Below are positions 1 through 64,000 of a stretch of DNA of 64,000 nt, in pieces (position 1 is the stretch's first letter; each line of letters opens with the position of its first letter). The position numbers were made by a program, and so were the translations under genes. A model generated the notes under the pieces. The model saw only the letters and a program-made list of their open reading frames with translations. It was not told where the DNA came from and ran no database searches. This stretch comes from Eubacteriales bacterium (lineage in GTDB: Bacteria; Bacillota; Clostridia; Lachnospirales; Lachnospiraceae), in the NCBI GenBank assembly GCA_030524175.1, contig JAUNHC010000002.1, forward strand, positions 1 to 64,000, read 5' to 3'.

Positions 1-999
1 AGTAATACCGCTGACCTACTCGACCAGATTTTGGAGAATAAGCAGAAATTTATCTCCCAGATTATGACCAGTAAATCCCCGGTACGAGCCTGTGAAGATG
101 TGGATGATGCAGCACTTTCTTATGCGGAGATTAAAGCACTGGCTACCGGAAACCCTTACATCAAGGAAAAGATGGATCTGGATATACAGGTCAGCAAGTT
201 AAAGCTGATGAAGGCAAACCATACCAGCCAGATTTACCGTCTGGAGACAGATATTGCAAAGACATATCCAATGCAGATCGTATCGACAAAAGAACGTATC
301 GCCGGTCTGACAGCTGATATGGCGGCTGCAAAGCCTATTCTGGAAAAGGACAAAGAAGATTTTTCCATGGTGATCAGTGGCAAGACTTTCACTGACAGGA
401 AAGAAGCCGGAACCGCATTGATTGCCGCCTGTGCAGGGCTAAAAGCGGTCAATACAGAGGGTGTGGTTGGCGAATATCAGGGATTTTCCCTTGTTTCAAG
501 CTATGATACCTTCTATCAGCAGTACAAATTGACAATCAAAGGACAGTGCAGCCATACCATTGAAATGGGAAAGGATGCGTCTGGTAATATCCTCAGAATC
601 CAAAATGCACTGGGAAGCATTGAAAAGAAGCTTGCTGAGGCACAGTTGAAACTGGAAACATTACAGGAACAGCTTGCCACAGCAAAAGAGGAAGTAACCC
701 GTCCTTTTGCACAGGAAGAGGAACTGGCTGTGAAGCTGGAACGTCTTTCAGAATTAAATGCCTTGCTGAATATGGATGAAAAAGGGACATCTGAAACCCT
801 GGGAATGGATGATGAAACAGCAGTTGCAGATGCACCAAGAGCTTATTCCAACCTGGCGGGCAGAGTTTCCGATGCGTCCAGACTTTCCGATGAAAAGAAA
901 AAACCATCTGCCCTTATGAAATTAAGGGAAAAACAGGCGGAAGTGGCACAAAGGGAGCACAAAAAAACGAAAGCAAAATCAAAAGAACAGGAATTATAA
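1..999 (+). CDS. C-terminal part of a giant ICE helicase/DNA methylase-type protein (5' partial)
   Basis: The frame is open from base 1, so this is the end of a longer gene; the TTG at 31 is probably an internal Leu. The residues around LLDQILENKQKF and MTSKSPVR match, from memory, the C terminus of the 2,000 to 3,000-residue SNF2 helicase/N6-methylase proteins of Lachnospiraceae ICEs. The visible part is largely helical and coiled-coil-like, with no catalytic motif. It ends in a basic tail (KKPSALMKLREKQAEV, then EQEL) that closely resembles the tails of two proteins encoded just downstream. The product probably acts on transferred DNA or on host restriction, but the enzymatic part cannot be seen here. 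Confidence 0.8.
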   Translation, partial: SNTADLLDQILENKQKFISQIMTSKSPVRACEDVDDAALSYAEIKALATGNPYIKEKMDLDIQVSKLKLMKANHTSQIYRLETDIAKTYPMQIVSTKERIAGLTADMAAAKPILEKDKEDFSMVISGKTFTDRKEAGTALIAACAGLKAVNTEGVVGEYQGFSLVSSYDTFYQQYKLTIKGQCSHTIEMGKDASGNILRIQNALGSIEKKLAEAQLKLETLQEQLATAKEEVTRPFAQEEELAVKLERLSELNALLNMDEKGTSETLGMDDETAVADAPRAYSNLAGRVSDASRLSDEKKKPSALMKLREKQAEVAQREHKKTKAKSKEQEL

Positions 1000-1011
1000 A
1001 CCAACATTTAT

Positions 1012-1038
1012 CCCGTCACAGGCTGTATATGTGACGGG
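1012..1038 (+). terminator. Intergenic stem-loop, possible weak terminator
   Basis: A perfect 9-bp stem (CCCGTCACA with TGTGACGGG) and a 9-nt loop sit between the helicase-type gene and the polyprotein gene, followed by ATATTTTC. The T tract is poor, so it may be an attenuator or an mRNA processing or stability element inside an operon. Confidence 0.5.
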
Positions 1039-1065
1039 ATATTTTCAAAAAAGGAGGAAAAGACG

Positions 1066-4000
1066 ATGGCAAATAAACGTGAAGAACAGCTGAAGGAGAT
1101 TACCGAACGGCTGGAACAGGGAGTGCAGGAACTGTTTACGTCTGAACGCTATACGGAGTATTTAAAGACGATGGCAAAGTTCCATAATTACAGTTTTAAT
1201 AATACTCTCCTGATTGCATTACAGAAACCGGATGCCACATTGGTTGCCGGGTATCAGGCATGGCAGAAGAAATTTAACCGTCATGTCCTGCGTGGGGAAA
1301 AGGGGATTCAGATTATCTCTCCTGCACCGATTAAAGAAAAAGAAGAGGTGGAGAAGATTGACCCGGAGACCAATGAGCCAATACTGAAAGAGAACGGACA
1401 ACCTGAAACGGAGATTATCGAGCATATTATTCCGAGATTTAAAGTGGCTACAGTATTTGACATTTCCCAGACAGACGGAGAACCTTTACCGGATTTGGGA
1501 GGGGAAGATCTGACGGGGGATGTTCCGGACTTTGATATTTTTATGGAAGCAATCCGGAATGTTTCCCCTGTTCCCATCCGTTTTGCAGAGATTGAAGGGG
1601 AATCCCATGGATATTATCACAATGTAGATAAAGAGATCGTGATTAAGGATGGCATGAGTGAAAGCCAGACAATGAAAACAGCAATCCACGAAGTTACCCA
1701 TGCGATGCTGCATGACCGGGAAATGCTGCAGGAGCAGGGAATTGAAAAGGACCGGCTAACAAAAGAGGTGGAAGCGGAGAGTGTCGCTTATACGGTGTGC
1801 CAGCATTTTGGTCTTGATTCATCAGAATATTCTTTCCCGTATATTGCTGGCTGGAGCAGTGGAAAGGAAATGAAAGAACTTCGTGCATCTATGGATATTA
1901 TCCGGAAGACAGCAGGAGATTTTATCGAAGATATGACAGAACAGCTCCGTTCATTGAAAAAGGAGCTTAGTCAGGAAAAAACTCATTTGGAAAAAGATGA
2001 TTTGATCTTAAAAATATCCGGGTCGATGGGACGTGAGTACAGTTGCCATGTTGTCACAAATTGGACTGCAGAGCAGTTATTGGAGGCACTGGAGGACTAT
2101 CATCAGATTCCCGAACAGGACAAAACAGATATTGAGACTTTCCTTTCGGAAAAAGAAGCGGTTCTTATCCCATGGTATGATTCCAGTGGATACGAAGCAG
2201 AGTATCCGGTAGACTTTTATGATCTGGAATATGATTATGATACCGGGGTTACGGTAGCTTCGGACCTGTCAGCAATGAAACAGGCAGAGATGCTGATTAA
2301 AAGGGAAGAATATGGCGAGACTATGTTGTTCAATGAGGAAGAAAGAAAGCTGATTGTGAATCATGCTTTTAAACTGAACAACATGGAAGACACGAAGATA
2401 CTGATTTCTGAAATGCATGAAGCAATAGAAGCACCGGATTTACGTGCAGTGAATGATGTCATGCGTGTTGCCCAGGCAGAGATCGATGCCCTTCCGGACA
2501 GCATGGTAGGTATTTCTGAAATGTATGAGTTTGGTTATACCAGTAATCTTATGCTCCCATTGACGAAAGGCAGGGCTTTGGAGTTATTCCGGGATGGGTG
2601 CGAAGTATTCCATCTGTATTCAGATGATACGGAGGCAGTCGTGGATGATGAAGCAGATTTTGATACGGTGGATGAATTCTATGGCATTGAGAAAGAAACA
2701 TGGGATAGATACCGTCAGCAGGAAAGAGAGAAGGGACTGGAAAACCTGCAGGATGCGGAAAAATACCAAAGAGTGGATTTCTTTGATGTACCGGCACTCT
2801 TTTCCAATGGAAGGGTGGACATGTCATCATTACCGGAAGGGCTTTACCGTTATGAGCTGCAGGGAGCAGACTATGACCCGGGTTATCCGCTCTATGTGAA
2901 AGAATCTGTTGGTGTCAATCATGCAGGAACTATTTTAACAGCGTATCCAATGGAAATACAGGGACAGGGTTCTTTACGTATGGGTGTTGGACTTGATTTT
3001 TCTGGGGGTATGCAGACCATTCGGGAATACCGGAATGAAATGGAGGAAAGAGACAGAGAAACTGATATGGAGGTCATGGAAAGTTCTGTCATTAGAGAAA
3101 ATGAAGATATTCTTCTTTCGGGAGACAAGGAATACTATGGAATTTATCAGATTCTGGATGGTACAAAAGGCAGTGAATATCTGTTTATGGGCATGGATTT
3201 TGTCAATTCACATGGAATGGAGGTCGATGGTAGAGATTACGCCTTTATTTATGGCGGGAAACTCACTGAGACAGATACATTGGACAGTTTATATGAGAAG
3301 TTTAATCTCTACCATCCGGAAGGGTATTATGGACATTCCCTTTCTGTCAGCGATGTGGTTATTGTGCAGAAAGACAACCAGACAAAAGCATACTATGTGG
3401 ACAGCTTTGGATTCCGTGAATTACCGGATTTTGTCCGTCAGCGAATGCATGAGGCAGAGATGAACCGTAAAAGGGAAGATTCGGTCATTACTCTTGATAC
3501 TACGGGAGTAGAGATCGAGCAGCATGAGGGTCTCTGGCACACCGTTGACAAAATGGAAATAGAAAATGAGATTTTCTATCTGATGCGTCACAATGAATTT
3601 GGCGATTCTGTTGCTGCTGTCATTTTAAATTCAGATGGAGAATTGGTGGCACAGGAACTGGAGCATGGATTTGACCAGGGGGCAATGGAAGCAATCCGGG
3701 ATTTTCTGGCTGGCAAGGAAATTGAATGGAAACCGGAAAAGCAAGATATGGATGAAGAAATCAAATCTTTTCTCCCAGTGTATCAACATAATTTTACCTA
3801 TGCGATGGAACATGGAGAAGCAGATGCATACATTGATTCCCGGAAACTGAACATTGACTGTAAAAATGCGATTCAGGAGGCAATCAGTAATAATTTTGAT
3901 GGGATGCACCTGAAACATGATGTAGTGAATCCGGTTCTTGAAGAATATGGTGCAGAAAGACTTTCTTTTGTGCTTGCCTGTACCCTGCAGGAAAAGTCAT

Positions 4001-6249
4001 GGGATGGTCGTTTCTCCCAAGTAAATAAAGAATGGGCAAAGAATATCACAATTCCGGAAAATGTGAACCGAGGAGTGGATGCTAATCTGGATTATGTGGT
4101 GGAAAGCCATCCTGCGGTATTAGACGGATTTATTGATCTGGCAAGAAAAAGGATAGCAGAATTGGAAATTGCCCCGGAAAAAGAGCAGCCTTTTATTGCA
4201 CAGTATTATGTTGTAAATGACGCATATGGAGTAAAAGCAGAGCGAAGTTATCAATATTTTGATGATATAGACGAAGCAACCAGTGCATATCATCAGCTCT
4301 CGAACCATCTGGATAAACAGATCGGCATGGAAAGCACAGAGCAGCCACCGTCAAGAATGGCATTGATTTCCTGTAAAAACGGAATTGAGGAATTGGAGGA
4401 TATTGCATTTAATTCTTTAAGTGGAAAATGGGTAAACCCCGAAACAAAAGCAGCATTAGAAAAAGCAGAATTTTATCTGGAAGGTTATGACAGGGAAGTT
4501 GCCTACTGGATAGCTAATGAGGAAAAATATCTTTTTGTCCAGACGGTATCGGATGGTTATGATTATACCATCTATGATAAAGAATACCGTGAGTTGGATG
4601 GCGGGGTATATTCTGATCCGGAACTTTCTTTCCGAAATGCGTTGCAGGAGATTCTTGAAGATGAACTGCGTTCTTATGTGGATGCCTGTGAGGTGATTGA
4701 ATGTGAGGGATTTTTGGAAACAGTAGAGCGGGCAGAATATTTCCCACAGAAATCTTATGAAGCATTAAAAGAACAGATGGACAGTGGGACAGATCAGATC
4801 GCTTTTCAATCCGGATATGGGTATGCCTATATACAACATGTTCAAGATGGTTTCAATACGATTGTATATGATAGTGATTGGAATGAAATTGGAGGAAAGT
4901 TTTATGATGTTCCGGATGCTTCGATGGAAGAAGCTGTTGGCTGGTTTTTTAAAGATGAAGACTTAGGAAAACTGGATTGTGTTCCGATAGACCATGAGGA
5001 GTTAAGAAAATCTGTAGAACAGGCTGCAAAGAAAAGGCTGAAAGAAGAGAAGATTTCACTTACATCTCAAATTGGAATAAAGGAAACTGCTTTGAATGGG
5101 CAGAGCCGGCATGATATAGAGGAAACAGTCTTGTGTGTAGCACAGTCCAACATAGAAGAACTTGGGCTGGAAAATGAGGTTAAATTACTGGGAGCCAGAG
5201 TTCATGGAAGCAGAACGAGAGAAGGATTGTATCACGAAAGTTCAGATGTGGACGTTGTCCTTTCTTATACCGGAAATATAAAAGAAGATACTTTCTTTAA
5301 TTCCCTGAATGATCATGGTCTCAAAATATCAGGATTAAAGATTGATATTAATCCAATTTCTTTAGAAAAAACAGGGACACTGGAAGAGTATATGGAAAGT
5401 GCGGATAACTATCTGAAAAGGAAGGAACTGATGAAACTGGCTGTGGATCTGGATCAATTTTCTGAGGACTATGACACATATGGATATAGGGATGTCGTTG
5501 AGGATAAGGAAGGTAACATCCAGAAAATTTATGATGACCTTGTTTCAGGAAATGTAGAACAAATTAGAGATTGGATTGCTGAGATTGCAGCTGATGAAAA
5601 CGATGATTTGGAAAGTGTGGTACATGATGCCGGGGAGCTTCTTAAACGGTTCGATCAGGCTGTGGAAGAAGGAAAAGTGGTTGTGAAAGCAGTGCCGGAA
5701 AAAGTTGAAAACGAAAGGTCAGAAGGTTCTATTTCATTCTATGTTGCAGAATGTATGGAGTTCCCGGTACTTGGTGAATATCATGATAATCTTTCTTTAC
5801 AGGAAGCATTGGAAATCTATGAGAAGATTCCAGCAGACAGGATGCATGGTATTAAAGGAATTGGTTTTACTCTTCACGATGGAAGTATCTATGATGATAT
5901 GGAGTATGAGTTGATGGCAGCCGGAAAGATACGGGAAGACATGCTTGACCTTGTTCCATATTACAAAGATAACCCTCTGGTTCAAAAAGCAATTTCTGAT
6001 GTGAAAGCCTATTTAGATGCCCAGGATGAGAAGGAGAAAGAAGTCAAAACGATGCCTGAGAAACAGGAGCAAATGATACCAGAGAAAAACGACAGTACAC
6101 AATCCAATGCTACTCCGCAGAAAACCAGTGGCAAAAAGGAATCTGTTCTGCAGGCACTTCGGGAGCGTCAGGCAAAACTGAAAGCTCAGGAGAAAGAGAA
6201 ACAGACTGAAAATTCACATACCAAAAAGAAAGGGGAACAGGAATTATGA
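1066..6249 (+). CDS. Large ArdC/zincin/YodL/nucleotidyltransferase-domain polyprotein
   Basis: This 1,727-residue protein starts at an ATG behind AAAGGAGGAAA. Residues 1 to about 130 look like the ArdC N-terminal ssDNA-binding antirestriction domain. A zincin-type HEVTH motif lies near residue 209. Several polyvalent-protein (LPD-type) modules follow. A YodL-like domain lies near residues 690 to 800 and a DUF3849-like segment near 900. Two similar units with IYDKEYRELDGG and VYDSDWNEIGG lie between about 1,150 and 1,300. A Pol-beta-type nucleotidyltransferase domain near 1,375 to 1,445 keeps GSR, SDVDVV and a third acidic residue in KIDINPI. The C terminus is a charged tail. ArdC proteins are known to counter restriction, and pSa ArdC travels with the transferred strand; the same role here is inference. 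The stop overlaps the next start. Confidence 0.85.
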   Translation: MANKREEQLKEITERLEQGVQELFTSERYTEYLKTMAKFHNYSFNNTLLIALQKPDATLVAGYQAWQKKFNRHVLRGEKGIQIISPAPIKEKEEVEKIDPETNEPILKENGQPETEIIEHIIPRFKVATVFDISQTDGEPLPDLGGEDLTGDVPDFDIFMEAIRNVSPVPIRFAEIEGESHGYYHNVDKEIVIKDGMSESQTMKTAIHEVTHAMLHDREMLQEQGIEKDRLTKEVEAESVAYTVCQHFGLDSSEYSFPYIAGWSSGKEMKELRASMDIIRKTAGDFIEDMTEQLRSLKKELSQEKTHLEKDDLILKISGSMGREYSCHVVTNWTAEQLLEALEDYHQIPEQDKTDIETFLSEKEAVLIPWYDSSGYEAEYPVDFYDLEYDYDTGVTVASDLSAMKQAEMLIKREEYGETMLFNEEERKLIVNHAFKLNNMEDTKILISEMHEAIEAPDLRAVNDVMRVAQAEIDALPDSMVGISEMYEFGYTSNLMLPLTKGRALELFRDGCEVFHLYSDDTEAVVDDEADFDTVDEFYGIEKETWDRYRQQEREKGLENLQDAEKYQRVDFFDVPALFSNGRVDMSSLPEGLYRYELQGADYDPGYPLYVKESVGVNHAGTILTAYPMEIQGQGSLRMGVGLDFSGGMQTIREYRNEMEERDRETDMEVMESSVIRENEDILLSGDKEYYGIYQILDGTKGSEYLFMGMDFVNSHGMEVDGRDYAFIYGGKLTETDTLDSLYEKFNLYHPEGYYGHSLSVSDVVIVQKDNQTKAYYVDSFGFRELPDFVRQRMHEAEMNRKREDSVITLDTTGVEIEQHEGLWHTVDKMEIENEIFYLMRHNEFGDSVAAVILNSDGELVAQELEHGFDQGAMEAIRDFLAGKEIEWKPEKQDMDEEIKSFLPVYQHNFTYAMEHGEADAYIDSRKLNIDCKNAIQEAISNNFDGMHLKHDVVNPVLEEYGAERLSFVLACTLQEKSWDGRFSQVNKEWAKNITIPENVNRGVDANLDYVVESHPAVLDGFIDLARKRIAELEIAPEKEQPFIAQYYVVNDAYGVKAERSYQYFDDIDEATSAYHQLSNHLDKQIGMESTEQPPSRMALISCKNGIEELEDIAFNSLSGKWVNPETKAALEKAEFYLEGYDREVAYWIANEEKYLFVQTVSDGYDYTIYDKEYRELDGGVYSDPELSFRNALQEILEDELRSYVDACEVIECEGFLETVERAEYFPQKSYEALKEQMDSGTDQIAFQSGYGYAYIQHVQDGFNTIVYDSDWNEIGGKFYDVPDASMEEAVGWFFKDEDLGKLDCVPIDHEELRKSVEQAAKKRLKEEKISLTSQIGIKETALNGQSRHDIEETVLCVAQSNIEELGLENEVKLLGARVHGSRTREGLYHESSDVDVVLSYTGNIKEDTFFNSLNDHGLKISGLKIDINPISLEKTGTLEEYMESADNYLKRKELMKLAVDLDQFSEDYDTYGYRDVVEDKEGNIQKIYDDLVSGNVEQIRDWIAEIAADENDDLESVVHDAGELLKRFDQAVEEGKVVVKAVPEKVENERSEGSISFYVAECMEFPVLGEYHDNLSLQEALEIYEKIPADRMHGIKGIGFTLHDGSIYDDMEYELMAAGKIREDMLDLVPYYKDNPLVQKAISDVKAYLDAQDEKEKEVKTMPEKQEQMIPEKNDSTQSNATPQKTSGKKESVLQALRERQAKLKAQEKEKQTENSHTKKKGEQEL

Positions 6250-6482
6250 GAAAGATACAATTTGAAGAAAACGAATATCTGGTTATGGCAATGTTTGAAG
6301 AGAGTAATCGCTTGTCCACTATGGAAAAGATTGAGGAAGTAGTGCCATTTGTAGAAGACGATCCGGAGATTTATCCTCTGGTAATGACTACGATTGAAAA
6401 AATGAAGTGCATCTCTGATGATGATTTCAAAAAAATGGATCTGGAGCCATATAAACAGGAGACGGAGGAGGATACCGAATGA
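6246..6482 (+). CDS. Small acidic ICE protein of unknown function
   Basis: This 78-residue protein starts in an ATGA overlap with the polyprotein gene, and its own stop overlaps the next start, so the three genes are translationally coupled. It is acidic and rich in Glu and Met, without membrane segments or a known motif. Small proteins of this type often sit between ArdC and YodL genes in Clostridia ICEs (from memory). No function can be assigned. Confidence 0.75.
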   Translation: MRKIQFEENEYLVMAMFEESNRLSTMEKIEEVVPFVEDDPEIYPLVMTTIEKMKCISDDDFKKMDLEPYKQETEEDTE

Positions 6483-7321
6483 ATCTGAACCAATATGCAA
6501 TTTATCAGTTAAAGGCTATCCCGGAGAACAGAAAATTGCGGTTCCGTCCTTATAAGGTCATTGAGGCACAGAAACTGTCAGTACGAAGTGACAATTATCA
6601 ACAGGTCTATATTGGGATGGCAGTACCAGATGACAGTCCAAAAAGCATTTATGAAAAGCTTTTGAACAATCCACCAAAAAAATTTGCCGGTCATAGAATT
6701 AGTGTCAGTGACGTGATTGTACATAATAAGGGTGGTGTAACTTCTGCTTTTTATGTTGATAAGGATGGTTTTGTTGCTATTGCCGGATTTCTCCGCAGTA
6801 ATTCTTCAAGTACCCTTATTACGATGGAAACAAGGGACTATCCGATTGAAGGATGCAAAGGAAGTTGGGTGGCAACCGATGAGATAATCATTGACGGGAA
6901 ACAATTCTTTATGATGGAAAGCGAACAATATGGAAGAAATGCTGCCGCAGTAATTATTGATTCCGGCGGGAAATTTGTAACCGATGACTGTACGGAGGGG
7001 TTTGATGAAAAAGCTATACAGCAGATTCGGGAGTATCTTCACCCACCGGAAAGACAACCGAGGATTCCAGAGAAACCACCTTTGGAGATATATCAGAAGT
7101 ATTATGAGAACGGGGAATATCTCCGAAGTGCTGAAATCAGCGAAGAGCAAAACTATAATATGATTGATGGTCGTATCAATAACCAAAAGAAGAAGCCAAA
7201 GGTCACTGATCCGAAAAAAAGACCTTCTGTATTAAAATTGCTTCATCAGAAACAAGATGAATTGGAAAAGCGATATGGGAAACGTGAACGGGAAATGACA
7301 ATGGAGCGTAACCGTAAATGA
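6479..7321 (+). CDS. YodL-domain ICE protein
   Basis: This 280-residue protein repeats, in smaller form, the middle of the 1,727-residue polyprotein. A YodL-like domain covers about residues 5 to 105 (AIYQLK, HRISVSDVIV, AFYVDKDGF). A second module follows, with AAAVIIDSGGKFV near residues 155 to 170, matching AAVILNSDGELV in the polyprotein. It ends in the tail KRPSVLKLLHQKQDEL, which is shared with two upstream proteins. The start is an ATGA overlap with the preceding gene and a terminator follows the stop. The molecular role is unknown. Confidence 0.8.
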   Translation: MNLNQYAIYQLKAIPENRKLRFRPYKVIEAQKLSVRSDNYQQVYIGMAVPDDSPKSIYEKLLNNPPKKFAGHRISVSDVIVHNKGGVTSAFYVDKDGFVAIAGFLRSNSSSTLITMETRDYPIEGCKGSWVATDEIIIDGKQFFMMESEQYGRNAAAVIIDSGGKFVTDDCTEGFDEKAIQQIREYLHPPERQPRIPEKPPLEIYQKYYENGEYLRSAEISEEQNYNMIDGRINNQKKKPKVTDPKKRPSVLKLLHQKQDELEKRYGKREREMTMERNRK

Positions 7322-7326
7322 TGATG

Positions 7327-7370
7327 ATCAGGTTCCTTAATCACATATGATAAGGGAACCTGATTTTTTT
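7327..7370 (+). terminator. Rho-independent terminator of the ArdC/YodL operon
   Basis: ATCAGGTTCC pairs with GGAACCTGAT and is followed by seven T residues, directly after the YodL gene stop. Confidence 0.9.
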
Positions 7371-7422
7371 GTAATTGAAAAAAGACTTTTTCCCATTTTT
7401 GGGACAAAGTCCGTATTGAAAT

Positions 7423-7470
7423 AAAAAACGCAGGCAGAAATTATATTCGTTATAAAACTCTGCTTGCGTT
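7423..7470 (-). terminator. Terminator for the minus-strand HTH gene
   Basis: Read on the minus strand, AACGCAAGCAGAG pairs with a near-complementary arm (one G-T pair) and is followed by TTTTTTAT, immediately after the HTH stop codon. Confidence 0.8.
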
Positions 7471-7669
7471 AGTCTTTGTAATGTGTTGCAATGTCTTCAA
7501 TATTACAGTCAAGGATGTTGCACAGGGTGTTAATGGTATTCATGCTGACGCCTTCATTATGTTGCAACCGGAACAACTGTGCCTTGCTGATATTGTATTC
7601 CTTGTGAAGAGTATACTTCGTAACACCCTTCTTTTTCATGGTTTCCCATAGTTTATCATATTTTATCAA
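7469..7669 (-). CDS. Small Cro/CI-type HTH regulator
   Basis: The 66-residue protein is essentially one helix-turn-helix domain (KYTLHKEYNISKAQLFRL). It belongs to the short XRE-like regulators common on Firmicutes ICEs. It is divergent from the small membrane-protein gene at 7769, and a palindrome lies in the shared upstream region. A minus-strand TATAAT at 7702-7707 could be its -10 box. It probably represses itself and/or the divergent genes (inference). Confidence 0.85.
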   Translation of the reverse strand: MIKYDKLWETMKKKGVTKYTLHKEYNISKAQLFRLQHNEGVSMNTINTLCNILDCNIEDIATHYKD

Positions 7670-7729
7670 AGTATCCGCACCTTTTCGTTGTTTTTCCTTT
7701 ATTATAGAGTTATGATAGATAGTAACAAA

Positions 7730-7747
7730 GGTTCCACAATCGGAACC
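7730..7747. promoter_or_regulatory. Palindromic operator candidate between divergent genes
   Basis: GGTTCC, six bases, then GGAACC form a perfect inverted repeat between the HTH gene and the divergent membrane-protein gene. Position and symmetry fit an operator for the small HTH regulator; binding is inferred. Confidence 0.5.
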
Positions 7748-7768
7748 CTCACAAGAAAGGGGATAATA

Positions 7769-8218
7769 ATGAGAACGAAATACAGGGATTTTTGGGTTGT
7801 CAGAACATTAATGGTTCTGGCTGTTCTTCTAATCATTGTGGGTGTGATCGTTTATCGAAAGGAAAAAGTAGAGTATACAGGTGTACCAGATATGGTTTCC
7901 AGTTTTTCTTCAAATAATGACTATCACCTAATGATTGTTGCGAACAGCCGGGGTATATTAGACAAAGAAGATTTTGCAAAAAATGTAGTTGAGATGTGTA
8001 GAAACAATTCGTTTAAGAGCATGATATTTTCTACAGACCTGAAAGGTTATCCGGGGAGTCTTGATATTGATGTGTATTTGAGGAAGGACGATATTGGAAA
8101 AACTGAACCGGTATTGCAAATCCGTTTTCAGCCGGATGAATGGAATGCTGGATATAATATCAGGGATGATGTTGAACATTATTGTTTGTACGTGGATGAT
8201 GAGCAAATTATTTTGTAG
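7769..8218 (+). CDS. Small membrane-anchored protein, unknown
   Basis: The start chosen is the ATG at 7769, preceded by GAAAGGGG; an in-frame upstream extension back to 7688 lacks a good ribosome binding site. The 149-residue protein has one N-terminal membrane helix (about residues 10 to 30, TLMVLAVLLIIVGVIV). The rest, about 115 residues with alternating hydrophobic strands, is probably extracytoplasmic. No family was recognised. It is followed by another small membrane gene. Confidence 0.7.
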   Translation: MRTKYRDFWVVRTLMVLAVLLIIVGVIVYRKEKVEYTGVPDMVSSFSSNNDYHLMIVANSRGILDKEDFAKNVVEMCRNNSFKSMIFSTDLKGYPGSLDIDVYLRKDDIGKTEPVLQIRFQPDEWNAGYNIRDDVEHYCLYVDDEQIIL

Positions 8219-8234
8219 TAGAGGAGGGATTTTA

Positions 8235-8564
8235 TTGAGAGAAAAAATAAGAAAAAATTTGATTTTCACAAAGTTATCAATTGGAGCATATTGTGTTGCA
8301 CTAGTTTTCTTTTTATGTCCATTATTTATTCCGGAGAGAATATTGAACGGAGCAGTTACAGGAAGTTTATGTATAGGATTTTTTATTGCTGGAATGCTCC
8401 TTCAGGGAATACAGCTTTTGTTCGGAGGGTTGATGCCTTCTGATCTGTTTTTTATTTCAGAACCGCTTCTGACAGAAGAAGATGTTGAGGAATTAAAAAA
8501 ATATATTGAGGAATTTGACAAAGAGGAGAATAAATCCCCACTCACTTTGCAGAGTGGGGAATAG
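8235..8564 (+). CDS. Small two-helix membrane protein, unknown
   Basis: The chosen start is a TTG at 8235 because AGGAGGG lies six bases upstream; the longer frame from 8094 would overlap the previous gene by more than 120 bases. The 109-residue product has two hydrophobic segments (about residues 13 to 32 and 40 to 65) and an acidic C-terminal tail. The last codons lie in a GC stem (CCCCACTC with GAGTGGGG). It is convergent with the zinc-finger gene on the minus strand. Function unknown. Confidence 0.65.
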   Translation: MREKIRKNLIFTKLSIGAYCVALVFFLCPLFIPERILNGAVTGSLCIGFFIAGMLLQGIQLLFGGLMPSDLFFISEPLLTEEDVEELKKYIEEFDKEENKSPLTLQSGE

Positions 8565-8568
8565 GATT

Positions 8569-8808
8569 TTAGTATATTTCATAATCGTCGCTGTCATCTG
8601 TTTCGAGTGTAGTACATGAGAAACACATATTGGTTCCTGTAATAGCACTTCCGGCAGCCCAGATCGGGGAACCACAGACAATACATTTTGCTCCATTATT
8701 CTTTTCTTCCAGAGTTTGTCTGAGAGCTTTAATCAGTTCTTTTTTATTCATATCTTTATTGGATTTGATTGTCATGTCGGCAAATTTTTCGATGGATATG
8801 GGATGCAT
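8569..8808 (-). CDS. Small zinc-ribbon protein, unknown
   Basis: The ATG at 8808 has AAGGAAG upstream on the minus strand, giving 79 residues; the longer frame to 8871 has no supporting ribosome site. Two CxxC pairs (CIVC and CFSC) about 18 residues apart suggest a zinc ribbon. The tail is acidic. It lies downstream of the relaxase on the same strand's opposite side of the transfer region and is not clearly in its operon. Function unknown. Confidence 0.65.
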   Translation of the reverse strand: MHPISIEKFADMTIKSNKDMNKKELIKALRQTLEEKNNGAKCIVCGSPIWAAGSAITGTNMCFSCTTLETDDSDDYEIY

Positions 8809-8893
8809 TATTTTCACTTCCTTTGTTTTTGATTTGTGTTTTCCAAAATTATACATCTGATATTTTATCATATATTCATAGCATTGGATATTG

Positions 8894-10576
8894 TCATTTT
8901 GAAATATCCGATGCTTTTTCTTTTTCTGCTTGTCTTGTGACAGGAGTACCCAAAATGGAGTCCACGTTCTTAGTTACTGTACGAAGCTCTTTCTGGTATT
9001 CTTTGAAATAATTGTAGGTGTCTGTTTGGGCAAGTTTTTGTGTGATCAGCTTTTCTTTTTCTTCCTTCAATGATTTTATGGACGGAATTTTCTTATCTGG
9101 ATATTTATCCTTCAGATATTTAACTGCAGAATCGTATAGTGCCAGTTCTGCGGTATGTTCCTGCTGAAACTTTTTCTTGTTTCTGGATTTCATCATTTGA
9201 GCGAATACACCTTTGTTCGCATGATACTGACCGATGTAATGAATCTCCTCATTCAAAAGCTTTAATTTGCTCTCAGTGGCACGAAGTGTTTTTCTGGCAT
9301 CATTATACCGGGCAGTAATATCATCGTAAGTGTCCAGAAGATTTTCACGACTATCGTATCCATGTTCCTGTACATAAGCGATGGTCTTAGCCATTTCCTG
9401 TAGATTTGATATTTTGACTTTTCTTGCATAGGCTCTGCTCTGCTGTGCTTTAACACAAGTCTGTAAATCAATAACAAGATGTAAGTCGGATTTTATGAAC
9501 AGAATATCAGATGTGTCGTAGGAACCGTCTGGGTATTTTTCGGACATTGATGGAGGCTCTGGAGTAACTGATTGAGTAACACTGGAAACAGGAGCTTCTT
9601 TTTGAGGTTTGCTTTTTGCGGTCTCACGTTTTTTGTTTCCTTCAAAAAGCTGCGTGAGATGTTCTTTTCCGTATAAGGTTCCCAATGCTCTTTCGGAAAT
9701 GTTCTTGTTTCGTTCCGGATGAAGGTAGCTGAATCGCCCTCGTTTGTCTGTAAGGGTGATTTTGTATTTTTCTGAAAGTCCGTTCTGAAACTCTGCCATA
9801 TTTTGTGCAGCACTGGCAATATCTTCGATAGCATTTCGGAGATAATCTTTCTGCGTCTGAAAGACAGTGGTACGTGGTTTCAGCCCATCAGCAATAATCT
9901 TCTCGTTAAGACGGTCAAGATTTTCCTGCCCATGTCGTCGTGCTTTATATTCTTGATCGGTCACTTTCTTTTCAGCCGGTTGGAACAAATCTATCTGATG
10001 CAGGTTTTCCCTAATGCACGTATCCATCAAATCCCGCAAAAGATAGTTGAAGTAATCATTCGTGACATGATGTTTGTATCCGGCCCGGCTGTCACATTCC
10101 CGTTCCATGAACTCCTGTTTGGGAACATCCAGTTTTCGTACACTGTTTATTACGACATGAGTGTGGATGTTTCCACTTCCGCTATGACCGTCAAGGTGAG
10201 TACAGACAAAAGCCTGATGTCCCGGAAAATTCCTTTTGACATATTCCAGAGCAAGGGCCTGGGCTTTCTCTCCGGTCAGACCACGTTCATCCTTATCCTT
10301 GGGATCGAAGCTTATTATGTAGTGGTGGGATTTTATTTCACTGTATTTTTGGTTTTTATGGTATTTGGCATTTACAATCTCACATTCCTTATCAAAAGAG
10401 TATGGTTCACAGTTTACACCGTCAACCAGAAACTCCTTTCTCAGAACCCTCCGACCTTTTTCATCAAGGATTGGTTTCATGGTTTTCTCGTTATGTTCAA
10501 ATAACAAATATTTCATGGTAGCACCATAGTCTGCGTTTTTATTTGCGATGTGCTTCAATATTGCTATGATAATCAC
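8894..10576 (-). CDS. Conjugative relaxase, MOBP-like
   Basis: This 560-residue relaxase would nick oriT and pilot the transferred strand. The N-terminal 200 residues hold the relaxase domain: an early NADYG motif with a candidate nucleophilic Tyr, HHYIISFDPKD near residue 85, and the metal-binding histidine cluster HSGSGNIHTHVVINS. The C-terminal half is helical and coiled-coil-like and contains no visible primase or helicase domain. The start is a GTG overlapping the 3' end of mobC by 38 bases, so the two are probably co-translated. The candidate oriT lies just upstream of mobC. Confidence 0.9.
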   Translation of the reverse strand: MIIIAILKHIANKNADYGATMKYLLFEHNEKTMKPILDEKGRRVLRKEFLVDGVNCEPYSFDKECEIVNAKYHKNQKYSEIKSHHYIISFDPKDKDERGLTGEKAQALALEYVKRNFPGHQAFVCTHLDGHSGSGNIHTHVVINSVRKLDVPKQEFMERECDSRAGYKHHVTNDYFNYLLRDLMDTCIRENLHQIDLFQPAEKKVTDQEYKARRHGQENLDRLNEKIIADGLKPRTTVFQTQKDYLRNAIEDIASAAQNMAEFQNGLSEKYKITLTDKRGRFSYLHPERNKNISERALGTLYGKEHLTQLFEGNKKRETAKSKPQKEAPVSSVTQSVTPEPPSMSEKYPDGSYDTSDILFIKSDLHLVIDLQTCVKAQQSRAYARKVKISNLQEMAKTIAYVQEHGYDSRENLLDTYDDITARYNDARKTLRATESKLKLLNEEIHYIGQYHANKGVFAQMMKSRNKKKFQQEHTAELALYDSAVKYLKDKYPDKKIPSIKSLKEEKEKLITQKLAQTDTYNYFKEYQKELRTVTKNVDSILGTPVTRQAEKEKASDISK

Positions 10577-10931
10577 CTGCCAATCTTAAAACTTCTTCAC
10601 GTAATGAAAAAAGCTGTGTGATACATTCATGGATTTCATCTTGCATTGCCTGAGAGCGGATTCCTCCCATGTTAAAGTATTTTGCAATCTGGTTTAGATT
10701 GTTTCCGACTCTTCCAAATTCTGTGGTCAACTTCCGAAGTTCTTCAATATCTACAATGATAGGGCACTGGATTTCAATTTTACCTTCCAACACCTGTTTT
10801 CTGGCATAGACAGCAATCGGATAACCGGATTCTTTGGCATAGTTTGCTACCAGCTCATATTCCGGATCGGATAGACGGAGCATAATGCAGTTTTTCTTTT
10901 TCTTCAATACTTCCTTTTTGGGTCTTGTCAT
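10539..10931 (-). CDS. mobC: MobC-like relaxosome accessory protein
   Basis: This 130-residue protein has a basic N terminus (RPKKEVLKKKK), a ribbon-helix-helix-like segment (IMLRLSDPEYELVANYAKES) and the MobC-type helix with FGRVGNNLNQIAKYFN near residues 72 to 88. MobC proteins bind oriT DNA and help the relaxase reach the nic site. It precedes and overlaps the relaxase gene, the usual arrangement. Confidence 0.9.
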   Translation of the reverse strand: MTRPKKEVLKKKKNCIMLRLSDPEYELVANYAKESGYPIAVYARKQVLEGKIEIQCPIIVDIEELRKLTTEFGRVGNNLNQIAKYFNMGGIRSQAMQDEIHECITQLFSLREEVLRLAGDYHSNIEAHRK

Positions 10932-10989
10932 GATTTCTCCTTCCTTTGATTTTGAAAATTTGTCTGGCTATGGGGTGTCACAGCAAAAG

Positions 10990-11145
10990 CAATGATGCGA
11001 AGCATACTCCGTATCAGGATTCTCCTGTCTCTGTTAAGAGTTTGGAGAAGAAGATACGATGCGTCCACATTTATGTGGTAAGCCAAACCGCACAAATCCT
11101 TTTGGGCAGCAACCGAGGGAATGGGGAAACGGAATCCCCATCAAG
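10990..11145. other. Candidate origin of transfer (oriT) with nested inverted repeats
   Basis: There is no convincing gene between mobC (ending at 10931) and the small gene at 11353, about 420 bases. The region holds an imperfect inverted repeat (CGTATC-N4-TTCTCC at 11010-11025 against GGAGAA-N3-GATACG at 11044-11058). A perfect CCACAT-TT-ATGTGG follows at 11065-11078, and ATGGGGA-N7-TCCCCAT at 11121-11141. Its position next to mobC and the relaxase and its density of inverted repeats fit oriT. The nic site is not identified. Confidence 0.55.
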
Positions 11146-11244
11146 TTTGCCGGGGAACCAAAAGCCAGGAACTGGGTTTTGAGTTACTCTAGGCGATACT
11201 TGCTTTAGAATAGAATCCCCTATTAATACAGCCGTATCCGGCTA

Positions 11245-11300
11245 AAATGTTGTTGCTCCAAAAAAGAAAATTGAAAAAATTTCAGATTGGAACAACATTT
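11245..11300 (+). promoter_or_regulatory. Long inverted repeat upstream of the small DUF6870-like gene
   Basis: AAATGTTGTT (11245-11254) and AACAACATTT (11291-11300) are perfect complements, and flanking TCCA/TGGA extends the pairing. The loop is A-rich. It ends 52 bases before the ATG at 11353. It could be a leader structure or an operator. Confidence 0.45.
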
Positions 11301-11352
11301 CCTGCTCTGTGGGCTGTATAGGCAGAAGCCTATGCAGAAAGGAGCAGTTACC

Positions 11353-11616
11353 ATGGAAAGAGTAGGTCATGAGATTACATTAGAAGATTTAAAAGAAATG
11401 TCAGAAGTGGATGTCCGAACCGTGGACAAGAGTACTCTGGTTGATGTGAATGAGGTACATATTCATACAGATCTGCCACAGAAGGAAAGAATAGAGGATT
11501 ATATCTGTCAGATAAAAAATCCTTATTGCTACATATCCCATGGGGTGGTAGTCAAGATAAGTTTTACAGGAAAGTGTACGTTAGAAGAGAGCCTGAGCAG
11601 GTGTATCTCATTATGA
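11353..11616 (+). CDS. DUF6870-like small protein
   Basis: The ATG at 11353 follows AAGGAG, giving 87 residues. The sequence (VDVRTVDKSTLVDVNEVHI, then IKNPYCYISHGVVVKISF) matches, from memory, small DUF6870-type proteins found beside recombinases in Lachnospiraceae mobile elements. It has no membrane segment or catalytic motif. It lies 160 bases upstream of the recombinase operon and may belong to it. Function unknown. Confidence 0.65.
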   Translation: MERVGHEITLEDLKEMSEVDVRTVDKSTLVDVNEVHIHTDLPQKERIEDYICQIKNPYCYISHGVVVKISFTGKCTLEESLSRCISL

Positions 11617-11777
11617 TGATAGAGGAAAAAAGGTTGAAAAAATGAAAAAAGATGTAGCGGTGAGCCGGAAGTTATGTTAATATGGTGTTGGGTCAAAATT
11701 TAAAAGCATTCAAGAAGCCATGAATTTCTTGGTTTACGCTGCCAGTCGGCATAGTAAATTAGGAGGTTGATGGCTTT

Positions 11778-13433
11778 ATGTATTTCAGTAAAAAGTCTAT
11801 TTTAGCAGCGGATTACCTAAGACTATCCAGAGAAGACGGAGATAAACTGGAAAGTGATAGTATCCGCAATCAAAGAAGTCTCATTAACGATTTTGTGAAA
11901 CAGCACCCGGAAATCACATTGGTCGATGAATATATTGACGATGGTTACAGTGGAACAAACTTTGAACGTCCAGCATTCAAACGGATGATTGAAGATGTGA
12001 AGAAAAAGAAAATCAACTGTATTATCGTCAAGGACTTATCCAGACTTGGAAGAAATTATATTGAAACAGGTCGGTATTTGGAAAAGATATTTCCATTTCT
12101 TGGGGTAAGGTTTATTGCAATCACAGACCACTATGATAGTGCCGCAGAATCGGATGATGCAGATCAGATCATTGTTCCTTTTAAGAATCTTATTAATGAT
12201 GCTTATTGCAGGGACATCTCAATTAAAATCCGAAGTCAATTAGATGTAAAAAGAAAAAATGGTCAGTTCATTGGGAGCTTTGCCGGGTACGGGTATTTAA
12301 AAGACCCAAAGAACAAAAATCATCTTGTCATAGATGAGTATGCAGCTGATATTGTTCGTCTTATTTTCCATTTAAAACTGGATGGGTATAGTTCTCAGAG
12401 AATTGCAACAAGATTGAATGAAATGGGGGTTCTTCCGCCTTTAGAGTATAAGCGAAGTTGTGGAATGAAGTATAATAGTGGATTTCGCTCAGGGAAAAAT
12501 CCAAAGTGGGCGGTCACAACGGTAAATCGTATTCTTACGAATGAGTTGTATACGGGAACCATGGTACAGGGTAAGAATCGGAAAATCAATTACAAAGTAA
12601 AAGAGTGCAGACCGGTTGAAGAAGAAAACTGGATTCGTGTGGAAAAGACGCATGAAGCGATTATAGCAGAAGAAATATTTCAGTACGTACAGTCTTTGTT
12701 GGAACTGGATACACGAACTGCACCGGAAGAAGAATCTGTTTATTTGTTTTCTGGTTTTTTACGGTGCGGGGATTGTGGTCAGAATATGATAAAGCGAAGC
12801 ACTACGAAAAAGGGGAAACGGTATTATTATTACCATTGCTCCACATACAAAAATGGCGATGGATGCAGTTCTCACTTAATCAGTGAAAAGTCAGTTTATG
12901 AAGTTGTTCTGGATGCTGTTCAAAGACAAGTTTCTTTGCTGGTAGAGGCAGAAAAAATTATCCAGAGAAGTGGAATAGATAATTATAAAAAGACAGAACT
13001 TGTTTCCATCGAAAAACAGTTAATTGCTCTGCATGATGAAGTGGAAAGATATAAGGATTTGAAAGTTCATTTATATCAAGATATGTTGGATAACGTTGTA
13101 TCCAGAGAAGAATACCATGAGTATAATCGAAGATTCACTGATAAGCTGCACAGTGCAGAAAATGCGAAACGGGAATTAGAGAAAAAGAAAGAGAAGGTAT
13201 CTATTGAAGGAAAGCGGGAACATCCGTGGATCGAAGATTTCAAAAGGTATCAGACTATTACACAGCTTGACCGAAAGGCTGTTGTTACATTAATAGATAA
13301 AATTATCGTGTACGGAAAAGACCGTCTGGAAATTCAATTTAAATACGCAGACGAGATTCAAGAAATGATGGAAGTAGCACAAAATATCAAGGAAACGGAA
13401 GAAATGAAAGGTGGGTTTAGATGCGGTGCGTAA
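11778..13433 (+). CDS. Large serine recombinase 1 of a four-gene array
   Basis: This 551-residue large serine recombinase cuts and rejoins DNA through a 5'-phosphoserine link. The resolvase domain (residues 10 to about 150) has the nucleophile in YLRLS (Ser17), GYSGTNFERPAF, and the arginines of DLSRLGRNY. A recombinase DNA-binding domain follows. The zinc ribbon is intact (CGDCG near residue 330, then HCSTYKNGDGC), as is the coiled coil that controls synapsis (about 390 to 480). AGGAGG lies 11 bases before the ATG. It overlaps recombinase 2 by 13 bases and heads a translationally coupled array. Confidence 0.9.
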   Translation: MYFSKKSILAADYLRLSREDGDKLESDSIRNQRSLINDFVKQHPEITLVDEYIDDGYSGTNFERPAFKRMIEDVKKKKINCIIVKDLSRLGRNYIETGRYLEKIFPFLGVRFIAITDHYDSAAESDDADQIIVPFKNLINDAYCRDISIKIRSQLDVKRKNGQFIGSFAGYGYLKDPKNKNHLVIDEYAADIVRLIFHLKLDGYSSQRIATRLNEMGVLPPLEYKRSCGMKYNSGFRSGKNPKWAVTTVNRILTNELYTGTMVQGKNRKINYKVKECRPVEEENWIRVEKTHEAIIAEEIFQYVQSLLELDTRTAPEEESVYLFSGFLRCGDCGQNMIKRSTTKKGKRYYYYHCSTYKNGDGCSSHLISEKSVYEVVLDAVQRQVSLLVEAEKIIQRSGIDNYKKTELVSIEKQLIALHDEVERYKDLKVHLYQDMLDNVVSREEYHEYNRRFTDKLHSAENAKRELEKKKEKVSIEGKREHPWIEDFKRYQTITQLDRKAVVTLIDKIIVYGKDRLEIQFKYADEIQEMMEVAQNIKETEEMKGGFRCGA

Positions 13434-14920
13434 GTTATACAAGAACTACATCCTGTAAGAGGAAAAACAGTATTCCATCTGACATTATCCAACAACAGAA
13501 TCGTCACATTCAGGATTATATACAATCCCATGGATGGAAACTGGTGGCAAAATATAGTGATCGGAAAAAGGATGATAATGAAAATGCTGCTTTTGAATCA
13601 ATGACATTGGATGGAATCAACCGGAATTTTGATATTGTCATAGTGGATAGCCTTGATCGTTGTGGTAAATATATTTCTTGTGCGGAAGATGTCCTTGTGA
13701 AAACATTCTTTCCGGCTGGACTCCACTTTGCAGTAGTACAGGATGATTTTTGCAGTATTGGAAAAAGTCGTGAAGATATTGAGGAATATTTTAAAAAAGA
13801 AAAAACGGAAATACTGGTAAGCAGTATGCGAGAGAATACAGTCCGTGAACAGATTGAAGGTTATTATACAGTTCATGATGAAAAGTATGGCTACATCCTT
13901 TCAGAAGACCGGAAAGAACTTCTTGTTGAGGAAGAGGCAGCTAATATTGTACGTGAAATTTTTCAAATGGTTTTGGACGAGATACCGGTTAAGAAAATTG
14001 CGGACATTATGAATGAAAGAGGAATAGAATCTCCAGTGGTTCATAATGCAAGAGTTGGGCATAAACATTGGCCAGATTATGATAGTAAGTGGAGCGAAGG
14101 TTCTGTAAGAAGAATATTGAGTTGTACTGCCTATGATGGCTATTGGAAGAAAATGATCAATGGTGAGCTTTGTACAGTCCAAATCACACCTATATTGGAA
14201 CAGGGAGTGTTTGAAAAAGTTACGAAGTTAATTAATAGCAGGACAACAACAAAAAATGCGGCTGGAGGGAAACCAGGACCATTTGTGAAAAAAATAATTG
14301 ATGCAGAAACTGGAAAGCCACTTTATCTCAGAAATTTCCGAAGCGGAGAATCAGCTTTTGTATTTGATCCAAAGATTAATGCACTTCCCAAAAGTAAAAG
14401 AACCTTTATTAAATTGGAAGATGTTACCCAGACCGTAAAAAATGCCATTCGTTTAGAAATGGATATTGCTGAAAAAATGCAGTGTTATCTGGAAACAGAA
14501 AAGGCACAACAATTATTACAGAGAGAAATCCAACAATATTCAGAAAAGGCATGGATGATATTTCGTGAGATGGAGCAGGAAGAAAAGGATCGCATTCCTC
14601 TTTATGAGAGCTTTCGGGATAAGAAAATAGGAGAAAGCGAGTATCAGGAGAAGAAAGAAGAAATCCAGAATCAGCTTCAAATGTATGAGATGGATTTCCA
14701 GAATTTAATGGATAGACTTGAGAATGTCAAAAAAGCATACAGCAAAGAAAATGAATGGCTAAAAACATTTCAGAGGGTGGAAATCCCAGAAGAATTGGAA
14801 TTACAACACGTTAAAAAATGGGTTGAAAAAATTGTTGTTTCCGATTTTAGAGAGGTTCATGTATATCTGACAATGCAGAAATGGAAAAATTATTTTCCTG
14901 ACGAATGGTTGGAGGGATAA
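13421..14920 (+). CDS. Degenerate serine recombinase 2, probably non-catalytic
   Basis: This 499-residue paralogue keeps the recombinase architecture (N-terminal resolvase-like fold, DNA-binding domain with WSEGSVRRILSCTAYDGYW, long coiled coil), but key residues differ. The nucleophile position reads YTRTT, with Thr10 aligned to the catalytic Ser, unless Ser11 substitutes. DLSRxGR is replaced by SLDRCGK, so the second Arg is Lys. The GYSG...RP loop is gone. The zinc-ribbon cysteines are absent; that region reads LYLRNFRSGESAFVF. The frame is intact and overlaps recombinase 1, with AAGGTGGG before the ATG, so it appears to be maintained as a protein. A structural or regulatory role in a heteromeric complex is an inference. 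Confidence 0.85.
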   Translation: MRCVSYTRTTSCKRKNSIPSDIIQQQNRHIQDYIQSHGWKLVAKYSDRKKDDNENAAFESMTLDGINRNFDIVIVDSLDRCGKYISCAEDVLVKTFFPAGLHFAVVQDDFCSIGKSREDIEEYFKKEKTEILVSSMRENTVREQIEGYYTVHDEKYGYILSEDRKELLVEEEAANIVREIFQMVLDEIPVKKIADIMNERGIESPVVHNARVGHKHWPDYDSKWSEGSVRRILSCTAYDGYWKKMINGELCTVQITPILEQGVFEKVTKLINSRTTTKNAAGGKPGPFVKKIIDAETGKPLYLRNFRSGESAFVFDPKINALPKSKRTFIKLEDVTQTVKNAIRLEMDIAEKMQCYLETEKAQQLLQREIQQYSEKAWMIFREMEQEEKDRIPLYESFRDKKIGESEYQEKKEEIQNQLQMYEMDFQNLMDRLENVKKAYSKENEWLKTFQRVEIPEELELQHVKKWVEKIVVSDFREVHVYLTMQKWKNYFPDEWLEG

Positions 14921-14923
14921 GAA

Positions 14924-16621
14924 ATGGCAAGGAAAAGCAGAAGAAACAAAAGTGCAGAATCAGAGAATAGCCAAAACATAGAAATTATAAGCGAGCATTT
15001 AATAGATACTGCGGCATATGTTCGATTGTCTGTTGAAAATGGTGGAAACGAAACAGATGAAACTTTAGTTGTTCAGCAGATGATGGTAGAAAAGTATATT
15101 GAGGAGCATCCAGACTTAAAATTGGCAGGTACCTATGTAGATAATGGGTTTAGTGGCACAAATTTTGACAGACCGGCTTTTTTGAAATTGATGGAAGATG
15201 TGCGTTCCGGAAAAATTCAATGTATTGTTGTGAAGGACTTGTCTCGATTTGGAAGAGATTATCTGGAAACAGGATATTATCTGGAAACTATTCTTCCTAA
15301 ATTAAATGTCAGATTCATTGCAATTACGGATGATTATGACAGCTCCAGAAAAGAAGACCGGGAGAATATCAGTGTTCCTCTGAAAAATATGGTTAATGCC
15401 ATGTATGCAAAAGATATGTCTAAGAAGATTTTGGCAGCAAAAGATGCACAGAGAAAAAAAGGAAATGTAACCTTGAGTAAAGTGGCATTTGGATATAAGC
15501 GTTCGGAGGACAGACACAGACAGGAAGTCGATGAAGAAATTGCACCTTTTGTAAGAATGATGTTCCAGTGGTATATGATGGGGGTTAGTAAAAAGAAAAT
15601 TGCGGACCGGTTAAATCTGATGGGAATCGTAACACCGGGACAGAGAGAAAAAACAGGAGAGTTTACGATTCCACTGGATCAGACAAAATGGCGTGCTGAT
15701 ACAGTAGATAAGGTTCTATTGAATCCAACGTATGCCGGAGATATTGTGACTGGTAAGTTAAGACAGGCATTGTATAAAGGAGTAAAGCAGTATAAAACTT
15801 CACAGGAAGACTGGAATGTTCAGAAAGATATGCATCCTGCAATGATTGCGAGAGACGATTATGACGAATTAATGGCAAAAAAGAAAGAAACAAGGGAAAT
15901 AATAAAAAGCAGGCGTAAGAAGTATATGAATGACAGGGAGAAATACAAAGATTGCTTTCCTGGCATGGTACGTTGTGGAGATTGTGGACGTCCGATGTAC
16001 TGTGTCCGATATACCCATAATTATGTGACAAATGAGAAAGTGGGAATTTATTATACCTGTTCGGCACAGAATTATTCCACTAATTATTGTGGGCAGAAAG
16101 TAGAAGAGAACTTTTTAAAGATGGTTGTCGTGGATCAGATTCAACTTCTAATAAAAAGTATGTGTGACCGGAAAAAAATATTGCAGAAAATGAAAAGTGA
16201 TACGAGTGAGAAAAATGCTTTTTATGAGGCAGCAGCAAAAGTCCGGATACTGGAAAGAAAAATAGCACAGACAGAAGAAAGAAATTCCATGCTGTATGAA
16301 GATTTTGTGGGTGGAATTGTTGAGAAAGAAGATTTTGATATGATGAAGGAACGATATATACGTGAATTGTATATTCTTAGGGAAGATCTTCAGGCAGCAA
16401 AGCAGGCTCAGAGAATGTTAGAAAAGAAAACAGACAGATATATGGACATGGTGAGTGATCTTGAAAATTATCTAAATGATAGAAGTTTCAATGAAAAACT
16501 TGTACAGGAACTTGTGGAATATGTGGAAGTGTATAAAAACGGAAATGTCCATGTATGTTTTAAATGCGATGATAAATTTCAGCAGATAACAGAATTGATG
16601 GGAGGTGTAAAGCGTGAGTAA
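14924..16621 (+). CDS. Large serine recombinase 3 of the array
   Basis: This 565-residue protein has a 28-residue basic, Ser-rich N-terminal extension before the resolvase domain. The catalytic set is intact: YVRLS (Ser36), GFSGTNFDRPAF, DLSRFGRDY. It has a zinc ribbon (CGDCGRPMYC, later YTCSAQNYSTNYC) and a long coiled coil near residues 420 to 500. GGAGGG precedes the ATG, three bases after recombinase 2 stops. The 3' end overlaps recombinase 4 by 8 bases. Confidence 0.9.
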   Translation: MARKSRRNKSAESENSQNIEIISEHLIDTAAYVRLSVENGGNETDETLVVQQMMVEKYIEEHPDLKLAGTYVDNGFSGTNFDRPAFLKLMEDVRSGKIQCIVVKDLSRFGRDYLETGYYLETILPKLNVRFIAITDDYDSSRKEDRENISVPLKNMVNAMYAKDMSKKILAAKDAQRKKGNVTLSKVAFGYKRSEDRHRQEVDEEIAPFVRMMFQWYMMGVSKKKIADRLNLMGIVTPGQREKTGEFTIPLDQTKWRADTVDKVLLNPTYAGDIVTGKLRQALYKGVKQYKTSQEDWNVQKDMHPAMIARDDYDELMAKKKETREIIKSRRKKYMNDREKYKDCFPGMVRCGDCGRPMYCVRYTHNYVTNEKVGIYYTCSAQNYSTNYCGQKVEENFLKMVVVDQIQLLIKSMCDRKKILQKMKSDTSEKNAFYEAAAKVRILERKIAQTEERNSMLYEDFVGGIVEKEDFDMMKERYIRELYILREDLQAAKQAQRMLEKKTDRYMDMVSDLENYLNDRSFNEKLVQELVEYVEVYKNGNVHVCFKCDDKFQQITELMGGVKRE

Positions 16622-18224
16622 AAATGGCTTGTATCTAAGATTGTCTATCGCAGATGGAGATCTGGGGAATGATAATAAGGACGAAAGCAATAGTATTGAC
16701 AACCAAAGAACTCTTCTTGTGAGTTTTCTGCAGGACAGAGATGATCTTACGGATGAGTATATTGAATATGTGGATGACGGATACACAGGAACTAATTTTG
16801 AACGTCCGGGATTTAAGCGTATGATAGAAGATGCCAAAACCGGTAAGATAGATACGATTCTTGTGAAAGACTTTTCCAGATTCGGAAGAGACTATATTGG
16901 CGTAGGGGACTATTTGGAACAGGTGCTCCCTATATTGGGAATCCGTTTCATCTCGCTAAACAATAATTATGACAGCAATGATTATTTGGGAAGAACCATG
17001 GGAATGGATATGGCAATTCATAATCTGGTCAATAATCTTTATAGTAAAGACATCTCAAAAAAATTAAAAAGCTCACTAAGAGTTAAATGGAAGAATGGTC
17101 AGGGGGCGGGAGGAAAACCGCCATTTGGCTATTTGAAAGACAAGGAAACGGGTGTATGGATGATTGATCCGGTAGCACACAAATATGTAAAAATGGTGTT
17201 TGATAAAGCCATTGAGGGGTGTAATACTTCACAGATTGCCTATTATATGAATGAACAGAAGATTCCAACACCGGGAAGATATAATAAGGAAAATGGTCTG
17301 ACACACTATGGATACAATCAGAAAATACCTGAGTCGGAAGTGTTATGGGATTGTAATATGATTCGTACTATTCTTGGCAGATATGAATATACAGGAGCTT
17401 TAGTGCGGGGAAAAAGACATAATATTGCAGTTGGAAGTAAAGTGACCAGAAAATCCAAAGACAAAGATGTTGTTATCACGAGAAATGTACATCCGGCGAT
17501 AGTGTCAGAGGAAGAATATGAGATGGCTCAGGCAACGATATTATTTGTGAAAAAGCCAGATTATCGTGGCTCGAAGAAATTTCCATTAAAAGGGAAAATC
17601 AGATGCGGGAATTGTAAGCGTTCCATGGGAATATCTGAATCCGGTGCAAATGTCCGATTTTATTGTCCACATAAAATGCAGACTGGTAAGTTTTCTCAGT
17701 GTTCTGACGAAATGGTGACAGCTTCTGTAATAGAAGGAAATGTCTGGTATGCATTAAGACGTGTTCTTCAGTTATTGGATGCTATGCAAGTTGAGATTGA
17801 AGAAAAGACAACCAATCTGGATAGTATCAGAGGAAAAAAGATAAAGCAGTTGGAAGCTGAAAGCAATGTATTAAAGAGTGAGAGACTCCGTCAGTATGAA
17901 GCATATGCGGAAGGAATCATTAAAAAGGAAGAATACTTAATAATTAAGCAGCAGATAACGAGTAAAATGAACAATATCCAATCCGAAATAGAAATGCTCA
18001 CACATTTATCCGAAGAGGAAGAAGCTTATAAGAATAAGGTCGCAACGGCTGTTGAGTTACTGGATGGGGAAATGCAGCATGAAAAAATAACACAAGAGCT
18101 GGCAGATGCCACAATTGATACGGTATATGTATACAACAAAAAACGGATAGAGGTAGTATTCAAGTTTGATGACATTCTGATGAAGGCAATTGAAGAATAC
18201 CAGAAGGGAGAAAAGATAGTATGA
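16614..18224 (+). CDS. Large serine recombinase 4 of the array
   Basis: This 536-residue recombinase starts at a GTG with GGAGGTG upstream, overlapping the end of recombinase 3. Catalytic motifs are complete: YLRLS (Ser11), GYTGTNFERPGF and DFSRFGRDY. The zinc ribbon is CGNCKRSMG with a second half YCPHKMQTGKFSQC. A coiled coil follows near residues 400 to 470. The last codon overlaps the start of the downstream membrane-protein gene. Whether each recombinase acts alone or in a mixed complex cannot be told from the sequence. Confidence 0.9.
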   Translation: MSKNGLYLRLSIADGDLGNDNKDESNSIDNQRTLLVSFLQDRDDLTDEYIEYVDDGYTGTNFERPGFKRMIEDAKTGKIDTILVKDFSRFGRDYIGVGDYLEQVLPILGIRFISLNNNYDSNDYLGRTMGMDMAIHNLVNNLYSKDISKKLKSSLRVKWKNGQGAGGKPPFGYLKDKETGVWMIDPVAHKYVKMVFDKAIEGCNTSQIAYYMNEQKIPTPGRYNKENGLTHYGYNQKIPESEVLWDCNMIRTILGRYEYTGALVRGKRHNIAVGSKVTRKSKDKDVVITRNVHPAIVSEEEYEMAQATILFVKKPDYRGSKKFPLKGKIRCGNCKRSMGISESGANVRFYCPHKMQTGKFSQCSDEMVTASVIEGNVWYALRRVLQLLDAMQVEIEEKTTNLDSIRGKKIKQLEAESNVLKSERLRQYEAYAEGIIKKEEYLIIKQQITSKMNNIQSEIEMLTHLSEEEEAYKNKVATAVELLDGEMQHEKITQELADATIDTVYVYNKKRIEVVFKFDDILMKAIEEYQKGEKIV

Positions 18225-18553
18225 CGTTTAGAAATTTTATGTGTAAAGGTGTTTTAGTATTTGCAGGGCTTGCATTGCTCGGATGGTTAGGACAGTATAT
18301 TTATATTGTGAATGGAGAAATTGACTGGTTCAGATTAATGCTGGTATATGGAATTCCTGTTGGGATTCCACATATGTTTCTTGTTATTCCCTGGCATTGG
18401 GATGTTTCGGGTATGCTTTGTATGATTGCATTGTGTGTGATTGTAGGCGGTATGTTCGGATGCGTGATCGCAGTATGGCTTGGAATAAGAGCAGTATGGT
18501 ATATAGTCGGTTTTCCAATCAGCAGGATTGTGACAGTACATAGAAGAGAGTAA
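18221..18553 (+). CDS. DUF6050-like small membrane protein
   Basis: This 110-residue protein starts in an ATGA overlap with recombinase 4. It has three or four hydrophobic segments (about residues 8 to 32, 38 to 58, 63 to 85 and 88 to 102) and a short basic C terminus. The pattern matches, from memory, the DUF6050 family, which often follows recombinase genes in Clostridia ICEs. A terminator closes the operon just after it. Function unknown. Confidence 0.7.
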   Translation: MTFRNFMCKGVLVFAGLALLGWLGQYIYIVNGEIDWFRLMLVYGIPVGIPHMFLVIPWHWDVSGMLCMIALCVIVGGMFGCVIAVWLGIRAVWYIVGFPISRIVTVHRRE

Positions 18554-18564
18554 TAGAGATATGA

Positions 18565-18594
18565 CCACAGGTGTGATGCCTGTGGTTTTATTTT
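18565..18594 (+). terminator. Terminator of the recombinase operon
   Basis: CCACAGG pairs with CCTGTGG around a 7-nt loop, followed by TTTTATTTT. Confidence 0.85.
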
Positions 18595-18659
18595 ACCGTT
18601 TATCAGATATGAAAATTATGATAGAATATGAAACAGTATATAAATGGGAGAGATGAAAT

Positions 18660-19979
18660 ATGTTTGACGATGAAAAATGTCTGTGTGGATCCGGTCGTAT
18701 GTACAGTATATGCTGTAAGCCATTTAGCGGATTGGGAATAGAAGGATATAAAAAAGAAATTGGCAGTAAAAATTATATTAAAGCATACTATATAGCAGTT
18801 GCAATGCTTTCGGACTACTTGGAAAATGTAAAGAAACATACGAATAGGGCATTAAAAGAGAATCCTGTGTTTGGACAATACTTATTGCAGATGGATGTTA
18901 ATACTTTATCGGAATTGTCAGATCGAATCTTCCAGTGCATACCAGATGGAAATAACGATAACTGGGGAGAACGATTTGAGTCGATAAAAGATTTGGTAGA
19001 TGCGGAAGATTGGAAAAATGAATGTGTGTATTATCAGCTTCTATATTATACGCTGAATAATGATAAGGGTAGATTTTCAGAACAGATTGAAGCTATTGCA
19101 AGAAACATTAAAGTTGATATGCATACGGATCAGAGAACATTGGAGTTGTTGCAATCAGTATTATTACCGACAGGGGAATTAACTAAGCTGCTTGCATTGG
19201 ACGATATTTTGATTGAAAAGACGGATGATTCTTTTATGAAATTGAAATATAAGTTTGATAAAGCAATACAGTTTTCATTGGTTTCTGACAATAATGGTGC
19301 AAAAGACATTGCAGATGAAGTAATAGAGGAATTGGAAAAAGGCATTCTATATACAGAAGACGAATTATATTCTCAGGATGTTTCTGCTCAAATATATGAA
19401 ATGTATTTTGATTTTGATCCAGATTCAAAATGGCTCGAAAAATCTCTGCAAATACGTGAACAGATGAAAACAGAGAGATTTAATAAATCCGGAAAAGCAA
19501 AATACTATTCTGATGTTGCCTATACATACTGGAAAATGGGGAATTATGAAGCTGCAGAACAGAGTTTTCGTACAAGCCTTGGATATGAAGAAAGACCATT
19601 TGCACAGATATACTTGATGGATTGTCTGGTGGAACAAAATAAAGTCAAGAACTTGAAAGAATATCTGAATAGCGTGGAATTTAAAGATCTGGGTGTGGAT
19701 AGTATTGACTTCCTTATAATTTTAGGAAATGCGGCTATTCGTTTAAACGATACGTCAAGTATCGAATTGCTGAAAGAGTATCTCAAGGATATGAGAGTGT
19801 ATGTTCCGTATTTTAAGTTTTGCTTGAAAGAATTGGAATTAGAACTGGAAAAGAAAAGTGGAAAGATTATGAGATTGCTTAATAAACTTAGTCCATTGAA
19901 AGATTACCTGATATTACAACCTCAGATAAATGGAATGGGAATTAATCTTGGAAAATTGCTGGATGATATGAAGAAATAA
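18660..19979 (+). CDS. SEC-C motif protein with TPR-like repeats
   Basis: This 439-residue protein begins with a SEC-C zinc motif at residues 7 to 19 (CLCGSGRMYSICC). The rest is predicted helical and TPR-like, for example YSDVAYTYWKMGNYEAAEQS near residue 285. SEC-C motifs bind zinc and occur in SecA and in many mobile-element proteins. It is a single gene between two terminators, so it looks like independently expressed cargo. A defence or host-interaction role is possible but not shown. Confidence 0.75.
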   Translation: MFDDEKCLCGSGRMYSICCKPFSGLGIEGYKKEIGSKNYIKAYYIAVAMLSDYLENVKKHTNRALKENPVFGQYLLQMDVNTLSELSDRIFQCIPDGNNDNWGERFESIKDLVDAEDWKNECVYYQLLYYTLNNDKGRFSEQIEAIARNIKVDMHTDQRTLELLQSVLLPTGELTKLLALDDILIEKTDDSFMKLKYKFDKAIQFSLVSDNNGAKDIADEVIEELEKGILYTEDELYSQDVSAQIYEMYFDFDPDSKWLEKSLQIREQMKTERFNKSGKAKYYSDVAYTYWKMGNYEAAEQSFRTSLGYEERPFAQIYLMDCLVEQNKVKNLKEYLNSVEFKDLGVDSIDFLIILGNAAIRLNDTSSIELLKEYLKDMRVYVPYFKFCLKELELELEKKSGKIMRLLNKLSPLKDYLILQPQINGMGINLGKLLDDMKK

Positions 19980-19996
19980 AATGTTCAGAATAAGTG

Positions 19997-20026
19997 AGGG
20001 AGACACGATTTATATGGTGTCTCCCT
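19997..20026. terminator. Terminator between convergent genes
   Basis: AGGGAGACAC pairs perfectly with GTGTCTCCCT around a 10-nt loop, with a short T run. It separates the SEC-C gene from the convergent XRE regulator and probably serves both strands. Confidence 0.8.
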
Positions 20027-20041
20027 TTATGCTTATAATGA

Positions 20042-20665
20042 TTAGTTGATGTGACGCATACACTCTTTTAATACCTGGGCAGATTTGAAAATCCATTCCA
20101 GCTCCTGTGGTGTACAGTCGGACAATAAAGCTTGTATTTTTTGATAAGAGGGATCTGAAAAGGTCAAGTCAGGAAAATCTACAGTTGTATTCTTGACAGG
20201 AGCAGTTTTGTGAATTTCTGTATTGTCGTCAAGAAGCTGGTTTTCTAATTCCATTAGTGCCTGCGTATATTCTTCATTTTCAGAATCTATCATCTTATTC
20301 AAAAAATTTACATAAGTACAGAGTTTTTGGTTGATCAGCGGATTCTCAAATGAAATGGCAAGAGAATCAGGAATGATGTCACCATTCTCATCTTTCTGTG
20401 AAATGAAATTGATATTTAGCTGCTCATTCATTTTAAAAATTAAAGAGAGCAGGTCAGAAATTGTATGAATATCAAAATCCATGAAAACATTAATACTGAT
20501 TCCAAGAGCCTGAGAAATTTTCAAAAGTTGCTCTGGCTTTGGTTTGCGTTCATCGGATTCATATTTTTGTAAAGTACTTATGCTTAAACCAGTAGCCTGT
20601 ACAAGCTGATCTTGCGTAAAACCATGTAAAGTTCTAAAGTATTTTATTTTTTCTCCAACGGTCAT
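20042..20665 (-). CDS. XRE-family regulator next to the partition genes
   Basis: The ATG at 20665 has GGAGGA upstream on the minus strand, giving 207 residues; the longer frame to 20716 lacks support. The N-terminal HTH spans about residues 5 to 60 (FTQDQLVQATGLSISTLQKY). The rest is an acidic ligand- or protein-binding domain without a recognised family. It is divergent from the ParM-like gene, and three iterons lie between them. It may control the partition operon (inference). Confidence 0.85.
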   Translation of the reverse strand: MTVGEKIKYFRTLHGFTQDQLVQATGLSISTLQKYESDERKPKPEQLLKISQALGISINVFMDFDIHTISDLLSLIFKMNEQLNINFISQKDENGDIIPDSLAISFENPLINQKLCTYVNFLNKMIDSENEEYTQALMELENQLLDDNTEIHKTAPVKNTTVDFPDLTFSDPSYQKIQALLSDCTPQELEWIFKSAQVLKECMRHIN

Positions 20666-20735
20666 GATTGCTTCCTCCATAGCTTGGATTATATCATAAT
20701 TTCTCTTGGATTGCACAAAAAACTGTAAAAATGTA

Positions 20736-20764
20736 TTGACACATACAAATGTATGGTATATATT
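20736..20764 (+). promoter_or_regulatory. Promoter of the ParM/ParR-like operon
   Basis: A perfect -35 TTGACA (20736-20741) and a -10 TATATT (20759-20764) are separated by 17 bases. The spacer contains the first iteron and the inverted repeat CATAC-AAAT-GTATG, so occupation of the iteron would block the promoter. Confidence 0.8.
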
Positions 20765-20814
20765 AATAACACATACAAAAGTAATATTTAAGTAAAACTA
20801 GACATACAAAAGTG
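20741..20814. repeat. Three iterons, candidate centromere/operator
   Basis: ACATACAAATGTA (20741), ACATACAAAAGTA (20771) and ACATACAAAAGTG (20802) are near-identical direct repeats on one face of the helix, 30 and 31 bases apart. An additional inverted repeat pairs TATTTAAGTAA (20785-20795) with TTACTTAAATA (20836-20846). Their position upstream of a ParM-like actin fits a type II parC site bound by a ParR protein; they could instead be XRE operators. Confidence 0.65.
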
Positions 20815-20917
20815 ATAGCAAGTTGCAGGTAAGTATTACTTAAATACAAGCAGTTTTAACAATTATTATTATGTCAGTGTCACTTAAAGTACAGTTAAAA
20901 AACAGGAGGAAAAAGCG

Positions 20918-21853
20918 ATGGCAGAAATGATTTTTGGAATTGATCATGGAAATGGGAATATGAAGGGAGAAAATGTATGCTTCCCATGTGGACTTGTCAG
21001 ATACACTTCGGAGCCGGGAAGGTTTATGAATGAAGATATTCTTGAGTATCAAGGTACATTTTATACCCTTTCAGAAACAAGGATGCCATTTAAGGCAGAT
21101 AAAACAGTAGATGAAGACTACTTTGTTCTTACATTGTTTACATTAGCATTGGAAGCAAAGAGTAGAGGACTTACCTTGACTGGAAAAGACGTTGTGCTTG
21201 GTGTGGGATTGCCACCAGCAGATTTTGGACAGCAGGCTCCGAGCTTCAAACGATACTTCACGGAACATACCAAACATGGTATTTCTTTCAAATTCAATGG
21301 AAAATCAGTAAACTGCTATTTGAGAGATATATTTGTAAGTCCACAGAATTTTGCAGCAGTTATGTGTTTTAAATCAAGTCTCTTGAAAAAATATCGAACA
21401 GTAAACTGTATTGATATTGGGGATGGTACAGTGGATCTTTTAGTAATCAGAAATGGAAAACCGGATTTATCCGTTCGTGTCAGTGACCGTTCTGGTATGG
21501 CAGTTCTCCGTTCTGAAATATCGAATGCAATTCAACAAAATTATGGTATTCACTTGGATTCTTCTGATGTGGAACAGGTACTGATGCAGGAAGAAACTAT
21601 TTTAGATGAAGAAATAGTTCTTGAGATTCAGAGAATGGCGGAGAATTGGTTACAGCGTATCATCAATAAATTACATACCCATGTGACAGATTTCAGAACA
21701 AATCCGGCGGTTTTTCTTGGGGGAGGAAGCCTTCTGTTGAGAAAACAGATTGAAAACTCCACGGAATTTAAATATGTAGAATTCATTGAAGATGTTCGTG
21801 CCAATGCCATTGGATACGAAAAACTGACTGCAGCACGTCTGCGTAGAGGGTAG
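20918..21853 (+). CDS. ParM/StbA-like actin ATPase
   Basis: This 311-residue protein shows actin-fold ATPase motifs: phosphate-1 GIDHGNGNMKG (residues 7 to 17), phosphate-2 IDIGDGTVDLLVI (about 164) and an adenosine loop FLGGGSLLL (about 266). ParM-type filaments push plasmid copies apart when bound by ParR at parC. AGGAGG precedes the ATG. The ParR-like gene follows within 10 bases and the iterons lie upstream, so a complete type II partition module is present. On an ICE it would stabilise the excised circular form. Confidence 0.85.
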   Translation: MAEMIFGIDHGNGNMKGENVCFPCGLVRYTSEPGRFMNEDILEYQGTFYTLSETRMPFKADKTVDEDYFVLTLFTLALEAKSRGLTLTGKDVVLGVGLPPADFGQQAPSFKRYFTEHTKHGISFKFNGKSVNCYLRDIFVSPQNFAAVMCFKSSLLKKYRTVNCIDIGDGTVDLLVIRNGKPDLSVRVSDRSGMAVLRSEISNAIQQNYGIHLDSSDVEQVLMQEETILDEEIVLEIQRMAENWLQRIINKLHTHVTDFRTNPAVFLGGGSLLLRKQIENSTEFKYVEFIEDVRANAIGYEKLTAARLRRG

Positions 21854-21862
21854 GTGGTGCTT

Positions 21863-22222
21863 ATGGGACAGATAAAGGTTGTGCTGATATTCAATGAAGA
21901 TGACGAGCGTCAGAGAGAAGCCGGAGAATATCTGAAAACAAAGAAAAGGTGCAAGACAGCCCTGGTTACGGAGTTGGTTCATGCGTGGCTGAAAAATAAC
22001 GAAGCGGAAGGGTATTCAGACCATTTGTCAGGAACAGTGAGCATTGAAACAATAAAAAGACAATTGCTTCAGGACAAAAATTTTCTTTCACAGATAGAAA
22101 AATCCATGAATGGAGTAGGTGACCAGAAGATAGCAGAATCGGAGCCAGAAGAAAGTGAAAATCTTGATTTGGATGAAGATCTGATGCTTGCTGGACTGTC
22201 GATGTTTGAAACAGAGATTTAA
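21863..22222 (+). CDS. ParR-like partition adaptor
   Basis: The start is taken at the ATG at 21863, with AGGTGG just upstream; GTG codons at 21854 and 21857 are alternatives. The 119-residue protein has a compact, RHH-compatible N-terminal half (IKVVLIFNEDDERQREAGEY). Its C-terminal half is acidic and flexible (LDLDEDLMLAGLSMFETEI), the part that contacts the filament in ParR proteins. Sequence similarity to known ParR is weak, so the call rests mainly on size and position behind the ParM-like gene. Confidence 0.7.
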   Translation: MGQIKVVLIFNEDDERQREAGEYLKTKKRCKTALVTELVHAWLKNNEAEGYSDHLSGTVSIETIKRQLLQDKNFLSQIEKSMNGVGDQKIAESEPEESENLDLDEDLMLAGLSMFETEI

Positions 22223-22241
22223 GATATAAATTATTTCCATA

Positions 22242-22270
22242 GTCGTTGGCAGAAATGTCAGCGACTTTTT
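22242..22270 (+). terminator. Terminator of the partition operon
   Basis: GTCGTTGGC pairs with GTCAGCGAC (with wobble pairs) and is followed by TTTTT. Confidence 0.75.
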
Positions 22271-22339
22271 CCGTATCTTGTATAAAGAAAAATAATGTGA
22301 TAGCATATTTATCATATAGGGCATTGGGGAGGTGCTGTA

Positions 22340-22885
22340 ATGAGATGGGATAAAAAGGATATTCCGCATAAAGGTTGGACTGAAATTGGGATGGAAGACT
22401 TAGGAGAGGAAGCGGAGTTTGGAGAAGAAATTGAATACGAACAGTGCGAGATGTGTGGTAATGAGAAGATTCGTTATGTACATATTATGACGCATCCGGA
22501 ATTTAGAGGAGAACTGAGAGTAGGGTGCATATGTGCCTGTCATATGACCAATGATTATGAAAATCCAGAATCAAGAGAAAGAGACTTGAAAAACCGTGTA
22601 CAACGAAAAAAGAACTTCATGAAGAAAGAATGGCGTAAAGTGCTTCGAACCGGAAATTACACCTTGAGATACAAAGGGGAAAATATCACTATTATGCGTA
22701 GTAAATATGGACCTGGTTGGGGAGTTATTTATGATGGAGAGTATTGCTGGGAATATCATGGAAAGAAGATATATGATTTTGATACAGCAAGGTTAGTTGC
22801 ATTTAATTTGTTTGACGAAATGTATAATTCAAGAAGGCAGGCTCAACCATATTGGGATGGCAATCGTTGGCTATATCAAGAATAA
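22340..22885 (+). CDS. Hypothetical protein with Cys/His metal-site motif
   Basis: This 181-residue protein has a good ribosome site (GGGGAGG). The N-terminal third is acidic. Around residues 36 to 65 lie CEMCG and, after about 20 residues, GCICACHM, a likely zinc site. The C-terminal half has basic stretches (VQRKKNFMKKEWRK) and strands with several Trp and Tyr residues. I do not recognise the family with confidence. It stands alone between two terminators and is convergent with the caspase-like gene. Confidence 0.65.
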   Translation: MRWDKKDIPHKGWTEIGMEDLGEEAEFGEEIEYEQCEMCGNEKIRYVHIMTHPEFRGELRVGCICACHMTNDYENPESRERDLKNRVQRKKNFMKKEWRKVLRTGNYTLRYKGENITIMRSKYGPGWGVIYDGEYCWEYHGKKIYDFDTARLVAFNLFDEMYNSRRQAQPYWDGNRWLYQE

Positions 22886-22893
22886 ATGATTTG

Positions 22894-22936
22894 TACTGCT
22901 GATAAGTAGTAAACTACATATCAGCAGTATTCTTTT
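22894..22936. terminator. Bidirectional terminator between convergent genes
   Basis: TACTGCTGATA pairs perfectly with TATCAGCAGTA, followed by TTCTTTTT on the plus strand. The stem lies between the hypothetical gene and the convergent caspase-like gene. Confidence 0.85.
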
Positions 22937-24300
22937 TAAAAGGTAAAGGATGCGTTTATCTGATTTCCAGAAATGGGATCAAATTTTATAAATTCACCAA
23001 TAAGGTTTCGTGCTTTTGTACCGCCTAACTGTGCTGCTACTTCTGAATCTGCAATATATCCAGAACCAAGAGAAAGTTCAGAAATTTTGTCAGCATTTTT
23101 AATGGTTATTGAACCATTTTTAACGGTCATTCGTTCAGAAGATTTTGAAAGATTGGTTTTTACAAGGAGAATATAATTGTCTGGAAGATTTGTAACTATT
23201 GTAATGAGATTATTTGCTTTTATAACATCAAAAGTAACAGACAATTCTTTTCCGATTTCAGGTAGTTCAGGTTGCATGCTTGCTGGCAATGGTGGAATTT
23301 CTCCCATTCTGATTTGTCGACCATTATAATGCCATGTATAATTTTCATCACATGTAAAAAACTTTTCTCCTCGGAATAATCCGTGAAATGTAACAAATTT
23401 TGATTCATCTTCAGAAAGCAGAGGGAGTTTTACACCTTTATCTGTAAAAATTTTATTATCTACTTTTCTAAATTTCCATACAGCATCTAAGAAACTAATA
23501 TTAAAATATTGAGCAGCATCAATGAAAATCAAATCATCCCCATGAAAATAACCGTATTTATCAGTATAATCATCTCCATATTTTTTAACAAATTGATATA
23601 CTGCTTCATCGGAATCATCGTAATGAAGTTCTTTATGTAGAATGACTTTATCCAGAAGTGCATTAACACTGGCTGGAATTTGCATTTGATATTTAGAATA
23701 CACGTTCCGGCGAATTCGAGTGAATAAATCATCTACATCAATATTAGGAGTCAAAATCTCATCACAGATTGCTTCGGTAAATGGACTCATCTGGTTTGTA
23801 ATTCCTATGGAATTCTGCTGAAATAAAGTTCCGTATGCTATATATACATTTTCAGCCGAAGTTATTTCTGAAAAATATCCTTTTGATAATCCAAAGTCAG
23901 AACGGCAGGCGTCAAGAATAAGAATAAGCCGACCTTTCCCTTTATATACGGAAATAATATCTTGAATGTTTATAGCAGAAGAGTCTATGTTTTTGTTATG
24001 GTCATATAGGGGTGCAAAATCAGTAGGATAAATATAATTATTACCATTGTTATGACCGCCATGACCAGAAAAATAGACAATGTGAATTGCGTCGGAAGGA
24101 GAGCCGGCAGCATTATCCTCTAAAGCCGGTATGAATTGAGCTTTTGAAGCATCTTCTATTTTTTTTACTTCAAAATCAATTTGTGAAAGCCTTTTGTACA
24201 TAGCTTGAATATCATATTTAACACCAGGTAAATTATTAGGTGCTAGACAAGGGGAACTAAGATAGTTACCTGCTGAAAAAAGTATAGCATTTTTTTTCAT
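22936..24300 (-). CDS. Caspase-like (C14/metacaspase) protease
   Basis: The ATG at 24300 follows GGAGG on the minus strand, giving 454 residues; the longer upstream frame is not supported. Residues 1 to about 240 form a caspase-type p20/p10 region with the catalytic dyad: His80 in YFSGHGG and Cys132 in LDACRSD. The middle (about 250 to 340) is of unknown fold, and the C-terminal 110 residues are beta-rich, probably Ig-like. There is no signal peptide or membrane helix, so it should act in the cytosol. The XRE gene lies upstream on the same strand. Bacterial caspase-like proteases occur in several anti-phage defence systems; such a role here is inference. Confidence 0.85.
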   Translation of the reverse strand: MKKNAILFSAGNYLSSPCLAPNNLPGVKYDIQAMYKRLSQIDFEVKKIEDASKAQFIPALEDNAAGSPSDAIHIVYFSGHGGHNNGNNYIYPTDFAPLYDHNKNIDSSAINIQDIISVYKGKGRLILILDACRSDFGLSKGYFSEITSAENVYIAYGTLFQQNSIGITNQMSPFTEAICDEILTPNIDVDDLFTRIRRNVYSKYQMQIPASVNALLDKVILHKELHYDDSDEAVYQFVKKYGDDYTDKYGYFHGDDLIFIDAAQYFNISFLDAVWKFRKVDNKIFTDKGVKLPLLSEDESKFVTFHGLFRGEKFFTCDENYTWHYNGRQIRMGEIPPLPASMQPELPEIGKELSVTFDVIKANNLITIVTNLPDNYILLVKTNLSKSSERMTVKNGSITIKNADKISELSLGSGYIADSEVAAQLGGTKARNLIGEFIKFDPISGNQINASFTF

Positions 24301-24362
24301 AAGAGACCTCCATAGTTTACAATGTAAGAATGCAAGAAAGCAAGACCGCAAAAGTATAAAAG

Positions 24363-24396
24363 AAGGATGCAGAAACATTAGAATTTCTGCATCCTT
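24363..24396 (-). terminator. Perfect 13-bp hairpin between the XRE and caspase-like genes
   Basis: AAGGATGCAGAAA and TTTCTGCATCCTT pair perfectly around an 8-nt loop, and on the minus strand TTCTTTTA follows. It lies immediately after the XRE stop and could terminate or attenuate read-through into the caspase-like gene. Confidence 0.7.
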
Positions 24397-24399
24397 AAA

Positions 24400-24753
24400 T
24401 TATTTACCCGGCTTGAAGTTGCGTAATGCAGTTTTTGACGATTTAATAATTTCCAGTAAAAATGCTTTTTCCTGATCGCTACAATCAGAAGTAAGTTCTT
24501 TTATATCAGCATCAAATTTAGAAACCAATACAGGGGTATTGTCATATAAGAGCTGATCTACAGTTGTATCAAGGCTTTGTGCAATTCCAAGTAATGTTGC
24601 CAGACTTAGTTTTGTATGTCCATTTTCAATGCTGCTGACATAGGTAGGGACAACGTCAATCATATTTGAAAGTGTTTCCTGAGTCATCTTTTTTGACAGA
24701 CGTGCAGTGCGTATTCGTTTTCCGATAGCAAGGTAATCAATATCTACTTCCAA
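24400..24753 (-). CDS. XRE-family regulator paired with the caspase-like gene
   Basis: The start is taken at a TTG (24753), since AGGAGG lies eight bases before it; the GTG at 24762 would abut the ribosome site. The 117-residue protein has an N-terminal HTH (MTQETLSNMIDVVPTYVSSI) and a short helical C terminus. It sits directly upstream of the caspase-like gene on the same strand and is divergent from the RepA-like operon. Two 13-bp direct repeats in the shared upstream region are candidate operators. Confidence 0.85.
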   Translation of the reverse strand: MEVDIDYLAIGKRIRTARLSKKMTQETLSNMIDVVPTYVSSIENGHTKLSLATLLGIAQSLDTTVDQLLYDNTPVLVSKFDADIKELTSDCSDQEKAFLLEIIKSSKTALRNFKPGK

Positions 24754-24826
24754 ACCTGTCACCTCCTAGACTTTGACTATTGGTTAATGTTTTCGATGAA
24801 ACTCCACACATATTTGATATTCTATA

Positions 24827-24855
24827 TTGTAATCCCAAAAGAGATATATTATAAT
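24827..24855 (+). promoter_or_regulatory. Promoter of the RepA-like/integrase operon
   Basis: A -35 box TTGTAA (24827-24832) and a -10 box TATAAT (24850-24855) are separated by 17 bases, upstream of the ATPase gene. Confidence 0.7.
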
Positions 24856-24863
24856 GAAACATA

Positions 24864-24906
24864 AGTAGAAGTTTAGTGTAATTATTCACATGTAGTAGAA
24901 GATTAG
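24864..24906. repeat. Pair of 13-bp direct repeats downstream of the promoter
   Basis: AGTAGAAGTTTAG (24864-24876) and AGTAGAAGATTAG (24894-24906) differ by one base and start exactly 30 bases apart. They lie just after the likely transcription start, suiting a repressor site for the adjacent XRE protein. Confidence 0.55.
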
Positions 24907-24929
24907 AAAATACACCGGGGGCATCAAAT

Positions 24930-25901
24930 TTGGAGAGTACAATTTCAGGTGTTGAGTTTTATTCAAATGTGAAAGCCTCGGAGGTGGAATGGATATGGTA
25001 TCCATATATTCCTTGCGGAAAAATTACAATGTTGCAGGGTGATCCGGGCGAAGGAAAATCAACACTGATAATTCATATTGCAGCGATATTGACAAAAGGC
25101 GGGTATTTACCGGATGGGCAAAAGATTAAGAAGCCAGAAATGGTTATATACCAATGTTCTGAAGATGGAAAAGGAGACACGATAAAACCAAGACTTGAAC
25201 AGGCTGGGGCAGATTGTAATAGAGTTGCATTTATTAAAGAAGATAATGGGGAACTCACACTGGAAGATGAACGCATAAAAAATGCAATCATACAGATCGG
25301 TGCAAAGATGGTTGTACTTGATCCGATCCAAGCATTTATTGGTCATAATGGAAATATGGCTAATGCAGTAAAAATGAGAGAAACATTGTCTAAATTATCA
25401 AAAGTTGCAGAGGAAACGAATTGTGCAATCATATTAGTTGGTCATATGACAAAAACCAATGGTGGAAAACAGATTTATAGGGGACTTGGCAGCATTGATA
25501 TAGCTGCAGCTGCAAGAAGTATTCTTATGGTATCCAGAGATAAGGAAGATCCGTGGAAAAGATATATGTTTCCGGTTAAATCAAGTCTTGCACCAGAAGG
25601 CGAGCCGATTGGATTTGAGTTAGACAAAGAAAAAGGGTTTCATTGGATTGGAAAATGCCAGATAGATATTGAAGAATTATTGACCGTTGAAAGAAGTACA
25701 GCAAAAAAGGATATAGCGATTAAATATCTGCAAACGATGTTGGCTACGGAAGATTTACCAAGTACCTATATATACGAAAAAATGAAAGAATATGGTATCT
25801 CAAAGAGGACTGTGCAGGAAGCAAAGAAGATTGCTGGAATAAAAGCGTATAAAAAAGGAAAGAATTGGTATTGGCATATGGAAGTGGAGGACAGCATATG
25901 A
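24930..25901 (+). CDS. RepA-like RecA-fold ATPase
   Basis: This 323-residue protein starts at a TTG behind a CCGGGGG stretch. It is an AAA_25/RepA-type hexameric ATPase: Walker A GDPGEGKST near residue 37, Walker B MVVLDPIQAF near 128, and a later LVGHMTK sensor-like motif. The last 70 residues resemble a winged-helix DNA-binding domain (SKRTVQEAKKIAGIKAYKKG). Such proteins act as replicative helicases or initiation factors for plasmids and ICEs. The gene overlaps the integrase gene by four bases, coupling replication and integration functions. Confidence 0.85.
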   Translation: MESTISGVEFYSNVKASEVEWIWYPYIPCGKITMLQGDPGEGKSTLIIHIAAILTKGGYLPDGQKIKKPEMVIYQCSEDGKGDTIKPRLEQAGADCNRVAFIKEDNGELTLEDERIKNAIIQIGAKMVVLDPIQAFIGHNGNMANAVKMRETLSKLSKVAEETNCAIILVGHMTKTNGGKQIYRGLGSIDIAAAARSILMVSRDKEDPWKRYMFPVKSSLAPEGEPIGFELDKEKGFHWIGKCQIDIEELLTVERSTAKKDIAIKYLQTMLATEDLPSTYIYEKMKEYGISKRTVQEAKKIAGIKAYKKGKNWYWHMEVEDSI

Positions 25902-27751
25902 ATAGGCAAGAAAAAAATGCTGTAAGCCAGGAAGAACGAAAAGAAAAGATTCGAGCAAGATATAAGGGTGTGGATCGCAGTGAATTAGAGTTCATTCCTG
26001 CCAAACAAAAAGAAAAACTATTTGAAGATGCAGGCACTAAAAGGGTGTGTGCATATTGTCGTGTGTCCACAGATGATGCTAACCAGACTTCTTCTTATGA
26101 GTTACAGAAAAACCATTATGAAGATATGATAAAAGAACATCAAGGGTGGATTCTTGTTGATATATATGCTGATGAAGGGATTTCTGGGACATCTTTGCAG
26201 CATAGGGATGAGTTTAATCGCATGATTGAGGATTGCAAAGCCGGGAAAATTGATTTGATCGTTACAAAAAGTGTTTCCAGATTTGCCAGAAATATTGTGG
26301 ACTGTATTGCTAAAGTTCGTGAACTGGCAAATATGAAGCCACAGGTTGGAGTGTTTTTTGAGACAGAACATATATATACACTTGATAATACGAGCGAAAT
26401 GATGCTTGCGGTTCTTTCTGCGGCTGCACAGGAAGAATCTCATACAAAAAGTGAGATAATGAATATCTCCATTGAACAACGATTCTCAAGAGGGATATTT
26501 TTGACCCCGAAACTTTTGGGATATGACAAAGATGAAGATGGGAATCTTGTTATCAATGAAACCGAAGCAGATACGGTTCGATTATGTTACTATCTTTTTT
26601 TGAGCGGTTTCCCTACTTCTGAGATAGCTGAAATTCTAATGGATTTAGGACGTAAAACAAAGCTGGGAAATACAAAATGGACAGGCAGCACCGTCGTAAA
26701 TGTTCTTCGTAATGAAAGACATTGCGGAGATGTTCTGTCCAGAAAGACATTTACACCTAATTATCTGGATCATAAGTCAAAGAAAAATAATCATGATCGG
26801 AATCAGTACAGGCAGACTGATCATCATGAGGCTATCGTAAGCAGAGAGGTATATAATGCAGCACAAAAAATGTTGGATGCAGGAAGATATGTAAAAAATG
26901 GTTTTCCATTGCCAACATTACAAGTGGTTGATCAGGGGGCATTAAAAGGATTTGTCCCAGTAAATCGTACATGGAATGGATTTTCTTCTGGAGATTATGA
27001 AAAAGCCTCACAAAGTGCATATTCAGAAGAAAAGGATATTGTTTACAAAGAAGAGAAAAGTGAAAAAGGATTTAATTTAAGTGGATATGAAATTGTTCGG
27101 GCACAATTCTTTTCTACTAGATTTGATCCGGCAGTAACAATTTCTTCCGGAAAAATTGCGTTTAATACAGCTTGCTTGAAGAAATTTGAAAATGTGGAGT
27201 ATGTTGAGCTTCTCTTTAATTCAGTAGAGAAGTGTATTGCTGTGCGTCCGTGTGAGAAAAGCAATGTTAACGCAATAAAATGGGGAACTATAAGGAATGG
27301 ACGATGGGCTGTTCTTCCGAAAAGCTGTAAAGGATTTGCAGAACCGCTATTTGAACTAATGAATTGGAAAAGTGAGTGCAAATACAGGCTGAGAGGTCAA
27401 TTTTGTAGTAATGCTGACGAGCAAGTGATGATTTTTGAACTGGATGAACCGGAAATCATTGTACAGGAGAATTCTGAAGCGAATAATGTAGAGCAGACAG
27501 AAAAAACGGTATCGGAAAGTAAAAAATCTGCCAGAAAAATACTTTATCCGAAAGTATGGTCTGAAAATTTTGGAGAGCCAGCGAGCAGAACAATATTTTT
27601 GCAGAGGGTTTCCTATAAAGGAAATTGGGATATATTGCGACCTGCAAAGACGGTTGAAGGAATGGAGATTATTACCAGAGAAGTGCTGGATGATCTAATG
27701 GATGAAGCAGAAAAATTGATAGATAGAATGAGGTGTGCTGATTATGCATGA
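25898..27751 (+). CDS. Terminal large serine recombinase (probable ICE integrase) with unusual C-terminal domain
   Basis: The ATG at 25898 overlaps the previous stop, giving 617 residues. The catalytic domain is intact: CAYCRVS (Ser57), GISGTSLQHR and SVSRFARNI. The DNA-binding domain follows (TKWTGSTVVNVLRNERHCGD). No zinc ribbon is visible. After GFVPVNRTW there is instead a beta-rich domain (about residues 395 to 520) and a YPKVWSENFGEP segment. Both elements recur in the next gene. Its position as the last recombinase before the element end makes it the best candidate for the integrase. Confidence 0.9.
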   Translation: MNRQEKNAVSQEERKEKIRARYKGVDRSELEFIPAKQKEKLFEDAGTKRVCAYCRVSTDDANQTSSYELQKNHYEDMIKEHQGWILVDIYADEGISGTSLQHRDEFNRMIEDCKAGKIDLIVTKSVSRFARNIVDCIAKVRELANMKPQVGVFFETEHIYTLDNTSEMMLAVLSAAAQEESHTKSEIMNISIEQRFSRGIFLTPKLLGYDKDEDGNLVINETEADTVRLCYYLFLSGFPTSEIAEILMDLGRKTKLGNTKWTGSTVVNVLRNERHCGDVLSRKTFTPNYLDHKSKKNNHDRNQYRQTDHHEAIVSREVYNAAQKMLDAGRYVKNGFPLPTLQVVDQGALKGFVPVNRTWNGFSSGDYEKASQSAYSEEKDIVYKEEKSEKGFNLSGYEIVRAQFFSTRFDPAVTISSGKIAFNTACLKKFENVEYVELLFNSVEKCIAVRPCEKSNVNAIKWGTIRNGRWAVLPKSCKGFAEPLFELMNWKSECKYRLRGQFCSNADEQVMIFELDEPEIIVQENSEANNVEQTEKTVSESKKSARKILYPKVWSENFGEPASRTIFLQRVSYKGNWDILRPAKTVEGMEIITREVLDDLMDEAEKLIDRMRCADYA

Positions 27752-28463
27752 TGCAACAGGTTATGCAGAAGAAAAAGAAATTGTCGATCAGAAAGCGATA
27801 GAGCTGGCAAAAGACTTTAGTTATGATGGCTATCAAGTTGTTAGACGAGAGTTGTTTGCACATTTAAGAGAACCGGCTGTTGTGATTAGAAGAGATAGCG
27901 TAACATTCAATACTGCCTGCATTTCCGGATTAGAGGATGCAGTTTACATACAGATACTTGTTAATCAGGATAATAAAAAAATGGTAGTTCGAAAGTGCGA
28001 AGAAAATGATAAGGATGCACTTCGATGGTGTATTGCAAAACCGGACAAACGAAAAAGTCGAAAAATGTCGAATAGAATCTTTTCAGCGATGATGTATAAA
28101 ATGATGGGATGGGATCTGGACTGCAGATATAAAATATTGGGACATAAGATTACTTATGAAGATGAGACAATTTATGTATTTGATTTGCAGGAAACCGAAA
28201 TTTATTTGGATATTAAAGGAAAACGAGCAAAGAAGAGTACAGAGAGTCTGTCTGGGACAAAGCATACCGATGTTTCCGATGATAATATTACACAGAGTAC
28301 AGAAAACGGTGAAGCTTCTGCGGAAGAAGTAAAAAGAAAGAATCGTATTCCGTTTTATCCCAAGGAATGGAAGGATTCTTTTGGTTTGCCGGTTGAAGAG
28401 CATAAAAAAGCATTGGAAATAAATATATTGGATGGGTACGCTGAATTTTCAACACCAAAGTAA
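27744..28463 (+). CDS. Free-standing copy of the integrase C-terminal region
   Basis: The ATG at 27744 is preceded by GAGGTG and overlaps the integrase end by 8 bases (a GTG at 27735 is an alternative), giving 239 residues. Residues 26 to about 155 align with the integrase C-terminal domain: YQVVRRELF against YEIVRAQFF, VTFNTACISGLEDAVYIQIL against IAFNTACLKKFENVEYVELL, GWDLDCRYKILG against NWKSECKYRLRG. The end repeats the motif FYPKEWKDSFGLP. No catalytic domain is present. It probably binds DNA or the integrase and could be an accessory or directionality factor (inference). Confidence 0.8.
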   Translation: MHDATGYAEEKEIVDQKAIELAKDFSYDGYQVVRRELFAHLREPAVVIRRDSVTFNTACISGLEDAVYIQILVNQDNKKMVVRKCEENDKDALRWCIAKPDKRKSRKMSNRIFSAMMYKMMGWDLDCRYKILGHKITYEDETIYVFDLQETEIYLDIKGKRAKKSTESLSGTKHTDVSDDNITQSTENGEASAEEVKRKNRIPFYPKEWKDSFGLPVEEHKKALEINILDGYAEFSTPK

Positions 28464-28498
28464 GGGGAAAGTCTGCCCTATAGATGGGAGGTATCAGA

Positions 28499-28870
28499 AT
28501 GCAGGATAATAATATTGTGATACCGGGGATTTCTTTGTGCCAAAAATGGGGAAAGATACGGATTTTTCATTCAACAATAGTGGCATTGGGAGAACCAAGG
28601 TACATACGCTTTCTATTTAATATTGAAATGAAAAAATTGGCGGTACAGGCATGTGTCAGGAAAGAGGCTGAATGTTTTTGTGTGCCAAAATATAATCCGG
28701 AAAACTGGGAGTTTAAGATCAGCAGTGTGCCAATGTTGAGAATGATCTGGAGAACGTGTGAGTGGAATCCGGAAAATACATATCGTTTATCAGGAATACA
28801 TCACCCAGAGTATAATCTTGTTGAATTTGATATGAATCAGGCAAGAGCACAGGCAGCGGAGGATTTTTAA
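28499..28870 (+). CDS. Third copy of the integrase-associated domain
   Basis: The ATG at 28499 follows GGGAGGT, giving 123 residues. The protein is a shorter, divergent version of the same domain (RYIRFLFNIEMKKLAVQAC, then CEWNPENTYRLSG), without the YPKxW segment. It is the last gene of the element, with a terminator 19 bases after its stop. Small genes of this kind are sometimes annotated simply as integrase. Function is unknown but likely linked to the recombinase. Confidence 0.7.
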   Translation: MQDNNIVIPGISLCQKWGKIRIFHSTIVALGEPRYIRFLFNIEMKKLAVQACVRKEAECFCVPKYNPENWEFKISSVPMLRMIWRTCEWNPENTYRLSGIHHPEYNLVEFDMNQARAQAAEDF

Positions 28871-28888
28871 TTATACAGTGAAAAGATA

Positions 28889-28918
28889 GAGCTTCTGAGA
28901 AATCAGAGGTTCTTTTTT
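28889..28918 (+). terminator. Terminator at the right end of the ICE
   Basis: GAGCTTCTGA pairs with TCAGAGGTTC (with wobble) around GAAA and is followed by TTTTTT. Confidence 0.85.
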
Positions 28919-28999
28919 TATGCCTTTTTTGAGGGTAATTGCATGGTGTGGTGCTGAAAAATTTTCTTTGAAAAAAAGTTGTTTCTATCTTTACATCAG
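28919..28999. other. Probable ICE right end (attR region)
   Basis: About 80 AT-rich bases lie between the last ICE terminator and the point where sugar transferase homology abruptly begins (codons for GGDMSIIGPRP, from 28999). The change from element to gene fragment places the right attachment site here; the core bases cannot be fixed without the left end. Confidence 0.5.
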
Positions 29000-29184
29000 G
29001 AGGCGACATGAGTATTATTGGTCCTCGTCCTGCTCTGTGGAATCAAGATGACTTGGTTGCGGAGCGTGACAAGTATGGTGCAAACGACGTAAAGCCCGGC
29101 CTCACTGGTTGGGCACAGATCAACGGTCGTGACGAGCTGGAGATTCCTGTGAAGGCAAAGCTATCTGTCTGCAATGCCCATTGA
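28999..29184 (+). pseudogene. Fragment of a bacterial sugar transferase gene
   Basis: The translated segment MSIIGPRPALWNQDDLVAER with the later PGLTGWAQINGRDELEI is the highly conserved core of WcaJ/undecaprenyl-phosphate sugar transferases. Homology starts at 28999 and stops near 29160; the frame then runs into unrelated residues (LSVCNAH) and a stop at 29182-29184. Both ends of the gene are missing. An AGGAGG happens to lie just before the ATG at 29008, so a 58-residue peptide could be made, but it would lack the membrane and catalytic parts. It is probably a relic of the integration target or of an earlier rearrangement. Confidence 0.8.
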
Positions 29185-29383
29185 TCTTGTGCTTTCAGGA
29201 CATGCTCATGGAGGGCAATGGCGGATTGGCAGACAAGGGATATATGCGCCGGGGCAGGGATGGTTCCCGAAGCTGACTGGGGGAGTGGCTGACGGCCGGA
29301 TGGTCATCAGCCGTGGACTGAGCAATACCACAAAGATTCCCAGATTCTTTAATCCCAGGGAGATTGTTATGGTGGAAGTTTGA
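29159..29383 (+). pseudogene. C-terminal fragment of a metallophosphoesterase gene
   Basis: In another frame, from about 29159, the sequence encodes IDLVLSGHAHGGQWRI, the His-rich metal motif of YkuE-like calcineurin-type phosphoesterases. It then runs through KLTGGVADGRMVISRGLSN to a natural-looking C terminus near REIVMVEV. Only about 75 residues remain, and the N-terminal metal ligands are absent, so it cannot be active. It is fused directly to the sugar transferase fragment near 29160. Confidence 0.8.
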
Positions 29384-29443
29384 TATCTGTAATGGTAGAC
29401 TGTTGTATTATTTTTAATTGATTGAAACTAAGGGGGACGGAAA

Positions 29444-30007
29444 ATGGATGTTTTCCTGATATGGCAAACACATAACAGGCAGTGGTCAGAGAGAGAAATA
29501 CTATTCTTTTCCGGATTTATGCTGATAGCAGCTGTTATCATTTTTCTATGTGTTAAAGAAGGAAGATTGAAAAGATCACAGGCAGCAGCAGTGATAGCGT
29601 TTCTTTTCTTTTTGGGAATCGTATTTGGTTCAACGGTATTTACCAGATTGGAGACAGAACGACAATATGTCCTGATTCCTTTCTGGTCGTGGTACAAAAT
29701 TATAAAAGAGCATGACGGGGTATTATTTCAAGAAAACATATTAAATTGTATTCTACTTATGCCAGTTGGAATATTACTTCCAATAATTGCAGACCATGCA
29801 GTAAGATTAAGAAATGCGTTTCTTATGGGTGTGTCCCTATCGTCAGTCATTGAAATATGCCAGTTAATATTTAAACGTGGTCTGTTTGAATGGGATGATA
29901 TTATTCATAATGGATTAGGGTGTATGTTGGGATGTATGGCTATGAATTGTATCTTTAGTTTTATTCAAAACATATTACAGAGGAAATCCGGAAATGATGA
30001 TTATTAG
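29444..30007 (+). CDS. VanZ-like membrane protein
   Basis: This 187-residue protein starts at an ATG after a GGGGGACGG stretch. It has four to five membrane helices (about residues 18 to 36, 44 to 64, 95 to 115, 120 to 140 and 150 to 175). VanZ-family features are NCILLMPVGILLP, IEICQLIFKRGLFEWDDIIHN and a glycine-rich last helix. VanZ proteins are linked to low-level teicoplanin resistance; most chromosomal homologues have no proven function. It stands alone, the first intact gene to the right of the ICE. Confidence 0.85.
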   Translation: MDVFLIWQTHNRQWSEREILFFSGFMLIAAVIIFLCVKEGRLKRSQAAAVIAFLFFLGIVFGSTVFTRLETERQYVLIPFWSWYKIIKEHDGVLFQENILNCILLMPVGILLPIIADHAVRLRNAFLMGVSLSSVIEICQLIFKRGLFEWDDIIHNGLGCMLGCMAMNCIFSFIQNILQRKSGNDDY

Positions 30008-30140
30008 TAATAGTTCAGGTCTTTCTGAAATGGTACTAATAATCATGTCCATGAATTTAATCACAAATCCCCCAATTGACGTATCCCCCCCATAATGTTA
30101 ATATTGTATCAGTAAAACTATGTCAATGGCAGGTGCTCAT

Positions 30141-31166
30141 ATGGAATCAGAAGAGAAGAAAAAGAAAGCGCTGAATATGAACGATGTTGCAAGGCTGGCA
30201 GGGGTGTCTGTTGCAACGGTATCCAGAGTGATCAATAACAGTGATAAGGTAAGCAAGAAAACCCGGAACAGGGTTATGAAGATTATTGAGAATGTGGATT
30301 ATGTGCCCAATGAGGTAGCGCGGGGGCTGGTGACCCAGAATAGTTCCACTATAGGGATTCTCCTTCCGGACATTTTTAATGGGTATTATGCGGAAATTAT
30401 TTCCTATATTGAGCCGTTGCTCAGTGAAAATGGATTTTCGCTGCAGTTGTGTATTACAAATCATGACGCTAAGAAGCTTGAATTTTATGTGGATGATCTG
30501 ATTCGCAGGAGAGTGGCGGGAATCATTATATTAAGTTTGAAGATAGATTCGCCTAAATTGGTCAAAAAGATGAAAAACAGTACGGCTGTCGTTACGGTGG
30601 AAGGGGATATTGATCCTGTGGACCGTGTGTGTGTGGAAAATAAAAAGGCTATGTATGAAGCTGTGGAGACATTGATTTCCAATGGGCACAGAAGGATTGC
30701 TTTTATCGGGTATTCTTTTGATCATGCCAGCCTGAACAGTCGTCTGGAAGGGTATAAGAGTGCCCTTGAGGATCATCATATCCCTTTGCGGGAGGAATAT
30801 ATCATGGATGAAAGTCATTGTCCCATGCCGGGCTACCATGCAATGCAGAAGCTTTTGGAAATGCCGGAGGTGCCTACTGCAGTACAGTGTATCAATGAAT
30901 ATTGTGCCCGGAGTGTTTATATGGCATTGCTGGAAAGAGGGATCTCTATTCCGGATGAGATATCGGTATCTGCTTTTGACGGGCAGGAAAGTTCCAAACT
31001 TCTTGTGCCTAAGCTGACCACCATGGTTTTGCCTATTCAGGAGATGGCCAGGGAAGTAGTAAAGTTGTTGATCCAGAATATTAATTATGGAAATTCTGAA
31101 ACTCCGCGTACTGTTATTTTTCCTGGAAAAATACGATTGGGAGATTCGGTAAAGAAAATAAATTAG
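30141..31166 (+). CDS. LacI-family regulator of the adjacent sugar operon
   Basis: The ATG at 30141 has GCAGGTG upstream, giving 341 residues. An N-terminal LacI HTH (VARLAGVSVATVSRVIN, about residues 15 to 32) is followed by the hinge (YVPNEVARGL) and a periplasmic-binding-protein-like effector domain (IGILLPDIFNGYYAEI). A terminator separates it from the next operon, whose promoter region carries two palindromes of LacI/CcpA type. It most likely represses that operon in the absence of the sugar; the ligand is unknown. Confidence 0.9.
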   Translation: MESEEKKKKALNMNDVARLAGVSVATVSRVINNSDKVSKKTRNRVMKIIENVDYVPNEVARGLVTQNSSTIGILLPDIFNGYYAEIISYIEPLLSENGFSLQLCITNHDAKKLEFYVDDLIRRRVAGIIILSLKIDSPKLVKKMKNSTAVVTVEGDIDPVDRVCVENKKAMYEAVETLISNGHRRIAFIGYSFDHASLNSRLEGYKSALEDHHIPLREEYIMDESHCPMPGYHAMQKLLEMPEVPTAVQCINEYCARSVYMALLERGISIPDEISVSAFDGQESSKLLVPKLTTMVLPIQEMAREVVKLLIQNINYGNSETPRTVIFPGKIRLGDSVKKIN

Positions 31167-31170
31167 AGAG

Positions 31171-31219
31171 CTGGCGGAGACAGCGGGAAGGAAATCCCGG
31201 TGTTTTTGCCAGTTTTTTT
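31171..31219 (+). terminator. Terminator after the LacI gene
   Basis: Outer arms CTGGC and GCCAG enclose an inner CGGGA/TCCCG pairing and are followed by seven T residues. Confidence 0.85.
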
Positions 31220-31247
31220 GTGGGAAAATTGTTGTATTTGCATGAAA

Positions 31248-31263
31248 TTGTAAACGTTTGCAA
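31248..31263 (+). promoter_or_regulatory. LacI/cre-like operator upstream of the -35 box
   Basis: TTGTAAACGTTTGCAA is a near-perfect palindrome centred on CG, the hallmark of LacI-family and CcpA sites. It ends 7 bases before the -35 box. Confidence 0.75.
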
Positions 31264-31270
31264 AAACTAA

Positions 31271-31299
31271 TTGACAGCTAAACTCCAACATGATATATT
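31271..31299 (+). promoter_or_regulatory. Main promoter of the sugar operon
   Basis: A consensus -35 TTGACA (31271-31276) and a -10 TATATT (31294-31299) with 17-bp spacing predict a start near 31306 and a 5' leader of about 200 bases before the binding-protein gene. Confidence 0.8.
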
Positions 31300-31410
31300 C
31301 ATATTAGTTGATAACAAGGAAAAAAACTAAAAATAGACTGAATAAAAACTGGCAATTGCTTAAATATATGTGAAGGATAATAAGGGGGAATTTATTTTTT
31401 TTTTTGGCAT

Positions 31411-31432
31411 AAAATGTAAACGTATACATTTT
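31411..31432 (+). promoter_or_regulatory. Second LacI-type operator inside the 5' leader
   Basis: AAAATGTA-AACGTA-TACATTTT is a 22-bp palindrome with the same central ACG element as the upstream site. It lies about 105 bases after the predicted start and follows a long T run, so it could act as a roadblock or support looping with the first operator. Confidence 0.7.
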
Positions 31433-31512
31433 GAAATTTCCCTATGTTATACAGAAAATTAAGTTAACTAAAAAACTATTATAAAGCCCAAATTTTAAAA
31501 GGAGGATACACA

Positions 31513-32589
31513 ATGAAGAACAAAAGAAAAGTGGCAATGTTAATGGCAGGTACCATGCTTGCCGGGACAATGACGGGACAGATGGTTTATGCAGAGAGTG
31601 ACCTGTTGACGGATTATGCTTCGTATAAGACAGAGGTAGCGGAAGAGTTTGTGGGACGAGACACATTTAAGCTGGATTCTGTGAGTAAGGAATATACCAT
31701 TGGATATGCAGCAGGGAATATGGGCAGTGCTTATTTTTATGCAGGGCCTACGGAAACTGAGAAGTATTTGGAGTCTTTGGGAAGTAAATGCCTGATTTCT
31801 GATGCCAACGCAGATTTGGCCACACAGGTAAGTCAGGTTGAAAACTTTATCACTCAGGGTGTTGACGGTATCATCATCAATGTGGTGGATCCGCCTGCCG
31901 GTTTGAATGAAGCGTTGCAGAAGGCAGCGGATGCAGGGATTCCTGTAGTTGCAGTGGATAGTATGCTGGGTGCGGATTTTGAGAATTATCTGGCATTTAT
32001 AGGAAGTGATAATTATTCTCTTGGATTTTCCTGCGGTGTTGCAGCGGCAGAGCATTTAAAAGAGGTTTACGGAGAGGTAACCGGGACCTGCGGTGTTCTG
32101 GACGGTGTGGAAGGCAATGCGGTTGTGGAGCTGATCTACAGTGGTTTCTGGGATGGAGTTGCCAGCGTACAGGAAGATCATACATTAAAAGAAGTAGCCC
32201 GTCTGTACGGAGGTGCATGGACAGAAGAAGCAGGTTTGCAGATGACAGAGGATATGTTGGTTGCAAATGATAAAATTGATGTTTTGTTTGCCATCAGCGA
32301 CCCCTTCCTGTTAGGTGCTTTGACAGCATGTGACCGAGCAAACAGACATGAGATGTTCATGTGCGGCCGTGATGGTGATAAGGCTGCCCTGAAAGCGATC
32401 AAGGATGGCACAGAAGTGAAATTTATTGCAGGGCAGGACCCTGTGGGCATGGGTATCATTGCATCAGACCTGATTCTTTCTTACCTTGAGAAGGGAACTC
32501 TTCCTGAGACAAGACTTCTTTATCTGGCACCGGTTGAAGCAAGTGTGGACAACATCGATGAAGTATATGATCCAGACGCTCCGTTCTAA
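31513..32589 (+). CDS. Sugar ABC transporter substrate-binding protein (RbsB-like)
   Basis: This 358-residue binding protein belongs to the ribose/galactose class (Peripla_BP_4). Motifs are GVDGIIINVVDPPAGLNEAL, IPVVAVDS and ISDPFLLGAL. AAAAGGAGG precedes the ATG. The N terminus is a signal peptide with a basic start and a hydrophobic core (MLMAGTMLAGTMTG), ending in VYAES. No lipobox Cys is visible, which is unusual because Gram-positive binding proteins are normally lipid-anchored. It is the first gene of a nine-gene operon; the substrate, probably a pentose, hexose or polyol, cannot be read from the sequence. Confidence 0.9.
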   Translation: MKNKRKVAMLMAGTMLAGTMTGQMVYAESDLLTDYASYKTEVAEEFVGRDTFKLDSVSKEYTIGYAAGNMGSAYFYAGPTETEKYLESLGSKCLISDANADLATQVSQVENFITQGVDGIIINVVDPPAGLNEALQKAADAGIPVVAVDSMLGADFENYLAFIGSDNYSLGFSCGVAAAEHLKEVYGEVTGTCGVLDGVEGNAVVELIYSGFWDGVASVQEDHTLKEVARLYGGAWTEEAGLQMTEDMLVANDKIDVLFAISDPFLLGALTACDRANRHEMFMCGRDGDKAALKAIKDGTEVKFIAGQDPVGMGIIASDLILSYLEKGTLPETRLLYLAPVEASVDNIDEVYDPDAPF

Positions 32590-32634
32590 GTGTAAACGGA
32601 AGATAACCTTGGTATAGGATTATGAATGATTGGG

Positions 32635-32665
32635 GGCTGTTACCTGCGTTGGCAAAGTAACAGCC
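32635..32665 (+). other. Intercistronic stem-loop after the binding-protein gene
   Basis: GGCTGTTAC pairs perfectly with GTAACAGCC around a 13-nt loop, with no T tract. Placed between binding-protein and ATPase genes, such loops commonly protect the upstream mRNA and raise binding-protein levels. Confidence 0.55.
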
Positions 32666-32698
32666 TCCTGGCATTATTAGATAAAGGAGGATGCTGCA

Positions 32699-34186
32699 AT
32701 GGAAACCATGTTAAGCCTTAAGGGCATAGACAAATATTTCCAGGCGGTTCATGCGCTGAAAAAGATTGATCTGGAGGTTTTTCAGGGGGAGACCCTGGCT
32801 CTGGTTGGGGAGAACGGCGCGGGAAAAAGTACTTTGGTAAAAATACTCACCGGAGCGCACAGGAAGGATACAGGTACTATTGAGTTAAATGGACAGACAG
32901 TAGAAATTTCTTCCCCCATACATGCAAAAAGGCTTGGGATTTACCAGGCATATCAACGGGCAGAATACGTGCCGGAACTAAGCGTTGCAGAAAATATTTT
33001 TCTGGGTGAAAGGGATTATACGAAGAATGGATTTGTATCTTGGAGAAAGATATATGATGAGGCACAGGAATCGCTGAAGGAATATGGTCTGGATATTGAC
33101 GGGCATCTGCGGATGAAGGATTTAAGCGTTGCCCAATGTCAGCTGATCACCATTGTGAAGATGCTCCGCCAGAATCCAAAGCTGGTAATATTTGACGAAC
33201 CTACTGCTGTACTTTCAGACAATGAGGTTGATATTCTGTTTCGCATTATCCGGAAGATTCAAAAAGAAGGTGTGACCATTATTTATATCTCCCACCGGCT
33301 GGATGAAATTTTTAAGATTTCTGATAGGATAGCAGTGATGCGGGACGGGAATATGGTAACAGTCTTGGAAAACAAAAACTTAAGCCAGCAGGAGCTTGTG
33401 GATTACATGCTGGGAAGAAAATTAGAAACAATGTTTCCTGAAAAAGTGCAGGGGCCGTTTTTAGAAGAAGGGCTTCGGATCGAAGGCTTTTCCAATGAGA
33501 ATGTTAAGGATATTTCCTTTGATGTAAAAAAGGGTGAAATTCTTGGAATTGTCGGGCTGGTAGGCTCCAAAAGAACTGAACTGGCACGGGCCATTTATGG
33601 AATTGACCGTGTGAAATCCGGGGAATTGTACCTGGAGGGTAAGAAAATAGAGATACATTCTCCCTATGATGCCATTAAACAAGGAATTTTCCTGGCTCCG
33701 GAGGACCGGAAGGGGGAGGGCATTGTTCCTGAGCGTTCCATTAAGGAAAATATGACCTACAGTGATATGTCGCGTTTCTTTCGCCTGGGCTTTGTGGAGA
33801 AAAGAAAGGAAAATGACTATGCAGAGAGTATCAAAGACCAGATACGGATCAAAGCCCCTTCCATTGACACACTTTGCAGACAGTTAAGCGGAGGCAACCA
33901 GCAAAAGGTGGTAGTAGCCAAGGCTTTGACATCAAACCCTAAGGTGTTGATTTTTGATGAGCCGACACAGGGAATTGATGTGGGGGCAAAAGCGGAGATT
34001 TACGAATTGATTCATGATCTGGCTAAAAAAGGGACGGCAGTTATCGTTATATCTTCAGAGGCAGAGGAGGCCATAGGTATTTCCAACAGGCTGTTGGTTA
34101 TGCGTGAAGGAAAGGTTTCAGGAATGCTGGAGGCAGAAGATATGGTAAGTCAAAATATTTTAAATCTGATGTATAGGAGTAACTGA
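32699..34186 (+). CDS. Sugar ABC transporter double ATPase (RbsA-like)
   Basis: This 495-residue protein contains two ABC domains. Domain 1 has Walker A GENGAGKST, the RbsA-type degenerate signature LSVAQCQ and Walker B IFDEPTAVLS. Domain 2 has a degenerate Walker A region (GLVGSKRTEL), the full signature LSGGNQQK and Walker B IFDEPTQGIDVG. This asymmetry is normal for the family. It powers import with the RbsC-like permease encoded next. AAAGGAGGA precedes the ATG. Confidence 0.95.
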   Translation: METMLSLKGIDKYFQAVHALKKIDLEVFQGETLALVGENGAGKSTLVKILTGAHRKDTGTIELNGQTVEISSPIHAKRLGIYQAYQRAEYVPELSVAENIFLGERDYTKNGFVSWRKIYDEAQESLKEYGLDIDGHLRMKDLSVAQCQLITIVKMLRQNPKLVIFDEPTAVLSDNEVDILFRIIRKIQKEGVTIIYISHRLDEIFKISDRIAVMRDGNMVTVLENKNLSQQELVDYMLGRKLETMFPEKVQGPFLEEGLRIEGFSNENVKDISFDVKKGEILGIVGLVGSKRTELARAIYGIDRVKSGELYLEGKKIEIHSPYDAIKQGIFLAPEDRKGEGIVPERSIKENMTYSDMSRFFRLGFVEKRKENDYAESIKDQIRIKAPSIDTLCRQLSGGNQQKVVVAKALTSNPKVLIFDEPTQGIDVGAKAEIYELIHDLAKKGTAVIVISSEAEEAIGISNRLLVMREGKVSGMLEAEDMVSQNILNLMYRSN

Positions 34187-34188
34187 TT

Positions 34189-35166
34189 ATGGGAGACAAA
34201 AAAGAAGAGAAATTCAAGGGCTTAAAGAAAGCGGTTTCTTCTCAGCTGATACCGCTGAGTGTACTGGCATTGCTTATTATCATATCAAGCTTTGCGTCAC
34301 CGGTATTTCTGACGTCTGCAAATTTTGAAAACATTCTGCTGCAGATGGCAGTTACCATGATCATCAGTTGCGGGATGTTCACAATCTTGCTCACCGGAGG
34401 TATTGATTTGTCCGTGGGCTCTATTGCGGCGGTTTCCGGTGTCATGGTTTCTACCTGGCTGGAAAGCACTAACTGGCTTCTTGCAAGTGTAATTGCTATT
34501 TTTGTAGGTCTGCTTCTGGGTACGTTAAATGGACTTCTCGTTTCAAAATTAAAAGTGGCTCCGTTTATCACTACTTTGGGTACCATGTATTTTGCAAGAG
34601 GGCTGGCGTATTGGTTTACTCATGCCAAGACAATCCTGTGGACAAGCTTTGAGAACGTGGCCAGTTTTAAACATATGGGCGGAGGGAGGATTTTTGGATT
34701 TCTTCCCATTCCGGCATTGATTTGGATGATCGTATTTGCGATAACAATTGTTTTGATAAAATATTCCAAATTTGGACGTGTGTGTTATGCCATAGGCGGC
34801 AATGAGGAAGCAGCCAGGTTAAGCGGCATTAAGGTTGGATTTTATAAAATTCTTCCGTATGCGTTTACCGGACTTTTGGCCGGCCTGGGAGGTGTGGTTC
34901 TTGCGGCAAGGCTGGGCGTTGGCTCGCCTGCCAGCGGCGACGGGCAGGAAATGGACTGTATCACAGCGGTGGTTGTGGGAGGGACATCTCTGTCCGGTGG
35001 TTCCGGAAATGTTTTTGGTATCTTAATTGGTGTGTTTATCTTATCAATCATCAATAATATTTTGAACCTATGTAATGTACCTGCATACCCACAGCAAATG
35101 CTGAAAGGCGTCATTATTGTAATGGCAGTCATTCTGTCTTCCATAAAAGAAAAGCGAAGAGCATGA
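34189..35166 (+). CDS. Sugar ABC transporter permease (RbsC-like)
   Basis: This 325-residue, 8 to 10 helix membrane protein of the ribose/xylose permease family starts 3 bases after the ATPase gene. Family motifs include GGIDLSVGSIAAVSG, TLGTMYFARGLAY, GGNEEAARLSGI and VVVGGTSLSGGSG. It forms the channel of the importer with the adjacent ATPase and binding protein. Confidence 0.95.
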   Translation: MGDKKEEKFKGLKKAVSSQLIPLSVLALLIIISSFASPVFLTSANFENILLQMAVTMIISCGMFTILLTGGIDLSVGSIAAVSGVMVSTWLESTNWLLASVIAIFVGLLLGTLNGLLVSKLKVAPFITTLGTMYFARGLAYWFTHAKTILWTSFENVASFKHMGGGRIFGFLPIPALIWMIVFAITIVLIKYSKFGRVCYAIGGNEEAARLSGIKVGFYKILPYAFTGLLAGLGGVVLAARLGVGSPASGDGQEMDCITAVVVGGTSLSGGSGNVFGILIGVFILSIINNILNLCNVPAYPQQMLKGVIIVMAVILSSIKEKRRA

Positions 35167-35227
35167 ATGGACATATGGGACAGGTAAAAGGCCGGATGGT
35201 GAATATGAGACAAGAGAGGTGATGAGT

Positions 35228-36286
35228 ATGAAAGCAGCTGTATTATACGGAAAAAAAGATATTCGTATCCAAGAAGTAAAAAGACCGGTTATGGGACCGG
35301 ATGAGGTATTGATCCAAATCAAGGCAGTAGGTATCTGCGGCTCTGATGTCCATTATTATGAGAATTTTGCCATGGGCAGTACATATCAGATGACAGAACC
35401 GCAGATTCTGGGACATGAACCAAGCGGAATGATCATAGAGGTAGGAGAAAACGTGACGACTGTGAAACCGGGTGACAGGGTAACTATTGAGCCGGGAGAA
35501 ACTTGCGGACGCTGCTGCCAGTGTAAATCAGGCCACTATAATCTGTGCCCGGATGTACGTTTCCTTTCCGTACCGGGAAACAAAGGTGCTTTTGCAGAAT
35601 ATCTGGTGATGGGGGCTGAAATGGTATACAGAATTCCTGACAGTATGCCTTATGAGATTGCGTGTCTTGCAGAACCTTTATCTGTGGGAATCCATGCTTG
35701 TGAGCTGGCGAGTTTAAAGCCGGAGGATAAACTCATGGTCCTTGGGGCAGGACCCATAGGGCTGATGGCAGTTGCTGCTGCTTTAAGCTTCGGAGTCAAA
35801 GATATCACGGTGGGAGATATTCACCAGAACCGTCTGGAATTTGCAAAAGAGTACTGTAAGGTAAAATATACGGTGAATACCGGAGAAAAGACAAGCGAAC
35901 AGATTGTGGAAGAGTGTACAGAAGGAAAAGGGTTTGACTGTGTCATAGAAACCTCGGGTGCACCTGCTGCGGATTATATAACAGTAGACCTGGTGAGAAA
36001 AGGTGGAAGGATTTCTCTGGTGGGGATTCCAAGAGAAGAATCGGTCAGTTTCCACATTTTTGACATAATTGACAAGGAAGTAAGCCTTTATGGGGTATTC
36101 CGTTATGCCAACAGCTATCCGCTGGCTGTACAGATTTTAAACTCAGGAATCATTGACTTTGAGAAATTGATCACGAAAAAATTTGATTTGTGTGACACTG
36201 CTGAGGCTTTGGATTTTGCATTGAATCATAAGATGGAAGCCATAAAAACTGTGGTTGTCAACAAGGAGGAGGCAGATACATTATGA
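35228..36286 (+). CDS. Zinc-dependent polyol dehydrogenase (sorbitol/xylitol dehydrogenase-like)
   Basis: The ATG at 35228 has AGAGGTG seven bases upstream (ATG 35222 and GTG 35219 are alternatives), giving 352 residues. It belongs to the medium-chain dehydrogenases. The catalytic zinc ligands lie in GICGSDVHYYE, LGHEPSG and AEPLS. The structural zinc lobe is CGRCCQCKSGHYNLC and the NAD-binding loop GAGPIGLMA. The HYYE context is typical of sorbitol/xylitol dehydrogenases, which oxidise polyols to ketoses. The second dehydrogenase overlaps it by four bases. Confidence 0.88.
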   Translation: MKAAVLYGKKDIRIQEVKRPVMGPDEVLIQIKAVGICGSDVHYYENFAMGSTYQMTEPQILGHEPSGMIIEVGENVTTVKPGDRVTIEPGETCGRCCQCKSGHYNLCPDVRFLSVPGNKGAFAEYLVMGAEMVYRIPDSMPYEIACLAEPLSVGIHACELASLKPEDKLMVLGAGPIGLMAVAAALSFGVKDITVGDIHQNRLEFAKEYCKVKYTVNTGEKTSEQIVEECTEGKGFDCVIETSGAPAADYITVDLVRKGGRISLVGIPREESVSFHIFDIIDKEVSLYGVFRYANSYPLAVQILNSGIIDFEKLITKKFDLCDTAEALDFALNHKMEAIKTVVVNKEEADTL

Positions 36287-37308
36287 AAGCTTTATTGTTG
36301 GATGAGATAGAAAAAATGCGCATTGCGGACATTCCGATTCAGGAGCCCGGGGCTGAGGAAGTGTTGATACGGGTAGAGGCAGCAGGGCTTTGCGGTTCTG
36401 ATTTTCATATATACCATGGTACCTATCCGGCACAGTATCCGCTGGTACAGGGCCATGAATTTTCCGGAGTCATTGAAAAAACAGGAAAGGATGTAACTGA
36501 ATGGAAGGTGGGTCAAAGGGTGACTGCAGACCCTAATATTTATTGCGGACATTGTTACTATTGTCTGAAAGATCAGGAAAATATGTGCGAAAATGCCCAG
36601 GCATCCGGTGTTACCAGAAATGGTGCTTTCGCAGAATATGTCACAGTGCCGCAGACACAGCTTTACCAGCTTCCGGATAGTATTTCTTTTGAGGAGGGGG
36701 CTTTGATCGAGCCTCTTGCCTGTGTACTGTATGGAGTAAAAAGGCTGAAACTGCCGTATGGAAGCAGAGTCATTATCTTCGGTGCCGGTCCCATGGGTCT
36801 GCTGCTTTTGAAGGCACTTGCAACGGGCGGGGCCAGCCGTATTGCAGTTATCGATATTGATAAGAAATGTCTGGAAAGAGCTGCCAACTGCGGTGCCACG
36901 GATGTTTTCGCCAGTGGGCAGGAGGCTAAGGCAGCGTTTCCAAGAGGTTTCGACGCAGTGGTTGACGCAACCGGAAATCCCCGTGTGATCGAAGAAATGT
37001 TTTTGACTGCAGGGAAACGAGCGAAAATACTTCAGTTCGGATGTGCAGACACCAATGCCAAGATCACTGTAAGCCCTTATGAATTTTACGACAATGACTG
37101 GGAATATATTGGGACCAGGACAGCAGTTTATACCTTTGGACAATCCATTGATATGATTGCCGGCGGAAGGATTTCTGTGAAGGATGTTATCAGTGAATGT
37201 GTTTCACTTGAGACATTGGAAACGTATTTAAAAAATGGAAAACCGGCTGGTACTTTAAAAATCATTGTACATCCCGCAGGAAACAAAAAGGATACTATTA
37301 TGCGCTAA
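36283..37308 (+). CDS. Second zinc-dependent alcohol/polyol dehydrogenase
   Basis: This 341-residue medium-chain dehydrogenase starts in an ATGA overlap with the previous gene. Catalytic zinc motifs are GLCGSDFHIYHG and QGHEFSG; the structural lobe is CGHCYYCLKDQENMC; the Rossmann loop is GAGPMGLLL. It is diverged from its neighbour, so the pair may oxidise one position and reduce another of the same sugar, or handle two substrates. The true substrate is unknown. Confidence 0.88.
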   Translation: MKALLLDEIEKMRIADIPIQEPGAEEVLIRVEAAGLCGSDFHIYHGTYPAQYPLVQGHEFSGVIEKTGKDVTEWKVGQRVTADPNIYCGHCYYCLKDQENMCENAQASGVTRNGAFAEYVTVPQTQLYQLPDSISFEEGALIEPLACVLYGVKRLKLPYGSRVIIFGAGPMGLLLLKALATGGASRIAVIDIDKKCLERAANCGATDVFASGQEAKAAFPRGFDAVVDATGNPRVIEEMFLTAGKRAKILQFGCADTNAKITVSPYEFYDNDWEYIGTRTAVYTFGQSIDMIAGGRISVKDVISECVSLETLETYLKNGKPAGTLKIIVHPAGNKKDTIMR

Positions 37309-37351
37309 ACCAGTGTGCAGTAATTTTGAAAGGATAAGAATGTGACTTAGG

Positions 37352-38866
37352 ATGAAAAAGGAACGGTATTATTTATCACTTGATTTAGGGACTCAAGGTA
37401 CGAAGGCAGCTATTATTAACCAGAGGGGTACTGTTCTGCAGAGCCAGTTTACTGCTAACTGTTTTTTTGAAAGTGAGAGCGGAGAAATTTCTATATCCGG
37501 GGAGAATTTAAGAAAAGGTGTACGTGATGCGACAGTGGAACTGCTGAAAAAAACCGAGGTTTCTTCTAAGGAAATCCAGGCTGTCAGTGTTGTGGGGATG
37601 ATGGCCGGTATCATCGGAATCGACCAGGACTGGGAGGCGGTAACTCCTTATGATACAGGACTTGATAAGCGCTGTGAGACGGCGATCCTGGAAATGCAGA
37701 CAATGGGTGAGAGTGAAGTGATCCGCTTATCCGGCTGCCCTATTATTGTGGCACAGGGCGCAAAAATGTACTGGTGGAAAACCAGAAGGCCTGCTGAATT
37801 TGCAAAGGTAAAAAAATTTGTTCCTGTTTCTACATACATCTGCGGCTGTATGGCGGGATTAAAAGCGGAAGAGGCTTATATTGATTATACACAGATCCAT
37901 CTTACCTGTTTCGCGGATATAGAGCATGAGCAGTGGTCTGATGAGCTGTTGGATATTTTTGACTTTCCCAAGGAAAAACTCCCGCGGATCGTGGCTCCGT
38001 TTGACATTATCGGCCATGTTAACAAAGAGTGGGCAGAAGGCACAGGACTGGAAGAAGGCACCCCCATTTTAGCAGGCTGCGGCGACACGGCGGCATCCAG
38101 CCTGGGAGCCGGACTGGTACGGGAAAACATGATATTGGATGTGGCGGGGACTGCCTCTGTAGTTTCAGCCTGTGTTAAAGAATACAAACCCGATACAGAA
38201 AAAAGGATATTGATTTACCCTAAATCCGTCATTCCCGGATTGTGGACGCCCTTTGGTTTTGTGCTTGGAGGAGAAATGCTAAGCTGGTATTATAAGCAGG
38301 TTGGCGGAGACAAGGAATACACTTTTGAAGAGCTGGCGAGAGAAGCAGAACAGGCCGACAGCAGGGATTTATTCTTTCTTCCATATTTTGCCGGGCGTAT
38401 CTGTCCCAGCAATCCAAGCTTTTCCGGACATTGGGAAGGACTGAAATTTTTCCATGGAAAAGCTCATCTTTTTAAATCAATCATGGAGTCCATTTCCTAT
38501 GAATATCGTCTGTATCTTGAGAGAATCAAGGAGCTTTTCCCATCTATGGAGATGAAGGAGATGATTACCAGTGCAGGGGGTGCAAGATCCGAAAGTTTCA
38601 TTCGGATCAAGGCGGATGTACTGCAGATGCCTGTTATTTCCCTGCAGCAAAAGGACACTTCTCACATTGCGGCAGCACTGATCGCAGGATACGGTCTGCA
38701 TCACTTGGATGATATTGCAAAAGCTGCGGCAGCTATATGTGAAGAACTGCAGACTGGCAGTATAAAGCCTGATAAGGAAAAGGCTGCTTATTATGACGGA
38801 CAATATGAAAAATATTTGCAGATTGTGGATTATATGACAGAGCTGCATAAGAACATAAAGCTGTAG
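37352..38866 (+). CDS. FGGY-family carbohydrate kinase (xylulokinase-like)
   Basis: This 504-residue sugar kinase has the FGGY phosphate-1 loop LSLDLGTQGTKAA, the middle motif GCGDTAASSLGAG and the C-terminal SAGGARSESFIRIKADVLQ. In this operon it likely phosphorylates a ketose made by the upstream dehydrogenases. The ribosome site is weak at the ATG; a minimal ORF (ATG TGA) sits just upstream, behind GAAAGGA. Substrate prediction within FGGY kinases is unreliable by eye. Confidence 0.88.
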   Translation: MKKERYYLSLDLGTQGTKAAIINQRGTVLQSQFTANCFFESESGEISISGENLRKGVRDATVELLKKTEVSSKEIQAVSVVGMMAGIIGIDQDWEAVTPYDTGLDKRCETAILEMQTMGESEVIRLSGCPIIVAQGAKMYWWKTRRPAEFAKVKKFVPVSTYICGCMAGLKAEEAYIDYTQIHLTCFADIEHEQWSDELLDIFDFPKEKLPRIVAPFDIIGHVNKEWAEGTGLEEGTPILAGCGDTAASSLGAGLVRENMILDVAGTASVVSACVKEYKPDTEKRILIYPKSVIPGLWTPFGFVLGGEMLSWYYKQVGGDKEYTFEELAREAEQADSRDLFFLPYFAGRICPSNPSFSGHWEGLKFFHGKAHLFKSIMESISYEYRLYLERIKELFPSMEMKEMITSAGGARSESFIRIKADVLQMPVISLQQKDTSHIAAALIAGYGLHHLDDIAKAAAAICEELQTGSIKPDKEKAAYYDGQYEKYLQIVDYMTELHKNIKL

Positions 38867-38888
38867 ATTGCAGCACAGGAGGGAAAAT

Positions 38889-40004
38889 ATGACATCAAAA
38901 GAACGGGTATTAAGGGCGATAAACCATCAGGAAGTAGATCGGATTCCCTTGGATTTAGGCGGTATGGCCTGCTCTTTGCAGGACGAAATTTATTTTAAAT
39001 TAAAAGATGCTCTTGGTTTTCCGGGGGATATCGAACCGTTTCGTGAGGGAAGTACTTGCTGTTACTATGATGAGCGTCTGCTGGATTATTTTGAGATAGA
39101 CATCCGAAGAATTTTTGCCAAATCTACGGGTAAATTTCCTATCCATTTTCCTGACGGTTCTTTTCAGAATGAGTGGGGGCTTGTACAGAAAAAAGGAAAA
39201 TTTGGGATTGACTTTGTGAGAAGTCCTCTGGAAGATGCGGAGATTGAAGATTTGGAAAGTTATCCGTGGCCGAAGGCAGAGGATATCTTTGACTTAACAG
39301 GAATGAGGGAAAAAGCAGAGGCCCTTCATGCTGAGAATCAGTACGCCATTTCTCTGCGTGCACCGGTAAACGGGATTTTTGAGCTTGCCTGCTGGATGCG
39401 GGGAACAGAGAATTTCATGGTAGATATGCTGGCTGATGAAGAGTTTGCCCATGCGTTGACCGATAAAATCCTGGAGGTTCAGATGGACTGGTATGGACAT
39501 ATTCTGGACGAGGTTGGGCCTTACGTGGATATGGTGGAGACTGGAGATGATTATGGAGCACAGAATTCCTTGCTTATCTCGCCGGAATGCCTGGAAGAGT
39601 TTATTCTTTCCAAACGAAAAAGGCTGAATACTATGATAAAAGAAAAGGCACCCCAGGCCAAAATCTTTTTACATTGCTGCGGCTCTATCAAACGGATCAT
39701 ACCGGCAATTGCCGCTTCCGGGGTGGATGTTCTCAATCCTGTACAGACAGCAGCCACAGATATGGATCCTTACGACCTTAAGGCGGCATATGGCGATCTC
39801 ATATGTTTCCACGGTGGTGTGGATACCCAAAAAGCTCTGCGGGGCACAAAAGAAGATGTGGAAAAAGAGGTCAGACGGATGCTGGAAGCCATGAACCATA
39901 ACGGAGGCTATATTTTGTCCAGCTGCAATCATATACAGGGAGATGTTCCGGTAGAAAATATCATCACACTGTTTGAATGTGCGAAAAAGTTATCACAAAA
40001 ATAA
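38889..40004 (+). CDS. Uroporphyrinogen decarboxylase/MtaA-family protein
   Basis: The ATG at 38889 follows AGGAGGG, giving 371 residues. It starts with the family hallmark ERVLRAINHQEVDRIPLDLG. It keeps possible zinc ligands of the methylcobamide:CoM methyltransferase type: His and Cys in FLHCCGS and Cys in SSCNH. No corrinoid protein or heme gene is nearby. Homologues in Clostridia sugar operons are common but uncharacterised. A methyl-group or decarboxylation step on the sugar substrate is possible but unproven. Confidence 0.8.
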   Translation: MTSKERVLRAINHQEVDRIPLDLGGMACSLQDEIYFKLKDALGFPGDIEPFREGSTCCYYDERLLDYFEIDIRRIFAKSTGKFPIHFPDGSFQNEWGLVQKKGKFGIDFVRSPLEDAEIEDLESYPWPKAEDIFDLTGMREKAEALHAENQYAISLRAPVNGIFELACWMRGTENFMVDMLADEEFAHALTDKILEVQMDWYGHILDEVGPYVDMVETGDDYGAQNSLLISPECLEEFILSKRKRLNTMIKEKAPQAKIFLHCCGSIKRIIPAIAASGVDVLNPVQTAATDMDPYDLKAAYGDLICFHGGVDTQKALRGTKEDVEKEVRRMLEAMNHNGGYILSSCNHIQGDVPVENIITLFECAKKLSQK

Positions 40005-40030
40005 CATGAAATTATCGTGAAAGGACACTT

Positions 40031-40960
40031 ATGATCTATACAGTTACCCTGAATCCGGCAATTGACTATATTTATAAAATAGATGGACTTTGTATAGGAA
40101 ATACGAACCGGGCACAGGAGGAGCACCTGCTGCCGGGGGGAAAAGGAGTGAATGTTTCTCTGCTTTTAAACCGTCTGGGAGAAGAGACGCTTGCTCTTGG
40201 ATTTCTTGCCGGTGTTACCGGAAAAGCTTATGAGGCAATGCTGGAACAGTATGGAGTCCCGGCCCGCTTTTGTTATCTCAGTGAGGGGGTTACAAGAATT
40301 AATGTAAAAGTATCTGCCGGAGAAGAAACGGAACTAAACGGAAAGGGACCGGACATTACAGACTCAGATTTCCGCAGGATAAGCGATATTTGTGCAAAGG
40401 CCGGCCCCCGGGATTACCTGGTATTGTCCGGAAATGTGCCGGGCTCTGCAGGCAATATTTATGCATCTATTTTAGAGAATCTAAAAGATGTGGGGCTGAA
40501 TATTGTGGTTGATACAACGGGTGAAGAACTGCTGCATACACTGCCTTATCATCCATTTTTGGTGAAGCCCAATGTGGAGGAACTGGGTACGCTTCTCCAC
40601 ACTACGCTGTCCACAAGAGAAGAAGTTTTGCAAGGCGCCCGGAAGCTGCGCGGGCTTGGAGCCAGGAATGTGCTTGTCTCTATGGGCGGGCAAGGAGCTC
40701 TTTTATTGACGGAGGACGGCGATACTTTTTATACAGGTGCCCTTAAGGGCCAGGTAAGAAACAGCGTTGGGGCCGGGGATTCTATGGTTGCCGGGTTTCT
40801 CCATGGATGGATTCAGACAGGCTGTTATGAAGAAGCTTTGAAATTCGGAACGGCTGCTGGATGCGGGACAGCTTTTTCTTATGGAATTGCCGGAAGAGAA
40901 ACTGTGGAAGCCCTGCTTAAGGAGGTCAAAATAACAAAATATGAAAGTGATCACAATTGA
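40031..40960 (+). CDS. PfkB-family kinase, 1-phosphofructokinase/tagatose-6-phosphate kinase-like
   Basis: This 309-residue protein is of the FruK/LacC type: TLNPAIDYIY at the N terminus, PGGKGVNVS, KPNVEEL and the catalytic loop NSVGAGDSMVAGFLHG. FruK makes fructose 1,6-bisphosphate from fructose 1-phosphate; LacC acts on tagatose 6-phosphate. It would feed the ketose phosphate of this operon into glycolysis. The 3' end overlaps the ROK gene by 20 bases. Confidence 0.88.
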   Translation: MIYTVTLNPAIDYIYKIDGLCIGNTNRAQEEHLLPGGKGVNVSLLLNRLGEETLALGFLAGVTGKAYEAMLEQYGVPARFCYLSEGVTRINVKVSAGEETELNGKGPDITDSDFRRISDICAKAGPRDYLVLSGNVPGSAGNIYASILENLKDVGLNIVVDTTGEELLHTLPYHPFLVKPNVEELGTLLHTTLSTREEVLQGARKLRGLGARNVLVSMGGQGALLLTEDGDTFYTGALKGQVRNSVGAGDSMVAGFLHGWIQTGCYEEALKFGTAAGCGTAFSYGIAGRETVEALLKEVKITKYESDHN

Positions 40961-41888
40961 TTTTGGCGGCAGCAGCATCAAAGGTGCGTTGTTCGAGAAC
41001 GGAAAAATATTAAAAAAAGATGCCATTCCTGCCCATTCGGAGAAACCTCTGAAATCCAGACTGGCAGATACGAAGGAAATGATCTTTAAGCTCCTGGAAG
41101 GTGATGATACGAGAGAATATGACGGTGTGGCAATTGCAATGCCGGGGATCGTGGATCCGGACAGAAAAAGAGTAACCGGCATTTATGAGAAATATGAAGA
41201 TGCCGGGGAAGTGGATCTTGAACAGTGGTGCCGGGAGGCGTTTTTGCTTCCTATGGTCATGGAGATGGATTCCAAATCAGCACTTCTGGGGGAAATGTAT
41301 TATGGCTGCGGAATTGGATATGAGGATGCGGTGATGTTGATCCTGGGGACCGGAGTAGGCACTGCGGCAGCCATCAATGGGAAGATATTGGACAGCCGCA
41401 ATCATGTGGCAGGTGCATTGGCTTCTCATATTATTCTTGAGATGGACGGAGATAAATGTACTTGTCCAAACAAAGGATGTGTGGAAGCATCCGCTTCAGG
41501 GTGGGCGCTTCCGCGGATGATCAAGGCAGACAAGGACTACGCCTTTAGCGGACTTTCCAAAGAGCAGAAGCTGGATTTCCATGTATTGGAAAAGTGGTAT
41601 CAGCAGGGAGATATGACGGCAAAAAGAGTGGTGGAGCGCTGTGTAAAAGTATGGCGCACCGGAATTTTAAATATGATACATGCCTATGACCCTGCCATTG
41701 TAATTTTAAGCGGTGCCATTATGCAGTTCCGGGGTCTGTACGAAATGCTGAAAGATGGTATTGAGGATTTAATCTGGGACTGCTGTGGGACGGTAGCCGT
41801 AAAGAAGGCGGAGAATCCCACAGAATCTGTTCTTTATGGACTGTATCACCTGGCTGCAAAAACCTATGGGAATAAAGGCAGCAAATAA
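40941..41888 (+). CDS. ROK-family sugar kinase
   Basis: This 315-residue protein has the ROK phosphate loop TIDFGGSSIKGALF, the ATP-binding LGTGVGTAAAING and the ROK zinc motif CTCPNKGCVEAS. There is no N-terminal HTH, so it is a kinase rather than a repressor. AAGGAGG lies 14 bases before the ATG, inside the end of the PfkB gene. It is the last gene of the operon. The substrate is unknown; glucose-type hexoses are usual for ROK kinases. Confidence 0.88.
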   Translation: MKVITIDFGGSSIKGALFENGKILKKDAIPAHSEKPLKSRLADTKEMIFKLLEGDDTREYDGVAIAMPGIVDPDRKRVTGIYEKYEDAGEVDLEQWCREAFLLPMVMEMDSKSALLGEMYYGCGIGYEDAVMLILGTGVGTAAAINGKILDSRNHVAGALASHIILEMDGDKCTCPNKGCVEASASGWALPRMIKADKDYAFSGLSKEQKLDFHVLEKWYQQGDMTAKRVVERCVKVWRTGILNMIHAYDPAIVILSGAIMQFRGLYEMLKDGIEDLIWDCCGTVAVKKAENPTESVLYGLYHLAAKTYGNKGSK

Positions 41889-42321
41889 AAACACGGCAAT
41901 AAGAATCATCCTCCTATGCAGCAGTAAAACCGATGTTTCAGGTAAAGTATGGGGCATAGGGGGATATTACAACGAGGATAGTTTTATTGAGCCAAGCGCT
42001 AATGTAGATTTTTCACTTTTTACTGATTACATTTCTCAGTAGTATTATCGCATATTTTTTCTATTTATAAATCTTATTCCACTTAAATAAATCTGAATTT
42101 CATTAATCCCTTTCTAAAACCATAATCCCAACCACAAAAGAATCTTATACAAAATAAAAGTTTTCTTTATTTAATCCCTCACCTGCCTGCAGTAAAGTAA
42201 ATATATCAAATAACTTCCATGCGCATAGGAGAATGATAAATAGTAAGCCATTCATGGCTTACAAAAGATGAATATTCCATTCCAGGGATATTCAATGAAG
42301 CTAAGAAGGAGGTGGTATGAT
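41889..42321. other. Intergenic region before the second transporter operon
   Basis: About 430 AT-rich bases hold no convincing gene. A short frame that overlaps the ROK gene end continues to 42042 but resembles nothing recognised. A perfect 20-bp palindrome lies at 42243-42262 near the next operon. No clear -35/-10 pair was found, and no clear terminator for the ROK gene was seen. Confidence 0.5.
42243..42262. promoter_or_regulatory. Perfect palindrome upstream of the transporter operon
   Basis: GTAAGCCAT-TC-ATGGCTTAC is fully symmetric and has no T tract, so it is more likely an operator or leader hairpin than a terminator. It ends 59 bases before the ATPase start and may be a site for the YesN-like regulator of the same cluster. 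Confidence 0.5.
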
Positions 42322-43818
42322 TTGGAGAAGAAGGTTCTTTTAGAAGTAAACCATATCTTTAAGTCTTTTGGTATCACCAAGGCACTGAAAGATGTGTCTT
42401 TCAAAGTATATGGAGGCGAAGTGAGAGGCCTGATCGGTGAAAACGGTTCAGGAAAATCCACAGTCTCTTCCATTATCTCCGGAATACAGAAGGCTGACCA
42501 GGGTGATATGGTTTACGAGGGAAAGGCCTACCAACCAGAGAATATCCTTGATGCAAACAGCCGGCACATTTGTATGATCGTGCAGGAACAAAGCACGGTT
42601 GCAACCATATCTGTAGCAGCCAATATCTTTATAGGCAAGGAGAATATGTTTTCAAAGGCAGGGGTGGTGGACCGGCGCAAAATGGAGGCAGAGGCCCGCA
42701 AAGCGCTGGATGATGTTAAAATCAAGCATATTCAGCCGGGGACATTGACAAAATATCTGAGTTTTGAGGACAGAAAACTGATCGAAATCGCAAGGGCATT
42801 TTACATGAAACCTAAGATATTGATCGTGGATGAAACCACCACAGCATTATCCCGGCAGGGGAGGGAGCTGTTGTATTCTCTCATGGAACGCTTGTGCAAA
42901 GAGGGTGGTTCTGTACTTTTTATCTCCCATGATATTGAGGAGGTAATGGCAAAAAGTGATGCCGTAACAGTGCTGAAAGACGGAGTGATGACTGCCACCT
43001 TGGAGAAAAGAGAATTCTCTGAGGGAAAAATCCGGAATCTGATGGTGGGCAGGGAAATCAGCAATGATTATTATCGGGTTGATAACACCTGTGAGTATGG
43101 AGAACAGGTTGTCCTCAAAGGGGAAAATATTACCTATGGAATATTAAAGGATATCACAGTAGAGTTACATAAAGGGGAGATTCTGGGAATAGGCGGCCTC
43201 ACAGAATGTGGGATGCATGATCTGGGAAAGCTGATGTTTGGGGTTATGAAGCCAGACAAGGGAAAGGTGACATTTCACGGAAATATCCCTGTCACATCGC
43301 CCAATGCGGCCATAAAAAACCATATTGGATATATGTCGAAAAACAGGGATACGGAGGCTTTGCTCACTACTCTTTCTATACAGGACAACATTTGTGTTTC
43401 CGGTTACCAGGAGATTTCTAAAAAAGGTATCATAACTGCAAAGGATGAACGGGAATTTTCCGGTAAGTGGGCAGATGAAATCAATGTGAAAATGTCTTCT
43501 GTCAAGGCATCAGTCAATAGTCTCAGCGGCGGAAACAAGCAGAAAGTAGTGGTTGCCAAATGGCTTGCAAACGGGACAGAGATTTTTATTATGGACTGCC
43601 CCACAAGAGGGATTGACGTGGGGGTTAAGGCTGCTATTTACCGTCTTATGGAACGTTTGAAATCAGAGGGGAAATCCATTTTGATGATTTCAGAAGAACT
43701 GACAGAGCTTTTGGGTATGAGTGACAGGATCATCATACTGAAGGATGGCAAAAAAGCAGGTGAATTTAGGAGAGATGAAGTATTTACGGAGCAGAAAATC
43801 ATTGAGGTCATGATATAG
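42322..43818 (+). CDS. Sugar ABC transporter double ATPase with degenerate second domain
   Basis: The start is a TTG at 42322, with AGGAGGTGG six bases upstream; an in-frame ATG at 42268 has no ribosome site. The result is 498 residues. Domain 1 has Walker A GENGSGKST, a strongly altered signature (LSFEDRKLIEIARA) and Walker B IVDETTTALS. Domain 2 has no Walker A (GIGGLTECGMHDL), an intact signature LSGGNKQK and Walker B IMDCPTRGIDVG, with Cys where the catalytic Glu is expected. It is RbsA-like and should power the two adjacent permeases, presumably using only the first site. Confidence 0.9.
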   Translation: MEKKVLLEVNHIFKSFGITKALKDVSFKVYGGEVRGLIGENGSGKSTVSSIISGIQKADQGDMVYEGKAYQPENILDANSRHICMIVQEQSTVATISVAANIFIGKENMFSKAGVVDRRKMEAEARKALDDVKIKHIQPGTLTKYLSFEDRKLIEIARAFYMKPKILIVDETTTALSRQGRELLYSLMERLCKEGGSVLFISHDIEEVMAKSDAVTVLKDGVMTATLEKREFSEGKIRNLMVGREISNDYYRVDNTCEYGEQVVLKGENITYGILKDITVELHKGEILGIGGLTECGMHDLGKLMFGVMKPDKGKVTFHGNIPVTSPNAAIKNHIGYMSKNRDTEALLTTLSIQDNICVSGYQEISKKGIITAKDEREFSGKWADEINVKMSSVKASVNSLSGGNKQKVVVAKWLANGTEIFIMDCPTRGIDVGVKAAIYRLMERLKSEGKSILMISEELTELLGMSDRIIILKDGKKAGEFRRDEVFTEQKIIEVMI

Positions 43819-43834
43819 GAGGGAGGAAGCAAAA

Positions 43835-44794
43835 ATGAAAGAAAGATTACTGACATTGAAGGAAAACAGCGATGATAGAAAACAAATGCTTCTGACTTCT
43901 GTTCCTGTGATTGTTCTTGTGCTGATGATCGTGTTTTTTGAGATTGTCAGTGAAGGGAGGCTTCTATCATTAAAAAACATAGATGCTCTTCTTAACTCCA
44001 TGTTTTCCATTGCTCTGGGGGCATCGGGTGTGGCCTTTCTCATGGCTCAGGGAAGTCTGGATTTTTCCATGGGAGGTATTGTGGGACTTACGGCAGCCCT
44101 TTCCGGGTTTGCAGCAGGTGCGGCACCTGTGTTGTCTGTGGCAGTAGGAATTGTAACAGGGGGATTGTGTGGTCTGCTCAATGGTGTGATCCATGCGAAA
44201 TTCAAAGTTTCTGCAATTATTACGACTTTATCTACTGCATTTATTTTCAGGGGAATACAGGGAACATTGATCACCCAGGGAGCAGTAAGTCTTCCGGGGA
44301 GCATGATGTTTCTGGAGAATACAACTATTAAAGTTACTTTAATGCTGGCCGTATTTGCAGTGTGCGGTATTTTTTACACCAAGACAAAGGTGGGAAAGTT
44401 CTGCAAAGCTATTGGTGCAGGGGAAGAGGCTTCCCACCAGTCAGGAATTAAAGTGAGCAAATATAAAATCGGATGTTTTGTCTTGTCGGGCGCTATGGCC
44501 GGACTGGTAGGCTTCTTTTATCTTGTAAGGGCGGCATCTGCATCCGCAAATACTGGCTCAGGATTTGAATTTGATGTACTTTTGGCTATGCTTTTGGGCG
44601 GGATGCCTATTTCAGGCGGTTCCGGCGCCAGATTCCGAAGCGTGATCATCGGAAGTCTGATCATGACCATTTTGTCCAACGGTATGATTCTCTGGGGACT
44701 GGATTCTGTATTGCAGCAGTTTATCAGAGGTATTATTTTCCTTGTATCTGTGTCTATCTCATTTGATAGAAGAAATATCACAACTATAGTATAA
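43835..44794 (+). CDS. Sugar ABC transporter permease A (RbsC-like)
   Basis: This 319-residue multi-helix permease has GGAGGGAGG before the ATG. Family motifs are MAQGSLDFSMGGIVGLTAAL, TLSTAFIFRGIQG, GAGEEASHQSGIKVSKYKI and LLGGMPISGGSG. Its stop overlaps the longer frame of the binding-protein gene. A second, different permease gene follows the binding protein, which suggests a heterodimeric channel. Confidence 0.92.
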   Translation: MKERLLTLKENSDDRKQMLLTSVPVIVLVLMIVFFEIVSEGRLLSLKNIDALLNSMFSIALGASGVAFLMAQGSLDFSMGGIVGLTAALSGFAAGAAPVLSVAVGIVTGGLCGLLNGVIHAKFKVSAIITTLSTAFIFRGIQGTLITQGAVSLPGSMMFLENTTIKVTLMLAVFAVCGIFYTKTKVGKFCKAIGAGEEASHQSGIKVSKYKIGCFVLSGAMAGLVGFFYLVRAASASANTGSGFEFDVLLAMLLGGMPISGGSGARFRSVIIGSLIMTILSNGMILWGLDSVLQQFIRGIIFLVSVSISFDRRNITTIV

Positions 44795-44823
44795 TGTTAA
44801 ATATGAACCGGGAGGGTTTTAAA

Positions 44824-45948
44824 ATGAAGAAAAGATTAGCAGCAATCATGATGGCAGCAGTTATGACAGTGGGGCTTACGGCTCCCGTATACGCACAGGA
44901 GGACAGTTCTTTTACCATTGGAATGCGTTTTCCGGTAACCATTGACCAGATGCAGCAGCAGACAATGGATAATATCACTGAGCTGGTGGAGGCAGCCGGA
45001 GGAAAGCTTCTGGTGGAAAATGCAGCTCTCACACCGGAAGGTAATATCCAGGCTTATGAAAGACTGCTGGCAGCAGGTGTGGACGGGCTTGTAGTGATCC
45101 CGGCTGCAGATTCTGTGCTGCCCCGGATCAAAGAGATGTGTGAGAATGCAGAGATACCCTGGTCCGTTTACTATCGTTCCATTCTGGATGAAGACATCAA
45201 AGCAGATGTAGAGTCCTCTGAATATTACCTTGGCAATACCTATGAGGATGAGATTATGGCAGGGTATAATCTTACCGCTAAGATGGGAGAGGCCGGATGT
45301 AAGAACATTGTTTTATTTTCCACTGCCCTTGGGGATACCACTGGTGCGCAGCGTGAAGAAGGTATGAATCAGGCATGTGAGGAATACGGAATTGAAGTGA
45401 TCAATGAGTTCCGGGCTACCGCTCAGGCCTCTGATGCTGCACAGTCAATTGAAAGTGTACTTACCACTCACCCTGAGGTTGACGGTATCTTTATTGCAGC
45501 CGGCACCATTACTCCGGGGATTCTCCCAGCGATCACCAGTGTGCTTGACCAGTACGGACGGGATGATGTGAAGATTACGATCATAGATTATCCACAGGGG
45601 CTTCAGGATGCTTTTGCTGACGGATATATGCTTGCCGCATGCGGCGGACATAATGTGACAGACCCGCTGTTTGCAGCCTCTCTTGTTCTCAATAAAATTA
45701 AAGGGACTCCAATTGCAGAGGAAGCATTTTCTATCCGTATTAACCAGATGATCCTTGAGAGTGAAGAAGATGTTGTGAATTATTTTAAATACTGTGAGAG
45801 CGGAGTTTCCACTTACACACCTGATGAAGCAAAAGAAATGCTGTTTAAATGGGAGAATGACCAGGTGACACGGGAGAGCTTTCTGAAGGTGGCAGAGGAA
45901 TATACTATTGATTCTGTTATGGATCGTCATGAAGGCTTGGTTGACTGA
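44824..45948 (+). CDS. Sugar ABC transporter substrate-binding protein
   Basis: The ATG at 44824 follows CGGGAGGG and gives 374 residues; the upstream in-frame ATGs are not supported. The signal peptide (KKRLAAIMMAAVMTVGLTAP) ends in VYAQED, with no lipobox Cys. The mature part is a Peripla_BP_4-type fold (AAGVDGLVVIPAADSVLPRI, TTHPEVDGIFIAAG). It would deliver substrate to the two flanking permeases. The linked GH78 enzyme suggests a rhamnoside or related oligosaccharide, but this is inference. Confidence 0.9.
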   Translation: MKKRLAAIMMAAVMTVGLTAPVYAQEDSSFTIGMRFPVTIDQMQQQTMDNITELVEAAGGKLLVENAALTPEGNIQAYERLLAAGVDGLVVIPAADSVLPRIKEMCENAEIPWSVYYRSILDEDIKADVESSEYYLGNTYEDEIMAGYNLTAKMGEAGCKNIVLFSTALGDTTGAQREEGMNQACEEYGIEVINEFRATAQASDAAQSIESVLTTHPEVDGIFIAAGTITPGILPAITSVLDQYGRDDVKITIIDYPQGLQDAFADGYMLAACGGHNVTDPLFAASLVLNKIKGTPIAEEAFSIRINQMILESEEDVVNYFKYCESGVSTYTPDEAKEMLFKWENDQVTRESFLKVAEEYTIDSVMDRHEGLVD

Positions 45949-45977
45949 TGACAGAGAGAGGAAGGCAGGTGTGAGGG

Positions 45978-46946
45978 TTGGATGGAAGAAAATTAAAAGG
46001 GATAGCAGGCTCGCTGCTGCTTCCTTTAGCAATCTACCTTTTGTTTGTCATTACTGCCAGGGAACGCTTTGCAGGATTTGGTGTACTTAGGGCGATTATT
46101 ATCCAGTCGTTTATTCCATTGCTGTGTGCCTATGGGATGGTATTCGGCAGAAGCATGAAGATGCTGGATCTGAGTATCGGTTCCAGGATCATTGCTGCAA
46201 GTATGATCGGCGGTATAGCAGCAGAGAACTATAGCCTGGGATTGGTGGGATTTGTAGTTGTCACGGTGGCGGCAAGTATACTTCTGGGGGCTGTGTGCGG
46301 GCTTGTGTTTCGGTATTTCAGGATTCCGTCTATCGTAGTGTCCCTTGTCATTGCCATGATATTTGAGGTGATCGGGGCAAAAGTCACCAACGGAATGGGA
46401 TTTTTAAAGCTGGATAAAGAACTGGCGGTTTTAGGCGGAATTCCTTATAATGTGATTGTAGTGATCATTACGACGGTAATCTTCTATTATGTATATTACA
46501 AAACAAAGTTTTGCTATAATGTGAGGGCTATCAGCGGAGATGAGGTTATCGCTGGAAACAATGGGATCAACGTGGCCGGCACAAAATTTCTGGCCTATGT
46601 AGTGGGAAGCTTTTTTATAGGTGTCGCGGCAATCGTACAGATAAGCTATGCCACATCCATGTCGGCCAAACTTAGTATGGAGAGTCTGTCAATGTCATTT
46701 AAGCCCTTGATGGCAATGATAATCGGGGTGCAGCTGCAGGATTATATCGGGCTTCCGGTCGGGATTTTTGTAGGGTCCTTTATGATCTCCACGTTGTTCA
46801 GCGGTTTGGTAGCTCTGGGATTTCCGGCTCCGGCACAGGATATTGCCTTAGGTGTATTCCTTGTGATCGTGGTATCAATGTCAACAAATACTGAGAAAAT
46901 TGGGCAATTGCTGCAAAAGCAGAAAAGCAGTAAAGCAGCAGTTTAA
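45978..46946 (+). CDS. Sugar ABC transporter permease B (RbsC-like)
   Basis: This 322-residue, 8 to 10 helix permease starts at a TTG near GGCAGGTGTGAGGG; no better in-frame ATG exists. RbsC-type features include YGMVFGRSMKMLDLSIGSRI, VSLVIAMIFEVIGAK and the GNNGINVAGTKFLAYVVGS loop. It is clearly diverged from permease A, so the transporter probably has two non-identical membrane subunits. Confidence 0.88.
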   Translation: MDGRKLKGIAGSLLLPLAIYLLFVITARERFAGFGVLRAIIIQSFIPLLCAYGMVFGRSMKMLDLSIGSRIIAASMIGGIAAENYSLGLVGFVVVTVAASILLGAVCGLVFRYFRIPSIVVSLVIAMIFEVIGAKVTNGMGFLKLDKELAVLGGIPYNVIVVIITTVIFYYVYYKTKFCYNVRAISGDEVIAGNNGINVAGTKFLAYVVGSFFIGVAAIVQISYATSMSAKLSMESLSMSFKPLMAMIIGVQLQDYIGLPVGIFVGSFMISTLFSGLVALGFPAPAQDIALGVFLVIVVSMSTNTEKIGQLLQKQKSSKAAV

Positions 46947-47022
46947 GGCAGCCGGCAGCGGCAGTCAGACTGTCAGCCGGCAGTGAAGAGATATATGATT
47001 TTAGTTTATGCGGAGGGCAATT

Positions 47023-48579
47023 ATGGAAAAGATTCGTGTTATGCTCATTGATGATGACCGTCTGGCTGTTTCCTATCTGGAAAGTATAGTGGATTGGGAG
47101 GGGCTTGGATATGAGATCGTCGGAGTTGCATATAACGGGAAACAGGCATTGAAACAAGTCCATGAGTGCTCTCCCCAGCTTGTTATCACAGATATTATCA
47201 TGCCTCATATGGATGGGATCGAGCTGAGTGAAAAAGTGAAGGAAATCTCAAAGGATATCCGGGTTGTGCTTCTCACCGCTTATGGTGAATTTGAATATGC
47301 AAGGAATGCAATGCAGATAGGTGTGGATTATTATCTCATGAAGGATGAGATCAACCAGGAGTATCTTGAGGAAAAGCTGAGATTTTTAAAAGGTTTGATT
47401 CAGGACAATGAGAAAGTTTCACGTATTTTATTCCAGAAGGCAGTGATCGATTATGTGCAGCTGGGAGAACAGTACGTGATGGATGCATACAGAGATAAGG
47501 CTTTGCAGGAGTTTTTTTCTTCCAGGCACAATTATATCCTTATAGAACAGAATTTCCCAATCGTGCTCAGTGATAAATGGGAGCTGAAGGTGGAACAAAG
47601 GGATTTCTCAATGATGCTTGAAAAGTGCCTGGAAATAGCCGGAGCTGATTCACAGAGGATAAGGATCCACAGCATCCTTCCAAACAACAGGATCCTTTTT
47701 GTCCTGGACAGGTGGGGAACAGGAGAATATGAGGAAAGCAGAAAGAACAGGAGCATTGCAGAAAGAATCTGCAGAAATATAAATTTCGGCCAGGAGGCCA
47801 GATATACAGTCTATGTGACAGATTATCCCATTAAGTTTTCTGAGCTGTATCAAAAGTTAACTGCAAGCGGAACAGTGTTCGAAGGAAAGAATTTTTCCGG
47901 TACGGGCAATGTGTATAGTATTACAGAGTCATTTATGGAAACAGGTGAGATTCCTCCGGCAAAAACAGTTGAGGAGTGGAAAAAGCATCTCAGGGAAAAT
48001 ACGTTGGAGCATATTTTGACGGAACTTTATTCCAAGGCGTATTTGAAAGTAGGGGCATCAAAGAATTTATTATATAATTTCAGGCAGGTGTATCAGGCGC
48101 TCTTTCAGGAGGAAAAGAAATATTCCATACTGCTTTTTGACAATGATACTATGTGCGGCAATTTATACGATTATCAGGAAGCCTTCCACTGGCTGATACA
48201 GTATTGTGCTCATGTGAGCAATCTCAAGAATGCAGGGGATAGAAATTCGTACCGCCCGGAGGTGGAACGGGCAATGACATATATGAGAGAAAATTATACT
48301 CAGCCGTCTCTGAAGGTGTCAGAAATTGCACAGCATCTCAATATCAGTGAGAGCCGGATCAGTGTTATTTTTAAGGAAGATACAGGGAAAACTTTAATAC
48401 AGTATCTGACTGCTGTGAGGATCGATCAGGTCAAGCAACTCTTAAAGACCACTGACCTTAAGATATACGAAATTGCGGAAGAAGTGGGATACAATAACAG
48501 TCAGTATCTCAGCAATGTATTTTATAAAGAAACAGGCTGTTTCCCGTTGGAATACAGGCACAGGAACCAGGAAGAATGA
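47023..48579 (+). CDS. YesN-like AraC-family response regulator
   Basis: The ATG at 47023 has GGAGGG upstream, giving 518 residues. The receiver domain (residues 3 to about 120) has the acidic pair in LIDDDR, the phospho-acceptor Asp in VITDIIMPHMDGIEL and Lys in YYLMKDEI. The middle is a long variable linker. The C-terminal 100 residues form an AraC double HTH (VSEIAQHLNISESRISVIFK, EIAEEVGYNNSQYLSNVFYK). It overlaps the sensor kinase gene by four bases and probably activates this cluster. Confidence 0.92.
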   Translation: MEKIRVMLIDDDRLAVSYLESIVDWEGLGYEIVGVAYNGKQALKQVHECSPQLVITDIIMPHMDGIELSEKVKEISKDIRVVLLTAYGEFEYARNAMQIGVDYYLMKDEINQEYLEEKLRFLKGLIQDNEKVSRILFQKAVIDYVQLGEQYVMDAYRDKALQEFFSSRHNYILIEQNFPIVLSDKWELKVEQRDFSMMLEKCLEIAGADSQRIRIHSILPNNRILFVLDRWGTGEYEESRKNRSIAERICRNINFGQEARYTVYVTDYPIKFSELYQKLTASGTVFEGKNFSGTGNVYSITESFMETGEIPPAKTVEEWKKHLRENTLEHILTELYSKAYLKVGASKNLLYNFRQVYQALFQEEKKYSILLFDNDTMCGNLYDYQEAFHWLIQYCAHVSNLKNAGDRNSYRPEVERAMTYMRENYTQPSLKVSEIAQHLNISESRISVIFKEDTGKTLIQYLTAVRIDQVKQLLKTTDLKIYEIAEEVGYNNSQYLSNVFYKETGCFPLEYRHRNQEE

Positions 48580-50306
48580 GAGAGTCAAAGTTAAGAAATA
48601 AAACAATACGCCTTGTGCTTCAGATTTATGCGCTGGTGCTGGCAGCAAGCTTACTGCTGATTTTTATCTTCGTAGTGCGCCCCTTGATGGAGGATGTGCT
48701 GGAGAGATATACGGAACAGAATACTTATATCTTGGATGAGGTGGATTCTTCCCTTGATTCAGTGGCTGAGTATGCAAATTTTATCGCATACTCCGAGGAT
48801 TTTCTGGATAAGCTTGACGCATATCTGGCAAATCCCCTGGATGCAGTTGTGCGCTATGCTCTGGAGACAAAGCTGTATAATGCAAAGACCATCAAACAGG
48901 AAGTCCAAAGCGTGGCTGTGGAGGTGGAAGGTTATGATATAGTTTCCTCTATTCTGAAGCTGAAGGCAGAAGAAGAGAATCTGATGCAGTCACAATGGTA
49001 TGAAAAAATACGGGACAGCAGCTATTCGGGAGGATTTTCAAAGGGAATCACAGTCCAGGAGGGCGGGCACAACATAAGGCTTATTGCGTACACTAAGAGT
49101 TACCACTTTAAAAACAGGAAATTCACACTTACTGTTTTCACTCGTTATAATGATTTACTTGGCCGTATTAACAGATATTACAGAAGCAATTTTGACAAGC
49201 AATACTGGGTCACCACAGATGGAACAGCTCTCTTTGAAGAAGAGCAGAAGGAAGTGGATGAGTTGTGTGCTTTGTTTGATAAGGAAGAAGGATGGCCGCG
49301 GCGGAACTTAAACGGCGTGTTATGGCAGGATGGATTGCTGAATGCGTCATATAGGTCAGTTTCCTACATTCCGTCTTCGTATCTTCTGGACAGGATTAGG
49401 GAGAATATTGTAATTACGGTTTCTATGGCAGTTGTTTTACTTATCGGAACTCTTGTGATTGTCATTTATGCGGTAAACAGGATCACCAATCCGCTTCACA
49501 GTATGACAGAGGCTATGGAGGGGGTTGTGTCAGACAATTTTGAGACAAAGCTTCCTGTTGACAGTGATGATGAGATTGGCTATTTAAGTGAAACCTTTAA
49601 CAGTATGGGGGAAAAACTGCAGGAATATTTCAAACAGCTTGTGAAAAAGATGGAGAAAGAACAGGAGATGAAATTCGGACTTCTGATCAGCCAGATAGAT
49701 CCTCATTTTGTATGCAATACATTAAATACAATAAAATATTTAGCAATGCAGAAACGTACAGATGACGTACAGAAGGTGGCCAGTGCACTGTCAAATATCC
49801 TACGTGACAGGCTGAGAGTGAAGAATTTCCAGATATATGACACTGTACAGCAGGAGGTGGATACTATCCGGCAGTATCTGGCTATACAGGAATATCGTTA
49901 TGGGGGAGAAATCCGGCTGGAATGTCAGATTGACGAAGATGTAAAAGAGTGCAGGATACCCAAAAATATGATGCAGCCGTTGGTGGAAAATGCTCTGTTC
50001 CATGGGCTGGCAGATGAGGACGACGGCACCGTCAAAGGCATCATACGGATTCAGGTGAGAAAACAGGGGGATGGGCTGTCTATGGTTGTGGCAGACAATG
50101 GTGCCGGTATCTCTCCGGAACAGGTTGAAAAGCTTCTAAGCAATGAGTATGGTGCTTCTGAACAGAAAAAAGGACATGGTATCGGGATTGCCAACATTGT
50201 GGAGCGATTAGAGATTTTGTATGGGGATCTGGCTGAATTCCGTATTCGCAGTGAGCTGGAAAAAGGTACGGAAATGGAGATTTTGATTTGGGGTAAATCA
50301 GACTGA
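48576..50306 (+). CDS. YesM-like sensor histidine kinase
   Basis: This 576-residue kinase has membrane helices near residues 12 to 34 and 280 to 302 flanking an extracellular sensor of about 240 residues. A HAMP domain follows. The His_kinase/HATPase pair is recognised by QIDPHFVCNTLNTIKYLA, with the phospho-accepting His, and by NAL, DNGAGI and GHGIGIANI. It partners the YesN-like regulator and may sense an extracellular sugar, possibly through the binding protein. Confidence 0.92.
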   Translation: MRESKLRNKTIRLVLQIYALVLAASLLLIFIFVVRPLMEDVLERYTEQNTYILDEVDSSLDSVAEYANFIAYSEDFLDKLDAYLANPLDAVVRYALETKLYNAKTIKQEVQSVAVEVEGYDIVSSILKLKAEEENLMQSQWYEKIRDSSYSGGFSKGITVQEGGHNIRLIAYTKSYHFKNRKFTLTVFTRYNDLLGRINRYYRSNFDKQYWVTTDGTALFEEEQKEVDELCALFDKEEGWPRRNLNGVLWQDGLLNASYRSVSYIPSSYLLDRIRENIVITVSMAVVLLIGTLVIVIYAVNRITNPLHSMTEAMEGVVSDNFETKLPVDSDDEIGYLSETFNSMGEKLQEYFKQLVKKMEKEQEMKFGLLISQIDPHFVCNTLNTIKYLAMQKRTDDVQKVASALSNILRDRLRVKNFQIYDTVQQEVDTIRQYLAIQEYRYGGEIRLECQIDEDVKECRIPKNMMQPLVENALFHGLADEDDGTVKGIIRIQVRKQGDGLSMVVADNGAGISPEQVEKLLSNEYGASEQKKGHGIGIANIVERLEILYGDLAEFRIRSELEKGTEMEILIWGKSD

Positions 50307-50320
50307 ATAAGGAGAAGCTT

Positions 50321-52999
50321 ATGAGAATATATGATGTGACAGTGGAATATCAAAGGAATCCCCTGGGATTGGACGTCAGGGTGCCAAGGTTTTCCTGGAA
50401 ACTGGAAAGTAAGGAGAAAGGAGATTTCCAAAAGGCGTATCAGATACAGATATCCAGGCTGGAAAATTTCCAGGTATGTGACTGCTGGGATACAGGAAAA
50501 GTGATTTCCGGTGATTCCGTACAGGTGGAATATGCAGGTGAACCCCTGGAGAAGTTCACTCTGTATTATATTCGAGTGAAGGTCTGGGATGAAAAAGGAC
50601 AGGAGAGTGAATGGAGTGATACAGCTCAGTTCGAGACAGCAATGCTTTCCTGTGAGGACTGGAGTGCAGACTGGATCACACCGGATTATGATTATACAGC
50701 GCCAAAAACAGCATGCCCTGTTTTGAGAAAGGAATTTGAAACAGACAGGAAGGTAAAGCGGGCAAGGGTATATGTGACTGCAAAGGGTCTGTACGAGTTA
50801 AGACTCAACGGAAAAAAAGTAGGCAGTGATTTTCTGACACCCGGGTGGACAGCCTATAATAAAAGAACCATGTACCAGACCTATGATGTGACAGATATGA
50901 TCGCAGAAGGTGGGAATGCCATCGGTGCCACCATTGGAAGCGGCTGGTATAAAGGGGAACTGGGGTGGCGTTCCAGAAGAAATCTCTACGGCGGAAGAGA
51001 AGCGCTGATCCTGGAGCTTCATCTCACCTACGAGGACGGGGGCAAGGATATCATTGTCACAGACGATACATGGCAGTCTACATACAGAGGACCGGTGGTG
51101 TACAGTGAAATTTATCACGGAGAAACTTATGACAGCCGCAGGGAAATAGATTTTGACAAGTATGGATGCAGCTTCCGGCATTGGTTTGGCGTAAGGGTTA
51201 TGGGGGCTGTGACAAAAGAAAATCTCATTGCACAGGAATGTCCTCCTGTCAGGGAAAAGCTTGTGATAAAGCCTGTAAAATTAATCATTACTCCCCGGGG
51301 TGAGCAGGTATTAGACATGGGACAGGAGATGACAGGACATGTAAGATTCCATGTAAAAGGAAATAGAGGCGACAGAGTAATCCTTTGCCATGGGGAGATT
51401 CTTGACAGAGAGGGGAATTTTTACACTGAGAATTTAAAAGGTGCAAAACAACGGATAGAATACATATTAAAAGATGAAGCAGAGGCTGTGTTCCAGCCCC
51501 ATTTCACCTATCAGGGATTCCGGTATGTAAAAATCGAGGCTTATCCCGGAGAAATTCATTGTGATGATTTTGAAGGAGCTGTTCTGTATTCCGATTTAAA
51601 ACAGACAGGATTTTTTGAAACCACAAATAATGATCTGAGACAGCTGACCCAGAATATTTTCTGGGGTCAGAGAGGGAATTTCGTGGATATTCCCACAGAC
51701 TGCCCCCAGAGGTGCGAGAGACTTGGATGGACCGGAGATATTCAGATTTTTGCCGGCACGGCAGCTTTAAATATGGAAATCCCGTTATTCCTGCGAAAGT
51801 GGCTTCACGACTTAAAAGCAGAACAATTTGAAAGCGGCGGTGTCCCTTGGGTGGTGCCGGATATTTATGATGATACCTATGCATACGATCTGGCAGGATA
51901 CACAGGACAGAGTGAAAAGACAGCGGCCGCCTGGGGAGATGCTTCTACCATATGTCCCTGGAGCCTTTATATGGCATACGGCGACAAACGTATTCTGGAA
52001 GAGCAGTTTGAGAGTATGTGCAAATATGTGGAATTTATCAGAAAGCAGGGACCGCAGGAATACACATGGGAGGGCGGACATCAGCTTGGAGACTGGGTTG
52101 CCTTGGATGCACCCTACGGCAGCTTCGTAGGAGCCACAGATGTGGATTATGTTGCAACTGCGTTTTATGCCAAGTCAGCAGAAATACTGTCAAAGGCTGC
52201 AAAGATCATCGGTAAATGGGAGGAACATCTGAGATACAAAGAATTACATGAGAAGATCGTGGAAGCTTTTCAGCAGTTGTATGTGGAGGAAGACGGCTCT
52301 TTGAAAGTGAAAACCCAGACAGCCCTTATTCTTGCGGCAGAGTTTGAACTGGTGCCTGAGCATCTAGCCAAAAAGTACAGCGCACAGCTGGCACAATCGC
52401 TTAAAGAAACAAATTATGATTTGATCACTGGTTTTGTAGGGACTCCATATATCTGTCATGTATTGTCCAGATACGGACATGGGGATGCAGCCTATAAACT
52501 TTTGTTCAAAAGAGAATATCCATCCTGGATGTACCAGGTGACACAGGGGGCAACCACAGTCTGGGAACATCTGGACGGCATCAGGCCGGACGGAACACTC
52601 TGGAATCCCCGGATGAACTCTTTTAACCATTATGCATACGGTTCTGTTGCTGAGTGGATTTTCAGAGAGATTGCAGGACTGCAGATCTGTGAGAATGAGC
52701 CGGGATATAAAAGGTTTCTTATCCGCCCCTGTGTAGGAGAACAGTTAGAGGATGCCAGGTTCACTTATGAAAGTATGTATGGTACAATAGTCAGTGGATG
52801 GGAAAAGATGGCAGATGGGATTAAATATGAGATTACCGTGCCGGTGAATACAACGGCAGAAGTCTATGTGCAGGGAAACAAGATTCTGCAAAATGGAAGA
52901 GCCATCCATGATGAGGAAGGCATACATATCATTGAGAAAGACGATAAAGGCTGCCTTATGGAACTGGCCGGCGGAACTTATGAGTTTATTGCCGGATGA
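50321..52999 (+). CDS. Alpha-L-rhamnosidase, GH78, cytoplasmic
   Basis: This 892-residue enzyme hydrolyses terminal alpha-L-rhamnose. Fibronectin-like and jelly-roll N-terminal domains precede an (alpha/alpha)6 catalytic barrel. GH78 motifs are DCPQRCERLGWTGD near residue 465 (general acid region) and GATTVWEHLDG near 748 (general base Glu). The position after DCPQR is Cys where Asp is common in relatives. There is no signal peptide, so it works on imported substrates, consistent with the upstream ABC importer. AGGAGA precedes the ATG. Confidence 0.92.
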   Translation: MRIYDVTVEYQRNPLGLDVRVPRFSWKLESKEKGDFQKAYQIQISRLENFQVCDCWDTGKVISGDSVQVEYAGEPLEKFTLYYIRVKVWDEKGQESEWSDTAQFETAMLSCEDWSADWITPDYDYTAPKTACPVLRKEFETDRKVKRARVYVTAKGLYELRLNGKKVGSDFLTPGWTAYNKRTMYQTYDVTDMIAEGGNAIGATIGSGWYKGELGWRSRRNLYGGREALILELHLTYEDGGKDIIVTDDTWQSTYRGPVVYSEIYHGETYDSRREIDFDKYGCSFRHWFGVRVMGAVTKENLIAQECPPVREKLVIKPVKLIITPRGEQVLDMGQEMTGHVRFHVKGNRGDRVILCHGEILDREGNFYTENLKGAKQRIEYILKDEAEAVFQPHFTYQGFRYVKIEAYPGEIHCDDFEGAVLYSDLKQTGFFETTNNDLRQLTQNIFWGQRGNFVDIPTDCPQRCERLGWTGDIQIFAGTAALNMEIPLFLRKWLHDLKAEQFESGGVPWVVPDIYDDTYAYDLAGYTGQSEKTAAAWGDASTICPWSLYMAYGDKRILEEQFESMCKYVEFIRKQGPQEYTWEGGHQLGDWVALDAPYGSFVGATDVDYVATAFYAKSAEILSKAAKIIGKWEEHLRYKELHEKIVEAFQQLYVEEDGSLKVKTQTALILAAEFELVPEHLAKKYSAQLAQSLKETNYDLITGFVGTPYICHVLSRYGHGDAAYKLLFKREYPSWMYQVTQGATTVWEHLDGIRPDGTLWNPRMNSFNHYAYGSVAEWIFREIAGLQICENEPGYKRFLIRPCVGEQLEDARFTYESMYGTIVSGWEKMADGIKYEITVPVNTTAEVYVQGNKILQNGRAIHDEEGIHIIEKDDKGCLMELAGGTYEFIAG

Positions 53000-53054
53000 G
53001 CTGACAAGCCGCCTACAGTAAGTAGAGCAAAGCATTCCCGGAATGGAGGATGAC

Positions 53055-54191
53055 ATGAGAAAATGTGTGATTGTTCCCGACTCTTTTAAGGGCACAATGA
53101 GTGCCGTCAGAGTGTGTGAAATTATGGGACAGAAGGTGAAAGAGCATTTCAGTGAGTGTGAAATTACAGCAATCCCTGTGGCTGACGGGGGAGAAGGGAC
53201 TGTGGATTGCTTTCTTTATGCGCTGGACGGGAGACGTCTTTCCGTGGAAACCACAGGACCTTTCGGTGATAAAATCCTGGCGGAATATGCAGTGTTCGGA
53301 GATACGGCGGTGATTGAGACTGCAAGTGCGGCTGGTATTACTTTGGGACAGGGAAGATTGAATCCCTTGGAGGCCACCACATACGGATTGGGTGCACTGG
53401 TGAAAAGTGCCCTGGAAAATGGATGTAAAAAGATAATCTTAGGACTGGGAGGAAGCTGCACCAATGACGGAGGAGTGGGTATTGCCGCTGCATTGGGAGC
53501 CAGATTCTATACGCAGTCAGGGGAGGAGTTTTTGCCGAAACCTCATGAGTATACCAGAATCGGCAATATTGACTGTACATCGGTGAGAGAACTTCTAAAA
53601 AATGTTTCCATAGAGGCAATGTGTGATATTAAAAATCCAATGTACGGGGAAGAAGGTGCCGCCTACGTATTTGCGCCTCAAAAAGGGGCTGATTCTCAAA
53701 TGGTGGAGATTCTGGATTTAAACCTGAGAGCATTAGATCAAGCCATACAGAAAAGTCTGGGCCTGTCAGTGGCACAGGTGCCGGGAAGCGGGGCAGCAGG
53801 CGCCCTGGGAGCAGGTGTTCTGGCTTTTTTAGGCGGAAGCCTTAAGTCAGGGATTGAAACAGTTCTGGATGTGGTGGCCTTTGATGATAAAATCCGTGAC
53901 GCAGATATGATTTTCACCGGAGAAGGAAAAATTGATGCCCAGAGTGTATGTGGCAAGGTGATTGCCGGTGTGGGAAGACGGGCGAAACTTCAGAATATCC
54001 CTGTGGTGGTAGCGGCAGGATGCAGGGGAGATGGCGCAGAGGAAGCCTATGAAATGGGAGTATCGGCTATTTTTTCCACTTGTCTGGAACCGAAAAGCTT
54101 TGAGGAAATGCGGGGGGACAGTGAAGAATATCTGGAAAAAACAATGGATTCTATATTGAGGGTTATTAAGGTGGCCCAGGGCGGTTTATGA
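53055..54191 (+). CDS. glxK: Glycerate kinase
   Basis: The ATG at 53055 follows GGAGG, giving 378 residues. The GlxK/GarK family is recognised by DSFKGTMSA at the N terminus, VADGGEGTVD, GLGGSCTNDGGVG, PGSGAAGALGAG and TGEGKIDAQS. It phosphorylates glycerate for entry into lower glycolysis. It is the last gene of the transporter/rhamnosidase cluster and is followed by a strong terminator. No obvious glycerate-forming enzyme is in the window. Confidence 0.92.
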   Translation: MRKCVIVPDSFKGTMSAVRVCEIMGQKVKEHFSECEITAIPVADGGEGTVDCFLYALDGRRLSVETTGPFGDKILAEYAVFGDTAVIETASAAGITLGQGRLNPLEATTYGLGALVKSALENGCKKIILGLGGSCTNDGGVGIAAALGARFYTQSGEEFLPKPHEYTRIGNIDCTSVRELLKNVSIEAMCDIKNPMYGEEGAAYVFAPQKGADSQMVEILDLNLRALDQAIQKSLGLSVAQVPGSGAAGALGAGVLAFLGGSLKSGIETVLDVVAFDDKIRDADMIFTGEGKIDAQSVCGKVIAGVGRRAKLQNIPVVVAAGCRGDGAEEAYEMGVSAIFSTCLEPKSFEEMRGDSEEYLEKTMDSILRVIKVAQGGL

Positions 54192-54262
54192 TGTGATTTT
54201 ATTTTAGAGATACAATGGTCCGGCTGTTATGCCGGATCCAAGAGCCGCTTTGTCTGCAGTCT

Positions 54263-54294
54263 GTGCAGTTTGTCAATGACAAACTGCACTTTTT
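54263..54294 (+). terminator. Strong terminator of the rhamnosidase/glycerate kinase operon
   Basis: A perfect 12-bp stem (GTGCAGTTTGTC with GACAAACTGCAC) and a 3-nt loop are followed by TTTTT. Confidence 0.92.
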
Positions 54295-54330
54295 GTCTTT
54301 TTATAGGAGATTTTTATGGGTGAAATGTTG

Positions 54331-54412
54331 TATTTCACCGGTGGATGCTGGTTGTCCAACACACGTTGAAGATGTGAACAAATTGTGTTTTAATGGGGCT
54401 ACCTTAAAGGGA
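54331..54412 (+). promoter_or_regulatory. Promoter block of the first GH3 gene (conserved with the second)
   Basis: A -35 TTGAAG (54366-54371) and a -10 TTTAAT (54389-54394) are 17 bases apart. Upstream lie TATTTCA (54331) and GGTTGTCCA (54350). The same elements occur without gaps before the second GH3 gene at 59195-59276, so they probably bind a shared activator, plausibly the LytTR regulator encoded between the genes. Confidence 0.75.
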
Positions 54413-54454
54413 GAGATGAGAAACACTCCAAAGAAAATGAAGGGGGAAAAGGTT

Positions 54455-56875
54455 ATGAGAAAACGAATGAACAAATTGCTGGCACTTGGGCTTGCGGTGA
54501 CCATGGTGGGAAGTAATGCGGTTTGTGTGGCTGCTGCGGATGTGAGTGCGAGCGGAGAGAAGTGGTCACAGGAAGAAACAGCGGACGGCTGGATCAAGGT
54601 AACAAACGAAGGCGGAGAGACGCTGGGATACAGCAAGGATTCCGGAGTGACGTTGATCGAGCAGGACGGATATGCATTTAAGGACCTTGATAAGGACGGG
54701 GAACTGGATGTTTATGAGGACTGGAGAGAGGATGAGCAGACTAGAGCGGAGGATCTGGCAGGGAAGCTTAGCACAGAACAGATCGCCGGTCTGCGTTATA
54801 CCGCAAAGGACCCGGGAGCGGATGCGAAAGCCTTTGAAGAGGATTTGAATAATAATGTGCGTCATTTTCTGGGGAATGCGCTTGCAAACAGTGCTACGGA
54901 TATTATTACCGAAGAAGTGAACAAGATGCAGGAAATGGCGGAAAAAGCAGACTTTGGTATTCCTGTCATTCCAAGCATGGATCCTCCGTCCAAATATATG
55001 CATAACATGAGTGCTCTGGCTCTGGCATCTACATTTGATACAGAGGCTGTTAAGGGATTTTATAATGATGCAGCTACAGCGATGAGGTCCATCGGCGTAT
55101 TTGAGCTTCTCGGGCCCCAGGCAGATCTGGCAACGGAGCCGCGCTGGTCCCGTGCAGAATCCACTTTTGGTGAAGATCCGGCCCTTGTTACCGATATGGT
55201 AAAAGCAGCGATTACAGGCCTGCAGTCTACGTTTGACGAGGAAGGAAATGACCTTGGCTGGGGTGAGGACAGCGTTATTGCACAGGTGAAGCATTTCCCG
55301 GGCGACGGAGCTGCAGAAGGCGGACGAGAATCCCATAACAAGTTTGGCAAGTATAATGTGTATCCGGGCGATGCCTTTGCTACTGCATTAGTTCCGTTTT
55401 TTGACGGTGCATTTAAGCTCGGCACGGCAACTGAGTCAGCGTCAGCGGTCATGCCGTCCTATTCGATCGCGTACGATGAGGATGAAAAGTACGGTGAATT
55501 AGTAGGAAGTAACTTCAGTGAATATAAGATCAATCTGCTCCGTGAAAATGGATATGATGGGATCATATCCACAGATTCCCTGATCATGGAGGGGAACGCA
55601 GGTAATGTACCCACGATATCCGTGCACGGAATGGACGGAATGGACAGCCAGGAAGTCATCTACCAGATCATCAAAATCGGAATTGACCGTATCCTGATGC
55701 CTGATTTCGGTGAGGAAGTCCCTTATGTACAGCAGATCGCAAACTGCTATGATATGCTGGTGGAGGAGTTTGGAGAAGAAGCGGCACACGAGAATTTCTA
55801 TGGCTCGGCAGTCCGGCTGTTAAGAGAGTACATGAAAACAGGCGCTTTTGAGAATCCATATACAGAGACTGATAAAGCGGTAGAGATTATCGACAACAGC
55901 GGAATAAGCAATAGTTTCAGTGAGTTAGGACAGAAATCTATTGTCATGCTGAAAAATAACGAGGGTACGATCGCCCAGCGGGGTGAGCTTCCCACTGTTT
56001 ATATTCCTATGACTTTCAAAGCGGCAGCTTCCGGCGGAATGTACGGAGGAAGCGGTACACCTGCTTCCTGGTCACTTCCCATTGACGAGCAGACTGCAAG
56101 CCAGTATATGAATATTGTAACAGATACTGTAGGAGAACCCAGCGGAAAGGACGAAGAGGGAAATGCTGTTTATACAGAAGAAGATATCGTCCGTGCAAGC
56201 GCAGAAGATTTAGCGGCATGTGATATGGCGGCAGTATTTGTTTCCAACCCAAGCACAGGAAATGGATATGACAGTGAAACAGATACCTATAAACCAATTT
56301 CCCTGCAATATGGTGAGTATACAGCAGATTCGGAGAGCGTCCGTAAAGAATCCATTTCCCAGGGTGTGGTAGAGGAAGTGGTAGAGACACCGTATGGCCC
56401 GCAGACAAATAAAAATAAAGAAGATCGTTCTTACTATGGTGAAAGCACATCTGCTTCCAATTACAGTGATTTGGAATTGATCCAGGAAGTGGCAGCGGCT
56501 GTACCGGAAACCTGCAAGCTGGCAGTGTGCGTAACAGCATCAAACGCAATGATATTCTCAGAATTTGAAAACGATGCAGATGCGATCTTAGTAAGCTTTG
56601 GTGCGGGAGCCGAGAATTTCCTGCCAATCCTTGGGGGACAGACAGAACCAAGCGGCTTACTGCCGATCCAAATGCCCGCAGGCATGGAAACCGTAGAAGC
56701 ACAGATGGAAGATGTACCTCGTGACGTAGAGTGCTATGTAGATTCCAACGGAAATACTTATGACTTTACTTTCGGTCTGAACTGGTCCGGAAAGATCGAG
56801 GACGAGCGTGTCGCAGCATATAATGCAGAGCCGCTCACCACACCGGAGACGATCACATACACTGCAGCGGAGTGA
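54455..56875 (+). CDS. Secreted GH3 glycoside hydrolase 1
   Basis: The ATG at 54455 begins a signal peptide (basic start, core LLALGLAVTMVG, cleavage near VCVAAADV), giving 806 residues; the open frame from 54215 includes the promoter and is not coding. After the signal comes an EF-hand-like loop (DLDKDGELDVYED). The GH3 domain follows, with KHFPGDG, a later ESH and ISTDSLIM holding the likely nucleophile Asp, and then a C-terminal GH3 domain. The KHFPG...SH and DS patterns differ from its two relatives (KHFAGAG, NDH, TDWQI), so specificity may differ. Likely beta-glucosidase or beta-hexosaminidase-like; exact activity unknown. Confidence 0.88.
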   Translation: MRKRMNKLLALGLAVTMVGSNAVCVAAADVSASGEKWSQEETADGWIKVTNEGGETLGYSKDSGVTLIEQDGYAFKDLDKDGELDVYEDWREDEQTRAEDLAGKLSTEQIAGLRYTAKDPGADAKAFEEDLNNNVRHFLGNALANSATDIITEEVNKMQEMAEKADFGIPVIPSMDPPSKYMHNMSALALASTFDTEAVKGFYNDAATAMRSIGVFELLGPQADLATEPRWSRAESTFGEDPALVTDMVKAAITGLQSTFDEEGNDLGWGEDSVIAQVKHFPGDGAAEGGRESHNKFGKYNVYPGDAFATALVPFFDGAFKLGTATESASAVMPSYSIAYDEDEKYGELVGSNFSEYKINLLRENGYDGIISTDSLIMEGNAGNVPTISVHGMDGMDSQEVIYQIIKIGIDRILMPDFGEEVPYVQQIANCYDMLVEEFGEEAAHENFYGSAVRLLREYMKTGAFENPYTETDKAVEIIDNSGISNSFSELGQKSIVMLKNNEGTIAQRGELPTVYIPMTFKAAASGGMYGGSGTPASWSLPIDEQTASQYMNIVTDTVGEPSGKDEEGNAVYTEEDIVRASAEDLAACDMAAVFVSNPSTGNGYDSETDTYKPISLQYGEYTADSESVRKESISQGVVEEVVETPYGPQTNKNKEDRSYYGESTSASNYSDLELIQEVAAAVPETCKLAVCVTASNAMIFSEFENDADAILVSFGAGAENFLPILGGQTEPSGLLPIQMPAGMETVEAQMEDVPRDVECYVDSNGNTYDFTFGLNWSGKIEDERVAAYNAEPLTTPETITYTAAE

Positions 56876-56922
56876 TAGAGTGCGGTATTAAAAATATATA
56901 AAAATCAAAAAAGCCATACAAG

Positions 56923-56963
56923 AAGGCTGGTGCGGAAAATACTTTTCATTCACCAGCCTTTTT
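56923..56963 (+). terminator. Terminator after GH3 gene 1
   Basis: AAGGCTGGTG pairs with CACCAGCCTT and TTT follows; the stem is perfect over 10 bp. Confidence 0.85.
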
Positions 56964-57029
56964 GATATACTCATCAATATGGTGTTTATTCTTTGAGATA
57001 AAGATTCTCTATGGGGGAGATGGGATATT

Positions 57030-58397
57030 ATGAGATTTTCCAGTATAATAGAATTGGTTCCGTGGGTGCTTCAGCAATTTCTGGTATCCGTGGCATATGT
57101 GTTTGCCTGTCATGGGATCCGATACCGCAGGAACCAGAATGAAAACACAGCAGGAATGAAAAAAAGGAATATGCGGTATGTGACAGAAGGAGCCGTATTG
57201 CTGGTGCTTTTTACATTTCTGGGTATTGCGGCCGACCTTATATTTCAAAACTCAATGTTTTTAGTAAGCTGGAGTGTGATCCTATGGGGAGGGCTGGCAT
57301 TATATTTACATTTTTTTTCAGAATATCGTCCCAAGACAAAATTTATCGTGTGGTGTTCCATGATCGCAGGCCTGCAGTCCCTGACTTCCATTGCAGGTCA
57401 GATGAGCTTTCTCACGGGAACCTATCTGGGAAGCGGCTGGCCGGAAGCTGCAGCCCGCTTTCTTGTATATTTATTCATTCCGGCATTGGCAGTATATCTT
57501 TCCAGATGGAATTTTGATGATTTTGAAAAGCTTCCGGTACCGGGGCTGATATTGATCCTTTCCGGGGATTTTTCCCTTTTGTGCCTGGTGGTGACGGAAT
57601 CGGTATGGCCCACTTCAGGGGCAGATGAGGTAAAACGTTTTCTGGTTACATACATCTGCCTTTTCATCATCGTGCTGGCTTCTATTTATGCCCTTTATTC
57701 CGTCTGCAAGGGACAGGACAGCATTCTGCTGCTCAGAGAAGAAAAGCAGCAGTTGGAAAAAGAAAAGGAACGTTTTTATATGGCAAAGGAGCAGATGGAA
57801 GAGATCAGAAGTATCCGCCATGATTTAAAGAATCAGCGGTCATATATGAAGATCCTGCTCCAGGAGAAGCGTTACCAGGAGTTGGAAAATTATTTTTCGG
57901 AAACAGATGCCAGCTTCACCGCCCCTAAAAACTATGTAAATTGCGGGAATAAGAGTGTTAATGTGATCTTAAACATGGAGTATGCCAAGGTGGATTCCGA
58001 GATCACCATAGATTCTCTGCTTGTAGTGCCTCCGGTGCTGCCGTATCAGGATGATGAGCTTTGCAGCCTGCTGACCAATCTTTTGGACAATGCCATTGAG
58101 GAATGCCGCCGGATCAGGGAAAAAGGAGAAACAGAGCCAAAGATCAGGCTGGAAATCTACCCTGAGGCAAATTATCTTTATATCCTTTGCTGTAATACAA
58201 CAGATAAATCCACCCTGTCCTACTGGATGGACGGTGTCCGCAGCACAAAGGAAGATCAGGTGCAGCATGGATATGGGACCCAGATCGTTGCGAGGATTGC
58301 AGAAAAATATAATGGCTGTGCTGAGTATTCCGTACAGGACGGATTTTTTGTGGCGAAAATCCTCATGGAAATGACTGGAGGACAGAAAAATGATTAA
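57030..58397 (+). CDS. AgrC-like sensor histidine kinase (GHKL type)
   Basis: This 455-residue protein has six or so N-terminal membrane helices (residues 1 to about 230). A coiled coil (LLREEKQQLEKEKERFYMAK) follows, then the phospho-acceptor motif SIRHDLKNQ and a GHKL ATPase domain (LLTNLLDNAIEEC, QHGYGTQIV). GGGGGAG precedes the ATG. Its 3' end overlaps the LytTR regulator by 8 bases. AgrC-like kinases often sense peptides; no precursor peptide gene was recognised here. Confidence 0.9.
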   Translation: MRFSSIIELVPWVLQQFLVSVAYVFACHGIRYRRNQNENTAGMKKRNMRYVTEGAVLLVLFTFLGIAADLIFQNSMFLVSWSVILWGGLALYLHFFSEYRPKTKFIVWCSMIAGLQSLTSIAGQMSFLTGTYLGSGWPEAAARFLVYLFIPALAVYLSRWNFDDFEKLPVPGLILILSGDFSLLCLVVTESVWPTSGADEVKRFLVTYICLFIIVLASIYALYSVCKGQDSILLLREEKQQLEKEKERFYMAKEQMEEIRSIRHDLKNQRSYMKILLQEKRYQELENYFSETDASFTAPKNYVNCGNKSVNVILNMEYAKVDSEITIDSLLVVPPVLPYQDDELCSLLTNLLDNAIEECRRIREKGETEPKIRLEIYPEANYLYILCCNTTDKSTLSYWMDGVRSTKEDQVQHGYGTQIVARIAEKYNGCAEYSVQDGFFVAKILMEMTGGQKND

Positions 58398-59106
58398 GAT
58401 TGCATTGTGCGATAATGATGAGCGTGCACTGCCGGTGGTGGAGGGCGCTGTGATCTCTGCATTTCGGGCACAAAAGCTGGATATCCGCACATTTTGTTTT
58501 CATTCAGGCAAGGAGCTCCTGCATGCCATGGAAACAGAGGATTTCCACATGGTGCTTCTTGATATCGATATGCCCCAGATGGACGGGATCGAGGTTGGTA
58601 AAAGGATCCGCCTTCAGAAAAATACGGTGGAGATCGTTTATGTTTCTGAGTGTGAGGACAGGGTGTTTGAAGCATTTTCCGTTTATCCCCTGGGCTTTGT
58701 GAGGAAAAGCAATTTTTTGAACGATATTTCAGACCTGGTGAGGCTGTATATCAAAAAGCATTCCCGAAGCCAGCAGACAGAGCAGCTTGTGTTTTCCACA
58801 CGTACCAAGACCATTATTTTAAAACGGAAGATGATCCACTACATCGAAGGGAATGGAAATTACCAGCTTGTATTTGTGCGCGGGGAGAAGGAACCCCTCG
58901 AGGTTAAAATGACCATGGACAAGCTGGAAGAGGTGCTGGAGCCGCTGGGTTTTATCCGGATACATAAAGGATATCTGGTCAATTATATCTATATACAAAA
59001 GATCCAGTCAGGCCATGTGATCTTGAAGGATGGAACGGAGCTTCCTGTGGGGCGGAGCAGAGTAAAGGAGGTCCGCAGCAGGTTCCTTTCCCTCATCGAC
59101 AGTTGA
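58390..59106 (+). CDS. LytTR-family response regulator
   Basis: The 238-residue protein has a receiver domain (CDNDER, then LLDIDMPQMDGIEVG with the phospho-acceptor Asp). The position after FVRK, where Lys is usual, is present as Arg-Lys (LGFVRKSN). The C-terminal LytTR DNA-binding domain spans residues 135 to 235 (IHYIEGNGNY, FIRIHKGYLVN, LPVGRSRVKEV). It forms a two-component system with the AgrC-like kinase and is flanked by GH3 genes that share a promoter block, which makes it their likely regulator. Confidence 0.92.
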   Translation: MIKIALCDNDERALPVVEGAVISAFRAQKLDIRTFCFHSGKELLHAMETEDFHMVLLDIDMPQMDGIEVGKRIRLQKNTVEIVYVSECEDRVFEAFSVYPLGFVRKSNFLNDISDLVRLYIKKHSRSQQTEQLVFSTRTKTIILKRKMIHYIEGNGNYQLVFVRGEKEPLEVKMTMDKLEEVLEPLGFIRIHKGYLVNYIYIQKIQSGHVILKDGTELPVGRSRVKEVRSRFLSLIDS

Positions 59107-59124
59107 ATAAAACGATGATTTAGA

Positions 59125-59158
59125 AAATGCTGTTCGTCAAAGGATGAACAGCATTTTT
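59125..59158 (+). terminator. Terminator after the LytTR regulator
   Basis: AAATGCTGTTC pairs with GAACAGCATTT around a short loop and TTT follows. Confidence 0.88.
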
Positions 59159-59194
59159 GCGTCCGAAATGCAGTTTATCAACAGAAAAATGACA

Positions 59195-59276
59195 TATTTC
59201 AACAATAAAAGCAGGTTGTCCAGGACTCCTTGAATCTGTGAAAAATCCGTGTTTTAATAAGCTCACCTTAAGACAT
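59195..59276 (+). promoter_or_regulatory. Promoter block of the second GH3 gene (conserved with the first)
   Basis: A -35 TTGAAT (59230-59235) and a -10 TTTAAT (59253-59258) are 17 bases apart, with TATTTCA at 59195 and GGTTGTCCA at 59214. Spacing between all elements is identical to the block at 54331-54412. Confidence 0.75.
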
Positions 59277-59334
59277 GCAGAAAAATGCATGCAGAAAAAA
59301 TAACGAAAAATAACAAAAGGGAAAGAGGAAGATC

Positions 59335-61758
59335 ATGAAGAAAAGGATGAGCAGACTGATGGCACTGGGCCTTGCATTGACCATGGTAAGCAGCACGGCT
59401 GTTTATGCTGCAGAAGGCGATGCGGCTGCGGGCGGAGAGAAATGGTCCCAGGAGGAGACAAAGGACGGCTGGATAAAGGTGTCCAATGAAGGCGGAACAA
59501 CACTTGGTTACAGTAAAGATTCCGGTGTAAAGATCATTGAACAGGACGGATATGCATTTAAGGATCTGGACCAGGACGGAGAGCTGGATGTATATGAGGA
59601 CTGGAGAGAGGATGATGCGGCTCGTGCCCAGGACCTGGCATCCAAGATGACAGGAGAAGAGATCGCCCCTCTTTTGACACATGGAGGGTGGTCAAGCTTT
59701 GGTTCTGACGTTGGCGTAGATGAGGAATATCTTGCAGCAGGCGGACGTGCCGGAGTCACCCGTTCAGCAGGAAATGAAGGAAACACAGAAAAGGCAGTAG
59801 AATGGAACAACGCGCTTCAGACCTATGCAGAGGCAAACGGCGGACACGGCGTGCCGGTTACCATCAGCATTGACCCCAATGGGATTTCCGGGACTGCAGA
59901 CGGAAACGGTCTGGCTTCCACAATGGATACAGAGCTGGCAAAAGAGATCGCCCAGCAGAATTCCAAGGATTACCGCTCCGTTGGCGTGACCATGCTGTTA
60001 GGGCCGCAGATCGATATTGCAACCCAGTCTACATGGTGCCGGACAAGCGGTACTTATTCCGAGGATCCGGCATTGAACAGGGATCTGGCAAAGGCATATG
60101 TTTCCGGGCTTCAGTCAACCTATGACGAAGAGGGGAATGACCTTGGCTGGGGCGACGATTCTGTAGTAGCCATCGCAAAGCATTTTGCAGGTGCAGGCGC
60201 TTCGGAAGGCGGACGAAATGACCATGGAGATGCCGGGAAATATACGGTTTTCCCGGGAAATAACTTTGGGGCACATTTGGTGGCTTTCTTTGACGGAGCA
60301 TTCAGCCTGGATTCTCTTACGGAAAAAGCAGGCGGTGTAATGCCGAATTATGCAATTGCCTATTCAGAGGATGAATCCTTGGGAGAACAGGTGGCAGGAG
60401 CCTACAGCGAATATAAGATCAATCTGCTCCGCGGCAATGAATATGATGGATTCATTCTCACAGACTGGCAGATTACAGAGGACGACACCCGTACCTATGG
60501 GGTGGAGGACTTGACAGAAGGGGAAAGATTTGCCCGTTTGTTTGAAATCGGATGTGACCAGATCGGAGGTACGACCAATACAGAGGGCGCCTTGGAGGGT
60601 TATGAAATAATGAAAGAGGACGTTGGGGAAGAGGAGGCTCTCGCTTTGATGCAGGAGCATGCAAAACGTTTCTTCTTAACCCAGATGGAGGTAGGATTGT
60701 ATGACAATCCCTATATTTCCACCGAAAATGCAGTGGCAAATGCATGGAGTGAGGAACACAAGGAGCTTGGGACAAAGAGCCAGGAAGCTTCTGTGATCAT
60801 GCTGAAAAATTCGGAAAATACTATTCACGCTTACGATGCCGCAGCAGAAAAAGAAAGTCTCTATATTCCATATAAATACGTATCACATTCAGAGGTTTCT
60901 TTCCCAAATGGAGCAGCAGGCGCACCGGAAATGACTGTGACATACAGCTGGGAGCCATGTGCAGATGTGGAAGTATACAGCCAGTATTACAATGTGGTGA
61001 CAGATTCCGTAGGCGAGCCTACAGGTGAGGACGGAACCTATACAGAGAACGATGTGATCCGTGCGGCTGCAGAAGATATTGCTGCATGCCAGTATTCTCT
61101 TGTGACTATAAGCAATCCGGTGACAGACAGTGCGGTAGATGAGGACGGCGTATATCATCCGGCATCTATACAGTACGAGGGATATACGGCAGAAAATGCC
61201 CACGAGGCGATTGCAAATGGCGTGGAGATCGTAGAGATCACTGACGGGTATTATGGCGTGACCACACAGGAAGTAGAAGAGGACCGCTCCTATACAGGAC
61301 AATCCGTAGATAAAGCAAGTAATTATGCTGACTATGAACTTCTCCAGTATGTAGACGGCGCAGTGGGAGAAAACTGTAAAACTATCGTAGTAATGAAAAT
61401 GAGTTCCGTTGGATGTATGGTCTGGTCAGAGGTAGAGCCGCTGGCAGACGCGATCCTTGTATATCACGCAGGAATGTCTGATATCCATACACAGCAGTCC
61501 CTTGCAAATATCGTAGCCGGAAATACAGAGCCATCCGCCCTTCTCCCCATGCAGCAGCCTGCAAGCATGGATGCTGTAGAGGCACAGTCAGAGGACGTAC
61601 CACGTGATGTGGAATGCTATGTGGATGCAGACGGAAATACCTATGATTTTGCATTCGGCCTGAACTGGTCCGGCGTGATCAAGGATGAACGTGTGGAAAC
61701 ATACAGCGCCGAGCCGCTCACAACACCGGAAACCATTACTTATGCGGCAGCAGAATAA
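59335..61758 (+). CDS. Secreted GH3 glycoside hydrolase 2
   Basis: This 807-residue protein has a signal peptide (KKRMSRLMALGLALTMVSST, cleavage near VYAAEG) without a lipobox. An EF-hand-like loop (DLDQDGELDVYED) lies near residue 75. GH3 motifs are GGRAGVTRSAGNEG, KHFAGAGASEGGRNDH and FILTDWQI, with the nucleophile Asp. The C-terminal end is shared with the other two GH3 proteins (DVECYVDADGNTYDFAFG). Probably an extracellular beta-glycosidase on plant or mucin glycosides. It is co-directional with GH3 gene 3, only 71 bases away. Confidence 0.92.
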   Translation: MKKRMSRLMALGLALTMVSSTAVYAAEGDAAAGGEKWSQEETKDGWIKVSNEGGTTLGYSKDSGVKIIEQDGYAFKDLDQDGELDVYEDWREDDAARAQDLASKMTGEEIAPLLTHGGWSSFGSDVGVDEEYLAAGGRAGVTRSAGNEGNTEKAVEWNNALQTYAEANGGHGVPVTISIDPNGISGTADGNGLASTMDTELAKEIAQQNSKDYRSVGVTMLLGPQIDIATQSTWCRTSGTYSEDPALNRDLAKAYVSGLQSTYDEEGNDLGWGDDSVVAIAKHFAGAGASEGGRNDHGDAGKYTVFPGNNFGAHLVAFFDGAFSLDSLTEKAGGVMPNYAIAYSEDESLGEQVAGAYSEYKINLLRGNEYDGFILTDWQITEDDTRTYGVEDLTEGERFARLFEIGCDQIGGTTNTEGALEGYEIMKEDVGEEEALALMQEHAKRFFLTQMEVGLYDNPYISTENAVANAWSEEHKELGTKSQEASVIMLKNSENTIHAYDAAAEKESLYIPYKYVSHSEVSFPNGAAGAPEMTVTYSWEPCADVEVYSQYYNVVTDSVGEPTGEDGTYTENDVIRAAAEDIAACQYSLVTISNPVTDSAVDEDGVYHPASIQYEGYTAENAHEAIANGVEIVEITDGYYGVTTQEVEEDRSYTGQSVDKASNYADYELLQYVDGAVGENCKTIVVMKMSSVGCMVWSEVEPLADAILVYHAGMSDIHTQQSLANIVAGNTEPSALLPMQQPASMDAVEAQSEDVPRDVECYVDADGNTYDFAFGLNWSGVIKDERVETYSAEPLTTPETITYAAAE

Positions 61759-61829
61759 GCTGCCGGCGGTAACTTACTATGAAGGTACTAATATAGTTAC
61801 AAATTATAAAAAAATACAGGAGGTATCAC

Positions 61830-64000
61830 ATGAAAAAAAGAATGAGTAAATTAATGGCACTGGGTCTTGCATTGACCATGGTAAGCAGCACAGCTGTTTA
61901 TGCAGAGGGCGATGCAGCAGCCGGCGGGGAGAAGTGGTCCCAGGAGGAAACAAAGGACGGCTGGATAAAGGTTACGAATGAAGGCGGAGAAACCCTTGGT
62001 TACACCAAGGAATCCGGCGTTGCGATCATTGAGCAGGATGGATATGCATTTAAGGATTTGGACAAGGATGGCGAATTGGATGTATATGAGGACTGGAGAG
62101 AGGATGATAAGACACGTGCCCAGGACCTTGCTTCCAAAATGAGCGGGGAAGAGATCGCCCCTCTTTTAACCCATGGAGGATGGATGTCCTTTGGTAAGGA
62201 CGTTGGAAATGATGAAGAATATCTTGCTGCAGGCGGACGTGCCGGAGTGACCCGTTCTGCAGGAAATGAAGGCAACACAGAGATGGCTGTGACCTGGAAT
62301 AATGAACTGCAGAAATACGCAGAAGCAAACGGCGGATACGGCGTTCCGGTCACCATCAGCATTGACCCTAACTATATTTCCAATATCATTGATAAAAACG
62401 GTCTGGGTGCAACCATGGATACGGATATGGCAAAACAAGCGGCAGAGGAACACTCAAAAGCATACCGTGCAGTAGGCGTGACCATGCTGCTAGGGCCGCA
62501 GGTGGATGTGGCAAGCGAAAGCTCATGGGACCGTACATCAGGTACCTACTCAGAGGATCCGGCTTTAAACAGGGATATGGCAAAGTCCTACATCTCCGGT
62601 TTACAGTCCACCTATGATGAGGAAGGCAACGACCTTGGCTGGGGAGAAGATTCTGTAGTAGCCATCGTTAAGCACTATGCAGGTGCCGGCGCTTCCGAAG
62701 GCGGACGAAATGACCACAATGATTCCGGTAAATATACCGTATTCCCGGGGAACAATTTTGCCGCTCATTTGATCCCGTTCTTTGACGGTGCATTTAACCT
62801 TGATTCCGTAACAGAAAAAGCAGGCGGTGTCATGCCGAATTATGGAATCAGTTATTCTGAAGATGGTTCACTTGGAGAGCTTGTCGGAGGCGGTTACAGT
62901 GAATTTAAGATGGACCTTCTCCGTGACAATGATTATGACGGATTTATCCTTACTGACTGGCAGATCACAGAGGATGCAGACGGCGCTATGGGTTCCCGTG
63001 CATTTGGCGTGGAGGATATGACCCAGGGAGAACGTTTTGCCGCCCTGTTTGAAAATGGTGTGGACCAGATCGGCGGCACCAGCAATACAGAGGCTGCTAT
63101 AGAAGGCTATGAGATCATGGTTGAAGATCTGGGCGAAGAAGCAGCACTGGAAAATATGAGAGAACATGCAACACGGTTCTTTGTGACACAGATGGAAACA
63201 GGACTTTATGAAAATCCGTATCTGGATACCGAGGAATCTATGGCTGCTGCATGGACAGACGAAGCAAAAGCCACTGGTACAGAGCTTCAGAAAGCATCTG
63301 TTGTCATGCTGAAAAACTCCGATAATACCATTCATGAATATGATGCTTCCGCAGAAAAGCCAACCCTTTATGTGCCATACAGCTACAAAGCAAGCGGTGC
63401 GGCCTGGATGGGATTCACCTATACCTGTGAGCCGGCTATTGATATTGAAAAAGCAAGCGAATATTATAACGTGGTGACCGACACCCTGAATGAGCCAAGC
63501 GGCAAGGATGATGACGGCAATGCGATTTATATGCCGGAGGATATTGTGAGAGCTTCCGCAGAAGAGGTTGCAGCATGTGATTATGCAATTGTAGGAATGA
63601 AAGCACCTTATACAGACGGGACCGTAGACGAGGACGGCAATTATCTGCCTGCTTCCATGCAGTATGAAGCATACACCGCAGACACTGCTCCGGAAGAAGC
63701 GATCGCAAATGGCACAGAGGTTGTGGAGATCAGTGACGGATACTATGGAGTGACCACACAGGAAGTGGAAGAGGACCGTTCCTATAAGGGAAATACAGCA
63801 GAACAGGCCAATACATACAATGATTATGAAACACTTAAGTATGTAAAAGACGCCGTATCCGAAGACTGCCGTGTCATTGTAATGATGGGCTCCACTTCTT
63901 CAGCAGCTATGGTCTGGACAGAAGTGGAACCGCTGGCAGATGCGATCCTTCTGTACGACAATGATATGAGCTCCGACATGTACGGCGCAGATGTAATGCT
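61830..64000 (+). CDS. Secreted GH3 glycoside hydrolase 3 (3' partial)
   Basis: The ATG at 61830 follows AGGAGGT, and the frame stays open to the window end (723 codons seen). The signal peptide (KKRMSKLMALGLALTMVSST) is nearly identical to that of GH3 protein 2, including at the DNA level, so this is a recent tandem duplication. It keeps the EF-hand loop DLDKDGELDVYED, KHYAGAGASEGGRNDH and FILTDWQI. There is no separate promoter in the 71-base gap, so it is probably co-transcribed with gene 2. Confidence 0.92.
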   Translation, partial: MKKRMSKLMALGLALTMVSSTAVYAEGDAAAGGEKWSQEETKDGWIKVTNEGGETLGYTKESGVAIIEQDGYAFKDLDKDGELDVYEDWREDDKTRAQDLASKMSGEEIAPLLTHGGWMSFGKDVGNDEEYLAAGGRAGVTRSAGNEGNTEMAVTWNNELQKYAEANGGYGVPVTISIDPNYISNIIDKNGLGATMDTDMAKQAAEEHSKAYRAVGVTMLLGPQVDVASESSWDRTSGTYSEDPALNRDMAKSYISGLQSTYDEEGNDLGWGEDSVVAIVKHYAGAGASEGGRNDHNDSGKYTVFPGNNFAAHLIPFFDGAFNLDSVTEKAGGVMPNYGISYSEDGSLGELVGGGYSEFKMDLLRDNDYDGFILTDWQITEDADGAMGSRAFGVEDMTQGERFAALFENGVDQIGGTSNTEAAIEGYEIMVEDLGEEAALENMREHATRFFVTQMETGLYENPYLDTEESMAAAWTDEAKATGTELQKASVVMLKNSDNTIHEYDASAEKPTLYVPYSYKASGAAWMGFTYTCEPAIDIEKASEYYNVVTDTLNEPSGKDDDGNAIYMPEDIVRASAEEVAACDYAIVGMKAPYTDGTVDEDGNYLPASMQYEAYTADTAPEEAIANGTEVVEISDGYYGVTTQEVEEDRSYKGNTAEQANTYNDYETLKYVKDAVSEDCRVIVMMGSTSSAAMVWTEVEPLADAILLYDNDMSSDMYGADVM

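Follow-up and report, generated by a model that had tools for sequence, protein, structure and literature searches.

A large serine recombinase homologue that lacks its catalytic serine is conserved within tandem recombinase arrays of Clostridia

The window (the whole analysed stretch of 64,000 nucleotides) contains a tandem run of large serine recombinase (LSR) genes, R1-Psi-R3-R4, of which Psi is the second member (Table 1). Several LSR genes in the same orientation are found together with a relaxase on a mobile element, as in the tandem serine-integrase modules of ICEs. In such modules every member is expected to have the conserved serine, and Psi departs from them in lacking it.

Table 1. 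Features of the recombinase cassette and its surroundings, with positions in the window
Feature	Position	Strand	Basis or remark
MobA/VirD2-type relaxase of the mobile element	8894..10576	-	
MobC/NikA-like mobilisation protein	10539..10931	-	
DUF6870 gene, precedes the cassette	11287..11616	+	
R1 (recombinase 1), intact LSR with YLRLS, DLSRLGR and zinc ribbon	11778..13433	+	ORF, Pfam, motifs
Start of Psi overlapping the R1 stop by 13 nt	13421..13433	+	Same start/stop overlap in 20/23 loci
Psi, LSR homologue without catalytic Ser, Arg45, Arg71 and ribbon cysteines	13421..14920	+	ORF, Pfam, residue alignment
YTRTTS, degenerate nucleophile motif with Thr for Ser	13436..13453	+	The Ser that follows varies across the family
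KYSDRKKDDNENAAF, in the place of the DDGYSG..F.RPAF loop (YSG..F.RP)	13550..13594	+	Alignment
SLDRCGK where DLSRxGR is expected	13649..13669	+	Alignment
Recombinase (DNA-binding) domain PF07508	13931..14239	+	Pfam; present in 19/19 family members scanned
Zinc-ribbon segment minus its cysteines (limits approximate)	14291..14404	+	Alignment
C-terminal region of Psi (limits approximate)	14453..14755	+	Aligned to the solved SPbeta integrase YokA by family profile
R3 (recombinase 3), intact LSR	14924..16621	+	ORF, Pfam, motifs
R4 (recombinase 4), intact LSR	16614..18224	+	ORF, Pfam, motifs
DUF6050 small protein	18221..18553	+	

The Psi frame is open over 499 codons. By its domains, with PF07508 (E=1.5e-11) following a resolvase-like domain, Psi is an LSR homologue. 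Its match to Resolvase PF00239 (22.5 bits) remained below the cut-off of 23.3, and no Zn_ribbon_recom match was found in the Pfam scan of the window copy, while R1, R3 and R4 matched all three families. The earlier note had described YTRTT in place of YxRxS, SLDRCGK, a missing loop, the absence of ribbon cysteines, intact neighbouring recombinases and a coupling of Psi to recombinase 1, and these could be confirmed, the coupling as a gene overlap. The arginine of Y-x-R and the first arginine of DLSRxGR are retained, so that the losses in the window copy are Ser10, Arg45 and Arg71 (gamma-delta numbering).

No solved chain was matched by the window copy alone; with the family profile, an alignment to YokA was obtained that reaches position 477 (E=2.5e-15), and the region of integrases corresponding to the C-terminal region of Psi carries the coiled coil. 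YokA and phiC31 Int are single active proteins; Psi is related to them through this alignment but differs in having no catalytic residues and, in the clade of the window copy, no zinc cysteines. The best NCBIfam match of Psi was CcrB, yet with 29 bits it lies far under the cut-off of 900. CcrA and CcrB of SCCmec are two different LSRs encoded together, both with an intact active site.

Searched with the Psi protein alone, viral and genome contigs yielded no relatives, and an alignment of four proteins (A1) was needed. Of 30 plasmid and phage records listed, seven were opened and one, MT837953, has Psi; the six others (L009-L014) carry LSRs with the serine motif, and the remaining 23 were judged by listing alone. 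An order-wide search, with 30 loci examined, gave Psi in L027 and L028, while the matches in L029-L056 were R1- or R3-like LSRs, that in L048 being N-terminally truncated. All remaining order-wide matches were below 170 bits, whereas Psi frames score at least 273 on the profile of the same four proteins. L063 and L065 (from G933) are intact LSRs and not Psi. Left out before counting were L072 (a fragment with no more than the final 82 residues of Psi), L001-L003, L027 and L064 (copies of the window), L005 and L006 (judged by length and place to be the contigs of L016 and L026), L071 (same contig as L061) and L068 (99.9% identical to L069). The resulting set comprises 25 Psi proteins, namely the window copy and 24 relatives, which come from other Clostridia, from IMG/VR contigs and from one human-fecal contig; 23 of these 24 share only 20-38% identity with the window copy. 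The dead recombinase is not peculiar to this window.

None of the 25 Psi proteins regains the catalytic serine, as compared to 123 of 126 other LSR frames in which the motif is present (at least 300 aa and 150 bits, N-terminal side uncut; 14 edge-cut frames and two frames below 150 bits were excluded). The three exceptions have technical causes, two being N-terminally truncated and the third carrying YVRLS at residue 114 behind a long 5' extension. All 46 scorable partners from the same cassettes as Psi have the serine. The arginines are also depleted, with Arg45 retained in 3, Arg68 in 9 and Arg71 in 2 of the 25. Judged by the serine and arginine set and by the ribbon cysteines, Psi does not qualify as an active LSR. 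PF07508 was found in every one of the 19 Psi proteins scanned and PF00239 was detectable (E<=0.01) in 13, while the Pfam zinc ribbon was detected in one. The loss of the zinc ribbon claimed in the earlier note holds for the cysteines in the clade of the window copy, where they are gone, but the segment itself aligns and is not deleted; cysteines are partly retained in the Faecalibacterium-containing clade, and 7 of the 25 Psi proteins keep the first pair. Within the pseudo-catalytic domain, the family shows its own set of invariant residues.

It is very improbable that Psi still acts as an enzyme through another nucleophile. A serine directly follows the lost position in 15 of the 25 proteins, but the same position holds proline in 8 and alanine in 2, and the Arg45 and Arg71 columns have largely lost their arginine. 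Ser11 was rejected as a shifted nucleophile on this count.

The dN/dS ratio of Psi was 0.081-0.218 in 10 pairs and 0.062-0.123 in 6 further pairs, with frames taken stop to stop and thus including up to 33 codons upstream of the Psi start that overlap R1. These values indicate that Psi is under purifying selection. When the Psi proteins of the window and Blautia luti are compared, identity is highest (81%) in the dead catalytic domain. In most pairs the evolution of Psi is faster than that of its partners; for the window and L015 its ratio was 0.081 against 0.051-0.054, and within Psi the pseudo-catalytic domain (0.104) is less tightly constrained than the recombinase domain (0.043). No internal stop occurs in any of the 25 frames, while neutral simulation adds a mean of 5.6 stops at 0.1 substitutions per site. 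A decaying pseudogene could account for the missing catalytic residues and the faster evolution, but it is hardly credible given these ratios, and it is in effect refuted by open frames in relatives as distant as those described above. The pseudo-enzyme part of the earlier reading is thus upheld by the consistent absence of the serine, the variable Ser11, the lack of broken copies and a dN/dS of 0.06-0.22. The other part of that reading proposed that Psi guides or regulates the active recombinases. Psi looks like a non-cutting member kept by selection in the recombinase rows of gut-bacterial mobile elements and not like a dying gene.

The position of Psi is constant. An R1-type LSR lies directly upstream in all 23 loci that reach upstream, and an R3-type LSR directly downstream in all 23 that reach far enough. 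In a tree calculated without near copies (L023, L058, L059, L061), the partial R4 of L022 and later finds (L066-L070), Psi formed one clade (support 100), and so did each of the R1, R3 and R4 partners; all trees were quick searches with SH-aLRT support only. Distances of Psi and R1 were correlated at 0.958 (n=23), and those among partners at 0.927 (R1-R3), 0.844 (R1-R4) and 0.796 (R3-R4). Psi therefore diverges in step with its partners, a pattern that linkage alone would also yield. Tandem LSR arrays without Psi exist as well (L009, the first cassette of L019, L101), which shows that Psi is not generally needed.

One neighbouring frame below 150 bits, in L033, proved to be a dead LSR and was the starting point of a second set, in which five loci carry a different dead LSR (PSI-B) in similar arrays. 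In three of the five (L088, L089, L098) an LSR without the whole catalytic domain ("headless") directly precedes PSI-B, and L099 has a ribbon/C-terminal-only frame. Psi and PSI-B fell on one side of a branch in the full-length tree and in a tree of the C-terminal part (support 94), in both cases on unrooted trees with many long branches, and with five R1-like rows lost by the C-terminal cut. The full-length tree further omitted L010, L013, all rows of L025, L036, L040 and L045, and Psi, R1 and R3 of L020; L098 was found later. Tentatively, Psi, PSI-B and the headless and ribbon-only proteins could be a non-catalytic LSR lineage of dedicated architectural subunits in Clostridia tandem arrays.

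Taken from sequence comparison, Psi is best read as a subunit, conserved though catalytically dead, of a heteromeric LSR machine, probably a DNA-binding, architectural one (probability about 0.6). R1 and Psi are probably produced together because their genes overlap. The C-terminal part of known serine integrases carries a coiled coil, and Psi, which keeps the recombinase DNA-binding domain and appears to retain this part, may bind DNA and contact R1 through such a coil. Since each subunit cuts its own strand, a subunit without nucleophile cannot occupy the crossover position, and an architectural role is therefore the most likely one: Psi, alone or paired with R1, would hold accessory DNA at both ends of the element and assemble or select a synapse where the cutting is done by R1, R3 and R4. 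In favour of this reading stand the missing serine as against the intact partners, purifying selection, the single clade, the fixed genomic position, the gene overlap, the retained PF07508 domain, divergence in step with the partners, and the second set of dead and headless LSRs. For phiC31 integrase, the accessible text of PMC5814800 states that the isolated C-terminal domain can form inter-dimer contacts. Loss of the ribbon cysteines in most Psi proteins may weaken half-site binding and counts against the architectural reading. The faster evolution of Psi, its less tightly constrained pseudo-catalytic domain, the Psi-free arrays, the failure of the window copy by itself to match a solved chain, and linkage as another source of the parallel divergence, with partners correlated among themselves nearly as well, were also counted against it.

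A role of Psi as directionality factor, altering the trajectory of the R1 coiled coil and so allowing excision, is unlikely. Known directionality factors are usually made separately from the integrase, and the overlap of the Psi start with the R1 stop, seen in 20 of 23 loci, suggests constant co-production, which would suit a switch less well than a structural subunit. In favour of such a role, it is the C-terminal region of an integrase to which the family profile of Psi aligns, and the phiC31 factor sits at the base of the integrase coiled coil, as given in the accessible part of PMC5814800. Quite unlikely, too, is a dominant-negative brake, by which inactive Psi-R1 dimers or repression of the operon would set a threshold for movement. 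The overlap with R1 and the dead active site would suffice for it with no further assumptions, but the headless and ribbon-only proteins could not make catalytic-domain dimers, and the invariant residues of the pseudo-catalytic domain exceed what simple poisoning seems to require.

Serine integrases are taken to act as one protein with a small unrelated factor for excision. We found no description of a dead member in serine-integrase arrays; the triplets themselves are known. In the streptococcal ICE triplets, all 42 serine integrases have the conserved serine in the text available from PMC4701971; like the arrays described here they form a one-orientation LSR row on a conjugative element with trees clustering by row position, and unlike them these arrays hold an extra dead member, forming its own clade, between the first and the next LSR. 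The architectural reading also resembles the Tn3 and Sin resolvase synaptosomes, in which subunits at accessory sites need no cutting: according to the accessible text of PMC9943657, Tn3 resolvase recombines well when S10A subunits occupy accessory sites II/III, and not when they occupy site I. One protein fills both roles there, whereas separate paralogues would do so here, at accessory sites that are hypothetical.

If such a non-catalytic lineage has indeed been built into the arrays, a division of cutting and holding between subunits would have evolved in serine integrases, and the synaptic machines would be heteromers with four to seven different paralogues. A conserved dead paralogue that is linked to an active one, together with headless relatives, would mean that several subunits can share the work of an integrase. 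The reason for having serine integrases in tandem would become directly testable by removal of single genes, and Psi may provide a natural means to influence site choice or direction in tool integrases.

As to the limits of the elements, a candidate end near L024:13207 in Faecalibacterium-type loci was rejected, the break being a variable gene. In L066 and L069 homology ends about 180 nt past the small gene 3' of R4; a search for the other end returned only L066 itself. By eye, the gene 3' of R4 in L066 resembles that for the DUF6050 small protein, and the frame at which homology ends in L069 resembles a sugar transferase. In Vescimonas (L101) a DUF6870 gene also stands ahead of an LSR triplet without Psi.

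Active-site loss is fixed in the Psi family, the homologues of large serine recombinases (LSRs) that lack the catalytic serine. In Pfam, R1, R3 and R4, the serine-intact LSRs around the window copy of Psi, matched the Resolvase, Recombinase and zinc-ribbon families; Psi matched Recombinase (E=1.5e-11), stayed below the cut-off for Resolvase and gave no ribbon match. The residues reported for this copy in the earlier note were confirmed: YTRTT and SLDRCGK stand at the motifs, and the YSG..F.RP loop and the ribbon cysteines are absent. Two arginines are retained here, that of Y-x-R and the first one in DLSRxGR.

LSR cassette and adjoining genes in the window
Feature	Position	Strand	Description
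MobA-type relaxase + MobC	8894-10931	- (opposite to cassette)	before LSR run
DUF6870 gene			between relaxase/MobC and LSR run
R1	11778-13433	+	LSR gene, first of four in row
Psi	13421-14920	+	LSR gene, second of four
R3	14924-16621	+	LSR gene, third of four
R4	16614-18224	+	LSR gene, fourth of four
DUF6050 gene			after LSR run

The serine loss was found to be conserved among homologues, as the pseudo-enzyme subunit proposed in that note would have it: of 25 Psi proteins compared, the one in the window plus 24 relatives (copies and one fragment removed), none carries the catalytic serine, the position being V in 11, T, I and L in three each, and Y, M, E, Q and K in one each. The following residue (Ser11) was rejected as a conserved substitute nucleophile, since it is S in just 15/25 and otherwise P (8/25) or A (2/25). 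In the columns Arg8, Arg45, Arg68 and Arg71, which we take to follow gamma-delta resolvase numbering, arginine is kept in 21/25, 3/25, 9/25 and 2/25 proteins, respectively. The catalytic serine is present in all 46 scorable R1, R3 and R4 proteins of the same cassettes, a score outside which the R1 frames of loci L019 and L028 fall for want of the catalytic region. Among the other LSR frames of the fetched loci (at least 300 aa and at least 150 bits, not edge-cut, later-found second-set loci not included), 123/126 have the serine motif; of the three exceptions, those in L019 and L048 are N-terminally truncated, and the frame in L059 has a long 5' extension, with YVRLS at residue 114. Two LSR frames below 150 bits were excluded, one of which, in L033, is motif-less and belongs to the second set. 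Zinc-ribbon loss holds for the window copy, but it is not a hallmark of the family, since 7/25 Psi proteins, all from the Faecalibacterium-containing clade, retain the first two ribbon cysteines, which are gone in the window's clade.

Single-protein scans found no Psi relatives. Searching 397 family genomes gave distant relatives at the same cassette position, and MT837953, a human-fecal contig from a phage collection, carries four LSR genes with Psi second and the last gene cut by the contig end. An alignment of four Psi built after these matches served as the next search profile and recovered 12 loci from genome contigs, including Blautia luti, Faecalibacterium and uncultured Clostridia, and one additional locus (L028) from the order sample. 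IMG/VR contigs held 11 Psi with a catalytic part (L057-L062, L066-L070). Identity to the window Psi is 77% for Blautia luti and 20-38% for the remaining relatives. In overlapping samples drawn by profile or protein, with at most three candidates scored per genome, Psi was present in 3/397 family genomes (window genome, G018 and G270), in 2/392 order genomes (window genome and G711) and, at the strict cut-off, in the window genome alone among 391 class genomes and among 398 phylum genomes. All 19 Psi scanned fell into the general integrase family of PHROGs. NCBIfam had no fitting model; the nearest were the Ccr and XisF models, the window Psi scoring 29 bits against CcrB (cut-off 900).

Serine-integrase triplets are known from streptococcal ICEs, and that study reports the conserved serine in all its 42 serine integrases (PMC4701971), in contrast to the dead Psi found here. 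Among the matches listed from the open-licence literature, judged mostly from summaries, no description was found of a catalytically dead member of such an LSR run, or of a headless one (without the whole catalytic domain).

An R1-type gene lies immediately upstream of Psi in 23/23 loci reaching that far (L021 and L057 begin at a contig edge) and an R3-type gene immediately downstream in 23/23 of sufficient reach (L017 and L018 end too early; L025 has the first 124 residues of R3 alone). On contigs that extend far enough an R4-type frame comes next; that of L019 is split and that of L020 short. The coupling to R1 seen earlier in the window recurs as an overlap of the R1 stop and the conserved Psi start by 1, 4 or 13 nt in 20/23 loci; gaps of 2, 14 and 24 nt occur in L025, L026 and L062. 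Pairwise distances correlated between Psi and R1 (r=0.958, n=23), Psi and R3 (0.946, n=22), and Psi and R4 (0.869, n=13), values reached by 0/999 permutations; between partners, correlations were 0.927 (R1-R3), 0.844 (R1-R4) and 0.796 (R3-R4). This shows that the cassette is inherited as a unit and is not proof of protein contact. In a 93-LSR tree, the 17 Psi (support 100), 15 R1 (99), 14 R3 (99) and 8 R4 (100) of Psi cassettes formed single clades, each repeating the same two main groups.

An R1 search covered ten genomes, not a free sample because they were picked for holding Psi or PSI-B, the dead LSR of the second set. Five matches outside the window genome, at 49-89% identity, all lay inside Psi cassettes, and three at 45-48% lay outside them (G1470:C73 was assigned from coordinates). 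The sole R1 match above 50% in phage and plasmid collections was the Psi-bearing MT837953. Psi-less triplets with the serine motif in all three members occur in L009, L019 and L101. In L019 (578-12883) the triplet is the first cassette, beside a Psi cassette with an N-terminally truncated R1 frame and a split R4; in L101 (5550-12853), on a Vescimonas fastidiosa plasmid, DUF6870 precedes the R1-R3-R4 triplet and more recombinase frames follow. At about 8270-8399 of L069 the homology to L066 ends, at a frame resembling a sugar transferase by eye (SLVGPRP), possibly an element end and target. Phage-tail-like frames were seen by eye a few kb past the Psi cassette of L061 (L075/L076, same IMG/VR contig).

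Psi is clearly under constraint, though in most comparisons it evolves faster than its partners. The dN/dS below 1 that the earlier note set as a check was obtained across pairs (0.06-0.22): ten pairs gave 0.081-0.218, and another six, formed by four of the loci L066-L070, gave 0.062-0.123; several dS values were saturated. Between the window and Blautia luti it was 0.081 for Psi and 0.054, 0.051 and 0.054 for R1, R3 and R4; Psi was the faster in most pairs, except against R3 in L023/L008 and R4 in L066/L069. For Psi of the window and Blautia luti, identity is highest in the dead catalytic domain (81%, dN 0.110), and dN/dS is lower in the recombinase domain (0.043) than in the catalytic domain (0.104). 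Neutral simulation of the window Psi at 0.1 substitutions per site gave a mean of 5.6 stops and left 1/500 copies open.

Each subunit of a serine recombinase cuts its own strand, and a dead subunit therefore cannot occupy a crossover position. All 19 Psi scanned retain the recombinase domain. With the profile of the family an alignment to the solved structure of YokA was obtained (E=2.5e-15), though no solved chain was matched when the window protein was used by itself. Tn3 resolvase tolerates S10A subunits at its accessory sites, II and III, but site I does not accept them (PMC9943657). In serine integrases the subunit contacts for synapsis and for direction are made by the coiled coil, and the C-terminal domain of phiC31 integrase is able, when isolated, to form inter-dimer contacts (PMC5814800). 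The main rival readings are that Psi would act as a directionality factor or as a brake. From the dead-subunit argument, the Tn3 and phiC31 precedents, the kept recombinase domain and the YokA alignment, we infer that Psi is most likely a dedicated architectural subunit, which would be made together with R1.

The second dead LSR, PSI-B, was traced from the odd neighbour frame in L033 and occurs in L073, L080/L099, L088, L089 and L098. Its nucleophile region reads YARRKF in four loci and YVRRIF in one, with no Ser. Seven LSRs stand in a row in L088 (G202:C16:9000-26000, 1907-13196): R1, R3, R4, a headless LSR beginning immediately before the recombinase domain, PSI-B, R3 and R4. A headless gene lies immediately upstream of PSI-B in 3/5 loci; in L088 and L089 its start and the end of the R4-type gene ahead of it overlap, so that it is hardly a frameshift product, and in L098 it follows a short gap. 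Upstream of PSI-B, L073 has an R3-like tail and L099 (G175:C14:4000-19000) an R4-type gene, with a 251-aa frame of zinc ribbon and C-terminal part alone one gene further up (5630-6382). The headless proteins group with PSI-B in a single clade (99), and one branch parts Psi and this clade from all intact LSRs in the tree (99 at full length, 94 for C-terminal parts). Because the branches are long, a common origin cannot be firmly claimed; either way, tandem arrays have retained non-catalytic LSRs over a long time or on more than one occasion.

Further along the window, an actin-like (ALP/MreB-like) protein of a kind found in plasmid segregation is encoded at 20918-21853, and the syntenic stretch of the Blautia luti locus has an equal-length frame in its place. 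A caspase-domain protein (Peptidase_C14, E=6.7e-25; 22936-24378, minus strand) sits between the cassette and a further lone LSR (25865-27751), which adjoins an AAA ATPase (24930-25901) and perhaps belongs to another mobile element beside or within the present one.
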